This document shows, in pieces, positions 1 through 64,000 of a stretch of DNA of 64,000 bases. Where the stretch lies: positions 62,001 through 126,000 of the forward strand of contig NZ_JAAARM010000017.1 in the NCBI RefSeq assembly GCF_009908285.1, given 5' to 3'. The notes beneath the pieces are model-generated. The model saw nothing but the letters and a program-made list of their open reading frames with translations. It made no database searches and had not been told where the DNA came from. This DNA comes from Pseudomonas sp. Fl4BN1. GTDB lineage: Bacteria; Pseudomonadota; Gammaproteobacteria; Pseudomonadales; Pseudomonadaceae. The number at the start of each line of letters is the position of its first letter. Positions within the stretch are counted from its first letter, which is position 1. The translations under genes were made by a program, and so were the position numbers.

Positions 1-1
1 G

Positions 2-1087
2 GCGGGCAGCACGCTGTTGCTCGGCGCCATGATCGGCTTGCTGGGGGCGGTGCTGGGCAGCCTGTTCGCGCGGCCGGCCCTGCAAGGGCTGGGCACCCCC
101 CTGGATGTGCTGGACGAGGCGGTGGGGTATGCCCGGGTGATGATGCTGATCATGCCGTTGCTGCTGGTGTTCGTGCTGTTCACCCAGTTGCTGCGGGGGG
201 TCAGCGATACCCTGTCGCCGTTGCTGGCGTTGATCGTCTCGACCCTGGTGGGCCTGCTCCTGACGCCGGCGCTGATCCTTGGCTGGCTGGGCCTGCCGCC
301 CATGGGCATCCAGAGTGCGGCCTTCGCCGGGCTGGTGGGGAACATCCTCGCCATGGGGTTTCTGGTCTGGCGCTTGAGTGGCCGCAACCATCCCCTGGCC
401 CCGGACCGGGCACTGTTCGCGGCGATGAAACTGGACCCGGCGATCCTCGCCAAGGTGCTGCGCATCGGCCTGCCCACCGGGGTGCAGATGGTGGTGATCT
501 CGTTGTCTGAGCTGGTGATCCTGTCCCTGGTCAACCGCCATGGTTCCCAGGCCACCGCGGCGTATGGCGCGGTGACTCAGATCGTCAATTACGTGCAGTT
601 CCCGGCACTGTCGATCGCCATCACCGCCTCGATCCTCGGGGCCCAGGCCATCGGTGCCGGACAGTTGCAGCGGATCACCCCGATCCTGCGCACGGGGCTG
701 GCGATCAACCTGTGCCTGACCGGCGCCCTGGTGTTGCTCGGCTACCTGATTTCCCACTGGCTGCTGGGGCTGTTCATCATCGATCCGGCGGCCCTGGTGC
801 AGGCCGAACACCTGCTGCACATCATGCTCTGGAGCATCCTGGTGTTCGGTTTTCAGGCGGTGGTGGGCGGCATCATGCGCGCCAGCGGCACGGTGTTGAT
901 GCCGGTGGCAATCTCGATTTTTTGCATCCTTGGGGTGCAGGTGCCGGCGGCCTATTTGCTGGATGCGCACTATGGCCTGCAAGGGGTATGGATGGCGTTC
1001 CCGGTGGCGTACCTGACCATGCTGGTGCTGCAGACCTGCTATTTCAAACTGGTCTGGCGGCACAAACAGATCCAGCGCCTGATCTGA
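2..1087 (+). CDS. MATE family efflux transporter, 5' truncated by the window edge
   Basis: The frame is open from base 2 and codes for 361 residues of a polytopic membrane protein. There are about ten hydrophobic segments, with the small polar turns and the repeated proline/glycine positions of MATE (multidrug and toxic compound extrusion) antiporters, which use Na+ or H+ gradients to export cationic drugs. MATE proteins are normally about 450 residues, so roughly the first 90 are outside the window. The protein ends in a basic tail (KLVWRHKQIQRLI). A TTG at 17 could serve as a start, but the frame continues upstream, so it is taken as internal. The substrate cannot be read from the sequence. 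Confidence 0.85.
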   Translation, partial: AGSTLLLGAMIGLLGAVLGSLFARPALQGLGTPLDVLDEAVGYARVMMLIMPLLLVFVLFTQLLRGVSDTLSPLLALIVSTLVGLLLTPALILGWLGLPPMGIQSAAFAGLVGNILAMGFLVWRLSGRNHPLAPDRALFAAMKLDPAILAKVLRIGLPTGVQMVVISLSELVILSLVNRHGSQATAAYGAVTQIVNYVQFPALSIAITASILGAQAIGAGQLQRITPILRTGLAINLCLTGALVLLGYLISHWLLGLFIIDPAALVQAEHLLHIMLWSILVFGFQAVVGGIMRASGTVLMPVAISIFCILGVQVPAAYLLDAHYGLQGVWMAFPVAYLTMLVLQTCYFKLVWRHKQIQRLI

Positions 1088-1151
1088 CAGCGGATTCAAC
1101 CCGTCTTGGCGCTCAAGTCAGGAACCCTTGGAGGAGGGTAGGCAAGACCAC

Positions 1152-1262
1152 TGTACGGTGGCGATTGTGGCGGACGTCACTCAGGTTGCCGAGTTGCTGC
1201 GGGCAGGTGAAAACGCGCGGTATGCCGACGTTGGGTACACCGGTGTTGCGCGTTTCATATAG
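1152..1262 (+). pseudogene. IS5-family transposase remnant
   Basis: A short stretch of the + frame, ending at TAG 1260-1262, reads VADVTQVAELLRAGENARYAD followed at once by VGYTGVARF. This resembles the conserved segment of IS5-type DDE transposases around the second catalytic Asp, usually ..vtqveeLLhGee..gDAGYtG.. No intact transposase, start codon or terminal inverted repeats are visible on either side, so this is taken as a decayed insertion-sequence fragment. It lies beside an AT-rich orphan gene, which supports past insertion activity here. The match is by eye only. Confidence 0.55.
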
Positions 1263-1341
1263 AGAGATGAGCTGAGAAACCCAGTGCAGCGGTGCGCATG
1301 CGAGAGTTCGCGATAAATCGCACCGAGCGGTATGGCGTATT

Positions 1342-1381
1342 CAACTTGCCGCGTGGTCGCGACAAGTTGATCGGGTTTTTT
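1342..1381 (+). terminator. Inverted repeat followed by a T-run
   Basis: CAACTTGCCGCG, a 4-base loop, then CGCGACAAGTTG form a 12-bp stem with one mismatch (1342-1369). A run of six T follows at 1376-1381, seven bases after the stem. It could end read-through from the transporter or from the old IS element. The T-run is further from the stem than in a strong intrinsic terminator, so activity is uncertain. Confidence 0.4.
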
Positions 1382-1454
1382 AGAGAACTTGGCTGCAGTT
1401 TTTGTTGGCGGCTGTTAACCGGAAGTTCACCCTGTGATGTTTTTCAACGGCGCT

Positions 1455-2504
1455 CTACAATTTAAATGAAAGGGCAGAAAAAACCATCCCGCCACTTCCT
1501 GCCCAACCCATGCAGAACTGATCTTTTTCAACTACGCCTCGACTAATGGCGTCGAAAATCCCAAAAGGTATCGATGCGGTAATGATGTTGCCTGTTTTAT
1601 GCCCGACGTGATGCAGTTTGTCATCAATGCCGATGATCTCGCCAATGTGATCCCACATTTTTGGTGAGCCAGTGTGGATGAACATTTTATGAATGTCCGA
1701 GCCAGTTACTTTGTGCATGTTAAAGACGTTTATCGCTTCGTTTCGACCATCTTCATGCAAGGCCGCAGCGTAAGAGTTGAATTGATACTCCCCGCCTGTT
1801 GGTGAAATGCGAGGCGTATCCTCCTCGTTGCAGAACAGCTTCCAATCTGGCAGGGAAATGGTAGAAAGATCGCTCAAGTCAGGCCTGCTGATATAAGAGA
1901 ACCTGAAGTTTTTAGGTGATTCATTGCTGAGTATGGTGACTGTTGCTGCTTCTCCGATGGTAAAGCTTGGGAACTTGTACGCCAGTTCTGACGGGGACTC
2001 TAACGTAAAGTTCTTTGGCATCACTGGCCCGCCGTCAGACATGCCAAACTCCATGTTGACAATGACCGCGTGGCGTATCTCACCCGCTTCCATCTTGCTG
2101 TTGATGACGTCCATGGCCGTCACCCAGCCGTTGCAGGCGTCGACAACATCGAAATTTCTGCAGCTCAGGCCCAGGGCCTTGGCGATGAACGTACTGTTGG
2201 CTGGCTCAATAAACCCTCGTGTAACGTTGGGGTAAATTAACAAGTCAACGTCTGCCTTGCTGATGTTGGCCTGTGCTAACGCTGAGTTGAATGCCGCCTC
2301 CATCAGTTGCATTGGTTTTTCTCCGGCGCCTAACCAATGCCGTGTTTCGATTCCACTTTTATCAAGTAGTTTGCCGATGGTTTTCAGTGTTTTTGGCAAG
2401 TCATCCTGGAAGGTGTTTTTCGAGTGTTGCTCAACCAATTCAAGAACATCTTGGTTTGTAACGATTCGCGAAGGAAGAATTCCTGAAAGTCCTACGATTT
2501 TCAT
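1455..2504 (-). CDS. Orphan 3-oxoacyl-ACP synthase III (KAS III, FabH-like)
   Basis: This is a 349-residue thiolase-fold condensing enzyme. The KAS III catalytic triad is visible: Cys124 in VVDACNGW, His277 in FIHTGSP and Asn306 in HKTGNIITASIP, and the C-terminus has the usual GWAGSGG glycine turn. Such enzymes join an acyl-CoA or acyl thioester to a second acyl or malonyl unit. No acyl carrier protein, ketoreductase or other fatty-acid or polyketide gene is next to it, so the product is unknown. Start: AAGGA lies 6-7 bases before the ATG. The gene and its upstream 500 bp are clearly more AT-rich than the rest of the window and lie next to an IS5 remnant, which suggests horizontal acquisition. 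It could be a secondary-metabolite KAS III rather than a housekeeping FabH. Confidence 0.8.
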   Translation of the reverse strand: MKIVGLSGILPSRIVTNQDVLELVEQHSKNTFQDDLPKTLKTIGKLLDKSGIETRHWLGAGEKPMQLMEAAFNSALAQANISKADVDLLIYPNVTRGFIEPANSTFIAKALGLSCRNFDVVDACNGWVTAMDVINSKMEAGEIRHAVIVNMEFGMSDGGPVMPKNFTLESPSELAYKFPSFTIGEAATVTILSNESPKNFRFSYISRPDLSDLSTISLPDWKLFCNEEDTPRISPTGGEYQFNSYAAALHEDGRNEAINVFNMHKVTGSDIHKMFIHTGSPKMWDHIGEIIGIDDKLHHVGHKTGNIITASIPFGIFDAISRGVVEKDQFCMGWAGSGGMVFSALSFKL

Positions 2505-3060
2505 ACAGCATCCTTGTTTAAGTGTTCATCCATGACGATGAGTGTGCAGGAGCAAAAATGACTCATTCATTACTTGCCAAGAGCGAAGGTTATTTCGCTT
2601 TAAGAATATTTATTTTAACTAGTAATTTCCCTTCCTAGTTGCACTAAGTGATTGGAGAACATATTTTTAGCACAGAAAGTCATGAAAGCAAGGTCGCTAC
2701 TAAAATTTAAATTTTTATGGCTTTTAGATCATCTAGGCAGCAGCGCATGTTGTCATGCTCAAACAGAAAATAAAAACACCCGATCATGTGTCTTGAAGCG
2801 GAATCGGTTTATGACATGCATCAAGATTTTCTCAACTAGTGTGCTGTTCGCTAAGTGACTTATCGAGTGCTTGCCGACACCTCAAGCGTGATCTTTACCT
2901 TGGGCTGTGTACCGTGAGTGTGCTGGGCATCACCCTTGGCCCAGAGGCGACACCAAGCCGTACGGTGCAGCGGCAGTGGCTTGTTCACCCAGATCGAACT
3001 CGCAGGGTTATTCGGGGCATGGCTCGGATACTGATCCCGTGGCGGATCTGAAGCCGGGTT
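2505..3060. other. AT-rich region without a supported gene
   Basis: These 556 bp lie between the KAS III gene and the DUF2834 gene. Bases 2560-2840 are strongly AT-rich, unlike the surrounding DNA. Only short reading frames occur, without ribosome binding sites or recognisable products. The part next to 2504 must carry the KAS III promoter and its AAGGA ribosome binding site. Nothing else was recognised. Confidence 0.5.
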
Positions 3061-3390
3061 TCAATTCCTCTGGGTCTGGGCTGGCGGGAGGCGCTGCCAA
3101 CCTTGGATCACGATGTACAGCAGTGGCCCGATAGAGACGAAGACCGCTGTCAGCAGCAGGTAGGGCAGCACCGAGAATACCGAGCGCCCGCGGCGGCGGG
3201 CGTCGCTCAACATCCAGGCCGAGGCCAGCAGCGCCATCAGGTACAGATCGATTACCACTTGCGCGGTGTCGGGCCGCGACAATAGTTGCAGGCCGAACTG
3301 CAGCAGTGACTGCTCGGCCTGGAGCAGGGTGAACAGGGTGTAGCCGCTGAAGGCCAGCAGGGCCAGGAGCGCGAGATAGGGACGGTGCAT
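3061..3390 (-). CDS. DUF2834-like small membrane protein
   Basis: The 109-residue protein has three predicted membrane segments (about residues 5-25, 43-62 and 73-95). The spacing and the basic loop after the second segment (LSDARRRGRS) resemble DUF2834 proteins, inner-membrane proteins of unknown function. GAGGA lies about 7 bases upstream of the ATG. It lies 14 bp downstream of another small membrane-protein gene on the same strand, so the two are probably cotranscribed. Confidence 0.6.
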   Translation of the reverse strand: MHRPYLALLALLAFSGYTLFTLLQAEQSLLQFGLQLLSRPDTAQVVIDLYLMALLASAWMLSDARRRGRSVFSVLPYLLLTAVFVSIGPLLYIVIQGWQRLPPAQTQRN

Positions 3391-3404
3391 GAAAGAGTCC
3401 TCGA

Positions 3405-3806
3405 TCAGTCAGGGCATGGGCAGGCGGTTTGGCGGCGTTGCCGGCTCAGGTCCAGCAGCAGGCAGAGCAGGCCGGCAGCGCCGCAGGCGAAGATCAGAGC
3501 CTGGGACAACGGCGAGTCGAACAGACACAGCGGATGTTCGCGCAGGTTGAAGTGCAGCCCGGCGTGGACCACGGCGAAGCCTGTCAGCAGCCGTCGGCTG
3601 TTGCGGCGCACGCCAGGACGCGGATGCCCGGCGAGCCAGATCAACCCGGCAACCAGGGGGACGTGCAGGGCGATGAACAGCTCCTGGCCGAGCATTGGCT
3701 CGAGGTGGCGCAAGCCATACAGCAGGCGCCATTCGGACTGGGCCACGGCGTCCAGTTCATGGCCGGCGAACAGGGCCACGCAAAGCACCCAGAGTGTTTT
3801 TCTCAC
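3405..3806 (-). CDS. Small integral membrane protein (DUF6713-like)
   Basis: The product is a 133-residue membrane protein with four predicted hydrophobic segments. An early conserved-looking stretch HELDAVAQSEWRLL and a later pair of histidines (HAGLHFNLREHPL) recall the DUF6713 family, of unknown function. The GTG at 3806 is chosen because AAGGAG lies exactly seven bases upstream. Longer readings to an upstream ATG have no ribosome binding site and would add an unlikely basic extension. It probably forms an operon with the DUF2834-like gene downstream. Confidence 0.6.
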   Translation of the reverse strand: MRKTLWVLCVALFAGHELDAVAQSEWRLLYGLRHLEPMLGQELFIALHVPLVAGLIWLAGHPRPGVRRNSRRLLTGFAVVHAGLHFNLREHPLCLFDSPLSQALIFACGAAGLLCLLLDLSRQRRQTACPCPD

Positions 3807-3951
3807 GGTGAAACTCCTTGAACTACGAGAAGCAAACAGGCTAAGTGGCAACCCCGCCGTCACTCAATGACCCCACAGGTCATAGACAGGAGGGCGGCCA
3901 ATCCTGTCAGCTGTGCCTGGCACGACGATCACCTTCAAGGAGCGAGCAGTG

Positions 3952-4404
3952 ATGACCGAACAGACACCGGGCCCTACCAGCGGCCGGTTGATCCGTGCAG
4001 CCCGCCCCGAGGATGTGCCAGCCATGCTCGGCTTCGATGCCTATGCCAGTGCCCACCCCGGGCGTGGCCTGGCAATCCATCGGGCCGTCGAGCAGGGCCA
4101 GTGCTGGGTCGAGGTCGAGTCCGCCAGCGTGCTCGGCTACCTGCTGCTCAGCCATGATTTTTTCGACCAGGGCTTCGTTTCCCTGGTGGTGGTGGCGCCC
4201 GACCAGCAACGTCGGGGCGTGGCCCTGCGGCTGCTGGAGGCGGCGCAGCAGGCCTGCAGGACAGCCAAGCTGTTCATCTCTACCAACCGCTCCAACCAGG
4301 CGGCCCGGGCGCTGATTGCCAAGGCCGGATTCCTGCCCAGCGGAGTGGTGGAGAACCTTGACCAGAACGATCCTGAACTGATCTATTTCAAGCCTGTGCG
4401 CTGA
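3952..4404 (+). CDS. GNAT family N-acetyltransferase
   Basis: This 150-residue protein has the GNAT fold signature. The acetyl-CoA pyrophosphate-binding loop is seen as DQQRRGVALRLL after the beta-4 strand VSLVVVAP, followed by the C-terminal half LFISTNRSNQAARALIAKAGF typical of GNATs. The acceptor substrate cannot be predicted. The ATG at 3952 is preferred over one 39 bases upstream because AAGGAG lies nine bases before it. It is followed after 47 bp by a regulator gene on the same strand. Confidence 0.85.
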   Translation: MTEQTPGPTSGRLIRAARPEDVPAMLGFDAYASAHPGRGLAIHRAVEQGQCWVEVESASVLGYLLLSHDFFDQGFVSLVVVAPDQQRRGVALRLLEAAQQACRTAKLFISTNRSNQAARALIAKAGFLPSGVVENLDQNDPELIYFKPVR

Positions 4405-4451
4405 TCGCCAAGGCTTTCGCAGAATGCGCCCATACAGGACGACCCCGCCCC

Positions 4452-5273
4452 ATGCTCGAATCTCATGAATCCGCCGCCGTCGGCTCGCTTTCCGTGGGCA
4501 TGTTGTTGCGTGAGCTGCGTCAGCAGGCGCGCTTGAGCCAGCTGGAGCTGGCCTTGCAGGCGGGCATGTCGCAACGGCACCTGAGCTGCGTCGAGACCGG
4601 TCGCGCGCACCCCAGTGCCGGGCTGCTGCACAGCGTGCTGGGCACCCTGGATACCCCGTTGCAAACCCGCAATCGAGTGTTTCTCGCTGCCGGCTACGCC
4701 CCGCGCTACGCCGCCCTGGCGTTGAATGATCCGGGCCTGGAGCCGGTGCGCACGGCGCTGATGCACCTGCTCAAGGCCAACAATCCGGCGCCGGCGATTG
4801 TCATCGACAGCCACTGGCAGGTACTGGCGGCCAACCGCGCAACCACTGCCTTGTTTCAGCTGTTGGGGCTGCCGCTGGACGCAATCGAGCAGGGCTTCAA
4901 CCTGTTGGCGACCCTGCTGGCGCCCGGCGGTTTCGGTGACTGCCTGATCAATGCCGAGGAGATTCGTCAGGTGGCCTGGCAGCGGGCGGCGCGCGAGGCA
5001 GCGGTTGATCCGGGGCTGGCGACCTGGCTGGCGAGCCTGCCGTTTCCCGGAGAGTCGGTGGCGACGCCGGACCTGGCCACGCCACTGCTGTTGACCCGGG
5101 TCCGCAGTCCCCTGGGCGAACTGCGCTTTCTCTCCACCTTCACCACCTTCGGCATGCCCCAGGACATCACCGTCGCCTCGTTGCGCATCGAGCACCTGAT
5201 ACCCGCAGATGAGTCGACCTGGCAGGCGCTGACCGAGGCTTGTGAGGGCCTTGCGGCAAGCGAACCGGGTTAG
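4452..5273 (+). CDS. XRE-family regulator with MmyB-like ligand domain
   Basis: The 273-residue protein has an N-terminal helix-turn-helix of the Cro/XRE type at about residues 16-72 (LSQLELALQAGMSQRHLSCV). A C-terminal MmyB-like domain at about 100-265 resembles a PAS fold that can bind fatty-acid-like ligands. Such one-component regulators in Pseudomonas often control a neighbouring dehydrogenase or oxidoreductase, but no such gene is directly adjacent. Its stop overlaps the stop of the convergent TetR gene by four bases. Confidence 0.85.
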   Translation: MLESHESAAVGSLSVGMLLRELRQQARLSQLELALQAGMSQRHLSCVETGRAHPSAGLLHSVLGTLDTPLQTRNRVFLAAGYAPRYAALALNDPGLEPVRTALMHLLKANNPAPAIVIDSHWQVLAANRATTALFQLLGLPLDAIEQGFNLLATLLAPGGFGDCLINAEEIRQVAWQRAAREAAVDPGLATWLASLPFPGESVATPDLATPLLLTRVRSPLGELRFLSTFTTFGMPQDITVASLRIEHLIPADESTWQALTEACEGLAASEPG

Positions 5274-6010
5274 ATCGCCAGGGCCCGGGCCGGCAGCTCG
5301 GGGCGGCTGTCCGAGGCCGGAAGCGCGCCGCCCAGGACCATGCGCGTCAAGGTCGCGGCAACGCCCTGGAAGTCCTCGGCGCTGGGGCCGTTGTTGTGGT
5401 TCATCAAGGCGATCTGCCAGCCGAGGGTGGGGTAAGTCTGGGTCGCCGCGCCGATGAACAGCAACAGATGTTCCGGGTCGATGGCGGCGATCAGGCCACG
5501 CTCGGCCCAACGGCGCAGGCAGTCGATTTCGCTGCGGTTCTGCGCTTCCAGGCTTTCGCGCCAGGTGCGCGGCAACTGCTGCGCGCCGTGCAGCAGTTCG
5601 CTGCAGAGGATCTTCGAGCGTAGGGGAAACCCCTGGACGATCTGCACCCGCGCCTCGATGTAGGCCTTGAGCGCGGGGCTGGGGTCGGCGTCCTCATGCA
5701 GCAGCAATGAAGCCAGGCGCAGAGGTTCCAGCAACGGCTGCAAGACCTCGGCGTAGAGATTTTCCTTGGTGTGGAAGTAGTAATAGAGATTGGCCTTGGG
5801 CACCCCGGCGCGCAGCGCGATGTCCAGGGTCTGGCAACCACTGAAGCCCTTGGCGGCGAACTCGTTGCGAGCGGCGTCGAGAATCAGTTGCCGGTGGCGC
5901 AGTCGGGAGCGGCGTTCCCGGCTCGCCGGCGCGTCCACCTGAAGTTGTCCCGAGTGAGCCTCAATGGCGGGTGGGGGCACAGCAGCGGTGGTCGGTGAAG
6001 GGCGATGCAT
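5270..6010 (-). CDS. TetR/AcrR family regulator (RutR-like C-terminus)
   Basis: The 246-residue repressor has a TetR helix-turn-helix at about residues 37-83 (ILDAARNEFAAKGFSG ... KANLYYYFHTKENLYAEVL). Its C-terminal ligand domain resembles that of RutR/YcdC. An extra 35-residue proline-rich N-terminal tail precedes the DNA-binding domain. A strong palindrome (6033-6060) lies 22 bp upstream of the start and is a likely operator for autoregulation. The regulated target is not clear, because the genes on both sides are convergent or separated. Confidence 0.85.
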   Translation of the reverse strand: MHRPSPTTAAVPPPAIEAHSGQLQVDAPASRERRSRLRHRQLILDAARNEFAAKGFSGCQTLDIALRAGVPKANLYYYFHTKENLYAEVLQPLLEPLRLASLLLHEDADPSPALKAYIEARVQIVQGFPLRSKILCSELLHGAQQLPRTWRESLEAQNRSEIDCLRRWAERGLIAAIDPEHLLLFIGAATQTYPTLGWQIALMNHNNGPSAEDFQGVAATLTRMVLGGALPASDSRPELPARALAI

Positions 6011-6032
6011 GGGGACGTCTCAAGGTTCGATA

Positions 6033-6060
6033 TTCGCAATATACAAAAGTATATAGCGAA
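6033..6060. promoter_or_regulatory. Candidate TetR operator (near-perfect palindrome)
   Basis: TTCGCAATATAC, AAAA, GTATATAGCGAA: two 12-base arms with a single mismatch around a 4-base centre, inside the promoter region of the TetR gene that starts at 6010. Size, symmetry and location fit an autoregulatory TetR site. That this protein binds it is inference. Confidence 0.6.
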
Positions 6061-6160
6061 ACGCCTGTGTCCGGCTCAAGTGCTGATGCATCTGGATATG
6101 GCTTGCTTGGGGAAGGCGGCGAGGCCGGGACTGGCAGGCAGTTCCGGCCCCGGGGCAGCG

Positions 6161-6541
6161 TCAGGCGCTGCGCGTGCGACTGCGGGTCCAGCGGCGTGCC
6201 AGGTAGGTATAGACCGACAGGTTGATCAGCAGCACCAGGCTGCCCAGCCATAGCTGGATGCCCGGGGTCAGTCCGGCGGGATAGATCAGTGGGATCAGGT
6301 AATGCTCGATGAACCCGGCGCCGTAGCCGTCCTGTCCGGCAGCATGGCGCAGGAGGTTTTCCCAGCGGGTCAGCGGGCATTCCAGGTGCCAGACTTCCAC
6401 AGCCACGCCCCAGGCCGCGGCGGGCAGGTGCAGCAGCATCAGCCGTGGCTGGCGCAGTACCAGCAGTCCGCCCAACAGGACGAAAAGGATGAATGACAGG
6501 TGAAACAGCACCAGGCTGTCAGCGGCAATGCGGTAGAGCAT
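6161..6541 (-). CDS. DUF2784 family membrane protein
   Basis: This is a 126-residue inner-membrane protein with three to four hydrophobic helices. The DUF2784 pattern is visible: an N-terminal helix followed by HLSFILFVLLGGLLVL, the central WHLECPLTRWENLLR and GFIEHYLIPLIYP. The function of the family is unknown. The ATG at 6541 has AAGGA six bases upstream; a longer reading has no ribosome binding site. It is divergent from the lipoprotein gene at 6762, so the 220 bp between them carry both promoters. Confidence 0.75.
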   Translation of the reverse strand: MLYRIAADSLVLFHLSFILFVLLGGLLVLRQPRLMLLHLPAAAWGVAVEVWHLECPLTRWENLLRHAAGQDGYGAGFIEHYLIPLIYPAGLTPGIQLWLGSLVLLINLSVYTYLARRWTRSRTRSA

Positions 6542-6761
6542 GGGGGGTCCTTGTATGAGAGGCAGGTCCGTGGCGCAGGCGCCCGGGGCAATATACCGAT
6601 GGCGGGGCAATCGTGGGCGGCGATTCTCCGCGGCGCGGGAAAAAAGCCTGGGTCGGCAGCGCTGCGGTTTTCCTCCGAATCCCGGCACGCTGCTACCTAT
6701 ACTGCATGGATGTCGGGGCGCGGTGCTGGACCTGACACCGTCTTTCAGGGAGGGACCTGCC

Positions 6762-7817
6762 TTGTTACCGCTGGCGACTCGCTGCCGTCATGGGGGGGCC
6801 TTGTTCAGTCTCGGTGCGCTGATGGTGTTGCTGCTGGCCATCGCCGGGTGCGCCGGACGCGCCCCGGTGCCGGTTGCGCTGCCTACGGTCAGCCCGGCCA
6901 CCTGGCGCCAGGTCGATGGCGAACTGCTGGACGCCGCAGGTTCCGCCACCGAGCAGGCCGAGGTCTATGCCCGGGGCTCCATGGAGCATTGGCGAACCCG
7001 GGTCTATCAACAGACCGACGAGAACTTCATCCCCTGGTTCAGTGGCTACTGGACCCAGGAGTGGCTGTCGCTCAAGGTTGGCTGGTATTCGCTGAACAGT
7101 CGGGGCGACAGTGGGCAATCGTCGCAGCGCCTGGCCGGATACCTGCAGGAGCAATACCAGCAGCGAGTGCTGGCGCCGGTGGCCCTGGAAATCGATGCCA
7201 ATGAGATCACCGGCGAGGCCATGGAGTTCTACGTGCAACTGCTGCGCCAGCAACTGGCGCTGATCACTGCCCGTCATCAGTTGCCGGCGTCGCAACTGGA
7301 CCAGCACCTCGATCGGTTCCTGGCCATCGACCTCGGCCCGGGCGCCGACCAGCGCGCCTCGTTGAGGCAACTGCTGCGGGTCGAGCCGGTTGCCCGCTTG
7401 CCGGCCTATGGGCCGTTGTTGCAGAAGATCCACGGGGCTGCGGCCACCGAGGAGGGCGTGGCGCCGCCGGGGGTGTCTCAGGTGGCACAGGTGACCAGTG
7501 AAAAACTCCAGGCCCAGTTCGCCAGCCGCGGTGTGGCCGGCGCCGTGGCTGCCGCGGTGGGCCGGGTGGCCGGAGCGCTGATCTCGGTGGGCGTGGCGGG
7601 CGTGCGGGCCATGGTGCAGAGCCATGACCGTGAGGATCTGCAGGCGCAGACTCGGCAGGATCTGGGCGCCGCGTTCGATCAGGCCTGGCTCAAGCAGTTG
7701 CACGACCCCGAGCATGGTGTCATGGCCGGGGTGTATTACCTCGGCCAGCAGATCGAAGGCCAACTGCAACGGCAGCAGCCGGTGGTTGAGCAGGGCGGCG
7801 CTGCAGGCGCCCCTTGA
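6762..7817 (+). CDS. Putative outer-membrane/periplasmic lipoprotein of unknown function
   Basis: The reading frame begins best at TTG 6762, six bases after the sequence GGGAGGGA. This start places a lipoprotein signal peptide at residues 1-30: hydrophobic core LGALMVLLLA and lipobox IAGC with Cys30 as the lipidated residue. The mature part is about 320 residues and mainly alpha-helical, with a glycine/alanine-rich hydrophobic stretch in the last third (GVAGAVAAAVGRVAGALISV) that could contact a membrane. No known domain was recognised. Longer forms starting upstream would bury the signal peptide and are rejected. Confidence 0.6.
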   Translation: MLPLATRCRHGGALFSLGALMVLLLAIAGCAGRAPVPVALPTVSPATWRQVDGELLDAAGSATEQAEVYARGSMEHWRTRVYQQTDENFIPWFSGYWTQEWLSLKVGWYSLNSRGDSGQSSQRLAGYLQEQYQQRVLAPVALEIDANEITGEAMEFYVQLLRQQLALITARHQLPASQLDQHLDRFLAIDLGPGADQRASLRQLLRVEPVARLPAYGPLLQKIHGAAATEEGVAPPGVSQVAQVTSEKLQAQFASRGVAGAVAAAVGRVAGALISVGVAGVRAMVQSHDREDLQAQTRQDLGAAFDQAWLKQLHDPEHGVMAGVYYLGQQIEGQLQRQQPVVEQGGAAGAP

Positions 7818-7832
7818 GGCACCGGAGGCGGA

Positions 7833-9623
7833 TCAGCTTGGGCCGCGCGCGCTGGAGTCCGGGATCTCGCCAGGTCGAGGCGTCTGCGGCAGGATCACTT
7901 CAGGGGCGCTGATCCCCGCCGCATGGCGTCCGGCGATGTAGCCGAAGGTCATCGCCGGCCCCAGGTTGATGCCACCGGACGGATAGAAACCACCCATCAC
8001 ACTGGCCATGTCGGTGCCCGCCGCATACAGCCCCGGGATCGCCGCGCCGGCCTGGTCCAGCACCTGGGCCTGGGGGTTGGTCTTGAGTCCGGCAAAACTG
8101 CCGAAACTCCCGGGCAGCACCTTCACCGCATAGAACGGCCCCTGCTGGATCGGTGCCACGCAGGGGTTGGGGCCCGGATACAGGGCATCGCCCTGCTTGC
8201 GGTTGTAGGGCGTCGAACCGCGGCCGAACTCGGGGTCCTGGCCTTGCCGGGCATGTTGATTGAACTGCTGCACCGTGGTCGCCAGGCCTTGGGGGTCGAT
8301 GCCGCAACGCTGCGCCAGGGCCTCGATGGAGTCGGCTCGTTGCAGGTAGCCGCTGCGCACCAGCGGTGCCACGGGCAGCGGGAAGGGCCGCGCATAACCC
8401 AGCCCGTAGCGCCGCTGGAAGCGGTGGTCGCAGATCAGCCAGGAGGCCACTTCCTCACCCGCGGGAACCGTCTCGAGCATGGCGGCGGTGTAGTCGTAGT
8501 AACCGTCGGCCTCGTTGACGAAGCGCTTGCCGTTGGCCAACACCCCGATCAGCCCGGGCTTGGCCCGGTCGATGATGTGGGGAAAGTGCCCGATGCTGCC
8601 GTCGGCGTGCGGCACCCGCGACACGGGAGCCCAGGCCATCGGGCTGGCGAGGTCGGTCACCAGCACGGCGCCAGCGCTTTCACCGAGCCGGATACCGTCC
8701 CCCGCGCAGCTCAGCGGCGGCAGGGCCAGGTGCTCGTCGGGGCCTGGAGCCCGGGGCAGCAGCGCCTGGCGCCGAGCCGGGTCATGGGCAAAACCGCCGG
8801 CCGCCAGCAGCACGCCACGACGGGCACGGATTTCCCGCAAGCCCTGTGGCGTCTCGACCAGCGCCCCCCGCACCCCGTGCTCATCGCGCAGCAACGAGCG
8901 GGCCGGTGTGGACTCCAGCAAGCTCACGCCGAGGTCCTGGGCCGATTTTGCCAACCGGCCGATCAGCGCCACGCCGTTTACCAGGTGCATGGCTCGACCG
9001 TGCAGGGCCAGGTCCCGCAGGTGGCGCAGGAAACGCTTGGCGACATGCCGCAGCGACTTGAACGAACGGGTCATGCTGAGAAAGGCGCCCAGGTCGGCAC
9101 CGGCCATGATCGGCATGCCCATGAACGAGGTTTCCCGCAGGGTCCTGCGCAGGCGCGACAGCAAAGGACCAATGGCCCGGGCGTCGTAGGGCGCGGCAAT
9201 CACCTGGTGACCCTCGATGCCGGCGCCGGGTACTTGGCCATGAATATCCGGAATGCCGTTGCCATCGACGAATTGCAGGGCGGTGTGTTGCTCGAAGAAG
9301 GCCACCATCTGCGGCCCGTTATCGAGCAGGGCATCGATGCGTGCTGCGTCGTAGCGTTCGGCGAGTTCATGCTTGAGGTAGGTGCGCGGCTGCTGCGGGT
9401 CTTCATCGATGCCGGCGCGACGTGCCAGGGGATTGCCCGGCACCCACATCCAGCCACCGGACCAGGCGCTGGCACCGCCGAAGGTGCTGTCCTTCTCCAC
9501 CACGATCACCTTGAGGCCGTGCCAGGCGGCGGTTACGGCGCAGGCCAGGCCTGCGGCACCGGAGCCGATCACCAACAGGTCACAGTCCAAGGGGGGGAGG
9601 GTTGCGCAGGGAGCTTCGCTCAC
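7833..9623 (-). CDS. FAD-dependent oxidoreductase, fumarate reductase/3-ketosteroid dehydrogenase-like
   Basis: The 596-residue flavoprotein has an N-terminal dinucleotide-binding motif VIGSGAAGLACAVTA followed by an acidic strand end (VVEKD). The C-terminal flavin-binding segment AAGTDMASVMGGFYPSGGIN is typical of the FAD_binding_2 family (fumarate reductase flavoprotein subunit, 3-ketosteroid-delta-1-dehydrogenase and relatives). These enzymes oxidise or reduce carbon-carbon bonds next to a carbonyl. The substrate is unknown and no steroid genes are nearby. The GTG at 9623 is preferred because AAAAAAGG lies 9 bases upstream; an upstream start would add 30 residues without FAD-fold features. 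Confidence 0.75.
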   Translation of the reverse strand: MSEAPCATLPPLDCDLLVIGSGAAGLACAVTAAWHGLKVIVVEKDSTFGGASAWSGGWMWVPGNPLARRAGIDEDPQQPRTYLKHELAERYDAARIDALLDNGPQMVAFFEQHTALQFVDGNGIPDIHGQVPGAGIEGHQVIAAPYDARAIGPLLSRLRRTLRETSFMGMPIMAGADLGAFLSMTRSFKSLRHVAKRFLRHLRDLALHGRAMHLVNGVALIGRLAKSAQDLGVSLLESTPARSLLRDEHGVRGALVETPQGLREIRARRGVLLAAGGFAHDPARRQALLPRAPGPDEHLALPPLSCAGDGIRLGESAGAVLVTDLASPMAWAPVSRVPHADGSIGHFPHIIDRAKPGLIGVLANGKRFVNEADGYYDYTAAMLETVPAGEEVASWLICDHRFQRRYGLGYARPFPLPVAPLVRSGYLQRADSIEALAQRCGIDPQGLATTVQQFNQHARQGQDPEFGRGSTPYNRKQGDALYPGPNPCVAPIQQGPFYAVKVLPGSFGSFAGLKTNPQAQVLDQAGAAIPGLYAAGTDMASVMGGFYPSGGINLGPAMTFGYIAGRHAAGISAPEVILPQTPRPGEIPDSSARGPS

Positions 9624-9811
9624 GATGACAGGCCTTTTTTGATTATTATGGGAAAGTGGAATTGTGTTCCATTTTTGTTGAAAACTATTCCATAGCGCCT
9701 GGGAGGCTGTCAAACCAGACTCGGTTCGCCCGCGGCAACGCCCAGTGGTCGGGAGTTGCCGGGGACATGAGAAGAGGCGGCGCGACTGTTCGACGCGTTG
9801 CTAGGGGGGGC

Positions 9812-10265
9812 TTAGAGCGCGTTGGGTTTACGTAGAATCAGATCGAACCGGTGGTTGTACTTGGGACCGCGCAGGCTTTTGCCCAGGCCTTCGCTTTCCG
9901 CGAAATGCTCGATTTCCAGGCCGGCACAGAGTTCCAGTGCCGCGCTGCGCGAGTGAAAGGTCCGGTCCGGGTCCGTGGACCATTGATCCCGCTCACCGAA
10001 CAACTGGCCCACCAGCAGCGCCCCGGGCTGCAAAGCCTCGACCTGCAACTGCCAGAACCTGGCGAACCACTCCGGGTGGCAGAACGGCCAGGCCAGGCCG
10101 GCATGAATCAACTGCGCGGGTGGCAGTTCGTCGAGGGCTTCAAAGTGCTGCTAGCGATGCGCGAGGCGGCTGGCTGGTTCATCGGCGATTTGCTGGCAGG
10201 GGATTTCGTGTTGGACATGTGGCTGATCTCCGTAGTGGCTGCCGTGGTGGCAGTACCCCGAAGAT
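9812..10265 (-). pseudogene. Broken class I SAM-dependent methyltransferase
   Basis: The C-terminal part (9812-10147) reads as the second half of a class I methyltransferase: QLIHAGLAWPFCHPEWF, then a GALLVGQLFGERDQW strand and the RTFHSRSAALELCAGLEIEHF end common in this group. The same frame continues upstream past a TAG at about 10148-10150 into HVQHEIPCQQIADEPASRLAHR, which fits the preceding segment of such enzymes. The glycine-rich SAM-binding motif I and a start codon are missing. The gene thus carries a nonsense codon and has lost its 5' half. Confidence 0.6.
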
Positions 10266-10452
10266 ACGCAGTCCGAGAGAGGTTGGCGGCGGCGCCGATG
10301 GCGCAAAAAAATCGAAAAGTATCGGCCGTGCTGCAACAGCCGCCATAGCGTTCATGTGCCGACTCTCACCGGCGGCGTTGGCGCGCCGTGCAACCAGCTG
10401 ATGGCGCGCTGGCGGCAGGACTGGGCATCAGCGGTTGTCGCCTGGAATGAAG

Positions 10453-10476
10453 CGGGCCCCATCAGGGGCCCGTTTT
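10453..10476 (+). terminator. Strong intrinsic terminator in + orientation
   Basis: CGGGCCCC, loop ATCA, GGGGCCCG is a perfect 8-bp GC stem followed directly by TTTT (10473-10476). The T-run is on the + strand, so it would end a + transcript. The nearest annotated gene, ppnN, is on the - strand and ends at 10480; on that strand the stem is followed by CTTCATTCC, a poor U-run. No + strand protein gene ends here, so it may belong to a small RNA or act only as a hairpin for ppnN. Confidence 0.6.
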
Positions 10477-10479
10477 GTA

Positions 10480-11853
10480 TCAGCTCACTACGCGGTAGCA
10501 GGGCACATAGGCCGCGCCGCCCGGCAGCTTCATCCGGTGCTGCTCGACGAAGGATTTGAGCAGTCGGTCCAGCGGCTGCATGATCGCCGGGTCGCCGTGG
10601 ATGCTGTACGGGCCTTTCTCCTCGATCAGGCGGATGCCCTGGTCCTTGACGTTGCCGGCGACAATGCCGGAGAACGCCCGGCGCAGGTTGGCCGCCAGTT
10701 CGTGGGCCGGCAGAGCGTGGCTCAGCTGCAGGTTGGCCATGTTCTCGTGGGTTGGATCGAACGGGCGCTGGAAGCCTTCGTCGATCTTCAGCAGCCAGTT
10801 GAAGTGGAAGGCGTCGTTGCGTTCGCGGCGGAACTGCTTGACGGTCTTCAGGCCCTCGGTCATCTGCCGCGCCACTTCGGCCGGGTTGTCGATGATGATC
10901 TGGTAGTGCTGGCGCGCCGCTTCACCGAGGGTGGCGACGACAAAGGCGTTGAGCTGCTCCAGGTACGGCGCCGCGCTCTTGGGTCCGGTGAGGATCACCG
11001 GGAACGGCAGCTCGCGGTTGTCCGGGTGCATCAGGATGCCCAGCAGGTAGAGGAACTCTTCGGCGGTACCGGCGCCACCGGGGAAGATGATGATGCCGTG
11101 GCCGACGCGAACGAAGGCTTCCAGGCGCTTCTCGATGTCCGGCAGGATCACCAGTTCGTTGACGATCGGGTTCGGTGCCTCGGCGGCGATGATCCCAGGC
11201 TCGGTCAGCCCCAGGTAGCGGCCGCCGCTCATGCGCTGCTTGGCGTGGGCAATGGTCGCGCCCTTCATCGGGCCTTTCATCACGCCCGGGCCGCAGCCGG
11301 TGCAGATGTCCAGCTTGCGCAGGCCCAGCTCGTGGCCAACCTTCTTGGTGTACTTGTATTCCTCGGTGTTGATCGAGTGGCCACCCCAGCACACCACCAT
11401 CTTCGGCTCGACACCCGGACGCAGGGTGCGGGCGTTGCGCAGCAGGTGGAAGACGTAGTCGGTGATGCCCTGGGAACTCTCCAGGTCGATGCGCTGGCTG
11501 TCCAGTTCGTTCTCGGTGTAGACGATGTCACGCAGGGCGCTGAAGAGCATTTCCCGGGTGCTGGCGATCATCTCGCCATCGACGAAGGCGTCGGCCGGAG
11601 CGTTGAGCAACTCCAGGCGCACGCCGCGATCCTGTTGATGAATACGCACTTCGAAATCGTGGTAGGCGTCGAGGATGGTCTTGGCGTTGTCGACGTGGGC
11701 GCCGGTGTTGAGAATGGCCAGGGCGCACTGGCGGAACAGCGTATAGATGCTGCCGGAACTGGCGGCGCTGAGTTGTTGGACTTCACGTTGCGAGAGGGTC
11801 TCCAGGCTGCCTTTCGGGCTGACCGAAGCATTGATCACGTGTCTTTGCGGCAT
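10480..11853 (-). CDS. ppnN: LOG-family pyrimidine/purine nucleotide 5'-monophosphate nucleosidase PpnN (YgdH)
   Basis: The 457-residue protein has the three-part layout of PpnN: an N-terminal domain, a central LOG/TIGR00730 lysine-decarboxylase-like Rossmann domain with FPGGAGTAEEF (the PGGxGT..E nucleotide-binding motif) and GGRYLG, and a C-terminal domain. PpnN hydrolyses nucleoside 5'-monophosphates to free base and ribose 5-phosphate, and in E. coli it is regulated by (p)ppGpp. The start at 11853 gives MPQRHVINASV, the usual N-terminus, with AGGAA nearby; the upstream part of the frame is not protein-like. It is monocistronic, with a GC-rich hairpin just beyond the stop. Confidence 0.9.
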   Translation of the reverse strand: MPQRHVINASVSPKGSLETLSQREVQQLSAASSGSIYTLFRQCALAILNTGAHVDNAKTILDAYHDFEVRIHQQDRGVRLELLNAPADAFVDGEMIASTREMLFSALRDIVYTENELDSQRIDLESSQGITDYVFHLLRNARTLRPGVEPKMVVCWGGHSINTEEYKYTKKVGHELGLRKLDICTGCGPGVMKGPMKGATIAHAKQRMSGGRYLGLTEPGIIAAEAPNPIVNELVILPDIEKRLEAFVRVGHGIIIFPGGAGTAEEFLYLLGILMHPDNRELPFPVILTGPKSAAPYLEQLNAFVVATLGEAARQHYQIIIDNPAEVARQMTEGLKTVKQFRRERNDAFHFNWLLKIDEGFQRPFDPTHENMANLQLSHALPAHELAANLRRAFSGIVAGNVKDQGIRLIEEKGPYSIHGDPAIMQPLDRLLKSFVEQHRMKLPGGAAYVPCYRVVS

Positions 11854-12099
11854 TAATCCATTTCCTGAAAGCGAAGCCACCGTGCCGTGCTCGGGCGGTG
11901 GAAAAAATAAACAACGGCGCAGTGAACAGGACCGTTGATGGAGGTGATTGATTCCAGCGGTCATGCCAGAGAGTAAAGCGGATCGGCGGATCCTGCGCTG
12001 ACTGAATCTAACCCATCGTGGCCCGTTGAGGGGGCAAAAAATATTCTCTTGGCGCCATGCGCCGAGTCGGGAACCGGCCTTGGGGGAGGCCGGCAACCA

Positions 12100-12876
12100 T
12101 CAGCCGACCAGCAGCGACTGGGTGGTTTCCATCAACAATGGCACCAGTTCCTCGACCATCCGTTGCTCCGGCCACTGGTTCAGCTGGGCTGTGATGTTCA
12201 CCGCGGCGACGGTTTGCAGATGCAGGTTGCGGATCGGCGCCGCCACGCCGATCTGGCCGATCAACACTTGTTCACTGGCCAGCGCATAACCCTGTTGGCG
12301 GGCTTGCACGATGTGCTGGAAGAGCATCTCGGGATCCACTTGGGTGTGCGGGGTGAAGGCTTCCAGGGGGTTCGCCGCGAGGCTGTCGCGGATCCGCTCG
12401 TCGGGCAGTGCGGCCAGCAGCATGCGCCCGGCCGAGGTACACCAGGCGGGCATCCGCCGTCCGGGCAGCATCTCGATCACGGTCTGCTGTGCCCCGGGAA
12501 TGCGCATCACATAGACGATGTCATGGCCGCTGAGCAGGCTCAGGTTGACGGTCAGCGAGCAGCGCTCGCGGATGCGGGTCAGGGCCGGCAGCACCTTGCT
12601 GATCAGTGGGTCCGAGTTCAGGTACAGGAAACCCAGCTCAAGGGCCTTGTGGGTCAGGCTGTAGCGCCGCGAGCGTTCGTCCTTCTGCAGGTAGCCCAGT
12701 TCGCACCAGGTGTAAGTGAAGCGCTGCGCTGCGCTTTTGGTCATGGCGCAGTGCTCGGCCAGTTCGGTGAGGCCGAGGGAGGCATGCCCACTGCGAAACA
12801 TTTCCAGCACGCGGATGCCTTTTTCCAGCGTGGCGATGAACTGTGGGTTGCTCTGGTCCGTGGATGCTTCAGACAC
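12100..12876 (-). CDS. IclR family transcriptional regulator
   Basis: The 258-residue protein has an N-terminal winged helix at about residues 14-75 (LEKGIRVLEMF ... LTELAEHCAMTKSAAQRF) and a C-terminal IclR effector domain (about 85-250), including the RRMPAWCTSAGRMLLA segment typical of the ligand pocket. IclR proteins usually sense small organic acids and control nearby catabolic genes. It is divergent from the amidase and MHS transporter genes and probably regulates them. A palindrome in the shared 150-bp region (12980-12998) is a candidate binding site. Confidence 0.85.
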   Translation of the reverse strand: MSEASTDQSNPQFIATLEKGIRVLEMFRSGHASLGLTELAEHCAMTKSAAQRFTYTWCELGYLQKDERSRRYSLTHKALELGFLYLNSDPLISKVLPALTRIRERCSLTVNLSLLSGHDIVYVMRIPGAQQTVIEMLPGRRMPAWCTSAGRMLLAALPDERIRDSLAANPLEAFTPHTQVDPEMLFQHIVQARQQGYALASEQVLIGQIGVAAPIRNLHLQTVAAVNITAQLNQWPEQRMVEELVPLLMETTQSLLVG

Positions 12877-12966
12877 CGTGAGGAGCTCCTTTCAGGGCTG
12901 TGGCCAAGGGGCGGGCAGGGTAGCGCATATTGACCGGCTCGGCACTTGAGCTTATAAATAGTACCT

Positions 12967-12974
12967 AATAACAA
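12967..12974 (+). promoter_or_regulatory. Candidate Hfq/Crc (CA) motif before the amidase gene
   Basis: AATAACAA matches AAnAAnAA, the sequence through which Hfq and Crc repress translation of catabolic mRNAs in Pseudomonas. It lies 53 bp before the amidase start, overlapping the divergent promoter region, so it may or may not be in the transcript. Short and low in information. Confidence 0.25.
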
Positions 12975-12979
12975 TACAT

Positions 12980-12998
12980 AGTATCGCTATACGATACT
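12980..12998. promoter_or_regulatory. Palindrome in the IclR/amidase divergent promoter
   Basis: AGTATCG, CTATA, CGATACT: perfect 7-base arms around a 5-base centre, 28 bp before the amidase start and about 104 bp before the IclR gene start. Position and symmetry suit an IclR operator controlling the amidase/transporter unit. Function is inferred. Confidence 0.45.
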
Positions 12999-13026
12999 TT
13001 ATCGATGTCGAACATGCAGGTGTCGA

Positions 13027-14448
13027 ATGCCTACAGAGCAAGATCAAGATCTCGTCATGCAGCCGGCCTGGTGGCTTGCCGCACAGATTCGCGGCGGTGA
13101 ACTCTCGGCCCGCGAGTTGACCCAGGCCTGCCTGGGCCAGGTGCAACGGCACAACCCCAGCTTGAATGCGCTGGTCACGCTGGATGCCGAGGCGGCATTG
13201 CAGCGTGCCGCGCAAGCCGATGAGTATCAGGCGCGGGGCGGGCAGCTCGGTGCCTTGCACGGCTTGCCGGTGGCGCACAAGGATTCGTTCCCCACCGCCG
13301 GCATGCGTACCACTTGGGGCTCCACGGTGTATGCCGAGCATGTGCCGAGCCAGGATGCGCTGATTGTGCGGCGCCAGGCCGAGGCCGGCGCGATCCTCCT
13401 GGGCAAGAGCAACCTGCCGGAATTCGGTGCCGGCTCGCAGACTTTCAATCAGTTGTTCGGCGCTACCTTGAACCCCTACGAACCGAGCCTGACCTGCGGT
13501 GGCAGCAGCGGCGGCTCCGCGGTGGCGCTGGCCACCGGCATGGTGGCCCTGGCTGATGGCACGGACATGGGCGGTTCGCTGCGCAACCCTGCAAGTTTCT
13601 GCAATATCGTCGGTCTGCGTCCGTCCATCGGGCGGGTGCCGAACTGGCCCAACAGCAACAGCTTCGGCCAACTGACCGTCGCCGGTCCCATGGGCCGTTG
13701 CGTCGCCGACGTGGCTTTGCTGTTGAGTGTGATCGCCGGCCCTGACCGACGTGACCCACTGTCCCTGCAAGAGTCGGGCGAGGGTTTTGCGAGCTTGCCG
13801 GCGTTGCCGGTGTGCAGCGCCCGGGTGGCCTACAGCCCGGACCTCGGCGGCTTGCCGGTGGACCCGCAAGTGCGTGCCGTGATCGATGCCGGAGCCCAGC
13901 GCCTGGCGGCGTTGGGGTGCAGTGTCGAACATGCCGAACCGAGCTTCGCCGGTGCCGGACAGGCGTTCCAGGTGCTGCGTGCGCTGACCTATGCCAGTGG
14001 CTACGCGTCGTTGCTCGAGAGCCATCGCGGCCAACTCAAGGACACCCTGGTGTGGAACATCGAATTGGTGAAAAGCTTCAGCGCCGAACAGGTCATCGCG
14101 GCTGAACAGGTGCGCGCCCGGTTGTTCCGCGAAACCCAGCAACTGCTCGAAACCTACGACTTCCTGATCGCGCCGGTCAGCCAGGTGCCACCGTTCCCGG
14201 TGCAGCAGGCCTATGTCGAAAGGATCGGCGATGAGCCGATGCACACCTACATCGATTGGATGCAGTCCTGCTCGTTCATCACCCTCACCGGACACCCGTC
14301 GATTTCCGTGCCCTGCGGCTTTACCGCAGAGGGCTTGCCGGTGGGCTTGCAGATCGTCGGCCGCTACCGCGACGAGCGCAGCCTGTTGCAGTTCGCCCAG
14401 CGGTTTGAAACCGCCAGCCGTGTCCACACTGCACGCCGGCCGATCTGA
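13027..14448 (+). CDS. Amidase-signature family amidase
   Basis: The 473-residue enzyme belongs to the amidase signature family, with the Ser-cisSer-Lys triad at the expected spacing: Lys85 in PVAHKDSF, Ser160 in TCGGSSGGSA and nucleophile Ser184 in DMGGSLRNPA. Such enzymes hydrolyse carboxylic amides to acid and ammonia. No GatB or GatC lies nearby and the gene sits between an IclR regulator and a metabolite transporter, so it is more likely a catabolic amidase than a tRNA amidotransferase subunit. The substrate is unknown. Confidence 0.85.
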   Translation: MPTEQDQDLVMQPAWWLAAQIRGGELSARELTQACLGQVQRHNPSLNALVTLDAEAALQRAAQADEYQARGGQLGALHGLPVAHKDSFPTAGMRTTWGSTVYAEHVPSQDALIVRRQAEAGAILLGKSNLPEFGAGSQTFNQLFGATLNPYEPSLTCGGSSGGSAVALATGMVALADGTDMGGSLRNPASFCNIVGLRPSIGRVPNWPNSNSFGQLTVAGPMGRCVADVALLLSVIAGPDRRDPLSLQESGEGFASLPALPVCSARVAYSPDLGGLPVDPQVRAVIDAGAQRLAALGCSVEHAEPSFAGAGQAFQVLRALTYASGYASLLESHRGQLKDTLVWNIELVKSFSAEQVIAAEQVRARLFRETQQLLETYDFLIAPVSQVPPFPVQQAYVERIGDEPMHTYIDWMQSCSFITLTGHPSISVPCGFTAEGLPVGLQIVGRYRDERSLLQFAQRFETASRVHTARRPI

Positions 14449-14534
14449 GTGTCATTGCATGGGGCGGGTGCGCAGCAAGACGCACGCCCCAAGGCTTCAA
14501 CCCTATATAACAATGCCAATTATCGGGAAGTCCT

Positions 14535-15848
14535 ATGTCCAGCAGTCTCAGTACCACGCCCCGCCAGGCGCAAGCGCAACCGATCCGTGCCGCCCTGGGG
14601 TCATTCCTCGGCACGTTGATCGAGTGGTTTGATTTCTACATCTACGCCACGGCCTCGGCGTTGATCTTCAGCCATGTGTTCTTCCCCGGCAGCAGCCAGC
14701 TGGTGGGCACCCTGTCGTCCTTTGCCACCCTGGCGGTGGGTTTTCTCGCCAGGCCATTGGGCGGCATTATCTTCGGCCACCTGGGAGACCGCTTCGGGCG
14801 CAAGTATTCGTTGATCCTCACCCTGTTCCTGATGGGGGCGTCCACGGTCGGCATCGGCTTGCTGCCGTCCTACGCGCAGGTCGGGGTCATGGCCCCGGTG
14901 CTGTTGGTATTGTTGCGGGTGCTGCAGGGCATCGCCGTGGGCGGGGAGTGGGGCGGTGCGGTGTTGCTCGCCAGCGAGCATGCGCCCGAGCGGCGCAAGA
15001 GCTTCTATGCCTCGTTCGCCCAACTGGGCAGCCCGGCCGGGTTGATCCTGTCGCTGCTGGTGTTTCGCTACATCAGCTCGCTGCCCGAGGCCGACATGCT
15101 GTCCTGGGGCTGGCGCTTGCCGTTCGTGGGCAGCGTGCTGCTGTTGCTGCTGGCGTTCGTCATTCGTCGCGGGGTCAACGAGTCGCCGGAATTCGAAGCC
15201 CAGCGGGCGAAAATTGCCGAGCGTAGCGAACAGCAGTCGCCGGTGAAGGTCGTCCTGCGTGACTCCTGGCCGTTGATCCTGCTGGTGATGGGGGCCTGCA
15301 CCATCGGCATCTCCTCGGCGTATTTCACCAACACCTTCATGATTGCCTATGCCACCCAGTTCATGGGAATCAACAGCCAGGTAATTCTTGAATGCCTGTC
15401 GGTGGTGGCCATCGTGCAATTGATCAACCAGCCGATTGCCGCTTGGCTCGCCGATAAGGTCGGAGCGGGGCGCTTCCTGCTGCTGACGTCAGGGATCAGC
15501 ATTCTCGTGCCCTACCTGATGTTCAACCTGGTGGGCACCGGCAGCAGCCTGATGATCATCCTCGGGATCTCGCTGACGAAGATTTTCTCTTCGGCGTTCT
15601 ATGCGGTGATTGCCGGCTACATCGTGAACATCTTCCCGCTGCACCAGCGTTACTCCGGCATCTCCCTGGCCTACCAGGGCTGTGGCGCGCTGATCGGGGG
15701 CACCACGCCAATGCTTGGCACCCTGATCGCAGGACGGTTTGGTGGCCAGTGGTGGCCGTTGGCGGTGTTCTACTCGCTGCTGGCCTTGACCTCCTTTGTC
15801 TGTGTCGCCTTGCTGGTGCTCCGGCAGTCGCGACTGGCCCGTGCCTGA
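14535..15848 (+). CDS. MFS metabolite:H+ symporter (MHS family)
   Basis: The 437-residue permease has twelve predicted membrane helices and MHS-family features: the N-terminal GSFLGTLIEWFDFYIYATAS segment and the loop 2-3 motif GGIIFGHLGDRFGRKYS. The family includes KgtP, ShiA and ProP, which import organic acids or osmolytes by proton symport. It lies 86 bp downstream of the amidase, so it may import the amide or the acid product. The amidase-permease unit is probably controlled by the divergent IclR regulator. Confidence 0.85.
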   Translation: MSSSLSTTPRQAQAQPIRAALGSFLGTLIEWFDFYIYATASALIFSHVFFPGSSQLVGTLSSFATLAVGFLARPLGGIIFGHLGDRFGRKYSLILTLFLMGASTVGIGLLPSYAQVGVMAPVLLVLLRVLQGIAVGGEWGGAVLLASEHAPERRKSFYASFAQLGSPAGLILSLLVFRYISSLPEADMLSWGWRLPFVGSVLLLLLAFVIRRGVNESPEFEAQRAKIAERSEQQSPVKVVLRDSWPLILLVMGACTIGISSAYFTNTFMIAYATQFMGINSQVILECLSVVAIVQLINQPIAAWLADKVGAGRFLLLTSGISILVPYLMFNLVGTGSSLMIILGISLTKIFSSAFYAVIAGYIVNIFPLHQRYSGISLAYQGCGALIGGTTPMLGTLIAGRFGGQWWPLAVFYSLLALTSFVCVALLVLRQSRLARA

Positions 15849-15872
15849 ATCCGTGGAACGTCCAGGGAGCGC

Positions 15873-16538
15873 CTAGAGCACGCTGGCTCGCCCCGGGTCG
15901 ATTACCGGCGAGGCCGCGGCCTGGGCCAGGCGCTCCTGCAAGGCCTCGTAGCCGGCGGCCTGGCCCCAGGCATGTTCGGCCAGGGTCAGGCCCAGCAGTT
16001 GGACAAACTCGAAGCGCCCGGACAGCAGTTGCTGTGCCCCGGCAAAACCCGGCGCGGGAATGAACAACAGCGCCTGCAACTGGCTGTCGGCACCGTCGAT
16101 GGGTTGTTGGGTGCGCATGCGGTCCCAATGTCCCAGCGGTGCCTGCTCGCCGAAGCGACCGGCGGCCAGGAGCAGTTGGTAGGCGCAGAAGTTGCGCAGC
16201 AGGCGCAGCGCCCAGGGCGATTGCTCGCGGGTTTCCAGCAGCAACTCCTGGCCCAGCCCGGACCAGCCATCAGGCTCGGGCTGGTCATCCTCCCAGGCAT
16301 TGGACAGGCCCGAGGTGACGTACAGCCAGCTGTCCCGCGTGGTGTTGGGTGGCGACTCGAAGACCCCGTGAGTCAGCCAGCGCGGATCGATTTCGGTCTG
16401 GCCGAAGGTGTGCTCGAACAGCGCCATGTCCAGTGGGTAGATGCCGGGGCCGAGGTTGCCGAACAGCGCTGCGTAGACTTGGTCTTCACGCTGTGCCCAA
16501 GCGGCTTCGAGCCATGAAGGAGCTGGAGTGTCTGACAT
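15873..16538 (-). CDS. Suppressor-of-fused (SUFU) domain protein
   Basis: This 221-residue protein resembles bacterial SUFU-domain proteins: the segment PNTTRDSWLYVTSGLS, then ELLLETREQSPWALRLLRNFCAYQL, and near the end the GRFEFVQLLGLTLAE stretch. In animals SUFU binds Gli factors; the bacterial role is unknown, and some family members act as immunity or polymorphic-toxin-related proteins. No toxin gene is next to it. It ends 24 bp from the end of the convergent transporter gene and lies 51 bp downstream of the sirtuin gene on the same strand. Confidence 0.7.
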   Translation of the reverse strand: MSDTPAPSWLEAAWAQREDQVYAALFGNLGPGIYPLDMALFEHTFGQTEIDPRWLTHGVFESPPNTTRDSWLYVTSGLSNAWEDDQPEPDGWSGLGQELLLETREQSPWALRLLRNFCAYQLLLAAGRFGEQAPLGHWDRMRTQQPIDGADSQLQALLFIPAPGFAGAQQLLSGRFEFVQLLGLTLAEHAWGQAAGYEALQERLAQAAASPVIDPGRASVL

Positions 16539-16589
16539 CTGAAGACTTCCTTGAGAGAGGTGGGCGGCTCGGCGTGAGCCACTCTGGAT

Positions 16590-17339
16590 TCAGGCAAAGG
16601 CCCGCTGCAGCAGTTCCGGCAGCAGTTGTCCGGCCTTGCCTTTCAGGTGGTATTCCTCAGGGTGGGCGCACGCCTGGGCTTGCGGATTGATATGCACCAC
16701 CGCGGCACCCTGTTGCAGGGCCAGCTGGGGAATCTGCGCCGCCGGTTGCACCAGCCCCGAGGTGCCCACCGACAGCAGCAGGTCACATTCACCGGCGGCC
16801 TTGAACGCATCCTTGAGCGCTTGCTGCGGCAGCGCTTCACCGAACCACACCACCCCGGGACGGATCTTGCCGTTACAGCCGGTGCAGCGCGGTGGCTCGA
16901 TGCGGTAGCCCTGTTCCGCGGTTGGCGGCTCGGGCAGCTCGCCGCGGAACGCACGGTTGCAGGCAAAGCACTTGGGGCTGTGCAGGCTGCCATGCAGGTG
17001 CAGCACCGAGGGGCTGCCCGCGCGTTCGTGCAGGTCATCGACGTTCTGGGTGATCAGGGTCAGGCGCGGCACGCGTCGGGCCAGTTCGGCGATCGCCAGG
17101 TGGGCCGGATTGGGTTGGGCCTGGAGCACTTTCATGCGTCGCCATTCATACCAGCCCCAGACCAGCGCCGGGTCCTCGCGAAAGGCTTGTGGCGTGGCCA
17201 GCCGCGCCGGGTCGAAGTTTTCCCAGAGCCCGGTCAGTGCGTCGCGAAAGGTTGGGATGCCGCTCTGCGCCGAGACTCCGGCGCCGCTGAACACCACCAC
17301 ATGCCGGGCTTGGGCCAGGCGTTGGGGATCGAACTGCAT
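16590..17339 (-). CDS. cobB: NAD-dependent protein deacylase, sirtuin (CobB-like)
   Basis: The 249-residue sirtuin contains the NAD-binding motif FSGAGVSAQSGIPTFR, TQNVDDLHERAGS, the catalytic His116 in HLHGSL and four zinc-binding cysteines (124, 127, 152, 155). Tyr64 and Arg67 in WYEWRR match the Tyr-x-x-Arg pair that lets CobB and SIRT5 accept succinyl and malonyl lysine, so desuccinylase activity is likely in addition to deacetylation. The start at 17339 gives the normal sirtuin length; an upstream extension of 100 residues is not family-like. Confidence 0.85.
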   Translation of the reverse strand: MQFDPQRLAQARHVVVFSGAGVSAQSGIPTFRDALTGLWENFDPARLATPQAFREDPALVWGWYEWRRMKVLQAQPNPAHLAIAELARRVPRLTLITQNVDDLHERAGSPSVLHLHGSLHSPKCFACNRAFRGELPEPPTAEQGYRIEPPRCTGCNGKIRPGVVWFGEALPQQALKDAFKAAGECDLLLSVGTSGLVQPAAQIPQLALQQGAAVVHINPQAQACAHPEEYHLKGKAGQLLPELLQRAFA

Positions 17340-17520
17340 GAATGACCGGTCTCCATTGTCGGGTTGATATCGTGCCAGGATTATCTCGCGGCTGATCGGA
17401 CAAGTATTAAAAAAATGGCCTGGGGGCACGGCGAGTGAATTTATCTTCCCGTCGTTGCTCATAACTCTTGTCAGTGGTCCTGTTCGTAGAAACTTCAACC
17501 CCTCAGGGAGTGTCATCCCC

Positions 17521-17925
17521 ATGAACCCAGTGTCGTCCGTGAACCCCTGCGCCAGTTCTCGTTTGCTTTTGGTGGTGGAGGATGAACCGGCGGTGTTGGC
17601 GTTCCTGTGCGAGATCCTGCAGGACGAGGGGTTTGTCACCGAAGCCTATGGGAGTGCCGACCAGGCCTGGGCGTTCTTGCAGGAACGGGCTGCGGACGTG
17701 GCGTTGCTGCTGACCGATATCAGCATGCCCGGCATCCTCAATGGCGCCAGCCTGAGCAACCTGTGCGGCGAGCGTTGGCCGGCGTTGCCCATCGTGATCA
17801 TGTCGGGTTTCGAGACCCCCGAGAGTTCCGGGGTGCGCTATCCGGTGTCCTTCATCCGCAAGCCCTGGACCATCGGGCAGATCCTCGACGGCGTGGAAGG
17901 CGCGCTGCAACCGGTCCAGGGTTGA
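17521..17925 (+). CDS. Stand-alone response regulator receiver domain
   Basis: The 134-residue protein consists of one receiver domain with no output domain. The acidic pair is in VVEDEP, the phospho-acceptor Asp is in LLTDISMPG, the Ser switch residue is in IVIMSGF and the conserved Lys is in FIRKPW. The ATG at 17521 follows AGGGAG about ten bases upstream. No histidine kinase is adjacent, so its partner is unknown. It is divergent from the sirtuin gene. Confidence 0.8.
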   Translation: MNPVSSVNPCASSRLLLVVEDEPAVLAFLCEILQDEGFVTEAYGSADQAWAFLQERAADVALLLTDISMPGILNGASLSNLCGERWPALPIVIMSGFETPESSGVRYPVSFIRKPWTIGQILDGVEGALQPVQG

Positions 17926-17958
17926 GGCGTTGCGCCTCACCCCGGCCAATCGCCGGTG

Positions 17959-18828
17959 TTACTCCTTGACGCTCATGAACTCCTTGGCCCAGACGATGTA
18001 CTCCTCGGGCTGGGTGTAGGTGTGGGCCAGTTCAGTGGCGCTCAGGTCAGAGGCCTGGGTGAAGATTTGCCGCTGTTCGCGCAGGCAGTCGTAAGTAGCC
18101 TTGATCGCGGCGAAGTAGGCGGCGTGGCCGTCCACGGCGATTTTCACCCCCAGTTCCGCCAGGCGCGCATCATCCCGTAGCGCCGGGTTGCCGTAGGTCA
18201 CCAGCATCAGCGGCACGCTCAGGTGCTCGGAGATCTGCTCCAGCTGTTCGAAATCACGGATGCCCACCATGCAGATGGCGTCGGCGCCGGCGCGCTCGTA
18301 TTGCTGGGTGCGGCTGATGATTTCCTGCACCGGGAGGATGCCGGCGTTGGTCCGGGCGATGATCGCCAGTTCCGGATCAACCCGGGCTTCGAGGGCGGCG
18401 CGGATCTTGCCGACGCCTTCGGCGACCGAAATCAGGTCGGTGGATTTACGGCCGAACTGGGCCGGCAGCAGGGTGTCTTCGATGGTCAGCGCGGCAATCC
18501 CGGCTCGCTCCAGTTCGACCACAGTGCGCATCACGTTGAGGGCGTTGCCGTAGCCGTGGTCGGCGTCGGCGATCACTGGCAGTTGGGCCACGCGGCCGAT
18601 GCGGGTGGCCTGTTCGGCGAACTCACTGAGGGTGATCAAGGCGAAGTCGGGGGCCGCCAGGACCTGCAGCGAGGCCACGGAGCCGCCAAGGATGCCCACC
18701 TCAAAACCCAGGTCGGCGGCAATCCGGGCGGACATCGGGTCAAACACTGAAGCGGTGTGAAAACAGGACGAGGAAGCGATCAGTTCACGGAAACCGCGGC
18801 GCAAATCTTGATGGGAAAGCCTGGACAT
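17959..18828 (-). CDS. Oxaloacetate decarboxylase (isocitrate lyase/PEP mutase superfamily)
   Basis: The 289-residue protein belongs to the PEP mutase/isocitrate lyase superfamily, with Mg2+-site segments [10 protein letters not shown] and TIEDTLLP and the Arg-Thr-Asn motif IARTNAG. Length and sequence resemble P. aeruginosa PA4872, an oxaloacetate decarboxylase of this superfamily that has no biotin and converts oxaloacetate to pyruvate and CO2. The catalytic Cys of the isocitrate lyases is absent. The start at 18828 removes a 31-residue non-conserved extension. Confidence 0.8.
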
Positions 18829-19277
18829 AACAGCTCCGAGATAGGATCGAAAGATCGACCTTGAGGTCGAGTCAAATTTTGCAATCAGTTCCCTTGGCGA
18901 GCCGATGAATGAAAGGCTCACAGCGAAACGTTAATTGGGCAGATGAAGGTGAAGCACAGGGTGGTAGCAGGGCGTCTTTATCCCGCTCGGTTGCGCGAAC
19001 CGGCAGGTTTGTTATGCGAGGCCGACATAGCAGAACGAGGCTATCACGCTCCAAGGCCGTAGATGATGAGGAATTTGCATAGCATTATGCCGGACCGGCA
19101 TTGGCATTTTTTTTATGACTGGAGATTACCGCTGCCGCGTGAATGCGCATGCGCGCTTCCCGGTGCGCGTTGCGCCAGTGCTCGGGCACTTGTCGGGCCC
19201 GGGTAAATCAAGGAAGCTGCCGCGCCTCGAATGGCGGCTTTTCAGCTGCGCAACGGCTTTGTTCAGGGATGCAGGTA
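18829..19277. other. Intergenic region, no gene seen
   Basis: These 449 bp separate two divergent genes and should hold both promoters. The only structure noted is ATGCCGGACCGGCAT at 19087-19101 followed by a T-rich stretch. Its arms meet almost without a loop, so it is not a convincing terminator. No supported small gene. Confidence 0.4.
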
Positions 19278-20405
19278 ATGACACTCAGGGTCTTGGTGGT
19301 CGGTGGTTATGGCAATTTCGGCAGCATCATCTGCCGGTATCTGATCCCTATGCCCGGGTTGCAACTGGTGATCTCGGGGCGCGATCCGCACAAGCTGGCG
19401 GCCAAGGTCGCGGCCTTGCAGGCCGCGGGTGCGTCTGCCTGTGAAGGCTGGTGCGGTGATGCCATGGGCGCGCAATGGGCGCCGGCACTCAAGGCTTTGG
19501 GCATTGACTGGGTGATTCACACCGGTGGGCCGTTCCAGGGGCAATCCTATGCCGTGGCCCGGGGCTGCATCGAGGCTGGGGTGAACTACTGCGACCTGGC
19601 GGACTGTCGCCAGTTCGTCGGTGGTATCGGTGCTCTCGATGCCGAGGCCCGGGCGGCCGGAGTGGCGATCCTCAGTGGCTGCAGCTCGGTGCCGACCCTG
19701 TCGGCGGCAATCATCGATGAACATCGCGGGCGCTTTGCCCGGATCGAGCGTATCGAGCACGGCATTTCCTCTTCGGCGAAAATGCCCGGCCTGTCCACCA
19801 TCCAGGGCGTACTGGCCTATGCCGGTCGGCCGATCCTGCAACTCAAGGACGGCCAGCCCCACTCGGTAATCGGCTGGCAAGGCCTGACCCTGCGCAAAAT
19901 GCCGAGGTTGGGCACGCGCCTGGTGGCCAATGTCGATGTGCCAGACCTGGACCTGTTCGCCGAGCGTTATGGCGCCCATACCTTGAGCTTCAAGGCGGGT
20001 GCCGGGTTGAAGGTCGCCGGGCTGGCCAATGCCCTGCTGGCCCAGGCGGTGAAGCTCGGTTTGATCCGCGATCCGCTGCCCTGGGCCGCGCGCCTGCATC
20101 GTTGTGGCACCTGGTTCGAGTGGCTCGGTGACGGCCTCAGCGCTTTGTACATCGACGTGCATGGCCAGGGCCTGGATGGACAGCCGCTGTCGATGACTGC
20201 GCAACTCACCGCGACCCACGACCACGGCCCGGAGATCCCCAGCTGCGCGGCGGTGGCCGTGGTGCGCAAGGTGCTCGACGGTTATGTGCCGGCCCCGGGA
20301 GCTCGGGCCAGTGCCGGTGAGGTCAGCCTGGATGAGTACCTGCGGGCGATTGACGATCCGCAGCATCTGCAGATTCAGGTGAGCTTCTCTGCGGCACAGG
20401 GGTAA
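19278..20405 (+). CDS. Saccharopine dehydrogenase-like NAD(P)-binding protein
   Basis: The 375-residue protein starts with a Rossmann motif VLVVGGYGNFGSIICRYL and continues with the saccharopine dehydrogenase NADP-binding domain (VIHTGGPFQGQSYAVARGCI, YCDLADCRQFV). The C-terminal half is the substrate domain and has no recognised catalytic motif. Family members reduce or oxidise amino-acid adducts, but many bacterial homologues have no known reaction. The ATG at 19278 is chosen; another ATG nine bases upstream is possible. Confidence 0.7.
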   Translation: MTLRVLVVGGYGNFGSIICRYLIPMPGLQLVISGRDPHKLAAKVAALQAAGASACEGWCGDAMGAQWAPALKALGIDWVIHTGGPFQGQSYAVARGCIEAGVNYCDLADCRQFVGGIGALDAEARAAGVAILSGCSSVPTLSAAIIDEHRGRFARIERIEHGISSSAKMPGLSTIQGVLAYAGRPILQLKDGQPHSVIGWQGLTLRKMPRLGTRLVANVDVPDLDLFAERYGAHTLSFKAGAGLKVAGLANALLAQAVKLGLIRDPLPWAARLHRCGTWFEWLGDGLSALYIDVHGQGLDGQPLSMTAQLTATHDHGPEIPSCAAVAVVRKVLDGYVPAPGARASAGEVSLDEYLRAIDDPQHLQIQVSFSAAQG

Positions 20406-20412
20406 CGCGCCC

Positions 20413-21738
20413 TTACCACTGCAGCGGTTTGGCGAAGTCCTTCCAGAACAACCAGCGCTGAGTTTCATGGTGTTCGCCGGTGCCGATCTGCCAGTCCGGG
20501 CGCTTCGTGTCCAGGGCGATCTTGACGATGATCCCGGCATAGGTCGCGGCCACCAGAGTCTTGCCGTCGGGGCTGATGTCCATGGCGCTGAAGCTGGAAC
20601 CGACATAGTGCTGCCAGCGCTCCTCGCCGGTTTCGCTGAAGGCCCGCAGGTAGCCGTGGGCATCACCGATGATGAACTCGTCGCCACGGGACGCTGCGGC
20701 ATACACCCGGGCGCCATCCTGCAGCACCGGGGTGCGCGGGTCATCGCTGTAGAAGTCGGTGGACAGCCCCGGCAGGTCGGCCACCGCTACCCCCAGGCTG
20801 GCGCCGTGATAGAAGTGGCAGGCGTTGAGCAGCAGGCGGTCGCCGCGCTGGTTGAAGCAGGCGAAATGCGGGTACTCGCCGGCGGGGCCGATCTGCGCCA
20901 CCAGCCGCAGGCTGGCATCGAACACCAGGTGTGATCCGCATTGCTCGCCGACGGCAATCCACTGGCCGTCCGCAGAGATGGCTCCATGCTCCATGCACAG
21001 GCTGAGGTTCAGGTCGTCGGCAAGCACGCCTTCCTTCAAGTCCTGCTGGATATCTTCCAGGCGCCGCAGCAGTCGGGTGGCACCTTCGGCCTGCAGCACG
21101 AAGATGCCGTCGGCGCTCACCAGCAATACCCGGCGACCGTCGGGGAAAGGGATCAGGGCGGTGGGGGCGGGGCGTTCGCGGGGTTCCAGGTCCAGGCCTG
21201 CGGGCAGGCCGGCGAGGGGATTCGGCCAGTCCAGGCGGCTCACCTGCGGGCCGTTCCAGCCATCAGTGACCTGGATCCCGTCGGCCCAGGCCCAGGCGAA
21301 GTAACGCCGCTGCGGGCACACCCCGAAGAACTCCAGCTGTTCCAGGGTCTCGACTCGCCCGTCGGTGATATGCACCACCGAACCGGCCTGGTAAGGCGCG
21401 CCGATCCGCGCCAGCATGCTGCCGTCGTCCAGCAGCGCCAGCGCCGGAATCATTTGTCCCTGCTCGTCAAGGCGCGGCGACAAGGGAAAGTGCGCCGGTG
21501 GCCAGGCCTGACGAAAGGCCTCGCGGCGGGCCGGGTCATGGTCCTCCTGGTTGCTCTGCTCCAGGGCGGCCTGCCACGCTTCGAGCAAATGTTCGGTGCG
21601 TGGCATGAAGGGTTCTTTCAGGCCATCCCAGCCCTCGCGAGTACCGGTCTCGACGTAGCGATTGACACCTTTGGCGTAGATCATCACGGCGCGTTGCCAT
21701 TGCTGTTGCGGGGAACGGTTCGAGTGGGTTTCGGACAT
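20413..21738 (-). CDS. Beta-propeller protein of unknown function
   Basis: The 441-residue protein lacks a signal peptide or membrane helix. Several repeats of about 45 residues end in strand patterns such as AISADGQWIAVGEQ, FACFNQRGDRLLLNA and DISPDGKTLVAATYAG, which mark a WD40/YVTN-like beta-propeller in the cytoplasm. The N-terminal 100 residues are helical. No enzymatic motif was found. It is convergent with the saccharopine-dehydrogenase-like gene, seven bp apart. Confidence 0.6.
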   Translation of the reverse strand: MSETHSNRSPQQQWQRAVMIYAKGVNRYVETGTREGWDGLKEPFMPRTEHLLEAWQAALEQSNQEDHDPARREAFRQAWPPAHFPLSPRLDEQGQMIPALALLDDGSMLARIGAPYQAGSVVHITDGRVETLEQLEFFGVCPQRRYFAWAWADGIQVTDGWNGPQVSRLDWPNPLAGLPAGLDLEPRERPAPTALIPFPDGRRVLLVSADGIFVLQAEGATRLLRRLEDIQQDLKEGVLADDLNLSLCMEHGAISADGQWIAVGEQCGSHLVFDASLRLVAQIGPAGEYPHFACFNQRGDRLLLNACHFYHGASLGVAVADLPGLSTDFYSDDPRTPVLQDGARVYAAASRGDEFIIGDAHGYLRAFSETGEERWQHYVGSSFSAMDISPDGKTLVAATYAGIIVKIALDTKRPDWQIGTGEHHETQRWLFWKDFAKPLQW

Positions 21739-21853
21739 GTGCGCAAGACTCCTTGTAGCGCCGGTGCGGGAAAGATCAGCCTCCGGATGGGCCGGAAAGC
21801 CCCGCAGTTTATCCTGCTCGTGGGGCTTTTTTCATCCTGCCGGACCTGGCGGT

Positions 21854-22801
21854 TCAGGGCGCATAGGTGCTGACGCGATTGCGCCCGGCATGTTTGGAGG
21901 CGTACAGCGCCTGGTCCGCCCACTCGATCAGGCAGCGATAGTCCTGTGATGGATGGTCCAGGCAGGCGATGCCCAGGCTGATGGTGAAGGCGATGGCCTG
22001 GTCGTTGTGGGTCACCTCCTGAGTCTCCACTGACTGACGCAAGCGTTCGGCCAGGGTGCGGGCGCCGACCAGATCGGTTTGCGGCAGCAGGATGGCGAAC
22101 TCTTCGCCGCCATAGCGCCCGGCCACGTCACTGTCGCGCACGTGCTCATGGATTAGCACCGAGAGGCGTTTGATCACCGCGTCGCCGGCCTGGTGTCCAT
22201 AGCGATCGTTGATCGACTTGAAATGGTCGATGTCCAGCATCAGCAAGGCGATGGTATTGCCGTGGCGACTGTATTCGAACTGCAGGCGCTGTTCCCAGTG
22301 GCCACGGTTGTACAGTTGGGTCAGGTGATCGGTGCGTGACAGGTGTTGCAACTGCTGGTTGGCTTTCTGCAGCGCCAGGCTGTTGACCGCGACATCGGTG
22401 AGATCGTAGATCACCAGGCAGACGTGGTGGATCTCGCTGTTGGAGGAGCGTAATGGCAGCAGCGTGGTGTTCTGGTACATGAACTCGCCCTGGCCGGTGA
22501 TCGGCTGGTAGTTCTTGAAGTGCACCAGGTATGGGCGTTGCTTCCAGATGGTGAAGGCCGGCGTACCGAGGGCCACCACGCGCCCGACCTTGCGGCTGAA
22601 CCAGGGCCGTTCGACCTCCGGGAACAGTTCGAAGAACGAGCGGTCGATGGCTTGCTTGGAGGGCACGCCGGAGCGGTTCTCCATGAAGCTGTTCCAGACC
22701 TGGACCTGGCACTCGAGGTCGAGCACGACAATCCCCACGTCGATGCTCTGGACCACTGCCAGCAACCAGTGCAGCTCACTGAAATCCATTCGTTTGGGCA
22801 T
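21854..22801 (-). CDS. PAS-GGDEF diguanylate cyclase
   Basis: The 315-residue protein has a PAS domain (about 10-135), a short linker helix and a GGDEF domain (about 155-315). The active site is GGEEF at 231-235, an active variant, and the product-inhibition site RDSD is at 222-225, exactly five residues before it. It is therefore expected to make c-di-GMP from two GTP and to be feedback inhibited. It starts three bp after the stop of the response regulator gene, so the two are probably translationally coupled and work in one signalling path. Confidence 0.9.
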   Translation of the reverse strand: MPKRMDFSELHWLLAVVQSIDVGIVVLDLECQVQVWNSFMENRSGVPSKQAIDRSFFELFPEVERPWFSRKVGRVVALGTPAFTIWKQRPYLVHFKNYQPITGQGEFMYQNTTLLPLRSSNSEIHHVCLVIYDLTDVAVNSLALQKANQQLQHLSRTDHLTQLYNRGHWEQRLQFEYSRHGNTIALLMLDIDHFKSINDRYGHQAGDAVIKRLSVLIHEHVRDSDVAGRYGGEEFAILLPQTDLVGARTLAERLRQSVETQEVTHNDQAIAFTISLGIACLDHPSQDYRCLIEWADQALYASKHAGRNRVSTYAP

Positions 22802-22804
22802 GGC

Positions 22805-23767
22805 TCAGCTCATCAGGTAGGTGAGTTTCTGTTCTAGCAAGGTCATGGACTCCTCGGTGAACAACAGCAACAGGTCGAAGTGGATGTTCTGCTCTTCCAG
22901 GCTGTAGCTGATCTCCACCGCCTGGGTCTTTTTCCAGCGTTGCTGGTTCAGCCCGATCAATTCGTCGATGGTGGTGTGCTCCCCCAGCACCTGGGGATGG
23001 CCGACGGAGAAGAACACATCCAGCTGGTCGGCGATGCTGCTCAGGCAGGCGCCGATCAGCACGCTGGACAGGTCGATCAGCACTTCCATTTCCTGGTAGG
23101 GATCGGTGCCTTGCTCCATCAGTTGGGCGATGTCGGCCACCTCCGAGTCGTAGAACATCAGCAATGCCTCGCCGGCGATGCCGCTGCCGATGTAGCTCTG
23201 GCAGATGGCGGTCAGTTGGCGCGCACGATGGGCATCGGCCAGGAGCATCTGCAGTTCGCCGGCTTCGAGGATGTTGACGTGGGGAATGGGCAGGTGCACG
23301 AAGACATCCAGGACCTTGGCGATCAGCGCGGCGGCATAGCCCATGGAGACGTTGACGGTCTCGCGGAAAGCATCGCGAAAGGTCACCAGCGGCGCGGGCG
23401 GCGGCTCGGCAGCGGAAGCGGCCTGGCCGTTGTCCAGCAATTGCAGTTCGTTGAGCAGGTTGCGCAGTTGCTCTGGGTCGAAGGGCTTCTTGAGGAAGGC
23501 CCGGGCCCCCAGTTCGCGGGTGCGGCGCACGGCTTCTTCCTGCACGTCGCCGGAGATGACGATGATCTGCGTGTCGATGCCTTCTTCCTGCACGGCGCTC
23601 AGGACTTGGTAGCCGTCCATTACCGGCATGGTCAGGTCCAGCAATGCCACCTTGCCCTCCCGACCATTGCAAGCCTGGGTCACGGACACCTGCCACTCGC
23701 TGGGCAGGGTCCGCAGGACCTGTTTTCTGGCCATGCTCGAGTCATCGCAGACAAGGAGGGGAATCAT
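22805..23767 (-). CDS. Response regulator with CheC/CheX-like domain; shortened receiver
   Basis: The 320-residue protein has an N-terminal receiver domain (1-115) and a C-terminal CheC/CheX-like region (about 130-315; SMGYAAALIAKVLDVFVHL, VEISYSLEEQNIHFDLLLLF). The acidic pair is Asp8-Asp9, the phospho-Asp is Asp44 in ALLDLTMPVMDG and the conserved Lys is in FLKKPF. The distance from the acidic pair to the phospho-Asp is about nine residues shorter than in CheY, because helix alpha-2 and part of beta-3 appear to be missing after CNGREG. It forms an operon with the diguanylate cyclase downstream. Confidence 0.8.
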   Translation of the reverse strand: MIPLLVCDDSSMARKQVLRTLPSEWQVSVTQACNGREGKVALLDLTMPVMDGYQVLSAVQEEGIDTQIIVISGDVQEEAVRRTRELGARAFLKKPFDPEQLRNLLNELQLLDNGQAASAAEPPPAPLVTFRDAFRETVNVSMGYAAALIAKVLDVFVHLPIPHVNILEAGELQMLLADAHRARQLTAICQSYIGSGIAGEALLMFYDSEVADIAQLMEQGTDPYQEMEVLIDLSSVLIGACLSSIADQLDVFFSVGHPQVLGEHTTIDELIGLNQQRWKKTQAVEISYSLEEQNIHFDLLLLFTEESMTLLEQKLTYLMS

Positions 23768-24533
23768 CGGGGTCGGACGCTCATTCGAAAAAATCCGTAA
23801 CGGGATAGTGTTCGGGAATGTGACGAGTTGTCGCTTGATAATTGTGCGATGGGCTGTCCGTGCCGCGCCGCACTATAGTTCGGTCGGTAATCAAAGAACA
23901 AGTAGCGGGGGAAGCAGGTTATTTGTTCCAGGTCATTGTTCATGGGGATTTAACCGCTGCCGGAGTTGTAACTTTCAGCTCGCGCCAGCGGGTCATGCTG
24001 GAACTCTGTCGTGATGGATCGAACCCCGGCCTGCCTGGCCAGGGTCCACTGAGTAGAGGGGGTTATTCAAGAAGTCGAATGATGGCTGTCTGAATTCTGG
24101 CGTTCAAAAAATGACGCGTGATAAATAACTTTTGAAGTTCGCTGGTTATCTTTTTAATGGTGTTGCGCGGGACACCAGATTGCTCCGCAAGAGTACTGTG
24201 CAGGTCATGGAGTTTGCATGGCGCGATCAAATCAGGCGCTGCAGTGAATAAACGACTTGGGGGGAGTGTTTGTGTAATGGACGACTGTTGGAAGTTCAGG
24301 GGAGAGTTGTGCTGGCGCACTGCAGTGCCTGCTTAATATGCAACAAAACCTTACTGTGAAGCCTGGTGCGGTTCACTGTGGGACCGCTGCATGCCTTGTA
24401 TCCTGCAGCCTGTAGCAGAGGGCTGGGTGGGAGACGGGCTCAGGGCCAGAAAAATGTTTGATTTTGCGTCCCGGGCTGGACCTTTTCCCGCAATGCGCAA
24501 TCATTACTGGGTGGAAAACCTAAGGAGAGACGC
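23768..24533. other. Long intergenic region without a supported gene
   Basis: These 766 bp lie between the divergent response regulator and DUF4174 genes. Short reading frames exist on both strands (for example 24063-24320 on the - strand) but none has a good ribosome binding site and recognisable product. A region around 24080-24240 is AT-richer than its surroundings. The end next to 24534 carries TAAGGAGA, the ribosome binding site of the next gene. Confidence 0.4.
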
Positions 24534-25070
24534 ATGTTCATTCGGTCATTGACCTTCGCTACTCTGCTCGCTGTCGCCGGCACCGCTGTGGCTGCCGACA
24601 ACGACGGCCCATTGACCCAGGACCTGGGAAAATCACGGCCGTTGGTCGTGATCGCCCCCAGCACCGTGGACCCCACCCTGGTGAGCCTGAAGAAGTCCCT
24701 GGACGAGCCGGCTACCCGGCAAGCCTTCAACGAACGCCACATGGTCCTGTACACGGTGATCAACACCATCGGCCAGCGCGATGGCAAGGATATTGATCCG
24801 CAATCCACCATGGCCCTGATCCGCAGCCTCAAGCTGGGGGCCAGCGCGCAGACCAAGGTGATCCTGGTGGGCAAGGACGGTGAGAAGAAACTGGAGCACT
24901 CCGGGGCCATCGAGCTCAAGGATGTCTTCGCCGCGGTCGACCAACTGCCGGCGGCAGAGGCACAGGCCGCCGCCCCGGCACCGGCCCCCGAGCCGCAAAG
25001 CAAAGCGACCAATGCCAAGGCGGGCAAGGCGACCAAACCTGCTGCGGCGCCCAAGGACCTGGACGACTGA
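24534..25070 (+). CDS. Secreted DUF4174 domain protein
   Basis: The 178-residue protein has a Sec signal peptide (residues 1-21, cleavage near AVAAD) and a thioredoxin-like DUF4174 domain (about 30-145; RPLVVIAPSTVDPTLVSLKK, TKVILVGKDGEKKLEHSG). The CxxC motif of thioredoxins is absent. The last 35 residues are low complexity, rich in Ala, Pro and Lys. It is probably periplasmic, with unknown function. GGAG sits at the proper distance before the ATG. Confidence 0.75.
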   Translation: MFIRSLTFATLLAVAGTAVAADNDGPLTQDLGKSRPLVVIAPSTVDPTLVSLKKSLDEPATRQAFNERHMVLYTVINTIGQRDGKDIDPQSTMALIRSLKLGASAQTKVILVGKDGEKKLEHSGAIELKDVFAAVDQLPAAEAQAAAPAPAPEPQSKATNAKAGKATKPAAAPKDLDD

Positions 25071-25121
25071 GCCACGTGCAGCGCATGCCGGGGTGAGGTG
25101 TTGGCCGCGCCCCGATGCCGT

Positions 25122-26297
25122 TCAACGGCTGTGCAGGATCCGGCACAGGCGCTGGACGATCATCTCCACTTCAGACTCATCGATCACCAGCGGTGGCAAC
25201 AGGCGGATGGTCTTGCCCCGAGTGACGTTGATCAGCAACCCGTGATCCCGGGCGGCGATCTGCACCAGGTCCCGGGGCGGGTTGGCCAGGTCGATGCCGA
25301 TCATCAATCCCAGGCCACGAATCGCCAGTACTTCGCGATGCCCCTGCAATTGCTCCCGCAACCGCTGCAACAGCAGTGCGCCCTGGCGTTCGGCATTGGC
25401 CAGCAAGCCTTGCTCCTCGATGATCTCCAGTACCGTGCAGGCCACCCGGCAGGCCAGGGGGTTGCCGCCAAAGGTGCTGCCGTGGCTGCCCGGGGTGAAC
25501 AGCTGGGCGGCCTTGCCCCGGGCCAGGCAGGCGCCGATGGGAATGCCATTGCCCAGGCCCTTGGCCAGGGTCATGACATCCGGCACCACGCCTTCGTGTT
25601 GGCAAGCGAACCAGCGCCCGGTGCGACCGATGCCGCTCTGGATCTCGTCGAGCATCAGCAGCCAGTTGCGCCGGGTGCACAACTCGCGCAGCGCCTTGAG
25701 GTAGCCCGCCGGGGGCAACTGGATGCCGCTTTCGCCCTGAATCGGTTCCATCAGCAGCGCACTGATACGCGGGCCATGCAGGCTGATGGCTGATTCCAGG
25801 GCCGCCAGATCGCCAAAGGGCACCTTGAGAAAGTCTCCCGGCAAGAGGCCGTAGCCCAGGCGTACAGCGGGGCCGTCGCTGGCCGACAGAGTACCCAGGG
25901 TGCGGCCGTGAAAGGCGTTCTCCATGACCACCACCAACGGTTGTTCGATGCCCTTGTGCCAGCCATGCAGACGCGCCAGCTTGAGCGCGGTTTCGTTGGC
26001 CTCGGCGCCGGAGTTGTTGAAGAACGCACGATCCATCCCGGCCAGCCGGGTCAGCTTGGCGGCCAGTTGCTGCTGCCAGTCGATGCTGTACAGGTTGGAG
26101 GTGTGCAACAGCAGCCCGGCCTGTTCACTGATGACGCTCACCAAGCGTGGATGGGAATGGCCGACCCCGGTCACTGCGACCCCGGCGATGGCGTCCAGGT
26201 ATTCGCGGCCGGCCGGGTCCCAGAGGCGGGTGCCCAGGCCCTTGCAGAAGCTTAAGGACAGAGGCTGGTAGGTGCTCATCAGGCAGGCGGCGGTCAT
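25122..26297 (-). CDS. Class III PLP aminotransferase, acetylornithine aminotransferase-like
   Basis: The 391-residue enzyme is a fold-type I, class III aminotransferase. PLP-binding features are [14 protein letters not shown], the Asp of LMLDEIQSG and Lys246 in [14 protein letters not shown]. Sequence and length are closest in kind to ArgD/AstC enzymes, which exchange amino groups between N-acetylornithine or succinylornithine and 2-oxoglutarate. No arginine genes are adjacent, so it may be a paralogue with another omega-amino substrate. The ATG at 26297 has GGAG nine bases upstream. It is divergent from a LysR gene that may regulate it. Confidence 0.8.
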
Positions 26298-26399
26298 GGC
26301 GGGTAACTCCATCTAGGGTGGGTGTGTTGCCAGTATCGTTAGCCACCACAGCTAGATAAACTCGCCATCTCTTTAATCATCTTCAAGTCAGGGTTGATA

Positions 26400-27320
26400 A
26401 TGGATCTGTTCCAGGCGATGTCGGTGTACGTCAGGGTGGTGGAGGCGGGGAGCATGACTGCTGCTGCCCGCCAATGCGGGATGTCCACCACCATGGTGGG
26501 CATTCACCTCAAGGCCCTGGAGCACCGCCTGGGGCTGCGCCTGCTCAACCGCACCACCCGCCGCCAGCGCCTGACTGAGTTTGGCGCCGAGTATTACCAG
26601 CGCTGCCTGGCGGTGCTGGGGCTGGTGGCGGATTCCGAGCGCCTGGCGGAGCAGGTCCAGGACGAGCCGTCCGGTACCCTGCGGATCACCGCGCCGCTGA
26701 CCTTCGGCACCGAGCGCCTGGCGCCGGCCCTGAGCGAGTTTCGCCAACGCTGCCCCCAGGTCAAGGTGGAACTGACCCTGGCCAACCAGCGTTTCGACCT
26801 GATCGATGGGGCCTTCGACGTGGCCGTCCGCCTGGGCAGCCTGGACACCACGGCGCTGATCGCCCGTCCCATGCAGGACTACACCCTGACCATTTGTGCC
26901 GCGCCGGAGTATCTGGAGCGTTACGGCACGCCGCAGGTGCCGGAGGATTTGCAGCAGCACAACTGCCTGGCGTTTGCCTACCCGGCCGGAGATGAGTGGA
27001 GTTCCACCGCCACCCAGTGGCCGCTGTTGGGCCCGGGCGGAGAGGTGCTGATAGCCGTATCTGGCTCGCTGCTGATCAATACCTCGTCTGGCCTGCATCG
27101 TGCGGCACGGGGCGGACTGGGGGTGGTGATGATGCCTGACGCCCTGGTCGAAGAGGACCTGCAGCAAGGGCGGCTGGTGCCGCTGCTACAGGACTACCAA
27201 CTGCCCCGGCGCTCGATGCATTTGCTCTATGCCCAGGACCGCTACCGCCTGCCCAAACTGCGCAGCTTCGTCGATTTCGCTCTGCAGAAGTGGGGCCGGC
27301 CAGGCCTCAACAACGCCTAG
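26400..27320 (+). CDS. LysR family transcriptional regulator
   Basis: The 306-residue protein has a LysR helix-turn-helix (residues 5-62; AGSMTAAARQCGMSTTMVGIHLKALEHRL) and a periplasmic-binding-protein-like effector domain (90-295). AGGG lies before the ATG at 26400. It is divergent from the aminotransferase gene, 102 bp apart, the usual arrangement for a LysR regulator and its target. Its last four bases overlap the end of the convergent Nudix gene. Confidence 0.85.
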   Translation: MDLFQAMSVYVRVVEAGSMTAAARQCGMSTTMVGIHLKALEHRLGLRLLNRTTRRQRLTEFGAEYYQRCLAVLGLVADSERLAEQVQDEPSGTLRITAPLTFGTERLAPALSEFRQRCPQVKVELTLANQRFDLIDGAFDVAVRLGSLDTTALIARPMQDYTLTICAAPEYLERYGTPQVPEDLQQHNCLAFAYPAGDEWSSTATQWPLLGPGGEVLIAVSGSLLINTSSGLHRAARGGLGVVMMPDALVEEDLQQGRLVPLLQDYQLPRRSMHLLYAQDRYRLPKLRSFVDFALQKWGRPGLNNA

Positions 27321-27823
27321 GCCGACTCGCTGGCCAGCAACATCATGGCCGCTGACAGGGTGTGCCCATCGGTGATCTGGCCGGCGGCAATCATCGCCAG
27401 CAACTCCTGGCGACTGACCCACAGCAGGTTGTCCACTTCGCCATCAGTGGCGGCGGCTTGCTGCTCGCTGATCTGTACCCGGCACACCGCTACCGCGCTG
27501 GCGATCAGCGAGGTGTTGCTGTGCAGCAGGCCCAGCTCGACGACCTGCGACGCCTGCCAGCCGGTTTCCTCCAGCAATTCCCGGGCGGCGGCGTCACAGG
27601 CACTTTCCCCGGCGTCGATGGCGCCCCGGGGAAACTCGATGGACTGGCCGCCGATGGCCCGGCGCCTGAGGTTGACCAGCATCAACCGGCCATCGGCCAG
27701 GGTCGGCACGGCAACCACGCCATTCACTGCCTGGGCTTCCTTGATGATGAAATAGCCGTTCTCGCGGACCACATTGAAGTACGGGGTTTGCAGCAGGCAT
27801 TGGCTGTCGGTGACGGAACTCAT
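27317..27823 (-). CDS. Nudix hydrolase
   Basis: The 168-residue enzyme has a complete Nudix box, G-x5-E-x7-RELLEETGW, in the segment beginning GAIDAGESACDAA. It probably hydrolyses a nucleoside diphosphate derivative such as an ADP-sugar. It starts eight bp after the stop of nrtR and is on the same strand, so it may belong to the NAD-linked operon and act on an NAD breakdown product; that link is inferred from position only. Confidence 0.8.
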   Translation of the reverse strand: MSSVTDSQCLLQTPYFNVVRENGYFIIKEAQAVNGVVAVPTLADGRLMLVNLRRRAIGGQSIEFPRGAIDAGESACDAAARELLEETGWQASQVVELGLLHSNTSLIASAVAVCRVQISEQQAAATDGEVDNLLWVSRQELLAMIAAGQITDGHTLSAAMMLLASESA

Positions 27824-27831
27824 GGGCAGTA

Positions 27832-28539
27832 TCACTCCAGAAAACAACGATCGAATAAGTACAGTTCGCCCGGCTTGAGGTGTTCCACCGTGGCTTGTGG
27901 GCGGCCGCCGTCACCGCTTTTCTTGCGCCCGGTGTCTTGCAGGTAACCGGCGTCGCTCATCTTCAGCAGGCGCTGGCGGATGCTGGTCTTGAGCACGGGC
28001 CGTTGCAGCACCAGGGAGAAGATGCTCACCGCCTCGGGGGCGCTGAATTCGTTGCCGAGAAACATCAGCGGCAGGCTGCTGTACAGGGATTTGGAAAACA
28101 GTCGCTCATGCACCTGGGTCACCAGGCTGTTGTGGTCGAATGGCAGCTTGAAAGCGCCGCTGGCGAGCTCTCCCAGGGCAAAGAAACCCTGTTGCGGGCC
28201 GGGTTCCACCGGGTCGCTGACAATGCCCAGGTAGAAGGTCGAGGACGACCAGCAGCGCGGATCGCGAAAGGCATCGCCGACAGTGCCCACCTGTTCCATC
28301 CAGGCCACGGGCATGTCGACCTTGGCGGAGCGGCGCAGTCGTTCGACCGCGTCCTGCAGGCTGCGGTCCTCGACATCGCCATTGACCACGATGCCTGGCA
28401 ACGCCCAGTGCCCGGCGAAAGGTTCGCTGTCACGTTGATGAAGGAGAATTTCCAGGTCGCTGCGTTCGCGGTTATAGCGCAACAGGCACAGGTCGATGGT
28501 GTGCAGGTAGGCGCTGGGGAGGGTGGGGCGGTCGTGCAT
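27832..28539 (-). CDS. nrtR: NrtR, Nudix-related repressor of NAD synthesis
   Basis: The 235-residue protein has a degenerate Nudix domain (about 10-150; LLHQRDSEPFAGHWALPG, with the catalytic Glu cluster replaced by LQDAVERLRRSAKV) and a C-terminal winged helix (about 160-225; SIRQRLLKMSDAGYLQDTGRKKSG). This is the NrtR layout: the domain senses ADP-ribose or related NAD metabolites and the winged helix binds a palindrome upstream of NAD genes. It lies one bp after nadD2, and two identical boxes occur in the adjacent divergent promoter region. The arrangement matches PA4916-PA4920 of P. aeruginosa. Confidence 0.9.
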   Translation of the reverse strand: MHDRPTLPSAYLHTIDLCLLRYNRERSDLEILLHQRDSEPFAGHWALPGIVVNGDVEDRSLQDAVERLRRSAKVDMPVAWMEQVGTVGDAFRDPRCWSSSTFYLGIVSDPVEPGPQQGFFALGELASGAFKLPFDHNSLVTQVHERLFSKSLYSSLPLMFLGNEFSAPEAVSIFSLVLQRPVLKTSIRQRLLKMSDAGYLQDTGRKKSGDGGRPQATVEHLKPGELYLFDRCFLE

Positions 28540-28540
28540 A

Positions 28541-29086
28541 TCAACTTCCGTGGGCGGCGTAGAGGCCGTAGTTTAGCGGATTCATTCCTGGTGCCAGCCA
28601 TTGGCTGGGCGGTGTTTCGCCGCGGGCCAGGCATTGGCGCAACACCGTGCTGCGTACCCCCGGCTGTTCCTCGATACGCAGGATGGAAAAACGCCTCAAC
28701 AAATCTTCGCCGCGATAGAAGCTCGGCAACCGGCGCGCCACGTCTTCACCCACCACCAGCGCGATGCGTTTGCCGTCCAGGGCCAGGTCGTCCGCCAAAC
28801 GCTGCAGCAGCGTGTAGCTGTAGACCGGGCCGGGGTCGGCCAGGGCCAGTTGTTGCTCCAGCCGGCTCACTGCCAGCTCCGCCGGGCATTCGGCTTGCAG
28901 GTGTTGGGTGATGGCTTGCAACCAGTTCGCACGCTGCCCGAAGTCGGCCATGCGCTTGCCATCCGGGTGGCGGAAGCTGGGCACCACTAGCACCCGACGG
29001 GCGTGACGAGCGGCTTCGAGCATGACCCGGGCATGCCCGGCATGAGGTGGGTTGAAGGCGCCACCATAGAGGGCGAGTTCATACAT
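28541..29086 (-). CDS. nadD2: Nicotinate/nicotinamide mononucleotide adenylyltransferase NadD2
   Basis: The 181-residue nucleotidyltransferase has the ATP-binding motif GGAFNPPHAGH near the N-terminus and the second signature RSTVLRQCL near the C-terminus. It transfers AMP from ATP to NMN or NaMN to form NAD or its deamido form. It heads a transcript with nrtR and probably the Nudix gene. One NrtR-type box lies 17 bp before its start, next to its ribosome binding site (GAGGAAAA), so repression by steric block is likely. Confidence 0.85.
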   Translation of the reverse strand: MYELALYGGAFNPPHAGHARVMLEAARHARRVLVVPSFRHPDGKRMADFGQRANWLQAITQHLQAECPAELAVSRLEQQLALADPGPVYSYTLLQRLADDLALDGKRIALVVGEDVARRLPSFYRGEDLLRRFSILRIEEQPGVRSTVLRQCLARGETPPSQWLAPGMNPLNYGLYAAHGS

Positions 29087-29102
29087 CGGCTTTTCCTCTT
29101 TG

Positions 29103-29119
29103 AGTACATGACGTGTACT
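29103..29119. promoter_or_regulatory. NrtR box 1 (nadD2 side)
   Basis: AGTACATGACGTGTACT: 6-base arms AGTACA/TGTACT around a 5-base centre. It lies 17 bp upstream of the nadD2 start. An identical copy lies 118 bp away on the pncA side. The repeated palindrome within an nrtR-linked divergent promoter is strong evidence that it is the NrtR operator. Confidence 0.85.
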
Positions 29120-29220
29120 TTATCATTGGTTTTTCCAATGGGGTGATTTTTAAGCGCCTATATTTGTATTGATAATTGCTTTTCTGCAGATAAAAAATAA
29201 ACAGGTGGGCTTGCATTGAA

Positions 29221-29237
29221 AGTACATGACGTGTACT
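29221..29237. promoter_or_regulatory. NrtR box 2 (pncA side)
   Basis: Exact second copy of AGTACATGACGTGTACT, followed as in box 1 by TT. It lies 29 bp upstream of the pncA start, so NrtR could repress the pncA-pncB-nadE operon independently or by looping with box 1. Confidence 0.85.
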
Positions 29238-29266
29238 TTGTGTTCCATGCAGAGGAGAGACCCAGC

Positions 29267-29914
29267 ATGAACAGCCAAACGATGAAGACCGCTTCTTTCG
29301 ATGTTGATGCACAAAAAAGCTTCACCCCGCTGTGCCCGGACGAGTTGCCGGTGGCCGAGGGTGAGCGTATCGGTGGCGAGCTGAATTTCATTGCAACCCT
29401 GGCCAGCCTGCGCATCGGCAGCAAGGATGCTCACAGTCCACAGGCCCCCTGGGTAGTTGCCAAGCACGAGCAGATGCTGCAGCCGACCGGCCTGGAGCAC
29501 GCCGACCTGACCTGGGTCAGCCACTGCGTACCGGGCACCGTGGGGTTCACCCTGTTGGACGAGTTGCCGAGCCCTTATGACTACGACTACTTCGTGTGGA
29601 AGGGCGTGGAGCCGGACTTGCACCCTTACGGCGCCTGCTACCACGACCTGCACGGCAAGCTCTCCACCGGGGTCATCGAGTACCTCAACAGTCAGGGCGT
29701 GCAGCGGGTGATCGTCGGCGGCCTGGCCCTGGATTTCTGCGTCAAGACCACCGCCCTGCAACTGGCTGCCGCCGGTTTCAAGGTGATCCTGCATTTGCCG
29801 GCCTGCCGCGCCATCAGCGAAGCGGGTGCGACCCAGGCGATACATGACATGCAACAAGCGGGCATCGCGGTTACCGCGACTCGCGAAGAAACCGCCAGAT
29901 TGGCCAGCGCATAA
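29267..29914 (+). CDS. pncA: Nicotinamidase PncA
   Basis: The 215-residue cysteine hydrolase of the isochorismatase superfamily has the nicotinamidase triad: Asp14 in FDVDAQKSF, Lys112 in YFVWKGVEP and Cys158 in GLALDFCVKTTA. It deaminates nicotinamide to nicotinate. The ATG at 29267 follows GAGGAGAG. It is the first gene of a tight pncA-pncB-nadE operon and lies just downstream of an NrtR box. Confidence 0.9.
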   Translation: MNSQTMKTASFDVDAQKSFTPLCPDELPVAEGERIGGELNFIATLASLRIGSKDAHSPQAPWVVAKHEQMLQPTGLEHADLTWVSHCVPGTVGFTLLDELPSPYDYDYFVWKGVEPDLHPYGACYHDLHGKLSTGVIEYLNSQGVQRVIVGGLALDFCVKTTALQLAAAGFKVILHLPACRAISEAGATQAIHDMQQAGIAVTATREETARLASA

Positions 29915-29924
29915 GGAAAGCCCC

Positions 29925-31154
29925 ATGGAAAGTGCATTCGATCGCAACAACGGCGTGATCCAGAGCCTGCTGGACACCGACTACTACACCTTCACCATGA
30001 TGCAGGCGGTGCTGCACCAGCACCCCAATGTCGATGTCGAGTATCAGTTCATCGTCCGTTCCAAAGAGTCCCTGGTGCACCTGATCCCCGAGATTCGCCA
30101 GGAGCTGGAGAAGCTGGCCGGCCTGCAGATGCGTGAAGGCGAGCAGCGTTTCCTGTTCAGCAAGAAGTTTCGCGAGTACCTGACACCGGATTTCGAACAG
30201 TTCCTTGGCCTGTTCCGTTTCAACCTGCGCTACATCCATGTGGCCGCTGTCGATGGCCAGTTGAGCATTCGTGTGCGTGGCCCGATGTTGCACTGCATCA
30301 TGTTCGAGCAGCCGGTGCTGGCGATGGTCAGCGAGTTGCGCAACCGCGACAAATACCCGGAAGTGGAGCTTGCGGACGTCACTCGCCGGCTCTACCAGAA
30401 ATTCGAATGGCTGGAGAAAAACGCCAGCCAGGAAGAGCTCGCCGAATTTCGTGTCTCGGACTTTTCCACCCGTCGGCGCCTGTCGTTCAAGGCCCAGCGC
30501 GAAGTGGTGAAGATCATGCGCAGCGACTTTCCCGGGGTGTTCGTCGGCACCAGCAACGCCCACCTGGCCTACGAGTTCGACCTGCCGCTGATCGGCACCA
30601 TGGCCCACCAGTGGTTGATGGTGCACCAGCAACTGGGCCGGCTGCGGGAAAGCCAGAACGCCGCCCTGGAAAACTGGGTGCGCGAGTACCGCGGACGCCT
30701 GGGCATTGCCTTGACCGACTGCATCAGCACCGACTTTTTCCTCAAGGATTTCGACCTGTACTTCGCCAAACTGTATGACGGCCTGCGCCAGGATTCCGGT
30801 GACCCGATCGTCTGGGCCGACAAGGTCCTGGCCCGCTACCGCGAGCTGGGCATCGACCCGCGGACCAAGGACCTGATGTTCTCCGACGGCCTGAACTTCG
30901 AGAAATGCCTGCCGATCCTGCGCCACGTGCGTGGCCAGGCCAGGTTCGGTTTCGGCATGGGCACCAGCCTGGCCTGCGACGTCGAGGACGTCGAGCCCCT
31001 GAGCATCGTGATGAAGCTGGTGCGGGTGCACGGCGAGCCGGTGGTGAAGTTCTCCGATGACCCGATCAAGAACGTTTGCGAAGACCCGTCGTTCCTGCGC
31101 TACGCGGCGCAGGTGTTCAGCGTCGACCTTGCCCACTCGCCCCTGGAGGCCTGA
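29925..31154 (+). CDS. pncB: Nicotinate phosphoribosyltransferase PncB
   Basis: The 409-residue enzyme makes nicotinate mononucleotide from nicotinate and PRPP with ATP. The conserved [11 protein letters not shown] segment, [13 protein letters not shown] and the phospho-acceptor His228 in [10 protein letters not shown] identify it. It follows pncA by ten bp and nadE starts one base after its stop, so the salvage path nicotinamide, nicotinate, NaMN, and finally NAD is encoded in order with nadD2 on the divergent arm. Confidence 0.92.
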
Positions 31155-31155
31155 T

Positions 31156-31983
31156 ATGAGCAACCAAACCCAAGCACGCATTGCCCGGGAACTGGGCATC
31201 GATCGTCAACTGGCCCGCGGTGGCGAGGCGGGCGAAATCGCCCGCCGCGTAGCGTTCATCCAGCAGGTGCTGGGCGAGTCCGGTTGCAAGACCCTGGTGC
31301 TGGGCATCAGCGGCGGCGTCGATTCCCTGGTCGCCGGTCGCCTGTGCCAACTGGCGGTGGAGCAGCTGCGCGGGGCAGGGCACGAGGCCAGGTTTATCGC
31401 CATGCGTTTGCCTTACAAGCACCAGGCCGATGAGCGTGACGCCCAGGCGTCCCTGGATTTCATTCGCCCAGACCAGATCACCACTAGCAACATCGGTGAC
31501 TGCGTTGACGCCCTGATGACCTCGATCCAGAGCGACGACCTGCAGCCCTCGGCGGCACTGACGGATTTTGCCAAGGGCAACGTCAAGGCCCGGGCACGAA
31601 TGCTCGCCCAATACGCCATGGCCAACTTCAACAACGGCCTGGTGGTGGGCACTGATCATGGCGCCGAAGCGCTGATGGGGTTCTTCACCAAATACGGTGA
31701 CGGTGCCTGCGACCTGGCCCCGCTCTCGGGGCTGACCAAGAGCCAGGTGCGGATGCTCGCCGATGCCCTGGGCGCTCCCGGGTATCTGGTGCACAAAGCG
31801 CCCACCGCGGACCTCGAAGAACTGGCACCGGGCAAGCTGGATGAAGAGGCCTATGGCTGCAGCTACCAAGAGATCGATGCCTACCTGATGGGTGAAACGG
31901 TGCCCGATACGGTGCGCAGCCTGATCGAAAACGCCTACACCCGCACTGCCCACAAACGCGCCTTGCCACGCACCCCTGCCTGA
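31156..31983 (+). CDS. nadE: Ammonia-dependent NAD+ synthetase NadE
   Basis: The 275-residue enzyme has the ATP pyrophosphatase P-loop [15 protein letters not shown]. It lacks the N-terminal glutaminase domain of the larger NadE type, so ammonia is the expected nitrogen donor. It converts deamido-NAD to NAD. Other family segments seen are [19 protein letters not shown] and [19 protein letters not shown]. It is the last gene of the NrtR-controlled operon, with REP-like sequence beyond its stop. Confidence 0.92.
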
Positions 31984-31994
31984 ATTGAGCAGAT

Positions 31995-32020
31995 TCTTGT
32001 CGGCGCTGGCTTGCCAGCGA
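31995..32020. repeat. REP-like element
   Basis: GGCGCTGGCTTGCCAGCGAAG, the core of the Pseudomonas REP repeats seen several times in this window, lies between nadE and the next gene. Single copy here. Confidence 0.5.
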
Positions 32021-32055
32021 AGAGACCCGCAACCCCGCCTCAACGGGCCAGGCTC

Positions 32056-32505
32056 TCAATCCGGCCATTTCCTCAATGCTGCCCGGCAGTCTTCTGTCAG
32101 CTCGGCCATGTGCTCTTGCACCTCTGGCCAACCCAGCATCTCCAGCGCCTCCCGGGCACCTTGGCGCAGCGGCTGCCATTGCCCATGCTCGAAGCCGTTG
32201 TCCTCAAGAGTCACTCCATAGGCTTGCCGGCATAAGGTTTCACAGGCCTGTAACAAGGCTTGCAATCGCAGGTGCAGTTGTGGCGCCAGATGCGCAGGAA
32301 AGTGCTGCAGATAATCGAGATGGTCTGACCATAGGTTGCACTCGGCGCAGCAGTCGATTGCCTCTCGTTGCTGGTCCGCCTCCAGGACCAGGAACTCCAG
32401 GGCCGGGCCCAGTTCGCCCACCAGGATGATCTTTGAGTATTGCTCCTGGCCGTACCAGGTCCAGATGTTCGAGGCGAGGGCGGCGCCGCGGTCATTGTGG
32501 TTCAC
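32056..32505 (-). CDS. Hypothetical protein, about 149 residues
   Basis: No family was recognised. The predicted protein is helical and acidic, with a Cys pair (IDCCAECNLW) and several His residues and no signal peptide. The GTG at 32505 is chosen because GGAG lies seven bases upstream and the GTGA overlaps the stop of the GFA gene, a sign of translational coupling. The two products may act together, but nothing in the sequence says how. Confidence 0.55.
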   Translation of the reverse strand: MNHNDRGAALASNIWTWYGQEQYSKIILVGELGPALEFLVLEADQQREAIDCCAECNLWSDHLDYLQHFPAHLAPQLHLRLQALLQACETLCRQAYGVTLEDNGFEHGQWQPLRQGAREALEMLGWPEVQEHMAELTEDCRAALRKWPD

Positions 32506-32888
32506 GGAGCGACTCCGGCCTGCCACCAGCGTGGCCGTTTACCGCTGAAGGAGTGATGAGTCGGCATCAGCGCCTTGCGGTTGTTACTGTCGAATGTACC
32601 CAGCAGCAAGGCAATGGTCGGCTCATCGTCGATGGCCCCCAGGGAGCTGCCGCATTGCGAACAGAACGCCCGGCTCGAATAGTCCGATGACCTGTAGGTG
32701 GCTGGCGCGCCGCCGGGGCCGGTCCAGCTCACCTGCTCCCGGGGGAATTCGACCCAGGCCACGGTCAGCGCTCCGCTGTGCCGTTGGCACAGTTTGCACG
32801 AGCAGGTATGGGGGTTGGCGGCGGGGCCTCGGGCCTCGAAACGGATCTGCCCGCACAGGCAGCCACCCTGGTAGATCATTGCGGTCAT
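32502..32888 (-). CDS. GFA family (CENP-V/glutathione-dependent formaldehyde-activating-like) protein
   Basis: The 128-residue zinc protein has the GFA cysteines: GGCLCGQIRFEA, then CSCKLCQRHSG, and AFCSQCGSSLG. The founding member was proposed to speed the reaction of formaldehyde with glutathione, but the activity is doubtful for most relatives. The ATG at 32888 follows AGGGAA. Its proximity to a Fae homologue on the other strand is noteworthy but may be chance. It is coupled to the small gene downstream. Confidence 0.8.
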   Translation of the reverse strand: MTAMIYQGGCLCGQIRFEARGPAANPHTCSCKLCQRHSGALTVAWVEFPREQVSWTGPGGAPATYRSSDYSSRAFCSQCGSSLGAIDDEPTIALLLGTFDSNNRKALMPTHHSFSGKRPRWWQAGVAP

Positions 32889-33013
32889 CACGGCTTCCCT
32901 GGCGCGCTGCAAAATCGAAGGGCGACTCTAGCATGTCCGCCTGCTGGCGCGTCCCCCTCAACGGCTCGGGTTTCGTGGGCGTTGCCAGGGTGTTCGATGA
33001 CGCAGCCCGGACC

Positions 33014-33185
33014 TCAGTCGCGCTCTGCCCGATTCAGGGCGTTGAGCGCCGCGCCGGCCTTGTCCAGCCATTGCTGGCGGGGTTGTGGGCCACGCCGATG
33101 TCGGGTTGCGCCATGAGGCTGATTTCAGCGTCATCGAGCCACACACACCGGGCCAACAGTGCCTTCGGCAGCATGGGGCATGGCG
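33014..33185 (-). pseudogene. Remnant of a TRZ/ATZ-type amidohydrolase (deaminase)
   Basis: On the - strand one frame reads LLARCVWLDDAEISLMAQ followed by PDIGVAHNPASN. This resembles the segment of chlorohydrolase/8-oxoguanine deaminase enzymes around the metal-binding region (H..wld..ei.l.a..g..VaHnP.SN). Directly after, another frame reads RQQWLDKAGAALNALNRAERD and ends at a stop at 33014, which looks like a natural C-terminus. The rest of the gene, including both metal-binding ends, is missing, so this is taken as a deletion scar. Confidence 0.45.
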
Positions 33186-33217
33186 AGCCTGGTCCAAGCT
33201 CCTCGCAAGGCTATGAC

Positions 33218-33243
33218 TAAAGCTCATGGGCGCATGACTTTTA
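33218..33243. promoter_or_regulatory. Dyad upstream of the fae operon
   Basis: The sequence runs TAAAGCTCATGGG then CGCATGACTTTTA; the arms match at 10 of 13 positions, including TAAA/TTTA and CATG/CATG. It lies about 230 bp before the fae start, suitable for a LysR-type activator. Which protein binds is unknown; the LysR gene at 38008-38883 is a candidate. Confidence 0.3.
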
Positions 33244-33300
33244 ATGGTTACGGGCCCCCGCAAGCCCGGTGATACAACAGCGCCAACCCAGCTCATCCAT

Positions 33301-33308
33301 AACAACAA
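33301..33308 (+). promoter_or_regulatory. Candidate Hfq/Crc motif in the fae leader
   Basis: AACAACAA matches AAnAAnAA and lies 164 bp before the fae start. If the transcript begins upstream, Hfq/Crc could repress this catabolic operon when preferred carbon sources are present. The distance from the start codon makes this weaker than the copy before the MFS gene. Confidence 0.25.
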
Positions 33309-33471
33309 AGAGCGTTTGCGCCATGACTCCATCTCTCCCAACCCGGTTTCCGGGTGACCGCTGCGCCCGTTCCGGGCTGCGCTCTTTGAGCTCTACGTTC
33401 GACCCGCTCCGGCCCCAGCGTCGCTGATCCGGTTCGCTCCTTTCCTCTGCGTCCTCAAAGAGTAAGCACCC

Positions 33472-33984
33472 ATGACACCACTCGACCTGTATATCGGTGA
33501 AGGCTTCGAAGGCCCGGGCGTCAACGCCGCCCATATCAATATCCTCATCGGCCCGCGCAACGGTCCCGCCGGGCAGGCTTTCGCCAGCAGCCTGGCTTCG
33601 CCGAGCCAGGGCCACTGCCCGTTCATGGTGATCGCCCAGCCGAACATCCCGGTCAAGCCCATGACCCTGTACGTGAACAAGGCGGCCATCGCCAGCGAGC
33701 TGCACGGCAACGCCACCTGGGGCGCGTCCCAGGCCGGGATTGCCAAGGCGGTGCTGGAGGCCTTGCTGGACGGCACCTTGCCGGCCGAAGCCGAAGACCA
33801 ATGGGCCATCGTCACCGCCAACTGGGTCAACCCGGCCTGCGACGACCTGGATGCGGTCTACCTGAACAACTACAACGCCTGCCGCACAGCGATTCGCGCG
33901 GCCCTGGCCGGCAAGCCCGAACGCGCCCAACTGGCCGACGTGGTGAACCAGATCAGCAACCCGTTCTACACCCCCAAAGCCTGA
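33472..33984 (+). CDS. Formaldehyde-activating enzyme (Fae) homologue
   Basis: The 170-residue protein matches Fae along its length: GEGFEGPGVNAAHINILIGPR with His21 at the place of the catalytic His of methylotroph Fae, then PAGQAFASSL, IPVKPMTLYVNKAAI and the AGIAKAVLEALLDGTLP helix. Fae condenses formaldehyde with tetrahydromethanopterin. Pseudomonads are not known to make that cofactor and no such genes are in the window, so the true reaction may differ. It heads a tight operon with an aldo/keto reductase, an aldehyde dehydrogenase and an MFS transporter. Confidence 0.8.
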   Translation: MTPLDLYIGEGFEGPGVNAAHINILIGPRNGPAGQAFASSLASPSQGHCPFMVIAQPNIPVKPMTLYVNKAAIASELHGNATWGASQAGIAKAVLEALLDGTLPAEAEDQWAIVTANWVNPACDDLDAVYLNNYNACRTAIRAALAGKPERAQLADVVNQISNPFYTPKA

Positions 33985-33994
33985 GGAGCAGCGC

Positions 33995-35029
33995 ATGCAA
34001 TACATTCGTTTGGGCCATTCCGGCCTGCAAGTCTCGCGCCTGTGCCTGGGCACCATGAACATGGGCACTCCGGACTGGAAACCCTGGATCTTCGATGAAA
34101 AGCAAAGCGAGCCGATCGTCGCGCACGCCCTGGATCACGGGGTGAATTTCATCGACCTGGCGGATTTCTATTCCGCCGGCGTCGGTGAGCAAGTGGTGGG
34201 GCGCATCGTCAAGCGCCTGGCCCGCCGCGAGGACCTGGTGATCACCACCAAGGTCGGCTACGGCACCCGCAGCGGGATCAACGCCAGCGGCCATTCGCGC
34301 AAGCACATCCTCGACAGCATCGATGCCTCGCTCAAGCGCCTGGACATGGATTACGTCGATGTCTTCATGCTGCATTACTTCGATGTGAACACCCCGGTGG
34401 AAGAGACCATGAGCGCGATGAACGACATCGTGCGCGCCGGCAAGGCCCGCTACATCGGCGTGTCCACCATGCTCGCCGGGCAACTGGCGAAGATCCTCAT
34501 GGCCTGCGAGCGCAACGGCTGGGTCAAGCCGATCAACATGCAGCTGCAACTGAACTGTGCCTACCGCGAGGAAGAGCGCGAGATGATCCCGTTCTGCCGC
34601 GACCAGGGCCTCGGTGTGTCGGTGTTCAGCCCGCTGGCCCGAGGGCTGCTCACCGGCGACGTGCAGTCGACCCGCAATCAGACCGACTTCTTCACCCAGC
34701 AGATGTACAGCGACGAAGCCTCGCTGCAGATCGCCCATTCGGTGCAGCGTGTGGCCCGTGCCCGTGGCGTACCCAATGCGCAGATCGCCCAGGCCTGGGT
34801 GCTCAACCATTCGGGTGTCGATTGCATGCTGGTGGGGGCCGACACCACCGAACAGTTCGACAGTGCCCTGGCGGCCCTCGATACGCCGCTGGATGCCGAG
34901 GAGCTGCACGAGCTGGAGCGCAACTACACCCCGTGCGATGTGATCAACGATTACACCGCAGGCTGTCGCATCCTGCGCAGTGCCCGTCCGGGCCTTGAGC
35001 GCTTCACCCTGACCGAGGCCGTGGCATGA
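33995..35029 (+). CDS. Aldo/keto reductase
   Basis: The 344-residue enzyme is a TIM-barrel NADPH oxidoreductase with the AKR tetrad in FIDLADFYSAG (Asp and Tyr), VITTKVGYG (Lys) and VFMLHYFD (His). The C-terminal PNAQIAQAWVLNH and LVGADTTEQFDSAL segments bind the nucleotide. It lies ten bp after fae and overlaps the next gene by four bases (ATGA), so it is translationally coupled to the aldehyde dehydrogenase. It probably reduces or oxidises the carbonyl intermediate of the pathway. Confidence 0.88.
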   Translation: MQYIRLGHSGLQVSRLCLGTMNMGTPDWKPWIFDEKQSEPIVAHALDHGVNFIDLADFYSAGVGEQVVGRIVKRLARREDLVITTKVGYGTRSGINASGHSRKHILDSIDASLKRLDMDYVDVFMLHYFDVNTPVEETMSAMNDIVRAGKARYIGVSTMLAGQLAKILMACERNGWVKPINMQLQLNCAYREEEREMIPFCRDQGLGVSVFSPLARGLLTGDVQSTRNQTDFFTQQMYSDEASLQIAHSVQRVARARGVPNAQIAQAWVLNHSGVDCMLVGADTTEQFDSALAALDTPLDAEELHELERNYTPCDVINDYTAGCRILRSARPGLERFTLTEAVA

Positions 35030-36459
35030 GCACGCTGATCCGCAATGGCAACTACATCGATGGCCAATGGTCCCACGGTGGCCCCAGCTACCGGGTGTTC
35101 AACCCGGCCAACGGCGAGCTGATCGCCGAGGTACAGAAGGCCGGTGCCGAAGCCACGGACCTGGCCATCGCCGCCGCCAACCGCGCCTTGCCGGCGTGGC
35201 GCAAGCTCACCGCCAAGGAACGCAGCCAGAAGCTCAAGCGCTGGAGCGAGCTGATGCTGGGCAACCAGCGTGAACTGGCCACCTTGCTCAGCCGCGAGCA
35301 AGGCAAGCCGCTGGCCGAAGCCATGGGTGAAGTGGTCTACGCCGCGAGTTTTCTCGAGTGGTTCGGCGAGGAAGCCAAGCGCGCCTATGGCGACGTGATC
35401 CCCAGCCACAAGGCCGATGCGCGAATCATCGTGACCAAGGAAGCGATTGGCGTGGTGGCGGCCATCACCCCCTGGAACTTCCCGCTGGCCATGGTCACGC
35501 GCAAGGTCGGCCCGGCCCTGGCCGCTGGTTGCACGATGATCCTCAAACCCTCGGAAGAGACACCGTTGTCGGCCTTCGCCCTGGCGGTACTGGCCGAACA
35601 GGCGGGTATTCCAGCCGGCGTGTTGAACATCGTTTCCGGTGATGCAGTGGCCATCGGCGGCGCGCTGCAAGCCTCCAGCGTGGTGCGCAAGCTGTCGTTC
35701 ACCGGCTCGACCCGCACTGGCAAGCTGCTGATGCGCCAGGCCGCCGACACCCTGAAAAAAGTCTCCCTGGAACTGGGCGGCAACGCGCCGTTCATTGTTT
35801 TCGACGATGCCGACCTGGATGCCGCGGTGAAGGGCGCCATGGCTTCGAAGTTCCGCAACACCGGGCAGACCTGCGTGTGCGTCAACCGCTTCTTTATCCA
35901 GGACAGCGTGTACGAGGCCTTCACCCGCAAGCTGGCAGACGCGGTCGCGGCCATGCGCGTGGGCAGCGCCTTGGACGGTGATACCGAGCAGGGCCCGCTG
36001 ATCAACGCGGCGGCGCTGGCCAAGGTCGAGCTGCATGTCGGCGATGCGCTGGAGAAGGGCGCGACGTTGCTGTGTGGCGGTCGCCGGCATGCACTGGGCG
36101 GGACCTTCTTCGAGCCGACCATCCTCACTGAAGCCACCGGCGACATGCTGATCGCCCAGGAAGAAACCTTCGGCCCAGTGGCCGCCTGTTTCCGTTTCAA
36201 GGACGAGGCCCAGGTGCTGCAGCAGGCCAACGACACGCCCTTCGGTTTGTCCGCCTATTTCTACAGCCGTGACATCGGTCGGGTGTGGCGCATGGCCGAA
36301 GGCCTGGAGGCCGGGATGGTCGGGATCAACGAAGGGATCATCTCCACCGAAGTGGCGCCGTTCGGCGGGATCAAGGAATCCGGTCTCGGCCGCGAAGGTT
36401 CCAGGTACGGCCTGGACGACTACCTGGAGATCAAATACCTGCTGATGGGCGGCCTCTGA
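35026..36459 (+). CDS. NAD(P)-dependent aldehyde dehydrogenase (succinate-semialdehyde dehydrogenase-like)
   Basis: The 477-residue enzyme has the ALDH active site: Glu in SLELGGNAPF, Cys in NTGQTCVCVNRFF and the NAD-binding ITPWNFPLAMVTRK. Similarity in style is to the GabD/succinate-semialdehyde dehydrogenase group, though substrate cannot be fixed. It is in the fae operon after the aldo/keto reductase. A perfect 12-bp hairpin follows its stop. Confidence 0.88.
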   Translation: MSTLIRNGNYIDGQWSHGGPSYRVFNPANGELIAEVQKAGAEATDLAIAAANRALPAWRKLTAKERSQKLKRWSELMLGNQRELATLLSREQGKPLAEAMGEVVYAASFLEWFGEEAKRAYGDVIPSHKADARIIVTKEAIGVVAAITPWNFPLAMVTRKVGPALAAGCTMILKPSEETPLSAFALAVLAEQAGIPAGVLNIVSGDAVAIGGALQASSVVRKLSFTGSTRTGKLLMRQAADTLKKVSLELGGNAPFIVFDDADLDAAVKGAMASKFRNTGQTCVCVNRFFIQDSVYEAFTRKLADAVAAMRVGSALDGDTEQGPLINAAALAKVELHVGDALEKGATLLCGGRRHALGGTFFEPTILTEATGDMLIAQEETFGPVAACFRFKDEAQVLQQANDTPFGLSAYFYSRDIGRVWRMAEGLEAGMVGINEGIISTEVAPFGGIKESGLGREGSRYGLDDYLEIKYLLMGGL

Positions 36460-36466
36460 AGCCAGG

Positions 36467-36496
36467 CCCCTTGCCGCATACGGCTGCGGCAAGGGG
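36467..36496 (+). terminator. Intercistronic hairpin after the aldehyde dehydrogenase
   Basis: CCCCTTGCCGCA, loop TACGGC, TGCGGCAAGGGG: a perfect 12-bp stem eight bases after the stop. No T-run follows, so it is more likely an mRNA-stabilising or attenuating hairpin than a full terminator. It would lower expression of the transporter relative to the enzymes. Confidence 0.55.
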
Positions 36497-36526
36497 TGCT
36501 CGACCCCGATTCATCTCTTATTCAAA

Positions 36527-36534
36527 AACAATAA
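36527..36534 (+). promoter_or_regulatory. Candidate Hfq/Crc motif at the MFS ribosome binding site
   Basis: AACAATAA (AAnAAnAA) ends two bases before GGAG of the transporter ribosome binding site, the usual place for Hfq/Crc translational repression. This is the best placed of the motifs seen in the window. Confidence 0.45.
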
Positions 36535-36546
36535 ACGGAGACGAAC

Positions 36547-37905
36547 ATGACCACCGCAACCGTCAAGATCGATGACCTGCCGATTGGCCGGTTCCACCTG
36601 AAGATCGCCGGGCTGACGTTCGGCGCGCACTTCACCGATGGCTACATTCTTGGCCTGATCGGCATTGCCTTCACCCTGCTCAGTCCGCAGATGCAGTTGG
36701 ACGCCTTCTGGCAGGGGCTGATCGGCGCCTCGGCGCTGATCGGGCTGTTTATCGGCAGCCTGTTCTTCGGCTGGATCTCCGACCACCTGGGACGGCAGAA
36801 GATCTTCCTGGTCAGCTTCGTGCTGATCACCCTGGCCTCGGTGATGCAGTTCTATGCCGAGACCGCCATGGGCCTGTTTTTCTGCCGGGTGCTGATCGGC
36901 ATTGGCCTGGGCGGCGATTTCAGCGTCGGCCACGCGATGCTCGCCGAGTTCGCGCCGAAAAAGCACCGCGGCGTATTGCTCGGTTCGTTCAGCGTGATCT
37001 GGACCTTCGGCTACGTCGCCGCGACCTTTATCGGCACCGCCATGCTCAGCCTGGGCGATGACGCCTGGCGCTGGATGCTGGCATCCTCGGCGATCCCGGC
37101 CGGGTTGATCCTGCTGGCGCGCATCGGCACCCCGGAGTCGCCGCGCTGGCTGGTCAATCGTGGGCGCATTGCCGAGGCCCGGGCCATCGTGCACAAACAC
37201 CTGGGTGCCAACGTGGTGCTCGACGAACAGCCCAGCGGCGAAAGCCGTTCCGGCTACGCGGTGCTGTTCAGCCCCGAGTACCGCAAGCGCACGGCGTTCA
37301 ACTGCCTGTTCTTCGTGTGCATCGTCATGCCGTACTTCGCCATCTACACCTTCTTGCCATCGATCCTGCAGAAGATGGGCCTGGCCGAAGGCTTCGGCAC
37401 CGAGTTGATGCTCAACCTGCTGTTGATCCTCGGTGCGCTGATCGGCATCTGGTGCACGGTGAAATTTTCCCGCCGGGGGTTTTTGATCAACTCCTTCATC
37501 ATCCTCGCCGTGGCATTGCTGCTGTTGGCGGTGCTGCCGGGCAGTGCGGCCTGGCTGATGGTGCTGCTGTTTGGTGTTTTCACCCTGGTGTTGTCGGCGG
37601 TGAGCAACCTGGTGGGGGTGTTCCCGGCAGAGAGTTTTCCCACTGAAGTGCGCGCCAGCGGCATCGGCCTGGCCACCGCCGTCAGTCGCCTGGGTTCGGC
37701 CATCAGCACCTTTCTGCTACCGGTGAGCGTGGCCGGGATCGGCCTCAGCCCAACCATGGCCATCCTCGCGGCGATCCTTGCCCTGGGGGCCTGGATCTCC
37801 TGGGCCTGGGCGCCGGAAACCAAGTCCCTGACGTTGAGCCAGGCGTGCAGCGTGCACAGCCCTGAACCTGTCGCCAACCTGCCCAAGGTCGTCGCGCCGA
37901 TCTGA
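36547..37905 (+). CDS. MFS transporter (sugar/organic-acid porter type)
   Basis: The 452-residue permease has twelve predicted helices, the loop 2-3 motif FGWISDHLGRQKIF and, after helix 6, the PESPRWLVNRGRIAEA segment typical of the sugar-porter and aromatic-acid groups. It is the last gene of the fae operon and probably imports its substrate. GGAG precedes the ATG. REP-like sequence follows its stop. Confidence 0.85.
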   Translation: MTTATVKIDDLPIGRFHLKIAGLTFGAHFTDGYILGLIGIAFTLLSPQMQLDAFWQGLIGASALIGLFIGSLFFGWISDHLGRQKIFLVSFVLITLASVMQFYAETAMGLFFCRVLIGIGLGGDFSVGHAMLAEFAPKKHRGVLLGSFSVIWTFGYVAATFIGTAMLSLGDDAWRWMLASSAIPAGLILLARIGTPESPRWLVNRGRIAEARAIVHKHLGANVVLDEQPSGESRSGYAVLFSPEYRKRTAFNCLFFVCIVMPYFAIYTFLPSILQKMGLAEGFGTELMLNLLLILGALIGIWCTVKFSRRGFLINSFIILAVALLLLAVLPGSAAWLMVLLFGVFTLVLSAVSNLVGVFPAESFPTEVRASGIGLATAVSRLGSAISTFLLPVSVAGIGLSPTMAILAAILALGAWISWAWAPETKSLTLSQACSVHSPEPVANLPKVVAPI

Positions 37906-37910
37906 TGTTG

Positions 37911-37986
37911 CAGGAGCCGGCTGGCCGGTGAAGAACGCCTTGAGCCTTGTGCGTTGTTGAGCGTCGTCGCTGGCAAGCCGCTGGCG
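37911..37986. repeat. Imperfect REP pair
   Basis: GCAGGAGCCGGCTGGCCGG and, inverted, GTCGCTGGCAAGCCGCTGG lie about 35 bp apart between two convergent genes. They resemble degenerate Pseudomonas REP elements in doublet form. Confidence 0.4.
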
Positions 37987-38007
37987 GTCGACGCTGTGCG
38001 GCGAGGT

Positions 38008-38883
38008 TCAAGGGTTGCTCACCAGGCTCAGCCATTGGGTGAACAGCCGCACCTTGGACAACCCCTGCCGATCACTCGCCACCTCAAGCCAGTAACCGTA
38101 AGGGCCGATCACTTCTACCGGAGTGATCGGCAGCAGGCGTCCGTCCGCCAGTTCCCGCTCGATCATCTGCCGGTCGATCACCGCCAGCCCGCCACCTGCC
38201 AGGGCGGTATGGATCACTTGGTCCAGGGTGCTGAACTCAAGGCCCGCTTGGGCGTCGACATCGTCCCGGCCCATGGCCGCCAGCCAGTTCTCCCAGACCC
38301 GCAGGCGCTTGCCGTCATGCAGGATGTGCAGCAGGGGAAAGCGGCGCAGGTCCGGTGCCTGGCCGGCACTGAACAGCTCCGGGCTGGCCACCGCGATATG
38401 GCGCTCCATCACCAGCAACTGGCTGTGGCAATGCGTGGCGGCGTGCATGCCGAAACGGATCTCACAGTCGATTTGCGCCGGGCTGTCATGGCTGTTGTGC
38501 TGGGTCACGCTGAGGCTGATGTCCGGGTAGCGCTGGCAGAAGTCGCGCAACTGCGCCGACAGCCAGCGGGTGGCCCAAGTCGGCGGCGCGACAATCCGCA
38601 GGCGTTGGCGCAGGTTGGGCACGCGCAATGCTTGCAGCGCCCGCTCCATGTGATCGAAGGCCTGCCCCAGGTTCGGCGCCAGGGCTGCGCCGGCCTCGGT
38701 CAGTTCCAGGCCTCGCGGGTTGCGGCTGAACAGCGCCACCCCGAGGTAATCCTCCAGTTGCTTGATCTGTCGGCTGACGGCGCCCTGGGTGACGCTGAGG
38801 ACCTGTGCGGCCTGGCTGAAGCTGCGGTGGCGGGCGACTTCTTCGAAGACCCGGAGCATGTTCAGGGAGGGCAGTTGACGCAT
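38008..38883 (-). CDS. LysR family regulator (GcvA-like)
   Basis: The 291-residue protein has a LysR helix-turn-helix (residues 4-62; MLRVFEEVARHRSFSQAAQV, VTQGAVSRQIKQLEDYLG) and an effector domain with the GcvA/AmpR-type pattern. The start at 38883 gives MRQLPSLNMLRVFEE. It is convergent with the fae operon and is the nearest regulator to it and to the porin remnant, so it may control both. It is similar in layout to the LysR protein at 47862. Confidence 0.85.
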   Translation of the reverse strand: MRQLPSLNMLRVFEEVARHRSFSQAAQVLSVTQGAVSRQIKQLEDYLGVALFSRNPRGLELTEAGAALAPNLGQAFDHMERALQALRVPNLRQRLRIVAPPTWATRWLSAQLRDFCQRYPDISLSVTQHNSHDSPAQIDCEIRFGMHAATHCHSQLLVMERHIAVASPELFSAGQAPDLRRFPLLHILHDGKRLRVWENWLAAMGRDDVDAQAGLEFSTLDQVIHTALAGGGLAVIDRQMIERELADGRLLPITPVEVIGPYGYWLEVASDRQGLSKVRLFTQWLSLVSNP

Positions 38884-39058
38884 GGCGGGCAGACTCCGCA
38901 CCTGGCGCCAGGAAGGAGCGGCCGAGCCTGGCAGGCGGGGCGCTGGACGTGGCGGGGCAGGCTTATTGTTGTTGTAAGGCGCTTGTTCAGCGCGCCCATC
39001 TTACCCTGTAGCCGCCCTTGGAGGGTGCTGGCTTGCCGGCCAAGAGGACCTTGAGATC

Positions 39059-39138
39059 GCCTTCGCCGGCAAGCCGGCTCCTACAGGGTTTCCGGCGATA
39101 TCCCTGTCAGCTGTAGGAGCTGGCTTGCCAGCGAAAGG
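39059..39138. repeat. REP doublet (REPIN)
   Basis: Two REP copies in inverted orientation: CGCCGGCAAGCCGGCTCC with TACAGG at 39064-39087, and CTGTAGGAGCTGGCTTGCC with AGCGAAAG at 39111-39137. A third partial copy (GTGCTGGCTTGCCGGCC) lies at 39025-39041. This is the clearest REPIN of the window, between the LysR gene and the porin remnant. Confidence 0.75.
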
Positions 39139-39150
39139 GCCGGCAAAGAT

Positions 39151-40095
39151 TCAGAAGTAGTAGCCAATATTCACATACAGCTGGTTTTCCCACTGGTTGC
39201 TGCCGCCGGGGCCCAGGCTCTGGGCATAGCTGCTGCCGCCGATGTAGGGATCGTTCTTGCCGAACAGCCACTCGGTGGCGACCCACAGTCGGCTCAGCGA
39301 AAACGAGCTGCCAAGGATCATCCGTTGCGAGGTCTGGTAGCCGCTGGCGGATTTCTCGAAGGCGCTGTAGTTGGTGTACAGCTTGATCCCGCTGACCTGG
39401 TCGAACAGGTACTTGCCGTCCACCGCATAGCTCAGGTCGGCGACATACAGGTTGCCGCGACTGGCGACGTTGAAGGTGCCGTCATAACCGCCCAGGGTCA
39501 CCAGCTCGTCGGTGCCCGGATTGCGCGGCGACATCTGCTGGCGCGCCGCCTGCAACTGCACGCCCCAGGGCCCGTTCTTGCCCAGGTAGTGCAGGGCCAG
39601 GGCATTGCGCCGGCCATCGTGGCGGGTGTCGTTGTTCTTCAGGGTCGAGGTCAGGCCGGAGACCCCGACTTCCGAGGCCCAATCCCCCAGTTGCACGGCC
39701 CTGGCCAGCCGCAGCACCAGGGTATTGCGTTCACGGTTGTCACTGCCATCGGCCACGTAGCGGTCGGCGGAGGACACCACGCTGGAGTAGGTACGGCCGT
39801 TGCTGGTGCCCTTGCCTTGCCAGGCCGGGCGCAGGTAATAGCCGGCCTGGAGATTCCACGCGCCGCTCTGCTGGATGTACTTGGCGCCGACCTGTTCGAT
39901 GTCCTCCAGGCCCACCACGTTGCCCAGGGTTTCGAAAAAGCTACTGCCGAAATACGGCTGCAGGCCGAAGGGGATCTGGTTCAGGCCGACCTGCACCTGC
40001 TGTTCGGGGGTGAAGCGGTAGCCGATCCAGGCGCTTTCGGCGAAGGCGATGTCGCCGACCTTGTCGGTGTAGCGATAGGGGTACTTGGATGGCAT
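39151..40095 (-). pseudogene. Outer-membrane porin, 5' truncated
   Basis: The 314-residue frame codes for the C-terminal part of a beta-barrel porin: alternating amphipathic strands, YRFTPEQQVQVGLNQIPFG, GAKYIQQSGAWNLQAGYYLRP, and a C-terminal Phe (NIGYYF) needed for Bam recognition. A stop codon (TAA) directly precedes the first ATG, and there is no signal peptide or N-terminal strands, which such porins of about 400 residues require. The coding similarity ends abruptly near 40090, where a different + strand coding fragment begins. It is read as a gene cut by recombination. Confidence 0.7.
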
Positions 40096-40282
40096 TTATG
40101 ACGGCCTGTGCTGCTGGGGCGGCTCTAGCAACCTGCGCCGTGCCGAGGTGGGTGAACTGGGACGCATTCTGTTGCAGCCTGCACATCAGGGCGGTTGCAA
40201 TGTCACATACGAAGTGATTGACCATGCCAATGGCCGTTTCGAAGAGAGGAAAGCAATATCGATACGGTCATGGCAGTCTTGA
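40085..40282 (+). pseudogene. 3' fragment of an unidentified gene
   Basis: The + frame from about 40085 to the TGA at 40280-40282 has normal Pseudomonas codon use and protein-like content (GLCCWGGSSNLRRAEVGELG, then RILLQPAHQGGCNVTYEVID). It has no ribosome binding site and its apparent start falls on the end of the truncated porin. It looks like the last 60 or so residues of a gene brought in by the event that cut the porin. The product was not recognised. Confidence 0.35.
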
Positions 40283-40763
40283 ATATGGCGCCGCTAGCGT
40301 CTGAAAGTTTTCGCGTACGATTTTTTCCGAATTCTGTAGGTATTCCCAATGCCTCTCGCATTAGCTGCGAGACATTCTGGATATCTGAAAGCCCAGACTG
40401 ATTTTGGGACTTCTCCTACAGTAAATCCTGTTCGGCTTTGTTAGCGTGAGCAGCTATTTACATAGCTCTGGCTAGGTATGGTCGGGTTGTTGTGCGTTTG
40501 GGACTTGCCTTCATTTACAGGCCAGAGCTAGCCCTATAGCAAAGTAAAAAAGAACAGAGGATGTTCAACTTTTGCCCAAATAAAAAGCTTCAGCTTAAAC
40601 GATCAATGTTTCAAATATTGCCTTCAAACTCTCGCTCTCCCTCGAAAAATTCCAGCAGCAGGTCTGATGCATTAACGGTAGGCGCTGCTCTCCTCCCTGC
40701 TTTTCGCTCTGGGAGAAGCTCTGCTTTGCTGGTTTTTTTATTTCCCTGCTTAAGGAAAAGCCT
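40283..40763. other. AT-richer leader region of the vgrG island
   Basis: No gene is supported in these 481 bp. The base composition drops in GC compared with the left side. AGCTCTGGC at about 40462 and GCCAGAGCT at about 40522 could pair over a loop of about 50 bases and form a leader structure. TAAGGAAA lies before the vgrG ATG at 40764. The vgrG promoter should be here but was not identified. Confidence 0.4.
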
Positions 40764-42815
40764 ATGTTCGCGCCAGCCAATACCGCGCATTTCGAACTAC
40801 AGATCCCCTCTGTACGCAACGATTTCAAGGTGCTGACCTTTGATGGCCTTGAGGCCCTCAGCGCCTTGTATGCGATTCGGATTGAGTTGGTCAGTGAGTA
40901 CCCCGATTTTGATCTGGAGAGCCTGCTCTGCCAGCCGGCCTTTCTTCAGTTTGGTCTGGGTGGTGAAGGGATTCATGGGCACATCGAAGATGTGCAGATG
41001 GGGAAAGCGGGTAAGCGCTTGACCCGTTATCACCTGACCTTGGTCCCCGTACTGCACTATCTGCAATTCAGCTACAACCAACGAATTTTCCAGCACTTGA
41101 GCGTGCCGCAAATCGTTACTCAGGTGCTCAAGGGCCATGGCCTGCAGACAGATGTATTTACCTTCCATGTCAGTGCCAGCCCCGAGCGCGACTATTGCAC
41201 TCAGTACGGCGAAAGTGACTTCGACTTTATCCAGCGTCTGTGCAGTGAAGACGGCATCGCCTGGCACCACCAGCACAGCCAGGACGGTCACCGCCTGGTG
41301 TTCAGTGAAGACCAGACCTATTTTCCGAAACTTGGCCCGACTCCGTATCAACCCGGCAGCGGCCAAGTTGCCGATCACCCTGTGGTCAGCCAGTTCTCCC
41401 AGCGCTTCAGCACCCGTACCAGCACCACAACGCGCCGTGACTACGATTTCAAACGGCCTAGCCTATTGCTAGAAAACCAATTCACCGCCGAGTTCAGCCC
41501 CGCGCTGGAGGATTATCGCTACCCGGTGCCGATGACCTCGCTGGAGCACGGCAAGGTGCTATCGAGGCGGGCCCTTGAGCGCCACCGAGCGGACTATCAA
41601 CTGGCTGAAGGTCACAGCGATCAGCCGACCCTGCGCAGCGGGCATTTTTTTGACCTGACCGACCATCCACGCAAGACGTGTAACGATTTATGGCTGTTGC
41701 TCAGCGTCCATCACTCGGGCAAACAACCGCAAGCTTTGGAAGAGTCGATCACCCATGAGGAGCCCCCCGCAGATGGCTTCACCCAGGGTTACCGCAACCG
41801 CTTCAGTGCGATTCCCTGGGACGTGTTCTACCGTCCACCGCTGGTCACCCGTAAATCAGTGCTGGTCAGCCAGACCGCCCGTGTGACGGGGCCGCCCGGA
41901 GAAGAAATATTTTGTGATGAATATGGCCGTGTCCGTGTCGAGCTGCCCTGGGATCGAGCTGAACGCAACAGTGAGAAGAGCAGTTGCTGGCTGCGCGTGT
42001 CATCCAGCTGGGCGGGAGATGGTTTTGGTGCAGTGACTATTCCACGCATCGGTATGGAAGTAGTAGTGACCTATTTAGAGGGCAACCCCGACCTACCGTT
42101 AATTACCGGATGCGTGGTGAATAAGCTCACCTCTACGCCATACCCCTTGCCGGCTAACAAAACCAAGACTGTGTTACGTAGCCACAGTTCACCACACAGT
42201 GGTGGCTACAACGAACTGTCGATTGAAGACCGCGCCGGGCAGGAACTGATCTATCTACGTGCTCAGCGTGATATGGAGCAGAGGATCGAAAATGATAGCC
42301 GGTTAGAAGTCGGTAACGAACGTCGAGAGACCATCAAGGGCAATAGCATCACGGTACTCGAAGCTGAAGAGCAACGTACCGTCATCGCTGACCGTAAAGT
42401 GGATCTCAAAGCCAACGACTATTTGCAGGTCGCTGGCAGCAGTCATACCCGTGTAGGGTAAACGGTGGTGATTGAGGCCGGACAACAAGTGCACATCAAG
42501 GCCGGTGCTCATCTGATACTCGATGCTGGGGTCAGTACGACATTGAAGGGGGGTGGTCAGCATATCGTGATTGGCCCTAGTGGTATTTTCAGCAGTACCA
42601 ATATTGTAATTGGTGGTGCACCCGTTGCGGGAACCGCAGCAGCTCCCGTGTTGCCAGGGATGCTCGAAGGGTTGTCGGAGCCGGCAGTATTGCCGCTCCC
42701 TAGTCTTTCGTTTTACCAACAGCAGTCGGTGGCGGGGGCTCTCCTGCCAACTCCCGGCTGCCAGCTCGATGCATCGGGCCATTGCCCGATTCACCAACCA
42801 GGTAAAACGGCATGA
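40764..42815 (+). pseudogene. vgrG: Type VI secretion tip protein VgrG with an internal stop codon
   Basis: The first frame (40764-42461, 565 residues) contains the gp27-like and gp5/OB parts of VgrG: HFELQIPSVRNDFKVL, YGESDFDFIQRLCSEDGIAW, GEEIFCDEYGRVRVELPWDR, GDGFGAVTIPRIGMEV and YLEGNPDLPLITG. It stops at TAA 42459-42461 after SSHTRVG. The same frame then resumes with TVVIEAGQQVHIKAGAHLIL (to 42815), the normal continuation of VgrG, where family members usually have VGQ-x-x-VIEAG. A single CAA to TAA change explains the break. A truncated protein would keep the trimer core but lose the C-terminal beta-helix that loads the adaptor and effector. Read-through or a sequence error are alternatives. 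Confidence 0.8.
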
Positions 42816-43645
42816 TCAAATCCATCTCATCGCCTTTTCAGGTGCCTGCCGCACCGGGATTCTTATGCGCGATTCTAGACGCTAGTTTTGACCCAGACTT
42901 GCAAGATCACGTTGACCAGGCCATCGGTTACGGTGCTGAGCGCTGCATCCCACTATTCGACAACACACCCTACGGAGCTCTGCAAGCTGCTGGGCCGTTC
43001 GTTTTGCTGTGTCCGCTGCCTGGTGCATTGATGGAGTACGCCGGCACGCTGCTTGAACAGGCCTACGCCGGGTGCGTGGCCTACCTGGAGAGTGAACACT
43101 CCTTCGAGCAGGCTATCGAGCATTGGCGCAGCCTGCTCACTGTCGGCACCGATGATACGCCGGCCCAACTGATGCGTTTTTTTGACCCTCGCTGGTTGGA
43201 GCCACTGCTGAACAGCCTTGATGAAACCCAGATGCTGAAATTCATGGGGCCGCTCACCGACATAGCTTGGCGCAACGAGCTGGGCTGGCGTCATTTGGCT
43301 CATCCTCGACCTGAACCAGGGGCAGAGATTCAAGATCCCGGATGGCTGCACTTGGGGTGCGAGCGTCAGGCCCTCATGGATCTTCAGCGCTTGAAGGTGT
43401 TGGCAGGACGGCTCGCCCAGGATTATCGGGCGGTATTGCCCATGCCCGAGCCAGTGGCGTTCGTGTATCAGCAACTGCTTGCGGCCCGGAACACAGGGTA
43501 TCTGCAAGTGGCCGAGCAGGAGCGCTGGCTACGTCTGGCGCTGCGTCAGGGCGATGGCTTCTGGAACCGCTCCCCACATACCGAATTATTGGCCCGTGAT
43601 GACCTGGGTCTTGGCGACAAGCTGATCGCGCTTGAGCGCCTCTGA
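42812..43645 (+). CDS. DUF4123 type VI effector adaptor (Tap/TEC)
   Basis: The 277-residue protein has the DUF4123 domain (about 15-130; FLCAILDASFDPDLQDHV, PFVLLCPLPGALMEYA, LLTVGTDDTPAQLMRFFDPRWL). Proteins of this family are chaperones that load a specific effector onto the C-terminus of its VgrG. The start overlaps the end of the vgrG frame by four bases (ATGA), which supports that the region after the internal vgrG stop was once translated. The likely client is the LysM protein encoded 19 bp downstream. Confidence 0.85.
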   Translation: MIKSISSPFQVPAAPGFLCAILDASFDPDLQDHVDQAIGYGAERCIPLFDNTPYGALQAAGPFVLLCPLPGALMEYAGTLLEQAYAGCVAYLESEHSFEQAIEHWRSLLTVGTDDTPAQLMRFFDPRWLEPLLNSLDETQMLKFMGPLTDIAWRNELGWRHLAHPRPEPGAEIQDPGWLHLGCERQALMDLQRLKVLAGRLAQDYRAVLPMPEPVAFVYQQLLAARNTGYLQVAEQERWLRLALRQGDGFWNRSPHTELLARDDLGLGDKLIALERL

Positions 43646-43664
43646 ATCACAAGGACGATGATGG

Positions 43665-46172
43665 ATGAACAGTACTTACACGGTTCAAAGCGGCGATACA
43701 TTGGGCCAAATTGCCCAGCAACACGGGGTTAAAGCGGCGGAAATACAAGCGCTGAATCCGATCATCAGTGACCCCAACCACATCAAGCCTGGTTGGGCTC
43801 TGAAGCTCCCCGACACTGCACGCAAGCTGGCATTGCCACCACCGATGTACGCGCATAACACCAGCTCTATCGCCATTAAAGGACAGGCCGAATGTGACGA
43901 AGAACTGGTCGATGTGGCCCACATTACTGGCGAATCGCACTTTTATGTACTGACCGACAAACAATCCAAGGCTTTGAAGCAGGAAATCAGCGCTGTTCAG
44001 AAACTGATGGATGAGCTGCATCAGAACCTGGCGAAAGCCTTGCCCATCACCCAATGCCAAAGGCCCCAAGACCCTAACTCCAGTTGCGCGTGTGCCGGTT
44101 GCGTGAAAGAGGCTTGGGGGGGCAAGGCTGAAGGTGCGGGATTGCTGATGCGCGTGCCCAAGCCCCTGCTAAACAAAGCCGCACCGCTGATGACCGATAA
44201 AGACCTTGAAGGACAACTGGCGACCTTGCAGAAGGCCCGTGCTTGGTATCAGAGTTACACGCCCAGTTTTTTTGGAACAACGCAGTTTGAAAGCAACTGG
44301 AAGTTTTTGCAGAGCAAAAAGGTGCTGGAGTTAGAGATAGATATTGCGGAGTTGCACGGCAAACTGGCGGCTCAAAGAACAGTCGAGCCGCAAGACAGCT
44401 CATCCCATGCCAATAGTGCTGCGCCCAATTTGAACTACGGCAAAGGGCGTAGTGTTGAAACTCAGCGTGGCAAGCAAAGCAGGACTGGTGTTTCTGTGGT
44501 GGAAATCATCCTGTTCAGCGATCCCACTCGTCGCCACTTTATCTCTATCCCATACCGCAACACTACCTCTTGGCGTGTTCGTGTTTCGACGCGGGCCATG
44601 GCCGGTAAACCGTTCAGTAAGCAATTGGCCGCGGATCTGATGAAGGACATCAAAGAAGCCGTCGGTGGCGGGCGCAAGGCCGGCCCTTTGGGTAACCTTG
44701 AACTCAAGATCAGTACCTGGAGCAGCAAGGAAGATAACCTGCTCAACACACTACATAAGGAAGTGACCTGGACGTCCAATCAGCGCGATGCGGCTCGCTA
44801 TGCAGTATCCGCAGAAGCTCATGCTCTGCGCTTTGCTGCCAGCGCCAGTGCCGGCGTGAACAACTGGAACCCCAAAGAAGGCAGTATCGATGTTGGTGCG
44901 AAAGGCAGCGCCGCGTTCTCCCTGGCAGAGGCTTCAGCATCGTTGAACCGATTTTTCCCTAGCCGGGGCGGGTATGTCGCGAACATGTCGTATCGCAATG
45001 CCTTAGGTAAGGAAGTGCTGCACCCGATGGGCGTGTTTCGCGTGAGTGGCAAGCTGGAGTTGTCGTGCTTTGTCGGCGCTAAAGCGGGAGGAGAAGCGGG
45101 AGTCAAAGTCCAATACAAACCTACCGAAACCCCGGCTGGGGCTACTGCTCTGTTAGGTACACCGACCATGGAAGTCGGCCCCAGTGGCAACATTGGTGTC
45201 AAGGGCGATGCTTTTGCCGGAGCCCAAGCAGGTGGTGCGCTGAGCGGGGCCTTCGAGTGGGTTGAGCCGGACAATATGGGCAGAGGGAAAACCGTTGTCG
45301 GCCAGACCCATGCCAATAGCAGTTGGGCCAAACTGGCCGAGGTCAAGGCGGAAGGCAACATCGCTTTTGGTGTCGGTGCTAGCGGTGAGTTTGGTATCAG
45401 TATTTCCAAAAACCGATTGGCGTTTAACTGTAAAGGCTCTCTGGTGTTCGGGCCTGGTGCCGGTGGTGGATTTGGTACGTTGGTGGATCTTGAGCAGGTC
45501 GGAAAACTGACTTTACTGTTTTGCAATGCTCTGGCTGATATGGACTATAGACATTTATTGGGTGTGACGACGGAGGCTTTTGGCTATCTAACTACTGGGA
45601 TATACCAAGTTGCAGTAGCGCCAGGTAAAGCAATTATCAATGCGTTTGATGATAGTGCTTTGAAAATGCGCGACTGGTGGATGGCGCGTGATGCATCGAA
45701 GGCCGAAGCGAAAAATTTGGCGAACTATGTGATCAAGCACAAATCCGATAAAGTATTGATGGTTAGGGGGCAACGTCTACCTTTTAGGCTACTTCCGCCA
45801 GAATCGCTTGGTCCAATGGTCTATATGTTGACGGAGGGATTTGTCGAGAGCTTTAATGAACTGCAAGAAGAGGCACTTGTAATTCTTCTTTCAGAGATAC
45901 GGAGTTGGCGGCAATTTATCGAAGTGCTTGAGCACTGCTCGCCGAAGGCGGGAAAGGTAAATGCGATGGAGAGTCTGGAACGAATCAACGCATTGTTGGA
46001 TGGGTATGAGCAAGGCCAGTTCAATCGATTTGTTGATGGCCTAGTAATTAATCAGACAACTAAGAGCTCGACGAGTTCGACCAGAATGGCGTGGAGTCCT
46101 AGCAATGCTTGGCGGAAAGAGAGAGTGCTGATAGCTGCTCGCAATAGCGGCAAATTTGATGGCTTAGCTTAG
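43665..46172 (+). CDS. LysM-domain putative type VI secretion effector
   Basis: The 835-residue protein has a LysM domain at residues 4-49 (YTVQSGDTLGQIAQQHGV ... INHIKPG-type end), which binds peptidoglycan. A Cys cluster follows at 131, 141, 143 and 146 (SSCACAGC). A glycine/alanine-rich section at about 465-630 (GAKAGGEAGVKV, GDAFAGAQAGGALSGAF, GVGASGEFGISI) could be membrane-active, as in some pore-forming effectors. No known catalytic motif was seen. Position after vgrG and a DUF4123 adaptor strongly suggests a secreted antibacterial effector. AAGGA precedes the start. Base composition is AT-richer than the core genes. Confidence 0.65.
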   Translation: MNSTYTVQSGDTLGQIAQQHGVKAAEIQALNPIISDPNHIKPGWALKLPDTARKLALPPPMYAHNTSSIAIKGQAECDEELVDVAHITGESHFYVLTDKQSKALKQEISAVQKLMDELHQNLAKALPITQCQRPQDPNSSCACAGCVKEAWGGKAEGAGLLMRVPKPLLNKAAPLMTDKDLEGQLATLQKARAWYQSYTPSFFGTTQFESNWKFLQSKKVLELEIDIAELHGKLAAQRTVEPQDSSSHANSAAPNLNYGKGRSVETQRGKQSRTGVSVVEIILFSDPTRRHFISIPYRNTTSWRVRVSTRAMAGKPFSKQLAADLMKDIKEAVGGGRKAGPLGNLELKISTWSSKEDNLLNTLHKEVTWTSNQRDAARYAVSAEAHALRFAASASAGVNNWNPKEGSIDVGAKGSAAFSLAEASASLNRFFPSRGGYVANMSYRNALGKEVLHPMGVFRVSGKLELSCFVGAKAGGEAGVKVQYKPTETPAGATALLGTPTMEVGPSGNIGVKGDAFAGAQAGGALSGAFEWVEPDNMGRGKTVVGQTHANSSWAKLAEVKAEGNIAFGVGASGEFGISISKNRLAFNCKGSLVFGPGAGGGFGTLVDLEQVGKLTLLFCNALADMDYRHLLGVTTEAFGYLTTGIYQVAVAPGKAIINAFDDSALKMRDWWMARDASKAEAKNLANYVIKHKSDKVLMVRGQRLPFRLLPPESLGPMVYMLTEGFVESFNELQEEALVILLSEIRSWRQFIEVLEHCSPKAGKVNAMESLERINALLDGYEQGQFNRFVDGLVINQTTKSSTSSTRMAWSPSNAWRKERVLIAARNSGKFDGLA

Positions 46173-46184
46173 TAGTGCACTAAG

Positions 46185-46212
46185 AAATGGCACTAATTAG
46201 CGCCATTTTTTG
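46185..46212. terminator. Bidirectional terminator between effector and lipoprotein genes
   Basis: AAATGGC, a 10-base loop, GCCATTTTTT: a 7-bp stem with a T-run on the + strand and TTTC on the - strand. It lies between two convergent genes and can end both transcripts. Confidence 0.65.
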
Positions 46213-46216
46213 AACG

Positions 46217-47209
46217 CTATATCTGCTTCTCTGATTGAATGGCACAGCGAAAACTCGCTCCTGCATAATGGCCATCCTGTACAGGTTCAACACTCCAGCG
46301 GCGAACTGTGTTGGCACTGAGTAGCGGATCCTCCAGCATATTTGCTCCTCTCCAGACCCGTTCGCTGCCAGTGTTTGGTCCTTGAGGGTTTTCGACGGGT
46401 GAATGGCGGTAATAATCTTTGTCATACCAATCATTGACCCAGTCAGTCGCATTACCTGAAAGGTTGTAGATACCCAATGGATTAGGGACGAATTTATCTA
46501 CTGGGAATGTGTCCATTTCATCCGGTTCTGGAAAATTTCGTCCGTAATTCAAACTACCATTGTCGGTAGGGAACACTACGTGTTGGCCACGGTTTCGAGC
46601 GGCATATTCCCATTGCGCCTCAGTTGGTAGGTCGACCGGATAACCACTCACCTGGCCTAGCCAACCGCAATAATCCTTGGCCTCTTGCCAGCTTTGGGCC
46701 GGTGCAGGTAGGTTGGGCGCGTAGAGCTCCTTCAAATCTTCTCGCTTGCGATTTTCCGCATTAAATAGTGGTTTGCCCTGAGCGATAAAGAACAAGTCAA
46801 AATCGCCTAGCGTGGCTTGGAATTTCGACAGAGAGTAACTGCTCAGCTTAACGGGATGAACGAAGTCGTCGTCGCCATCCATACTGATGCGCCCCATCCG
46901 CTCTGGTTCGACACCGCATGGCCAATTGCACATATTGGTGGGGTCATCATCATAAGGCCAACCAAAATCCCCCATCTGAAACTCGCCACCTTCGACGAAT
47001 ACCATGTTGTCCAGAGACTGTACGACGGTACTGAGCAGCTTGCCACGAACCTCAGTGGGAAGTTTTGGGTATTTCTGTTCGATGGTCGCAGCAATCTGAG
47101 CAACTTTGTCAGGCGAGAGTTTTTGACTTTTAGGGAAAGGGGATGATTGTGCTTGGCAGCCAGTCAGCAGCAATAAAATATAGGTAGGTAACAAAATCTG
47201 TCTTATCAC
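46217..47209 (-). CDS. SUMF1/FGE-fold lipoprotein, candidate immunity protein
   Basis: The GTG at 47209, seven bases after TAAGGA, gives a 330-residue lipoprotein: signal peptide residues 1-17, lipobox LTGC with Cys18. The mature part has the formylglycine-generating-enzyme fold: FVEGGEFQMGDFG, LPTEAQWEYAARNRG, LGIYNLSGNATDWVNDW and the final ASFRCA. The Cys pair that performs catalysis in true FGE is absent (only the FRCA Cys remains), so sulfatase activation is unlikely. It is convergent with the effector gene and shares the island's composition, which fits a periplasm-facing immunity protein. That role is inference. Confidence 0.7.
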   Translation of the reverse strand: MIRQILLPTYILLLLTGCQAQSSPFPKSQKLSPDKVAQIAATIEQKYPKLPTEVRGKLLSTVVQSLDNMVFVEGGEFQMGDFGWPYDDDPTNMCNWPCGVEPERMGRISMDGDDDFVHPVKLSSYSLSKFQATLGDFDLFFIAQGKPLFNAENRKREDLKELYAPNLPAPAQSWQEAKDYCGWLGQVSGYPVDLPTEAQWEYAARNRGQHVVFPTDNGSLNYGRNFPEPDEMDTFPVDKFVPNPLGIYNLSGNATDWVNDWYDKDYYRHSPVENPQGPNTGSERVWRGANMLEDPLLSANTVRRWSVEPVQDGHYAGASFRCAIQSEKQI

Positions 47210-47745
47210 AGGAATATCCTTATATGTGTATATCCAATGCTCAAAGTCTACCATTTTTCTTGCTCGACATAACTTCACTTGCGAGGATTTAGAATGATTC
47301 GTCGGTATTTCTAAAGAGGTATTCAGCCGCCGGTGGCGCTATTGCGAACCTCAAAAAGGGTTACATTTTTTATATGAGATTCTGTCGTCGTTGAATCAAT
47401 CAGCCGCAGCACGAACAGTGCAGCAATAACTGAGCACGGTGCGCTGAAACTGTCTTGCTTTCCCTGCGCTTCGCACAGGGCCGGGCTTTCGTGCTGCGCA
47501 TGGAGTCAGGTCGAACAGCCGACCTGCCTCCACCCTTCGGGCATCAATCCCTAACGCCTCTAGCCTGACGGCCTGCGTGCTCCACTTGCTATAAGCGCTA
47601 CGGCGAGTATTCGTGCCGAACACTCATACCGTTTTTCAACCGACGCTTGCAGGGTGCAGGCGTGGCAGGGCGAGTGGGGCATGGGCAGGGCTCGTGTGGT
47701 GGTTTTTTACAAGGTTCCCGCAGTGTTGGCATCCGCAGGTGGCGC
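47210..47745. other. Right flank of the type VI island, no supported gene
   Basis: A 75-residue frame at 47396-47623 (- strand) exists but has no ribosome binding site and an odd composition. The segment 47440-47620 is GC-rich with short inverted repeats such as CCTGCGCTTCGCACAGG. It may be the end of an older element; nothing was identified. The GC content returns to the core level around here, marking the island border. Confidence 0.35.
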
Positions 47746-47791
47746 GACAAACGATTTATTCGGTGCCTGAGCATGCGTAAAACGCATGTTA
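47746..47791 (-). promoter_or_regulatory. 46-bp conserved element, copy 1 (LysR promoter)
   Basis: On the - strand this element begins TAACATGCGTTTT and ends AATAAATCGTTTGTC. A second copy with the same length and the same ends lies at 48894-48939 on the + strand; 36 of 46 positions are identical. It lies 70 bp before the LysR gene start, where an autoregulatory LysR site is expected. See copy 2. Confidence 0.6.
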
Positions 47792-47861
47792 GCCAGTTGG
47801 CTGGCGATGCAGTGGCGTGCGATGCTTGGCGCCCCTCAGCCGCTGTCAGCGAGAGACTGCC

Positions 47862-48800
47862 GTGAAACGCAAGATGCCCGCGCTCAATGCGCTCAAAGCT
47901 TTCGAAGTCGCCGGCAGCACCGGCAGTTTTACCCGCGCCGCCGAGCTGCTCAACGTCACCCAGAGCGCGGTCAGCCGCCAGGTCCGGCAGCTGGAGGAAC
48001 AGCTCGGGGAAAGCCTGCTGCAGCGCCGCCATCACCACCTCGAATTGACCAGCGCCGGGCGCGTACTGTTGCGGGCGCTGCACCAGTCCTTCGACAAGAT
48101 CGAGCTGACCTTGCGCGGCATCCAGCAGCAATCCCACACCAATCGCCTGCACCTCAATGTGCCGCCGACCTTTGCCAGTCGCTGGCTGCTGCCGCGCCTG
48201 GGGCGCTTGCGCGAACAGCATCCGCAGTTGCAGTTGAGCCTGAGCACGCGCCTGCAGGACAGCCTGGTGCAAACCAGTACCCTGGATTGCGCGATTCGCT
48301 TCGGCGACGGTGAATGGGATGGCCTGGACAGCTCGCTGCTGTTCCAGGAGCGGCATATCGCGGTCTGCGCGCCATCGCTGCTGGCCCGCGAATCGACCGA
48401 GCAGGGCATCGACCTGACGCGCATGACGCTGCTGCATGTGCTGGCGCGCGAAGACCAGCGCTATCTGACCTGGAAGCACTGGCTGGACGCTGCGCGGATC
48501 AGCGGTGTCGACACTCAGGGCGGCTATGAATTCGACCTGCTGGACCTGGCCATCCGCGCCGCGGTCGAGGGCCTGGGGGTGACCATCGCCGACTGGCACA
48601 TGGTGGCTGCGGAGTTGGCGGCCGGGCAGTTGACCCAGGTGCGCAATGTGCATGTGGAAGGCCATCAATCCTACTGGCTGGTGACCCGCCCGGAGCAGAC
48701 CCAGATGCCGCAGTTGCAGGTGTTTGGCCAATGGCTGCAGGAAGAGATCTGGTTGGCGCAACGTCAGCTAGAACCTTCTACCGCCTCGACGCCCCTGTAG
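47862..48800 (+). CDS. LysR family regulator (GcvA-like)
   Basis: The 312-residue protein has a LysR helix-turn-helix (residues 9-66; LKAFEVAGSTGSFTRAAELL, VTQSAVSRQVRQLEEQLG) and an effector domain with PPTFASRWLLPRL and DCAIRFGDGEWDG segments characteristic of GcvA-type regulators. GTG 47862 follows GAGAG; ATG 47874 is also possible. The twin 46-bp elements upstream of this gene and upstream of the aldehyde dehydrogenase suggest it controls itself and the catabolic unit that follows. Confidence 0.85.
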   Translation: MKRKMPALNALKAFEVAGSTGSFTRAAELLNVTQSAVSRQVRQLEEQLGESLLQRRHHHLELTSAGRVLLRALHQSFDKIELTLRGIQQQSHTNRLHLNVPPTFASRWLLPRLGRLREQHPQLQLSLSTRLQDSLVQTSTLDCAIRFGDGEWDGLDSSLLFQERHIAVCAPSLLARESTEQGIDLTRMTLLHVLAREDQRYLTWKHWLDAARISGVDTQGGYEFDLLDLAIRAAVEGLGVTIADWHMVAAELAAGQLTQVRNVHVEGHQSYWLVTRPEQTQMPQLQVFGQWLQEEIWLAQRQLEPSTASTPL

Positions 48801-48883
48801 GAGCAGGCTTGGCCAGCTCAGGCCTGGGCAAGGGCCACGCAAGGCTCAAGGGGCGCTTCGCCGGCCAGGTGGCTCCTGCAAGG
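48795..48883. repeat. Degenerate REP pair
   Basis: CTGTAGGAGCAGGCTTGGCC and, inverted, TTCGCCGGCCAGGTGGCTCC with TGCAAGG, about 40 bp apart, directly after the LysR stop. Same REP type as at 39059-39138. Confidence 0.5.
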
Positions 48884-48893
48884 ATGAAGTCAG

Positions 48894-48939
48894 TAACATG
48901 CGTTTTTCGAATGTTCTTTCGCGCAATTAATCGTTTGTC
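48894..48939 (+). promoter_or_regulatory. 46-bp conserved element, copy 2 (catabolic promoter)
   Basis: Starts TAACATGCGTTTT and ends AATTAATCGTTTGTC. The ends match copy 1 (47746-47791) and the total length is the same, while the middle varies, as expected for two half-sites on a fixed spacing. It lies 255 bp before the aldehyde dehydrogenase start. A LysR tetramer covers a region of about this size. Confidence 0.6.
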
Positions 48940-48977
48940 CTGATCGCGGCGGACGACAAGACTGCTGGCACTCACAT

Positions 48978-48985
48978 AACAACAA
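48978..48985 (+). promoter_or_regulatory. Candidate Hfq/Crc motif in the aldehyde dehydrogenase leader
   Basis: AACAACAA matches AAnAAnAA. It lies 210 bp before the gene start in the leader downstream of the 46-bp element, so it may be transcribed. It could act on the small unannotated frame that begins at 49001 or simply be chance. Confidence 0.25.
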
Positions 48986-49194
48986 CCCGAGTGCCCAGCC
49001 ATGCCGTATCCAGTCCTAGTCGATTGCCTGTCGCCGCGCCTTGTCCGTCATTTTCATCGTTGCCCGCAGGCCATTGACCGGCCCGCAGGCGCCGCCGCTG
49101 TGTCCGCTCGAACCTCCCAGACCCTTTGACCGCCGGGCCTGGATCGCCTCCAGGCTGCCTGCGCCACCTCTCTGCCAACCACGGGGCCATCTCC

Positions 49195-50619
49195 ATGCGA
49201 CTCGAGCGAAATTTTGTTAACGGTCACTTCATCGAACCTGCCAGCGACGCCTTGATCGCCGTCTACGATCCGGCCACTGAAACCTCGGTGGGCCAAGTCT
49301 CGGCGGCCACCCAGGAGGAGGCGACGGCTGCGGTGGTTGCCGCGGCCAAGGCACAAAAGCCGTGGGCGGCGCTCACCAGCATCCAGCGTGGCGATTACCT
49401 GCGCGCCCTGGCCGATGCCCTGGAGGCGCGCGCCGAGGCCATTGGCCAGGCCCTGGCCGCCGAGTCCGGCAAGAGCCTGCTGGACGCCAGCAACGAGGCC
49501 CGCTACGCCGCACAGATCACCCGCTACCACGCCGAGTGGGCACGGCGTATCGAAGGCGAAATCATCCCCAGCGACAGCCCCGACGAAAAGCTCTTCCTGC
49601 ACCGCGAAGCGATTGGCGTGGTGGCCTGCCTGATTCCCTTCAACTACCCGGTCTACACCTTGCTGCGCAAGGTCGCGCCGGCGCTGATCGCCGGTAATAC
49701 CGTGGTGGTGCGCCCGAGCAACAACACGCCGATCTCGGCCTTCGAGATTGCCCGGGCGGTGCAACAGGCCGGGCTGCCGGCCGGGGTGGTGAACATCCTG
49801 ACCATGGATCACGCGACCGCGGCCACGGTTTGCACCCACCCGGCGGTGGGGATGATCACCCTGACCGGCAGCGTCAACGCCGGGCGCATCGTGCTCGACT
49901 ACTGCAAGGCCAATATCGCCAAGCCGTCCCTGGAACTGGGGGGCAAGACCCCGGCGATCATCGAGGCCGACGCCGACCTGGAGCTGGCGGCCACTGCCAT
50001 CATCGGTTCCAAGACCACCCACTGCGGCCAGCTGTGCACGGCGGTGGAGCGGGTCTACGTGCATGAAAGCGTGCATGAGCGGTTCCTGGCCTTGCTCAAG
50101 GACCAGATCAGCGCCGTGAAATTCGGCGACCGCCGCCAAGACCCGAGCTTGATGGGGCCGCTGGTCAATGCCGCGGCCCAGGCCAACATCCACGCCCTGG
50201 TACAGCGCGCCGTGGCCGACGGTGCGGTGCTCGAAAGCGGTGGTGTACTGCCCGCAGGCCCGGGGCATTTCTACCCGCCGACCCTGCTCAGCGGTTGCCG
50301 TCAGGACATGGAGATCGTCCAGGAGGAAATCTTCGGCCCGGTGCTGCCGGTGCTCAAGTACCGCGATATCGATGAAGCCCTGGCCCTGGCCAATGATCAC
50401 CAGTTCGGCCTGTCCTCGGTGCTCTACACCGAGAACTACCGCACCGCGATGAAGGTTGCCGGGGCCATCGAGGCCGGCGAGCTGTACATCAACCGTACCC
50501 CGGCCGATCCCTACCAGGGTTATCACGCCGGCTGGAAACGCTCGGGGCTGGGCGGCGACGACGGCAAGCACGGCATGCTCGAGTTCACCCAGACCCGCCT
50601 GGTGGTCATGCCGTTCTAA
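49195..50619 (+). CDS. NAD-dependent aldehyde dehydrogenase (AldA-like)
   Basis: The 474-residue enzyme has ALDH active-site features: SLELGGKTPAII (Glu), THCGQLCTAVERVYV (Cys) and LIPFNYPVYTLLRKVAPAL in the NAD fold. It resembles lactaldehyde/glycolaldehyde dehydrogenases in length and style. The ATG at 49195 gives MRLERNFVNGHFIEP, a normal ALDH beginning. It is the first gene of a four-gene unit with a transporter, an enolase-superfamily enzyme and a GMC oxidoreductase. Confidence 0.85.
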   Translation: MRLERNFVNGHFIEPASDALIAVYDPATETSVGQVSAATQEEATAAVVAAAKAQKPWAALTSIQRGDYLRALADALEARAEAIGQALAAESGKSLLDASNEARYAAQITRYHAEWARRIEGEIIPSDSPDEKLFLHREAIGVVACLIPFNYPVYTLLRKVAPALIAGNTVVVRPSNNTPISAFEIARAVQQAGLPAGVVNILTMDHATAATVCTHPAVGMITLTGSVNAGRIVLDYCKANIAKPSLELGGKTPAIIEADADLELAATAIIGSKTTHCGQLCTAVERVYVHESVHERFLALLKDQISAVKFGDRRQDPSLMGPLVNAAAQANIHALVQRAVADGAVLESGGVLPAGPGHFYPPTLLSGCRQDMEIVQEEIFGPVLPVLKYRDIDEALALANDHQFGLSSVLYTENYRTAMKVAGAIEAGELYINRTPADPYQGYHAGWKRSGLGGDDGKHGMLEFTQTRLVVMPF

Positions 50620-50714
50620 AGACCGCCGCAGGTTCCAAGCGGCAAGCTTCAGGTGCAAGCGGCGCATGAGCTTTTGCCGCTTGAAACTCAAGGCTGGCCG
50701 CAGCTTCACCCCCT

Positions 50715-50725
50715 AATAACAACAA
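50715..50725 (+). promoter_or_regulatory. Candidate Hfq/Crc motif before the MFS gene
   Basis: AATAACAACAA contains overlapping AAnAAnAA matches and lies 36 bp before the transporter start. It would allow catabolite repression of substrate uptake, as with the transporter of the fae operon. Confidence 0.4.
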
Positions 50726-50761
50726 TGAGGGCGCCGGATACCGGTGCCCGAGGGCACAGTC

Positions 50762-52081
50762 ATGTCTAAACACGCCGGCGCTGCTGGGGTCCAGGCTTCT
50801 GCTGCGTTGCCATTGGGCAGCCGCGACACACGCAGCCGCTACGTTCAATTGATGCTGCTGGTGCTGGCGGCGGGGGCGATCTACCCGATCCTCTACCTGC
50901 GCCAGGTCTACCAGACCACCATGCTCGAAGTGTTGCAGATCAACCACAGCGAGCTGGGTTACCTGTACTCCATGCTCGGCACGATTTTTCTCCTCAGCTA
51001 CCTGCCCAGCGGCTGGCTGGCGGACCGCATCGCTCCGCGCTTCCTGATCTTCTTCTCCCTGGTGGCCACCGGTGCCTTGGGCCTGTGGTATTCCACTGCA
51101 CCTTCGATGAGCGGGCTGATGATCATCTTCGGCTGCTGGGGCCTGAGCACCGGCCTGACCTTCTGGGCCTCGGTGCTCAAGCGGGTGAAGATGATCGCCC
51201 GGCACTCCGAGCAGGGGCGTTTCTTCGGCATTCTCGATGGCGGTCGCGGCCTGGTGGAAGCCTTGCTGGCCACCGTGGCCCTGGGGCTGTTCGCATTGGC
51301 CACCGAGACCCGCGGCGAGTCGACGGCCGAGGGGTTCAAGCAGGTGGTGTACCTGTACTCCTTCACCTGTATCGCCATTGGCTGCGTGCTGGTGTTGCTC
51401 AAGGACCCCAAGTCCATGGCGGACACGGCGCCGGTGGAGCAGGGCAGGTTCAACCTGCTCAGCGACCTGGCGACCCTGGTGAAGATCCCCGAACTGTGGC
51501 TGGTGACCGCCATCGTGTTCTGCGGTTATCACATCTTCTGGGCCACCTACAGTTTCTCCGATTACCTGCAGGGCAACGGCATGACCGCAGTCATGGCCGG
51601 CACCATCACCACCATCAAACTGTGGATGCGCCCCCTTGGCGGCATCGGCGGCGGCTGGCTGGGCGACCGCTATTCCAACATCTCGGTGCTGATCTTTGCG
51701 CTGTTGCTGGCAACGTTGGGGATTGTCGGGCTGATCCTGTTCCCGGCCCTGGGCAGCCTTGGGCTGTTGATCGCTACGGTGATCTTCATCGGCCTGATGA
51801 CCTATGCGATTCGCGGGTTGTACTGGGCGATCCTCGACACCTGCCAGATCCCGCTGCGCATCACCGGCCTGGCCATTGGCATCGTCTCGGTGGTGGGCTA
51901 CCTGCCGGACACGTTCATTCCGTTGATCAACGGCTACCTCACCGAACACTTTCCCGGGGCCCTGGGCTACCGCCTGTATTTCGGCTACATCGCCGCGGTC
52001 GGCGCCCTCGGAACCCTGGCCGCGATTGCCCTGCGGGCACGCGTCAACCGTTCAACCCTGAAGCAGAAGGCAGGTGCCTGA
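50762..52081 (+). CDS. MFS transporter
   Basis: The 439-residue permease has about twelve predicted helices. The loop 2-3 motif is LPSGWLADRIAPRFL. It starts 142 bp after the aldehyde dehydrogenase and its stop is one base before the next start, so it is tightly linked to the enolase-superfamily gene. A GTG at 50744 is a possible alternative start. It probably imports the sugar acid or related compound used by the unit. Confidence 0.85.
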   Translation: MSKHAGAAGVQASAALPLGSRDTRSRYVQLMLLVLAAGAIYPILYLRQVYQTTMLEVLQINHSELGYLYSMLGTIFLLSYLPSGWLADRIAPRFLIFFSLVATGALGLWYSTAPSMSGLMIIFGCWGLSTGLTFWASVLKRVKMIARHSEQGRFFGILDGGRGLVEALLATVALGLFALATETRGESTAEGFKQVVYLYSFTCIAIGCVLVLLKDPKSMADTAPVEQGRFNLLSDLATLVKIPELWLVTAIVFCGYHIFWATYSFSDYLQGNGMTAVMAGTITTIKLWMRPLGGIGGGWLGDRYSNISVLIFALLLATLGIVGLILFPALGSLGLLIATVIFIGLMTYAIRGLYWAILDTCQIPLRITGLAIGIVSVVGYLPDTFIPLINGYLTEHFPGALGYRLYFGYIAAVGALGTLAAIALRARVNRSTLKQKAGA

Positions 52082-52082
52082 G

Positions 52083-53300
52083 ATGAAAATTGTCGCCCTT
52101 GAAACCCATATCGTCGCCGTACCGCCGCCGCATATCGGTGGCATGTACTGGCTGTTCGTCAAACTCAGGACCGCCTGCGGCATCGAAGGCGTGGGCGAGA
52201 TCTACGCCGCCACCTTCGGTCCCAAGGCGATGCTGCCGATCATCGAGGATGTGTTCCAGCGCTACCTGCTGGACCAGGACCCGCACCACATCGAGCGCTT
52301 CTTCCGCCAGGCCTATTCCAGCGGTTTCACCCAACGTCCGGACCTGACCATGATGGGCGTGGTCAGCGGCCTGGAGATGGCCTGCTGGGACATCATCGGC
52401 AAGGCGGCGAACAAGCCGGTGTATGAACTGCTCGGCGGCAAGGTCCACGAACGCCTGCGTTCCTACACCTACCTGTACCCGCTCAACAGCCGCGGCGAAT
52501 ACGACTATGACGACCCGGACCTGGCTGCCGAATGTGCAGTGCAGAACATGCAGCAGGGCTTTACTGCGCTGAAGTTCGACCCGGCCGGCCCCTACACCGC
52601 CTACTCGGGGCACCAGTTGTCCCTGGAAGTGCTGGAGCGCTGCGAAACCTTCTGCCGCAAGATTCGCGAGGCGGTGGGCAATCAGTGCGACCTGCTGTTC
52701 GGTACCCACGGGCAGATGGTGCCGTCGTCGGCGATTCGCCTGGCCAAGCGCCTGGAGAAGTACGACCCGCTGTGGTTCGAAGAGCCGGTGCCGCCCGGCC
52801 AGGAAGAGGCCATGGCCCAGGTCGCGGCCAAGACCAGTATCCCGATTGCCAGCGGCGAGCGCCTGACCACCAAGTACGAGTTCTTCAAGCTGCTGCAGGC
52901 CGGTGGCGCCTCGATCCTGCAAATGAACGTAGCGCGCTGCGGCGGCCTGCTGGAGGCGAAGAAGATCGCCAGCATGGCCGAGGCCTACTACGCGCAGATC
53001 GCCCCGCACCTGTACAACGGCCCGATTGGCGCCGCGGCGAGTTTCCAGCTGGCGACCTGCACGCCGAACTTCCTGATCCAGGAAAGCATCATGACCTGGG
53101 GCGGCTTCCACGCCGAGGTGCTGACCAAGCCCCTGCAGTGGGAGGACGGCTACATCATCCCGTCCACCGAGCCGGGCCTGGGGGTGGAGCTGAACATGGA
53201 GGTGGTACGCCGGCACTCGCCCTACAGCGGCGAACGCCTGCACCTGCAAATGGCCGCCACTCCGGCCGACGTCAAGGACACTTCCCCGGCCAGGGGCTGA
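52083..53300 (+). CDS. Mandelate racemase/muconate-lactonizing-type enolase superfamily enzyme
   Basis: The 405-residue protein has the two-domain MR/MLE build: N-terminal cap (1-125) and a barrel with FEEP (Glu233-Glu234), SGER (Glu259) and His309 in QIAPHLYNG. In the first metal-ligand position, normally Asp, the sequence is FGTHGQ (206-211), with Gly207 aligned to the Asp and His209 next to it, so the metal site or the alignment is unusual. Relatives dehydrate acid sugars or racemise hydroxy acids. It lies one base after the MFS gene, which supports a role in catabolism of the imported compound. Confidence 0.8.
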   Translation: MKIVALETHIVAVPPPHIGGMYWLFVKLRTACGIEGVGEIYAATFGPKAMLPIIEDVFQRYLLDQDPHHIERFFRQAYSSGFTQRPDLTMMGVVSGLEMACWDIIGKAANKPVYELLGGKVHERLRSYTYLYPLNSRGEYDYDDPDLAAECAVQNMQQGFTALKFDPAGPYTAYSGHQLSLEVLERCETFCRKIREAVGNQCDLLFGTHGQMVPSSAIRLAKRLEKYDPLWFEEPVPPGQEEAMAQVAAKTSIPIASGERLTTKYEFFKLLQAGGASILQMNVARCGGLLEAKKIASMAEAYYAQIAPHLYNGPIGAAASFQLATCTPNFLIQESIMTWGGFHAEVLTKPLQWEDGYIIPSTEPGLGVELNMEVVRRHSPYSGERLHLQMAATPADVKDTSPARG

Positions 53301-53332
53301 GGCATTTTCCCGCCGATCCCGGACGGGGCATG

Positions 53333-53352
53333 GGCAGCCGCTGGCGGCTGCC
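53333..53352 (+). other. Intercistronic hairpin
   Basis: GGCAGCCGC, TG, GCGGCTGCC is a perfect inverted repeat in the 80 bp between the enolase-type and GMC genes. No T-run follows. It may tune downstream expression or mRNA decay. Confidence 0.4.
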
Positions 53353-53380
53353 TTCAATACGACTGACGCGGTAACCCTGC

Positions 53381-54994
53381 ATGACATACGACTACATCAT
53401 CGCTGGCGCCGGCGCCGCCGGCTGCATTCTCGCCAACCGGCTTTCGGCGTCGGGGCAATACTCGGTACTGCTGCTGGAGGCTGGCGGCAAGGACTCATCG
53501 TTCTGGTTCAAGATCCCGGTGGGTTTCGCCAAGATGTACTACAACCCGACGTTTAACTGGATGTACTACAGCCAGCCACAGAAGCAGCTCGCCGACCGCG
53601 CTATCTATGCGCCCCGGGGCAAGGTGCAGGGCGGTTCCGGCTCGATCAACGCGATGATCTATGTGCGCGGCCAGGCCCACGACTTTGACGATTGGGCGGC
53701 GGCTGGCAACCCTGGCTGGAGCTTCAAGGAAGTGCTGCCGTACTTTCGCAAGCTGGAGAACCACCCCCTGGGCGACAGCGAATACCACGGCGCCAGCGGG
53801 CCGATCAGCATCACCCCGATGCAGGGCCAGACCCATCCGATCTGCGAGGTGTTCCTCAAGGGCTGCGAGCAGTTGGGGTATCCCCGCAGCGATGATTTCA
53901 ACGGGCCGAAGTTCGAAGGCGCGGGCATCTACGACGTCAACACCCGCAATGGCCAGCGCTGCTCCAGCAGCTTTGCCCACCTGCACCCGGCCCTGGGCCG
54001 AACGAACCTGACAGTGCTGCACCACGCCCTGGTGGACCGGGTGCTGTTCGATGATCTGCAGCAGCGCGCCATCGGTATCAGCGTGACCCAGCAGGGTGTC
54101 ACCCGGACGTTCAGCGCTCGCAAGGAAGTGATCCTTTGCGCAGGGGCGGTGGACACGCCGAAGATCCTGCAACTGTCCGGCGTGGGCGACCGCGCCTTGC
54201 TGGCCAGGCACCAGGTCCCGCTGCTCAAGCACCTGCCGGCGGTAGGGCAGAACCTGCAGGATCACCTGTGCGTCAGCTACTACTACAAGGCCAATGTGCC
54301 GACCCTGAACGATGAACTCAGCTCGCTGTTCGGCCAGCTCAAGCTGGGGCTGCAGTACCTGCTGACCCGCAAGGGCGCCCTGGCCATGAGCGTCAACCAG
54401 GCCGGCGGTTTTTTCCGTGGCGACGAGCTCCAGGAACATCCCAACCTGCAGCTGTACTTCAACCCGCTGTCGTACCAGATTCCCAAGAGCAACAAGGCCA
54501 GTCTCAAGCCCGAGCCGTACTCAGGTTTTCTGCTGTGCTTCAACCCGTGCCGGCCCACCAGCCGCGGCAGCATCGAGATTGCCTCGAACAACCCGCGGGA
54601 CGCAGCCCTGATCGACCCCAACTACCTGAGCACCGAGAAGGACATCGACGAGGTGCTGCAGGGCAGCCGGCTGCTGCGCCAGATCATGCAGGCACCGGCG
54701 CTCAAGGGCATTACCGTGGGCGAAGTGTTGCCGGGTGCGGCGGTGCACAGTGATGCGCAGATGCTGCAATATTTCCGCGAGAACAGCGGCTCGATCTACC
54801 ACCTGTGCGGTTCCTGTGCCATGGGCAACGACCCGCAGAACTCGGTGGTGGACCCGCGCCTCAAGGTTCACGGCCTGGCGGGCCTGCGCATCGTCGATGC
54901 CTCGATCTTCCCCAATGTCACCTCCGGCAACACCCATGCCGCGGTGCTGATGGTGGCGGAGAAGGGTGCCGACCTGATTCTCGAGGATGCCTGA
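53381..54994 (+). CDS. GMC family FAD oxidoreductase (choline dehydrogenase-like)
   Basis: The 537-residue flavoprotein has the FAD motif IIAGAGAAGC (Gly9, 11, 14), GMC signature 1 (PRGKVQGGSGSINAMIY), signature 2 (GAVDTPKILQLSGVG) and catalytic His in YHLCGSCAMG. The second catalytic position reads SGNTHAAV, with His where many GMC enzymes have Asn. GMC enzymes oxidise primary or secondary alcohols. With the aldehyde dehydrogenase at the head of the unit it could carry out alcohol to aldehyde to acid oxidation. GC-rich hairpin sequence follows the stop. Confidence 0.88.
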   Translation: MTYDYIIAGAGAAGCILANRLSASGQYSVLLLEAGGKDSSFWFKIPVGFAKMYYNPTFNWMYYSQPQKQLADRAIYAPRGKVQGGSGSINAMIYVRGQAHDFDDWAAAGNPGWSFKEVLPYFRKLENHPLGDSEYHGASGPISITPMQGQTHPICEVFLKGCEQLGYPRSDDFNGPKFEGAGIYDVNTRNGQRCSSSFAHLHPALGRTNLTVLHHALVDRVLFDDLQQRAIGISVTQQGVTRTFSARKEVILCAGAVDTPKILQLSGVGDRALLARHQVPLLKHLPAVGQNLQDHLCVSYYYKANVPTLNDELSSLFGQLKLGLQYLLTRKGALAMSVNQAGGFFRGDELQEHPNLQLYFNPLSYQIPKSNKASLKPEPYSGFLLCFNPCRPTSRGSIEIASNNPRDAALIDPNYLSTEKDIDEVLQGSRLLRQIMQAPALKGITVGEVLPGAAVHSDAQMLQYFRENSGSIYHLCGSCAMGNDPQNSVVDPRLKVHGLAGLRIVDASIFPNVTSGNTHAAVLMVAEKGADLILEDA

Positions 54995-55046
54995 ACGCTT
55001 GCTTGCGGGGGGGGAGCTTGCGCTCGCCCGCAGGCCAGCGTTGGGG

Positions 55047-56009
55047 CTATTGACCGAACTCCGGCGCCGCTTCTTCGACTTTTCTTTTGTAGGCCACTTT
55101 TGCCTGATCGGGATTGCAAGATAGCAGGGCATCGACCTGGACGAAGCCTTTGGACAGCACGTGTCTTTCTCGCCAGCGGTTGCCAAGCACACCAAAGATC
55201 CCGGCGCTGAGCAGTAGGCCGAGCCAGAACCAGTGGCGGTCATCGGCAGCGTTGGGGAGCAGCAGGGCCAGGCTCAGGGCTATCAGGGCAATCCCGGTGA
55301 CCCAGTACAGGCCTGCGAAGAACGACCAGAACAGGCTGAGAAAGCAGGCTGCAAAATTGAAGCCGACGGCCACCGCCGCGAGTTCGCCCTTGGGGTTTTG
55401 GTAGATGCGGTAGAGGCGTTTCTGCTGGGCCTTGAGCCACAGACTGATTCGCTTCTCACGCTCGGCCACCTGCTTTTTCTGCTCGCTGCTGAGATCTCTG
55501 TCATCGGTGATTTGCTTGAAGGTCTCCTCCAGCAAGTAGTAGCCGGTGTCGTAGGACGTCAGGCCAGTGACGTAAAGGGCGTCGACGCGGTAGCGACGGT
55601 TCAGCTTCAATTGCCGGTCGCCATGAAAGAAGGTGTCGGCCGAGGTTCGTGAGTGCAGCAGGTATTCGTTGAAGCTGTATTTGACATAGGGTTTACCACC
55701 GCCGACACGCACCCATTGGCGGTCAAAATAGCCTTCCAGTTGCTCCACCTCGAGGCCGCTGACATCGGCCTTCGGTTGCTCCTGAAGGTTCGCCCATTTG
55801 ATTGCGCACCAACCCGCCGCAAAGACACAGAGGAAGCCGCACAGGATGATTTTGGCAAACAGCGGCCCATTGAGCAGGGAGATACCGATGATGCAGGGGA
55901 TCAGGATGATGGTCAGCAGGATGCACGTGGTTTCGACATCGCCCCTTTGGCCGCGCATCAGGTGGCGATTGATCCGTTCTATTGTTTCCGGGGTGAGCAC
56001 ACGGCTCAT
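55047..56009 (-). CDS. Hypothetical membrane protein with central cytoplasmic domain
   Basis: No family was recognised. The 320-residue protein has two N-terminal membrane helices (about 28-68), a soluble section (75-210) with many charged residues and a coiled-coil-like stretch (DLSSEQKKQVAEREKRISLWLKAQ, which is 24 residues, about 173-196), then three helices (about 212-280). It shows no signal peptide or enzymatic motif. It is convergent with the GMC gene. Confidence 0.55.
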   Translation of the reverse strand: MSRVLTPETIERINRHLMRGQRGDVETTCILLTIILIPCIIGISLLNGPLFAKIILCGFLCVFAAGWCAIKWANLQEQPKADVSGLEVEQLEGYFDRQWVRVGGGKPYVKYSFNEYLLHSRTSADTFFHGDRQLKLNRRYRVDALYVTGLTSYDTGYYLLEETFKQITDDRDLSSEQKKQVAEREKRISLWLKAQQKRLYRIYQNPKGELAAVAVGFNFAACFLSLFWSFFAGLYWVTGIALIALSLALLLPNAADDRHWFWLGLLLSAGIFGVLGNRWRERHVLSKGFVQVDALLSCNPDQAKVAYKRKVEEAAPEFGQ

Positions 56010-56199
56010 GGCGGTCTCGCTTAGCGCAAGCCATGGGCTCGGGCGGTCTTGAACAATGCCAAAAGCCTGTAGCGCCCGTTAGTGGGGCGCTCCATGCCTT
56101 CGAGGGGAGGGCAGCCTACTGAACAACGAGGCCGATCAGCAAGCCTTGGGGTCAGCCGCGGTCTTGTCGGATGGCCAGGCCTCGGTGATGGCCCACTCT

Positions 56200-57513
56200 T
56201 CAGCGCAGGCGTTCGAGCATCTGGTAGTACCACATGCCGGCGGCCAGCATCGGGTTGCCCAACTGGTCGCCGAAGGGCACGCGGATGTGCTGGCAGGCGG
56301 CGAAGGTGTCGTAGTCGCCGAGGTGCCCGGTCAGCGCTTCAGCCATGATCTCGCCCATGATGTGGCTGGTGGCGACACCGTGCCCGGAGTAGCCCTGGCA
56401 GTACCAGACGTTGTCCGAGAGCTTGCCCAGCTGCGGGATGCGGTTGATCACGATGCCCATGGCGCAGCTCCATTGGAACTCGATGCCCACGCCCTTGAGG
56501 GCCGGGAAAGTGCGCTCGATGCACGGGCGCAGTTCGCCGGCAATGTCGCGCGAATCCTTGCCGCTGTAGTTGGCGCCGCCGCCGAACAGCAGGCGGCCGT
56601 CGGCGGTCATGCGGTAGTAGTCGAGGACGAAGCGGCAATCGTAGACCGCCAAGTCCTCAGGATTGAGACGCTTGGCCAACTCGCCCAGGGGCTCGGTGGT
56701 GACGATGCCGCCCATGGCCGGGAAGATCTTGCCCTTGAGTTTTTGCGGCTCGAGCTTGTGGTAGACATCGCCGGCCAGCAGCACTTGCCTGGCGTCGATA
56801 CGGCCCTGGGCGGTGATGACTGCCGGGCGCTGGCCGTGGACGATTTCCAGCACTTCGCTGTGCTCGAAGATCAAGGCGCCCAGGCTCTCGGCGGCGCGGG
56901 CTTCGCCGATGCACAGGTTCAGCGGGTGCAGGTGCAGGTTGCGGGTGTTCTTGATCGCGCCGTGGTAGAGCGGGCTATCCAGCAGGCTGTGCACTTGCTC
57001 GCGGTCCAGCAGGCTGACCTCGTCGCCCATGCCGCGGCGCACGGCTTCTTCGTAGTCGGCGCGCAGTCCGGGCAGGTGGCTGGGCTTGTAGGCCGCATGC
57101 AGGTGGCCGTGCTTGAGGTCGCAGGCAATGGCGTATCTGGCCACCCGTTGCTGGATGATCTGGTGCCCGCGCCAGCGCAGGTTCCAGATGAAATCATCCA
57201 CCTCGTCGCCAAGGTTGCGGCGCATCTGCTTACGCATCGCGGCGTCGCCAGAGAGGCTGCCGGTAACCTGGCCGCCGTTGCGCCCGGTGGCGCCCCAGCC
57301 GATCTTGTGGCTTTCGACGATGGCCACTTTCAGGCCGCGCTCGGCCAGTTCCACGGCCGTGGCGACGCCAGTGAAACCGCCGCCGATGATCACCACATCC
57401 ACCTGATGATTGCCTTGCAGGGTCGGGTAGTGGGTTTCCTGATTAAGGGTGGCGCTGTAGTAGGAAGGGCTGCGCTCGGCTGCCGGGGTCCGCGGATCGA
57501 AGGCGGCTGTCAT
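56200..57513 (-). CDS. pauB: FAD-dependent gamma-glutamylputrescine oxidase-like (PauB/PuuB)
   Basis: The 437-residue DAO-family flavoprotein starts with a leader carrying SYYSATLNQETHYPTLQG, as in PuuB and PauB, then the FAD motif VVIIGGGFTGVATAVELAERG and GWGATGRNGGQVTGSLSGD. The C-terminal GYSGHGVATSHIMGEIMAEAL closes the FAD site. PauB enzymes oxidise gamma-glutamylated polyamines in the putrescine degradation path. It lies 58 bp downstream of a glutamine synthetase-like gene of the same path. Confidence 0.8.
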   Translation of the reverse strand: MTAAFDPRTPAAERSPSYYSATLNQETHYPTLQGNHQVDVVIIGGGFTGVATAVELAERGLKVAIVESHKIGWGATGRNGGQVTGSLSGDAAMRKQMRRNLGDEVDDFIWNLRWRGHQIIQQRVARYAIACDLKHGHLHAAYKPSHLPGLRADYEEAVRRGMGDEVSLLDREQVHSLLDSPLYHGAIKNTRNLHLHPLNLCIGEARAAESLGALIFEHSEVLEIVHGQRPAVITAQGRIDARQVLLAGDVYHKLEPQKLKGKIFPAMGGIVTTEPLGELAKRLNPEDLAVYDCRFVLDYYRMTADGRLLFGGGANYSGKDSRDIAGELRPCIERTFPALKGVGIEFQWSCAMGIVINRIPQLGKLSDNVWYCQGYSGHGVATSHIMGEIMAEALTGHLGDYDTFAACQHIRVPFGDQLGNPMLAAGMWYYQMLERLR

Positions 57514-57571
57514 GGGGAAATCCTCGCAAATGAATGAGTCGGGCCGCTGCCTGCAGGCAGCGGCCGGCGCG

Positions 57572-58936
57572 TCAGGCCTGGGTCAGGTACCAGCGCCAGT
57601 CCTGCTCGCCGACTTCGGCCATGAACTGGCGGTATTCGGCACGCTTGACCGCCAGGTACACGCCGAGGAATTCGCTGCCCAGGGCATCCCGGGCCCAAGC
57701 CGATTGCTCCAGGGCGATCAGCGAGGTCAGCCAGTCGGTGGGCAGCAATTCGGTGGCCTGGGCGTAGCCGTTGCCTGCCACCGGGTGGCCCGGGTCGAGG
57801 TTTTCCCGCAGGCCGCGATGGATCCCGGCGAGGATCGCCGCTGCCGCCAGGTAGGGGTTGGCATCGGCACCGCAGATGCGGTGCTCGATGTGCCGGCTGT
57901 TGGCCGGGCCGCCGGGGACGCGCAGGCTCACGGTGCGGTTGTCGACACCCCAGGTCGGCGCCAGGGGCGCATAGCTGTTGGCCTGGAAGCGCCGGTAGGA
58001 GTTGGCGTTGGGGCAGAACAGCAGCAAGGACTCCAGCAACGAGGCGAGCATGCCGCCCACCGCCTGGCGCAGCAACGGAGTACCGGCCGGGTCTTCGGAG
58101 GCGAACAGGTTGCGGCCCGCGGCGTCGGCGATGCTCACGTGCATGTGCATGCCGGTGCCGGCCAAATGATCGAAGGGCTTGGCCATGAAGGTGGCCTGCA
58201 TCCCGTGCTTGTGCGCCAGCGCCTTGACCACGCGCTTGTAGCGCACGGCCTGGTCCATGGCTTCCAGGGCGTCACCGTGTTCCAGGGTGATTTCCACCTG
58301 GCCCGGGGCGTATTCGGAGATCGCCGTGCGTGCAGGAATGCCTTGCAGCTTGCAGGCGGCATAGAGGTCGGCGAGGAACGGCTCGATCTGCTCCAGCTCG
58401 CGCAGGCCATAGACCTGGGTGGTCCGTGGGCGACCGCCGTCGGCATCCAGGGCGGGCTGTGGCCGACCGTTGCCGTCGCGTTTGGCGTCCAGCAGATAGA
58501 ACTCCAGCTCGCAGGCCATCACCGGGTGATAACCCTCGGCCTTGAGCCCGTCGATGACCTTGATCAGCAAGTGACGCGGGTCGGCGATGCTGGCGGGCAG
58601 GCCCTCTTGCGGGTGCATGCTGACCTGCACCGCGGCGGTGGGGATTTGCCGCCACGGCAGGCGCACCAGGCTCCCGGCCAGCGGGTAGGCGCGGCAATCG
58701 ATATCGCCCACGTCCCACACCAGCCCGGAGTTCTCCACGTCGTCGCCGTTGAGGGTCAGGCCGAGGATGGTGCTGGGCAAGGGCCGGCCACTTTCGTACA
58801 CCGCCAGCAGTTCTTCACGGTGCAACAGCTTGCCCCGGGGCACGCCGTTGGCATCGAGGATGAACAGCTCGATCATGTCGATATCGGGGTTGCTGGAGAG
58901 GAAGCCACGGGCTTCATCAAGGGCGGAAAATTTCAT
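57572..58936 (-). CDS. pauA: Glutamine synthetase family, gamma-glutamylpolyamine synthetase-like (PauA)
   Basis: The 454-residue enzyme belongs to the GlnA/PuuA family: N-terminal beta-Grasp with MIELFILDANGVPRGKLL, MACELEFYLLDAK with metal-binding Glu, and HMHVSIADAAGRNLF with the His of the metal/ATP site. PauA enzymes ligate glutamate to putrescine or other diamines with ATP. The pairing with the PauB-like oxidase supports polyamine use. The ATG at 58936 removes a 21-residue extension that lacks a ribosome binding site. Confidence 0.8.
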   Translation of the reverse strand: MKFSALDEARGFLSSNPDIDMIELFILDANGVPRGKLLHREELLAVYESGRPLPSTILGLTLNGDDVENSGLVWDVGDIDCRAYPLAGSLVRLPWRQIPTAAVQVSMHPQEGLPASIADPRHLLIKVIDGLKAEGYHPVMACELEFYLLDAKRDGNGRPQPALDADGGRPRTTQVYGLRELEQIEPFLADLYAACKLQGIPARTAISEYAPGQVEITLEHGDALEAMDQAVRYKRVVKALAHKHGMQATFMAKPFDHLAGTGMHMHVSIADAAGRNLFASEDPAGTPLLRQAVGGMLASLLESLLLFCPNANSYRRFQANSYAPLAPTWGVDNRTVSLRVPGGPANSRHIEHRICGADANPYLAAAAILAGIHRGLRENLDPGHPVAGNGYAQATELLPTDWLTSLIALEQSAWARDALGSEFLGVYLAVKRAEYRQFMAEVGEQDWRWYLTQA

Positions 58937-59570
58937 CAGGGTTCTCGCTTGCGCCTTCACGGCGCACAGGTTTTCAGGTGCTGCAACGACGCCACGCACG
59001 GGTCGTTTGCAAGGCTGGAAAGCAGGTCTGGGAATGGCTCGTGCAGGGGCACGATCAAGCCAGTAGCGAGTGATCCGGAGGGCGTGAGGAGTGGCGCAGG
59101 CGGGAACGGCACAGGGCCATGGGCAGGTTGACCAGAAGCTTCATGGGCAAGACCTGTCCAGCAAGGAGGAACCGATGACGACAGCGCGGTCCTCATGAAC
59201 CTCATGAGGCGAATTGACGAGTGAACAGCGGGACCGTGAGTCACCAGGATCGACAGCCGTACCACAGCCATCGGCGCGGGCTGTGAGTGCAAGTCTGGCG
59301 AATCCGTAACACGGTTTTGGGGGGAACATCAGCCGGGTGATCTCGCTGTCGAGTTCGTGGTTATTATTTTTGCTGTGAACCGGGCGCCGGCGGGGCGGAT
59401 CAATCGGTCCGCACCCTCAGGGCGGATCAATACTGCAAGAATCCGTTAGCCAATGTAAGGGGGGGAGGGAGCCAGTGGGGCCCGACACTGACCCGCCGTC
59501 CGCGCTCTGATCCCCGTGCTAGAGCGCTATACCCGGCTAGATGAGGGTGTGTAATTTATTTTACAACGGC
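58937..59570. other. Intergenic region upstream of pauA
   Basis: No gene is supported in these 634 bp. Notable are CCTCATGAACCTCATGAGG at 59191-59209 (dyad-rich, 255 bp before pauA) and a direct repeat GGCGGATCAAT at 59394-59404 and 59421-59431. They may be regulatory sites; no binding protein can be named. Confidence 0.35.
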
Positions 59571-60230
59571 TCAATAGAGGCCCGGCAGCAGGCGCCAGCT
59601 GCGAGCGCAGTAGTCGTCGTATTCGTCGCCGAAGTAACCGCGCAGCAAGGCTTCCTCGGCGTGAATGCGTGCAATCAGTGGGATCAGGGTCAGTGCCGCC
59701 AGCAGCAGCCCCAATCCGGAACGAAACGCCAGGGCCCAGCCCACGGCGTTCACCAGCAAACCCAGGTAGCTGGGGTTGCGCAGGTAGCGGTACAGGCCAT
59801 CGACCACCAGTCTGTGGTCCGACTGGATGGCCACCAGCCCGCTGAAGCGCCGGCCGAGGATGAACACCGGCCATAGGCGCAGCACACCGCCGAGGATGAA
59901 CAGCCAGGCACCGAGCCAGCGCAGGCTTTCGTCGCCAAAGGTCCAGAACTCCACGCGGTCGCTGTAGGCCGGGAGGAAGCCGCTCAACAGACCGATCACG
60001 GCGAACACCGGCAGCACCCAGCGATTGCCCTGGTCTTCCTGTTCGCCACTGCTCAGGTTGACCTCGCTGAACAGGGAAACGACCACCATCAGCAGGGTGG
60101 CGATGGCGATCAGCGTCAGCGGCAGATGGGCGAAGAAGGCCGCGAAGCCCCCGCGCCCCCAGATCGCCAGGCCAAGGTAGGCGAGGGCGCCGAGAATGCT
60201 CGAAACGGCCAACCGGGGAGAGATTTTCAT
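59571..60230 (-). CDS. Isoprenylcysteine carboxyl methyltransferase (ICMT)-like membrane protein
   Basis: The 219-residue protein has four to five membrane helices and the C-terminal SAM-binding motif of the ICMT/PEMT group: VVDGLYRYLRNPSYLGLLVNAVG and, near the end, HAEEALLRGYFGDEYDDYC, where the acidic residues are conserved. Bacterial members methylate lipids or other hydrophobic substrates; the target here is unknown. AGG lies close before the ATG. Confidence 0.75.
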   Translation of the reverse strand: MKISPRLAVSSILGALAYLGLAIWGRGGFAAFFAHLPLTLIAIATLLMVVVSLFSEVNLSSGEQEDQGNRWVLPVFAVIGLLSGFLPAYSDRVEFWTFGDESLRWLGAWLFILGGVLRLWPVFILGRRFSGLVAIQSDHRLVVDGLYRYLRNPSYLGLLVNAVGWALAFRSGLGLLLAALTLIPLIARIHAEEALLRGYFGDEYDDYCARSWRLLPGLY

Positions 60231-60263
60231 GATGACCTGCGGCGGTATCAGGGGCTTCCCATG

Positions 60264-60292
60264 AGTGTAGGAGCCCGCTGACGGGCATCCCC
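60264..60292. repeat. REP-like half element
   Basis: GTGTAGGAGCCCGCTGACGGGC resembles the TGTAGGAGC end of the REP repeats elsewhere in the window, in a single degenerate copy between two genes. Confidence 0.4.
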
Positions 60293-60323
60293 GGTCGTTC
60301 GTCCGCCAGCGCCGTGGGCCGCT

Positions 60324-61220
60324 TCAGGTCGGTGTTTTTTCGCTGAGCTGGCTGATCAGGAAGTCAATAAAGGCCCGGGTCTTCTGCGGCACCCGGCGGG
60401 CCGAGGGGTAGACCGCATGGATGCTGATCGGCGGTGCCTGCCACTGGCACAGCACCGGCACCAGGCGTCCGGCGGCCAGGGCCTCCTCGACAATGAAGTT
60501 GGGCAGCAGGGCGATGCCCATGCCGGCCTCGGCGGCCTGGGCCAGCAAGTCACCGTTGTTGGCATGCAGCGGCCCGGTGACGTGGACCCGCTGAGTGTCC
60601 TTGCCGTTGCTCAGTTGCAGGCTGACGCCGCTTTGCAGGTAGCCGTAGTTGAGGCACTGGTGGCTGCTCAAGTCCCGTGGCGTCTGTGGGGTGCCGGCGC
60701 GTTGCAGGTAGGCCGGTGCGGCGACCATGATCCGTGGCGCCGGGGCCAGCAGCCTGGCAACCATCGACGAGTCGGCCAGGCTGGCGATGCGAATGGTCAC
60801 GTCGAAGCCGCCACGCACCGGGTCCACCTGCTGGTCGCTGAGCACCAGTTGCAACTCGATGTTCGGCTGCTGCTCGTGGAACAGCGGCACCAGCGGCCCC
60901 AGGCGCCGCAAGCCGAAGGACATCGGCGCATTGACCCGCAGGACGCCACGCAGCTCGCCCATGCCATCGCGGGCCCGTTGTTCGGCTTCGTCCAATGCCG
61001 CTAGCACTTCCCGCGCCGACTCGTAGTATTCGGCGCCGGCCTCGGTCAGGTGCAGGCTGCGAGTGGTGCGCTGCAGCAGTTGCACGCCGATGGCCTCTTC
61101 CAGGGCCTGGATCTGCTTGCTGACCTTGGAGCGCGGTACGTCCATCGAGCGTGCGGCAGCGGCAAAGCCGTTCTGATCCACGGTGACGACGAAAGCGCGC
61201 ATGCATTCGATACGGTCCAT
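60324..61220 (-). CDS. LysR family regulator
   Basis: The 298-residue protein has a LysR helix-turn-helix (residues 3-60; MRAFVVTVDQNGFAAAARSM, VPRSKVSKQIQALEEAIG) and a CrgA-like effector domain with GVLRVNAPMSFG. The start at 61220 gives MDRIECMRAF. It is divergent from the isochorismatase-like gene (161 bp apart), which is its probable target. Confidence 0.85.
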   Translation of the reverse strand: MDRIECMRAFVVTVDQNGFAAAARSMDVPRSKVSKQIQALEEAIGVQLLQRTTRSLHLTEAGAEYYESAREVLAALDEAEQRARDGMGELRGVLRVNAPMSFGLRRLGPLVPLFHEQQPNIELQLVLSDQQVDPVRGGFDVTIRIASLADSSMVARLLAPAPRIMVAAPAYLQRAGTPQTPRDLSSHQCLNYGYLQSGVSLQLSNGKDTQRVHVTGPLHANNGDLLAQAAEAGMGIALLPNFIVEEALAAGRLVPVLCQWQAPPISIHAVYPSARRVPQKTRAFIDFLISQLSEKTPT

Positions 61221-61381
61221 GATTGTCCCTGATTTGGAATCAATGATTCTCGATTCTAGGGAATTGTTCCTGTTTCGGCCAGGGCCTAAATTAGCCACCA
61301 AGCCGGACGCACAAGGGCGCAAGCGGCGCCATCAGCCGGTCATGTTCGACCCTCACTCTCTGACTGCAAAAGGAACGCGCC

Positions 61382-62023
61382 ATGTCCATTCGTGAACTGC
61401 TGAACCCCACCAACTCGGCCCTGATCCTGATCGACCACCAGCCGCAGATGTCCTTCGGCGTGCAGTCGATCGATCGCCAGACCCTGAAGAACAACACCGT
61501 GGCCCTGGCCAAGACGGCGCAGATCTTCAAGGTGCCGACCATTCTCACCTCGGTGGAAACCGCCAGCTTCAGCGGCTACATCTGGCCGGAGCTGCTGGCG
61601 GTGTTCCCGGATCACCAGCCCATCGAGCGCACCTCGATGAATTCCTGGGAAGACCAGAAACTGGTGGCGGCGGTCAAGGCCACCGGGCGCAAGAAGCTGA
61701 TCATGGCGGCGCTGTGGACCGAGGTCTGCCTGACCTTTCCGGCCCTGGAAGCCCTGGCCGAAGGCTATGAGGTGTACATCGTCACCGATGCCTCTGGCGG
61801 CACCACCCAGGAGGCCCACGACATGTCGGTGCAGCGGATGATCCAGGCCGGTGCAGTGCCGGTGACCTGGCAGCAAGTGCTGCTCGAATACCAGCGCGAC
61901 TGGGCGCACAAGGACACCTACGACGCGGTGATGGACCTGGTGCGTGAGCACAGTGGTGCCTACGGCATGGGCGTGGACTACGCCTACACCATGGTGCACA
62001 AGGCGCCTCAGCGTCAGCTGTAA
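61382..62023 (+). CDS. Isochorismatase-like hydrolase (YcaC type)
   Basis: The 213-residue cysteine hydrolase has ALILIDHQPQMSFG (Asp), and ALWTEVCLTFPALEALAEGY with the nucleophile Cys after a cis-peptide-type segment. Length and the C-terminal helical tail (YDAVMDLVREHSGAYGMGVD) match YcaC proteins, octameric hydrolases of unknown substrate. It is divergent from a LysR gene and followed by an ABM-domain protein and an amidohydrolase on the same strand, so the three may form an operon. Confidence 0.82.
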   Translation: MSIRELLNPTNSALILIDHQPQMSFGVQSIDRQTLKNNTVALAKTAQIFKVPTILTSVETASFSGYIWPELLAVFPDHQPIERTSMNSWEDQKLVAAVKATGRKKLIMAALWTEVCLTFPALEALAEGYEVYIVTDASGGTTQEAHDMSVQRMIQAGAVPVTWQQVLLEYQRDWAHKDTYDAVMDLVREHSGAYGMGVDYAYTMVHKAPQRQL

Positions 62024-62030
62024 GGCATCG

Positions 62031-62085
62031 GTTTGTCGGCCAGGGGCGATCAGCCCCCTTTGCCGGCAAGCCAGCTTCTACGCTT
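62031..62085. repeat. REP-like pair
   Basis: TTGTCGGCCAGGGGCGATC and TTTGCCGGCAAGCCAGCTTC, the second with TACGC, lie between the hydrolase and the ABM gene and resemble Pseudomonas REP elements. Confidence 0.45.
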
Positions 62086-62155
62086 GCCCAAGGTTGCACT
62101 GTTCCGGATGCCGCCGGTGTCCGGTGTTCCTCCCCCCAGCACTGTGGAGTCATTG

Positions 62156-62734
62156 ATGGATATCCAACTCACCGACGGTGTCGTGACCTTGCTGGTGCGC
62201 CACCGGATCAAGCAAGGCCAGGACCAGGCCTACGAAACCTGGCTGCGCCAGATCATCGCCAAGGCCCGCACCTACCCGGGGCACTTGGGGATCGACGTGG
62301 TCCGCGGCCACAGCGGTGGCCTGGGACAGTTCACCAGCGTGCTGCGCTTTGCCAGCACCGAGCAGTTGCAGCAGTGGCTGGACTCCGCCGATCGTCGAGA
62401 ACTGGTGGAACAGGCTCGGCACTTGCTGGCGGACGGCGACCAGACCGAAATCAACGCCGACCGGGAGTTCTGGTTCACCCCTCAGGAAGTCGGGGCGCCG
62501 ACCCCGCCGCCACGCTGGAAACAGGCCTGCGTGACCTTCCTGGTGATCCTGCCGCTGACGTTCCTGGTGCCCCAACTGTGGAAACCGCTGTTTGCCCAAC
62601 TGCCCTGGCTGGGTGGCTACGTGCAAGCCAACGTGCTGATCACCCTGAGCATCGTGCTGCTGGTGGTCTACGTCTTCATGCCCCGGGTCACCCGCCTGTT
62701 CCGTCGTTGGCTGCAACCGCACAGCGCAGCCTGA
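62156..62734 (+). CDS. Antibiotic biosynthesis monooxygenase (ABM) domain membrane protein
   Basis: The 192-residue protein has an ABM/dimeric alpha-beta barrel domain (about 5-105; VTLLVRHRIKQGQDQAYETW, SVLRFASTEQLQQWLDS) followed by two membrane helices (about 122-140 and 155-175) and a basic tail. This combination occurs in a group of bacterial proteins with no defined reaction. It starts 132 bp after the hydrolase and is followed after 52 bp by an amidohydrolase gene. Confidence 0.75.
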   Translation: MDIQLTDGVVTLLVRHRIKQGQDQAYETWLRQIIAKARTYPGHLGIDVVRGHSGGLGQFTSVLRFASTEQLQQWLDSADRRELVEQARHLLADGDQTEINADREFWFTPQEVGAPTPPPRWKQACVTFLVILPLTFLVPQLWKPLFAQLPWLGGYVQANVLITLSIVLLVVYVFMPRVTRLFRRWLQPHSAA

Positions 62735-62786
62735 AACCCTTCGCAACCTTGATTCGAGCCCCACGTCCTTCATTCGGAGTAGTGCC

Positions 62787-64000
62787 ATGAACCACAACGC
62801 AATTGCCGACCTGATTCTCTTCAATGGCCGCCTGCACACCGTGGACCGGGCCAAGCCCGGGGTCAGCGCGGTGGCGATCAAGGACGGGCGCTTTCTCGCC
62901 GTGGGCAACGATGCCCAGGCCATGGCCCTGCGCGGCAGCACAACCCAGGTCATCGACCTCCAGGGGCGCACGGTGATTCCCGGCCTCAACGACTCGCACC
63001 TGCACCTGATCCGTGGTGGCCTCAACTACAACTTGGAGCTGCGCTGGGAAGGCGTGCCGTCGCTGGTGGACGCCTTGCGCCTGCTCAAGGACCAGGCCCA
63101 GCGCACCCCGGCGCCGCAGTGGGTGCGGGTGGTGGGGGGCTGGAACGAATTCCAGTTCGCCGAGAAGCGCATGCCGACCCTGGAGGAACTCAACCAGGCG
63201 GCCCCGGACACCCCGGTGTTCGTCCTGCACCTGTATGACCGCGCCTTGCTCAACCGTGCCGCGCTGCGGGTGGTGGGCTACGACCGCAACACGCCGAACC
63301 CGCCGGGCGGCGAGATCGTCTGCGACGCCAACGGCAACCCCACCGGCATGCTGATCGCCCGGCCCAACGCGATGATTCTGTATGCGACCCTGGCCAAGGG
63401 GCCCAAGCTGCCTTTGGAATACCAGGTCAACTCCACCCGCCAGTTCATGCGTGAGCTCAACCGCCTGGGGGTCACCAGCGCCATCGATGCCGGCGGCGGC
63501 TTCCAGAACTACCCGGACGACTACCAGGTGATCAACGAACTGGCGGCCAAGCAGCAATTGACCGTGCGCATTGCCTACAACCTGTTCACCCAGAAACCCA
63601 AGGAAGAGCTGGCGGATTTCAAGCACTGGACCAGCAGCGTCACCTACGGCCAGGGCGACGACTTCCTGCGGCACAACGGGGCAGGGGAGATGCTGGTGTT
63701 TTCCGCCGCCGACTTCGAGGACTTCCTCGAACCACGCCCCGACCTGCCGCAGAGCATGGAGCAGGAACTGGAACCGGTGGTGCGCCACTTGGTGGAGCAA
63801 CGCTGGCCGTTCCGCCTGCACGCCACCTATGACGAATCCATCAGCCGCATGCTCGACGTCTTCGAGAGGGTCGACCGCGACATTCCGTTCAACGGCCTGC
63901 CGTGGTTCTTCGACCACGCGGAAACCATCAGCCCGAAAAACATCGAGCGGGTGCGGGCCCTGGGCGGTGGCATTGCGATCCAGGACCGCATGGCGTTCCA
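62787..64000 (+). CDS. YtcJ-like metal-dependent amidohydrolase, 3' end beyond the window
   Basis: The frame is open from ATG 62787 (CGGAG about 8 bases upstream) to the window end, 404 residues. The N-terminus ADLILFNGRLHTVDRAKPG and the HxH motif in VIPGLNDSHLHLIRGG identify an amidohydrolase of the YtcJ/ExeR group, usually about 550-620 residues, so roughly a third is missing. The family hydrolyses amide or ester bonds of varied substrates. It is the likely third gene of the LysR-associated unit. Confidence 0.85.
   Translation, partial: MNHNAIADLILFNGRLHTVDRAKPGVSAVAIKDGRFLAVGNDAQAMALRGSTTQVIDLQGRTVIPGLNDSHLHLIRGGLNYNLELRWEGVPSLVDALRLLKDQAQRTPAPQWVRVVGGWNEFQFAEKRMPTLEELNQAAPDTPVFVLHLYDRALLNRAALRVVGYDRNTPNPPGGEIVCDANGNPTGMLIARPNAMILYATLAKGPKLPLEYQVNSTRQFMRELNRLGVTSAIDAGGGFQNYPDDYQVINELAAKQQLTVRIAYNLFTQKPKEELADFKHWTSSVTYGQGDDFLRHNGAGEMLVFSAADFEDFLEPRPDLPQSMEQELEPVVRHLVEQRWPFRLHATYDESISRMLDVFERVDRDIPFNGLPWFFDHAETISPKNIERVRALGGGIAIQDRMAF

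Follow-up and report, generated by a model that had tools for sequence, protein, structure and literature searches.

The 64,000-nucleotide stretch of Pseudomonas sp. Fl4BN1 DNA analysed here, referred to as the window, encodes a protein of the formaldehyde-activating enzyme (Fae) family in a same-strand block of genes at 33472-37905, which we call operon A. This block and the genes adjoining it are as follows.

33472..33984, + strand: fae-like gene of operon A, 170 aa, Fae family, H21 kept
33995..35029, + strand: aldo/keto reductase (AKR) of operon A, 344 aa
35026..36459, + strand: succinate-semialdehyde-dehydrogenase-type (SSADH-type) aldehyde dehydrogenase (ALDH) of operon A, 477 aa
36547..37905, + strand: MFS transporter of operon A, sugar/aromatic-acid type
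38008..38901, - strand: GcvA-like LysR regulator, convergent with operon A
39151..40095, - strand: putative porin-like protein of the outer membrane, linked with operon A and named by eye

The product of 33472-33984 aligns with positions 1-158 of the 159 in the PF08714 profile (168.2 bits against a cut-off of 27), passes TIGR03126, one_C_fae (136.7 bits against 118.05), and matches the Methylobacterium extorquens Fae structure 1y5y over residues 6-165 (E 6.7e-24). H21, which we take to be the catalytic His of the family, aligns with the His that is fixed in canonical Fae. These results bear out the full-length Fae-like protein with His21 that an earlier reading of the letters (the sequence-only reading) had described, and the arrangement of the block does the same for its close linkage with an AKR, an aldehyde dehydrogenase and a transporter. 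PF08714 was the sole Pfam match, which rules out an identity as Gfa (PF04828); Gfa is a separate gene at 32502-32912, found beside the locus in 3 of 80 loci (L002, L005 and L035; best 80 of 194), and the gene treated in the accessible part of PMC5209427 is likewise Gfa and not of the Fae family.

The operon A ALDH, whose gene overlaps that of the AKR by 4 bp, passes the TIGR01780 cut-off for succinate-semialdehyde dehydrogenase (691.8 bits against 646.35), matches the Escherichia coli SSADH 3jz4 (E 1.5e-199, 667 bits) and contains the Cys and Arg motifs, to whose residues we assign the roles presumed for SSADH-type enzymes; it scores under the PRK11241 equivalog cut-off (734.8 against 828). 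Fae, AKR and ALDH occur together at all of the best 80 of 194 loci (79 labelled Pseudomonas and one metagenome-assembled genome labelled Paucimonas) and at 30 of 30 loci of a further set, with mean identities across the 80 of 93.0% for Fae and 92.8% for AKR. Of the Pseudomonas genomes tested, 6 of the 8 with Fae have an ortholog of this AKR (E 1e-110 or better), against 0 of the 72 without Fae, a tie that goes beyond the sequence-only reading. Among 72 relatives' loci, 10 are without the MFS gene, and each of these 10 carries a Dpp-type ABC transporter close by, as do 24 of the 62 loci that have the MFS gene; the same type adjoins an AKR-fae-SSADH cluster in Ensifer. The operon A transporters are thus exchangeable, and the AKR, MFS and Dpp families carry little information on substrate. 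A Pfam search assigned no family to the porin-like protein, which in the window's genome lacks about 72 N-terminal residues that its relatives have.

Canonical Fae acts with tetrahydromethanopterin (H4MPT), and the sequence-only reading had named H4MPT genes elsewhere in the genome as what would make this protein an ordinary Fae. Fae is present in 58 of the 298 Pseudomonas genomes sampled, about one in five, and mch was found in none of these 58. Neither FTR (searched in this one genome) nor RFAP synthase was found in the window's own genome, and RFAP synthase was matched in 0 of 6 genomes with only this type of Fae and in 5 of 5 H4MPT genomes; a search with Mpt_N matched no control genome and was left out of this evidence. 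With none of mch, FTR and RFAP synthase found, an ordinary H4MPT-linked Fae is rejected, and the description of the host as a non-methylotroph stands only in the sense that these markers were not found. The genome does encode a glutathione-independent formaldehyde dehydrogenase (761 bits). Within those parts of the open-licence literature that were covered, we met no description of a Pseudomonas operon with a Fae free of H4MPT.

Score bands and a tree place the window Fae, by sequence, in a clade apart from canonical Fae and from Fae2/Fae3, with members in Pseudomonas, Burkholderia, Caballeronia, Ensifer and Streptomyces clavuligerus. When 20 canonical and 19 clade sequences were compared at a 95% level of fixation, 23 positions were fixed alike, including H21 (kept in 19 of 19 clade sequences), K70 and Q87, and 14 fixed positions were switched, among them D23N, Q78H, M82T and F83W. 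At the pterin-contact residues, which we take to be D, L, K, T and Q (UniProt/1y60), the clade keeps K70 and Q87, replaces D23 by N, has lost T72 and varies at the Leu position. Because the AlphaFold model of the protein was poor (pLDDT 41, pTM 0.42) and was left unused, what we say of the pocket is drawn from these alignments.

A second gene cluster in the window, operon B at 47.8-55.0 kb, is new here as a co-inherited partner of Fae and likewise lies beyond the sequence-only reading. It comprises five genes.

47817..48800, + strand: LysR regulator, start perhaps at 47865
49195..50619, + strand: AldA-like aldehyde dehydrogenase; homolog L147 matches lactaldehyde dehydrogenase 2hg2/2opx
50762..52081, + strand: MFS transporter
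52083..53300, + strand: enolase-superfamily acid-sugar dehydratase; homolog L147 matches 4e4u and PF13378/PF02746
53381..54994, + strand: GMC oxidoreductase, choline-dehydrogenase-like, below choline dehydrogenase cut-offs

L147's dehydratase aligns with 4e4u over its full length (823 bits), and the window dehydratase misses the galactonate dehydratase equivalog cut-off PRK14017 (257.5 against 311). The GMC protein misses both choline dehydrogenase cut-offs (PRK02106, 572.6 against 605; TIGR01810, 468.9 against 732.1). Alignments of upstream regions yielded nothing usable as a promoter motif common to operons A and B. In a published Burkholderia transcriptome, peanut root exudate induces three tags that correspond to operon B in their order and products, among many further genes that also respond (PMC10061817).

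Across the 298 Pseudomonas genomes, orthologs of Fae and the dehydratase were both present in 53, Fae only in 5, the dehydratase only in 1 and neither in 239 (Fisher p 1e-51, a statistic that ignores the relatedness of the genomes). Among the 53 with both, the two genes lie within 38 kb of each other in 38, on the same contig but 0.5-0.8 Mb apart in 2, and on different contigs of draft assemblies in 13. Eight Caballeronia/Burkholderia plasmid records have a clade Fae at >=60% identity; in 6 of these fae lies 9-14 kb from the dehydratase, and in the SBC1 and SBC2 records no dehydratase was present among the matches listed. The association has exceptions in both directions: G441 and G461 have operon A and are missing the dehydratase, G023, a Fae-positive Pseudomonas without dehydratase, has lost AKR and SSADH too, and the dehydratase occurs without operon A in G130 and in an annotated stretch of Caballeronia Lep1P3.

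In other lineages, the GMC oxidoreductase and dehydratase occur together with a beta-hydroxyacid dehydrogenase (beta-HAD) and without Fae at 7 of 16 loci, and also on one Pararhizobium and one Ensifer plasmid; the trio was not seen at 9 of the 16, where an absent gene may be an open reading frame missed in G+C-rich DNA. It was not seen at L176 and L179, whose dehydratases are 62-66% identical relatives, and the relatives L182-L187 and L194 (about 51-55% identity, one family), which adjoin different genes (zinc alcohol dehydrogenase, MFS), probably have a different function and were set aside. Since these lineages carry the trio without Fae, the AKR may be a stand-in for their beta-HAD; and since they appear to run the chemistry of operon B without it, Fae would be dispensable for the basic route. 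S. clavuligerus combines fae, beta-HAD and SSADH with a glycine-betaine-type ABC transporter, which is a poor fit to a sugar acid.

We propose, with a probability of about 0.4, that operons A and B form a single oxidative pathway that breaks down a short polyol or sugar acid of plant origin, with a Fae-clade step free of H4MPT. The observed basis is their gene content, their co-inheritance, the exchangeable transporters, the H4MPT markers not found and the distinct Fae clade. The sequence-only reading had suggested a sugar or C1-releasing catabolic path; because Fae is co-inherited with an acid-sugar-dehydratase/GMC/ALDH operon, catabolism of a sugar or polyol acid is probable. We infer that the substrate is short and perhaps branched, and that the end product is a dicarboxylate. 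The GMC oxidoreductase and the AldA-type ALDH would convert a CH2OH end to the acid, which the enolase-superfamily enzyme would dehydrate to a 2-keto-3-deoxy acid: 4-hydroxy-2-oxobutanoate from a tetritol or tetronate, or its 3-hydroxymethyl form from an apiose-like substrate. The AKR (beta-HAD in other lineages) would then oxidise the terminal alcohol to a semialdehyde, and the SSADH-type ALDH would carry this to a dicarboxylate, for example oxaloacetate. Working without H4MPT, the Fae-clade enzyme may perform hydroxymethyl or formaldehyde chemistry on these 4-hydroxy-2-keto acids, most likely release (or re-addition) of formaldehyde at a hydroxymethyl carbon through the retained His21/Lys70/Gln87 site, and freed formaldehyde could pass to the glutathione-independent formaldehyde dehydrogenase of the same genome. 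In its most specific form, the proposal makes the protein a pterin-free Fae-family C-C (or hydroxymethyl) lyase that would act on a 4-hydroxy-2-keto sugar acid, which might also be 3-hydroxymethylated, and set formaldehyde free; the undescribed pathway would lead from a plant tetritol, tetronate or branched sugar to oxaloacetate and extend across Pseudomonas, Burkholderia, Caballeronia and Ensifer. This form is speculative and rather improbable. Routes for vitamin B6, choline, trigonelline and pantothenate were dropped, as the genes that we would expect for them are absent from operons A and B.

The protein might instead capture formaldehyde with tetrahydrofolate or another pterin, clearing a retro-aldol leak from 4-hydroxy-2-keto acids while the AKR and the ALDHs form the main pathway. 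This is a possible if doubtful account, consistent with the retention of H21, K70 and Q87, with the tetrahydrofolate-linked role assumed for the methanotroph homolog Fae1-2 and with Fae groups 2-4 that have no known function, both as given in the part of PMC11748545 that was available; the changes at presumed pterin-site positions (D23N, T72 lost) argue against it, as do two annotated stretches in which the named neighbours of operon A include no folate gene. An ordinary Fae with H4MPT is very improbable: although the curated TIGR03126 cut-off is passed, the markers of that pathway were not found and the protein falls in a separate clade.

An AKR or beta-HAD together with SSADH would be enough for 4-hydroxybutyrate oxidation, and operon A might just oxidise an acid of that kind to a dicarboxylate, with the Fae-clade protein as a formaldehyde or aldehyde sensor or an accessory. 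Sensing or regulatory roles have been proposed for Fae homologs, in the available portions of PMC3728764 and PMC11748545, but LysR genes are present already, the His is kept in all 19 clade sequences compared and Fae equals the AKR in conservation across the 80 loci, so that we judge this quite unlikely. We see little probability, too, in operons A and B being two independent pathways that plant-associated strains happen to share, with A acting on an acid or betaine that it imports itself. The exceptions in both directions and the transporter of S. clavuligerus favour that view, and because the dehydratase is missing in G441, G461 and 5 of 58 Fae-positive Pseudomonas, operon A may have a substrate of its own; the 53/5/1/239 association, the short plasmid distances and the exchange of AKR for beta-HAD speak for the single pathway.

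Taken together, operons A and B have the look of a pathway, so far undescribed, for some small molecule from plants. Because the protein passes the TIGR03126 cut-off, it is automatically named 'formaldehyde-activating enzyme', probably a misleading label in roughly one fifth of the sampled Pseudomonas genomes (58/298; mch in none of the 58). With a fixed operon, a co-inherited second operon and lab-tractable hosts, the role of a Fae independent of H4MPT is now directly testable.

Compared with known systems, the window Fae belongs to the same family as M. extorquens Fae (TIGR03126, 1y5y/1y60), agrees with it in length and has the conserved His together with Lys70 and Gln87, but is 29-34% identical to canonical loci, differs at the 14 switched positions and, unlike that enzyme, sits in an oxidoreductase operon of a genome where H4MPT markers were not found. 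The Fae2/Fae3 homologs of methylotrophs are divergent members of the same family; in six sequences that we take to carry these labels, E or M replaces the His, the branch is another one and the genomes are mch-positive. Function is defined for only two of five Fae groups in the part of PMC11748545 available. The operon A ALDH resembles E. coli SSADH 3jz4 in overall match and in its Cys/Arg motifs, but differs in falling below PRK11241 and in its location in a fae operon. The operon B dehydratase homolog in L147 aligns over its full length with the enolase-superfamily structures 4e4u, 4e5t, 3rcy, 3t4w and 4j3z, whose titles go no further than mandelate racemase/muconate lactonizing enzyme and name no substrate, and for which operons A and B offer a metabolic context.

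The window covers 64 kb of contig C72 in a genome of 7.33 Mb, whose sole match to the formaldehyde-activating enzyme family (Fae) is the ORF at 33472-33984. The sequence-only reading described a full-length Fae-like protein with the catalytic His21, closely linked to an aldo/keto reductase, an aldehyde dehydrogenase and a transporter. Pfam, NCBIfam and solved-structure searches all recover a full-length family member, the histidine is fixed in its clade, and the linkage is that of an operon headed by fae (operon A), which shares the window with a second gene set (operon B).

Features of the window
32502-32912, just upstream of fae: Gfa-type gene (glutathione-dependent formaldehyde-activating, PF04828)
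33472-33984 and onward: operon A, in the order fae, aldo/keto reductase (AKR), aldehyde dehydrogenase (ALDH) of succinate-semialdehyde dehydrogenase (SSADH) type, MFS carrier
Past the MFS carrier: convergent LysR gene, then a porin-like gene (39151-40095; named by eye, no Pfam family matched) that lacks the ~72 N-terminal residues found in related proteins
40764-47278, between the operons: VgrG, DUF4123, LysM-domain and sulfatase-modifying-factor-like genes
47.8-55.0 kb: operon B, with LysR, AldA-like ALDH, MFS, enolase-superfamily protein (52083-53300, here the dehydratase) and GMC oxidoreductase
56200-58999, downstream of operon B, other strand: DAO-type FAD oxidoreductase and glutamine-synthetase-domain protein, resembling the polyamine genes PuuB/PuuA

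The window Fae is not an ordinary Fae linked to tetrahydromethanopterin (H4MPT). The sequence-only reading had raised the alternative that H4MPT genes lie elsewhere in the genome, and the markers speak against it: mch is absent from all 58 Fae-positive genomes among 298 sampled Pseudomonas, FTR was not found in the window's own genome, and RFAP synthase, taken here as a marker of H4MPT biosynthesis, is absent from six genomes with Fae of the window's type (clade Fae) only (G000, G005, G441, G461, G612, G614), the same search finding it in 5/5 H4MPT genomes. Across a phylum sample of 398 genomes, Fae matches occur in 23 (22 over the cut-off) and mch in 17, every one among those 23. The five mch-free genomes with full-length Fae are those scoring 163-171 bits, canonical Fae lying mostly at 226-236 bits with one at 212; G364, the sixth mch-free match, yields just a fragment of 21 bits, under the cut-off. 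A single genome, G542, combines a Fae of the 163-171-bit band with H4MPT genes.

Operon A, rather than fae alone, is the unit. Among the best 80 of 194 relatives of the window Fae, all Pseudomonas but one metagenome-assembled genome labelled Paucimonas, Fae, AKR and SSADH occur together at 80/80 loci, with mean identities to the window of 93.0%, 92.8% and 91.7%, and they do so at 30/30 further loci; the three genes are also grouped in Burkholderia, Caballeronia and Ensifer. The Gfa-type gene lies near fae at only 3/80 loci, and is therefore probably a chance neighbour. An AKR ortholog is found in 6/8 Fae-positive and 0/72 Fae-negative genomes, the two misses being G121, whose Fae match spans only profile positions 1-56, and G023, with no AKR or SSADH at its locus; judging by these two, operon A seems to decay as a unit. 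At the G023 locus (L156, 15000-18200) fae and the MFS gene are left and AKR and SSADH were not found, and G121 retains a Fae piece only, with AKR missing. The carrier is exchangeable: at 72 loci extending at least 8 kb past the fae start, MFS only was found at 38, MFS plus a Dpp-type ABC transporter at 24, Dpp only at 10 and neither at 0, counts in which a Dpp gene past a locus end would be missed. The Dpp-type transporter thus accompanies 10/10 MFS-less versus 24/62 MFS loci (Fisher p 2e-4, relatedness uncorrected), and the same transporter adjoins AKR-fae-SSADH in Ensifer.

Operon B was seen adjoining operon A in larger stretches; in the window a VgrG region parts them. A dehydratase ortholog (E 1e-150 or better) occurs in 54 of the 298 Pseudomonas genomes, 53 with Fae and one without (G130), while five have Fae without it (G023, G107, G129, G206, G275) and 239 have neither (Fisher p 1e-51, relatedness uncorrected). 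The two genes share a contig in 40/53, within 38 kb in 38 and at 0.5-0.8 Mb in two, one of these being G121 with its partial Fae; the other 13 have them on separate contigs of draft assemblies, where nearness is still possible. On plasmids, six of eight records with clade Fae of at least 60% identity carry the dehydratase (82-85% identity) 9-14 kb from fae, and in the phylum sample the close ortholog (at least 84%) is present in 4/398 genomes, each of which also carries clade Fae. In G441 and G461, operon A stands without a dehydratase match. In Caballeronia Lep1P3 a different fae, 33% identical (L161, 29673-30206), has a gene of the isocitrate lyase/PEP mutase family next to it and lies ~14 kb from operon B, in a stretch without annotated operon A.

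The dehydratase groups with acid-sugar dehydratases, under every listed equivalog cut-off; 4e4u, the structure that its homolog at locus L147 matches best, bears no substrate name, and the GMC protein is choline-dehydrogenase-like, yet under cut-off. By eye, the dehydratase reads GTHG where galactonate dehydratase has its metal-binding DFHG, so its first metal ligand may be unusual. Twenty dehydratase loci were fetched, 16 of them from neither Pseudomonas nor the clade-Fae genomes G542, G612 and G614; seven of these 16 combine GMC, dehydratase and a beta-hydroxyacid dehydrogenase (beta-HAD), with a Fae match seen in none of the seven. One Pararhizobium and one Ensifer plasmid also have this trio without Fae, Shinella plasmids have SSADH instead of beta-HAD, and Ensifer canadensis has neither. 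Because loci without Fae have GMC, dehydratase and beta-HAD, the Pseudomonas AKR and the beta-HAD elsewhere look like mutual replacements. The closest solved structure to the Pararhizobium beta-HAD is 2-hydroxymethylglutarate dehydrogenase. Extra genes comprise two ALDHs, an MFS and a TonB receptor at L177, and one ALDH with homologs of that MFS and receptor at L178. The neighbour of dehydratase and beta-HAD at L180 (8381-12263) is a family-5 (Dpp-type) solute-binding protein, reminiscent of the association between operon A and Dpp genes.

These enzymes suggest a pathway in which a short polyol or sugar would be oxidised to its acid, the acid dehydrated to a 2-keto-3-deoxy acid, and the terminal alcohol of the latter oxidised, followed by the resulting aldehyde; AKR or beta-HAD would take the alcohol to the semialdehyde and the SSADH-type ALDH would continue to the dicarboxylate. 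With a C4 substrate the intermediate would be 4-hydroxy-2-oxobutanoate, the product of HOB aldolase acting on pyruvate and formaldehyde according to PMC8879981, so that formaldehyde chemistry would fit this route. Fae might then catalyse or manage hydroxymethyl/formaldehyde exchange without H4MPT. A glutathione-independent formaldehyde dehydrogenase is clear in the genome (761 bits, cut-off 637). Against a single pathway, however, operon A occurs without B and B without A, and the Streptomyces clavuligerus transporter is a weak point: there the final gene of a glycine-betaine-type ABC transporter shares 4 bp with fae, which a ~0.8-kb gap separates from the beta-HAD and SSADH that follow. This plasmid set (L143, 8959-12778) lies ~8 kb from an NRPS/PKS gene.

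Searches of an open-licence library turned up no description of the fae operon. In PMC10061817, peanut root exudate induces Burkholderia pyrrocinia P10 genes RS19795 (gabD, log2FC 1.89), RS19805 (dgoD, 1.72) and RS19810 (betA/GMC, 2.60), interpreted there separately and accompanied by many other responding genes; the tags match operon B by tag order and products only.

PMC11748545 divides Fae into five groups, three without known function. The present clade is real, widespread and beyond what its present name explains, and it comes with a pathway context concrete enough to test. Between 20 canonical and 19 clade sequences, 23 positions are fixed alike at the 95% level, including H21, K70 and Q87, and 14 are fixed yet different, including D23 (Asp to Asn), Q78H, M82T and F83W; six Fae2/Fae3 sequences have E or M at the His position. 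Overlaying these on the pterin contacts of canonical Fae (Asp, a Leu, Lys, a Thr, Gln; UniProt/1y60) suggests that the clade has kept the catalytic residues and partly changed the pterin site. In a FastTree phylogeny of 45 sequences (midpoint root; "canonical" and "Fae2/Fae3" being our own labels), the 163-171-bit branch is separate from both canonical Fae and Fae2/Fae3, and includes Burkholderia, Caballeronia and Ensifer, with the Fae of S. clavuligerus falling in the same branch as that of Pseudomonas.
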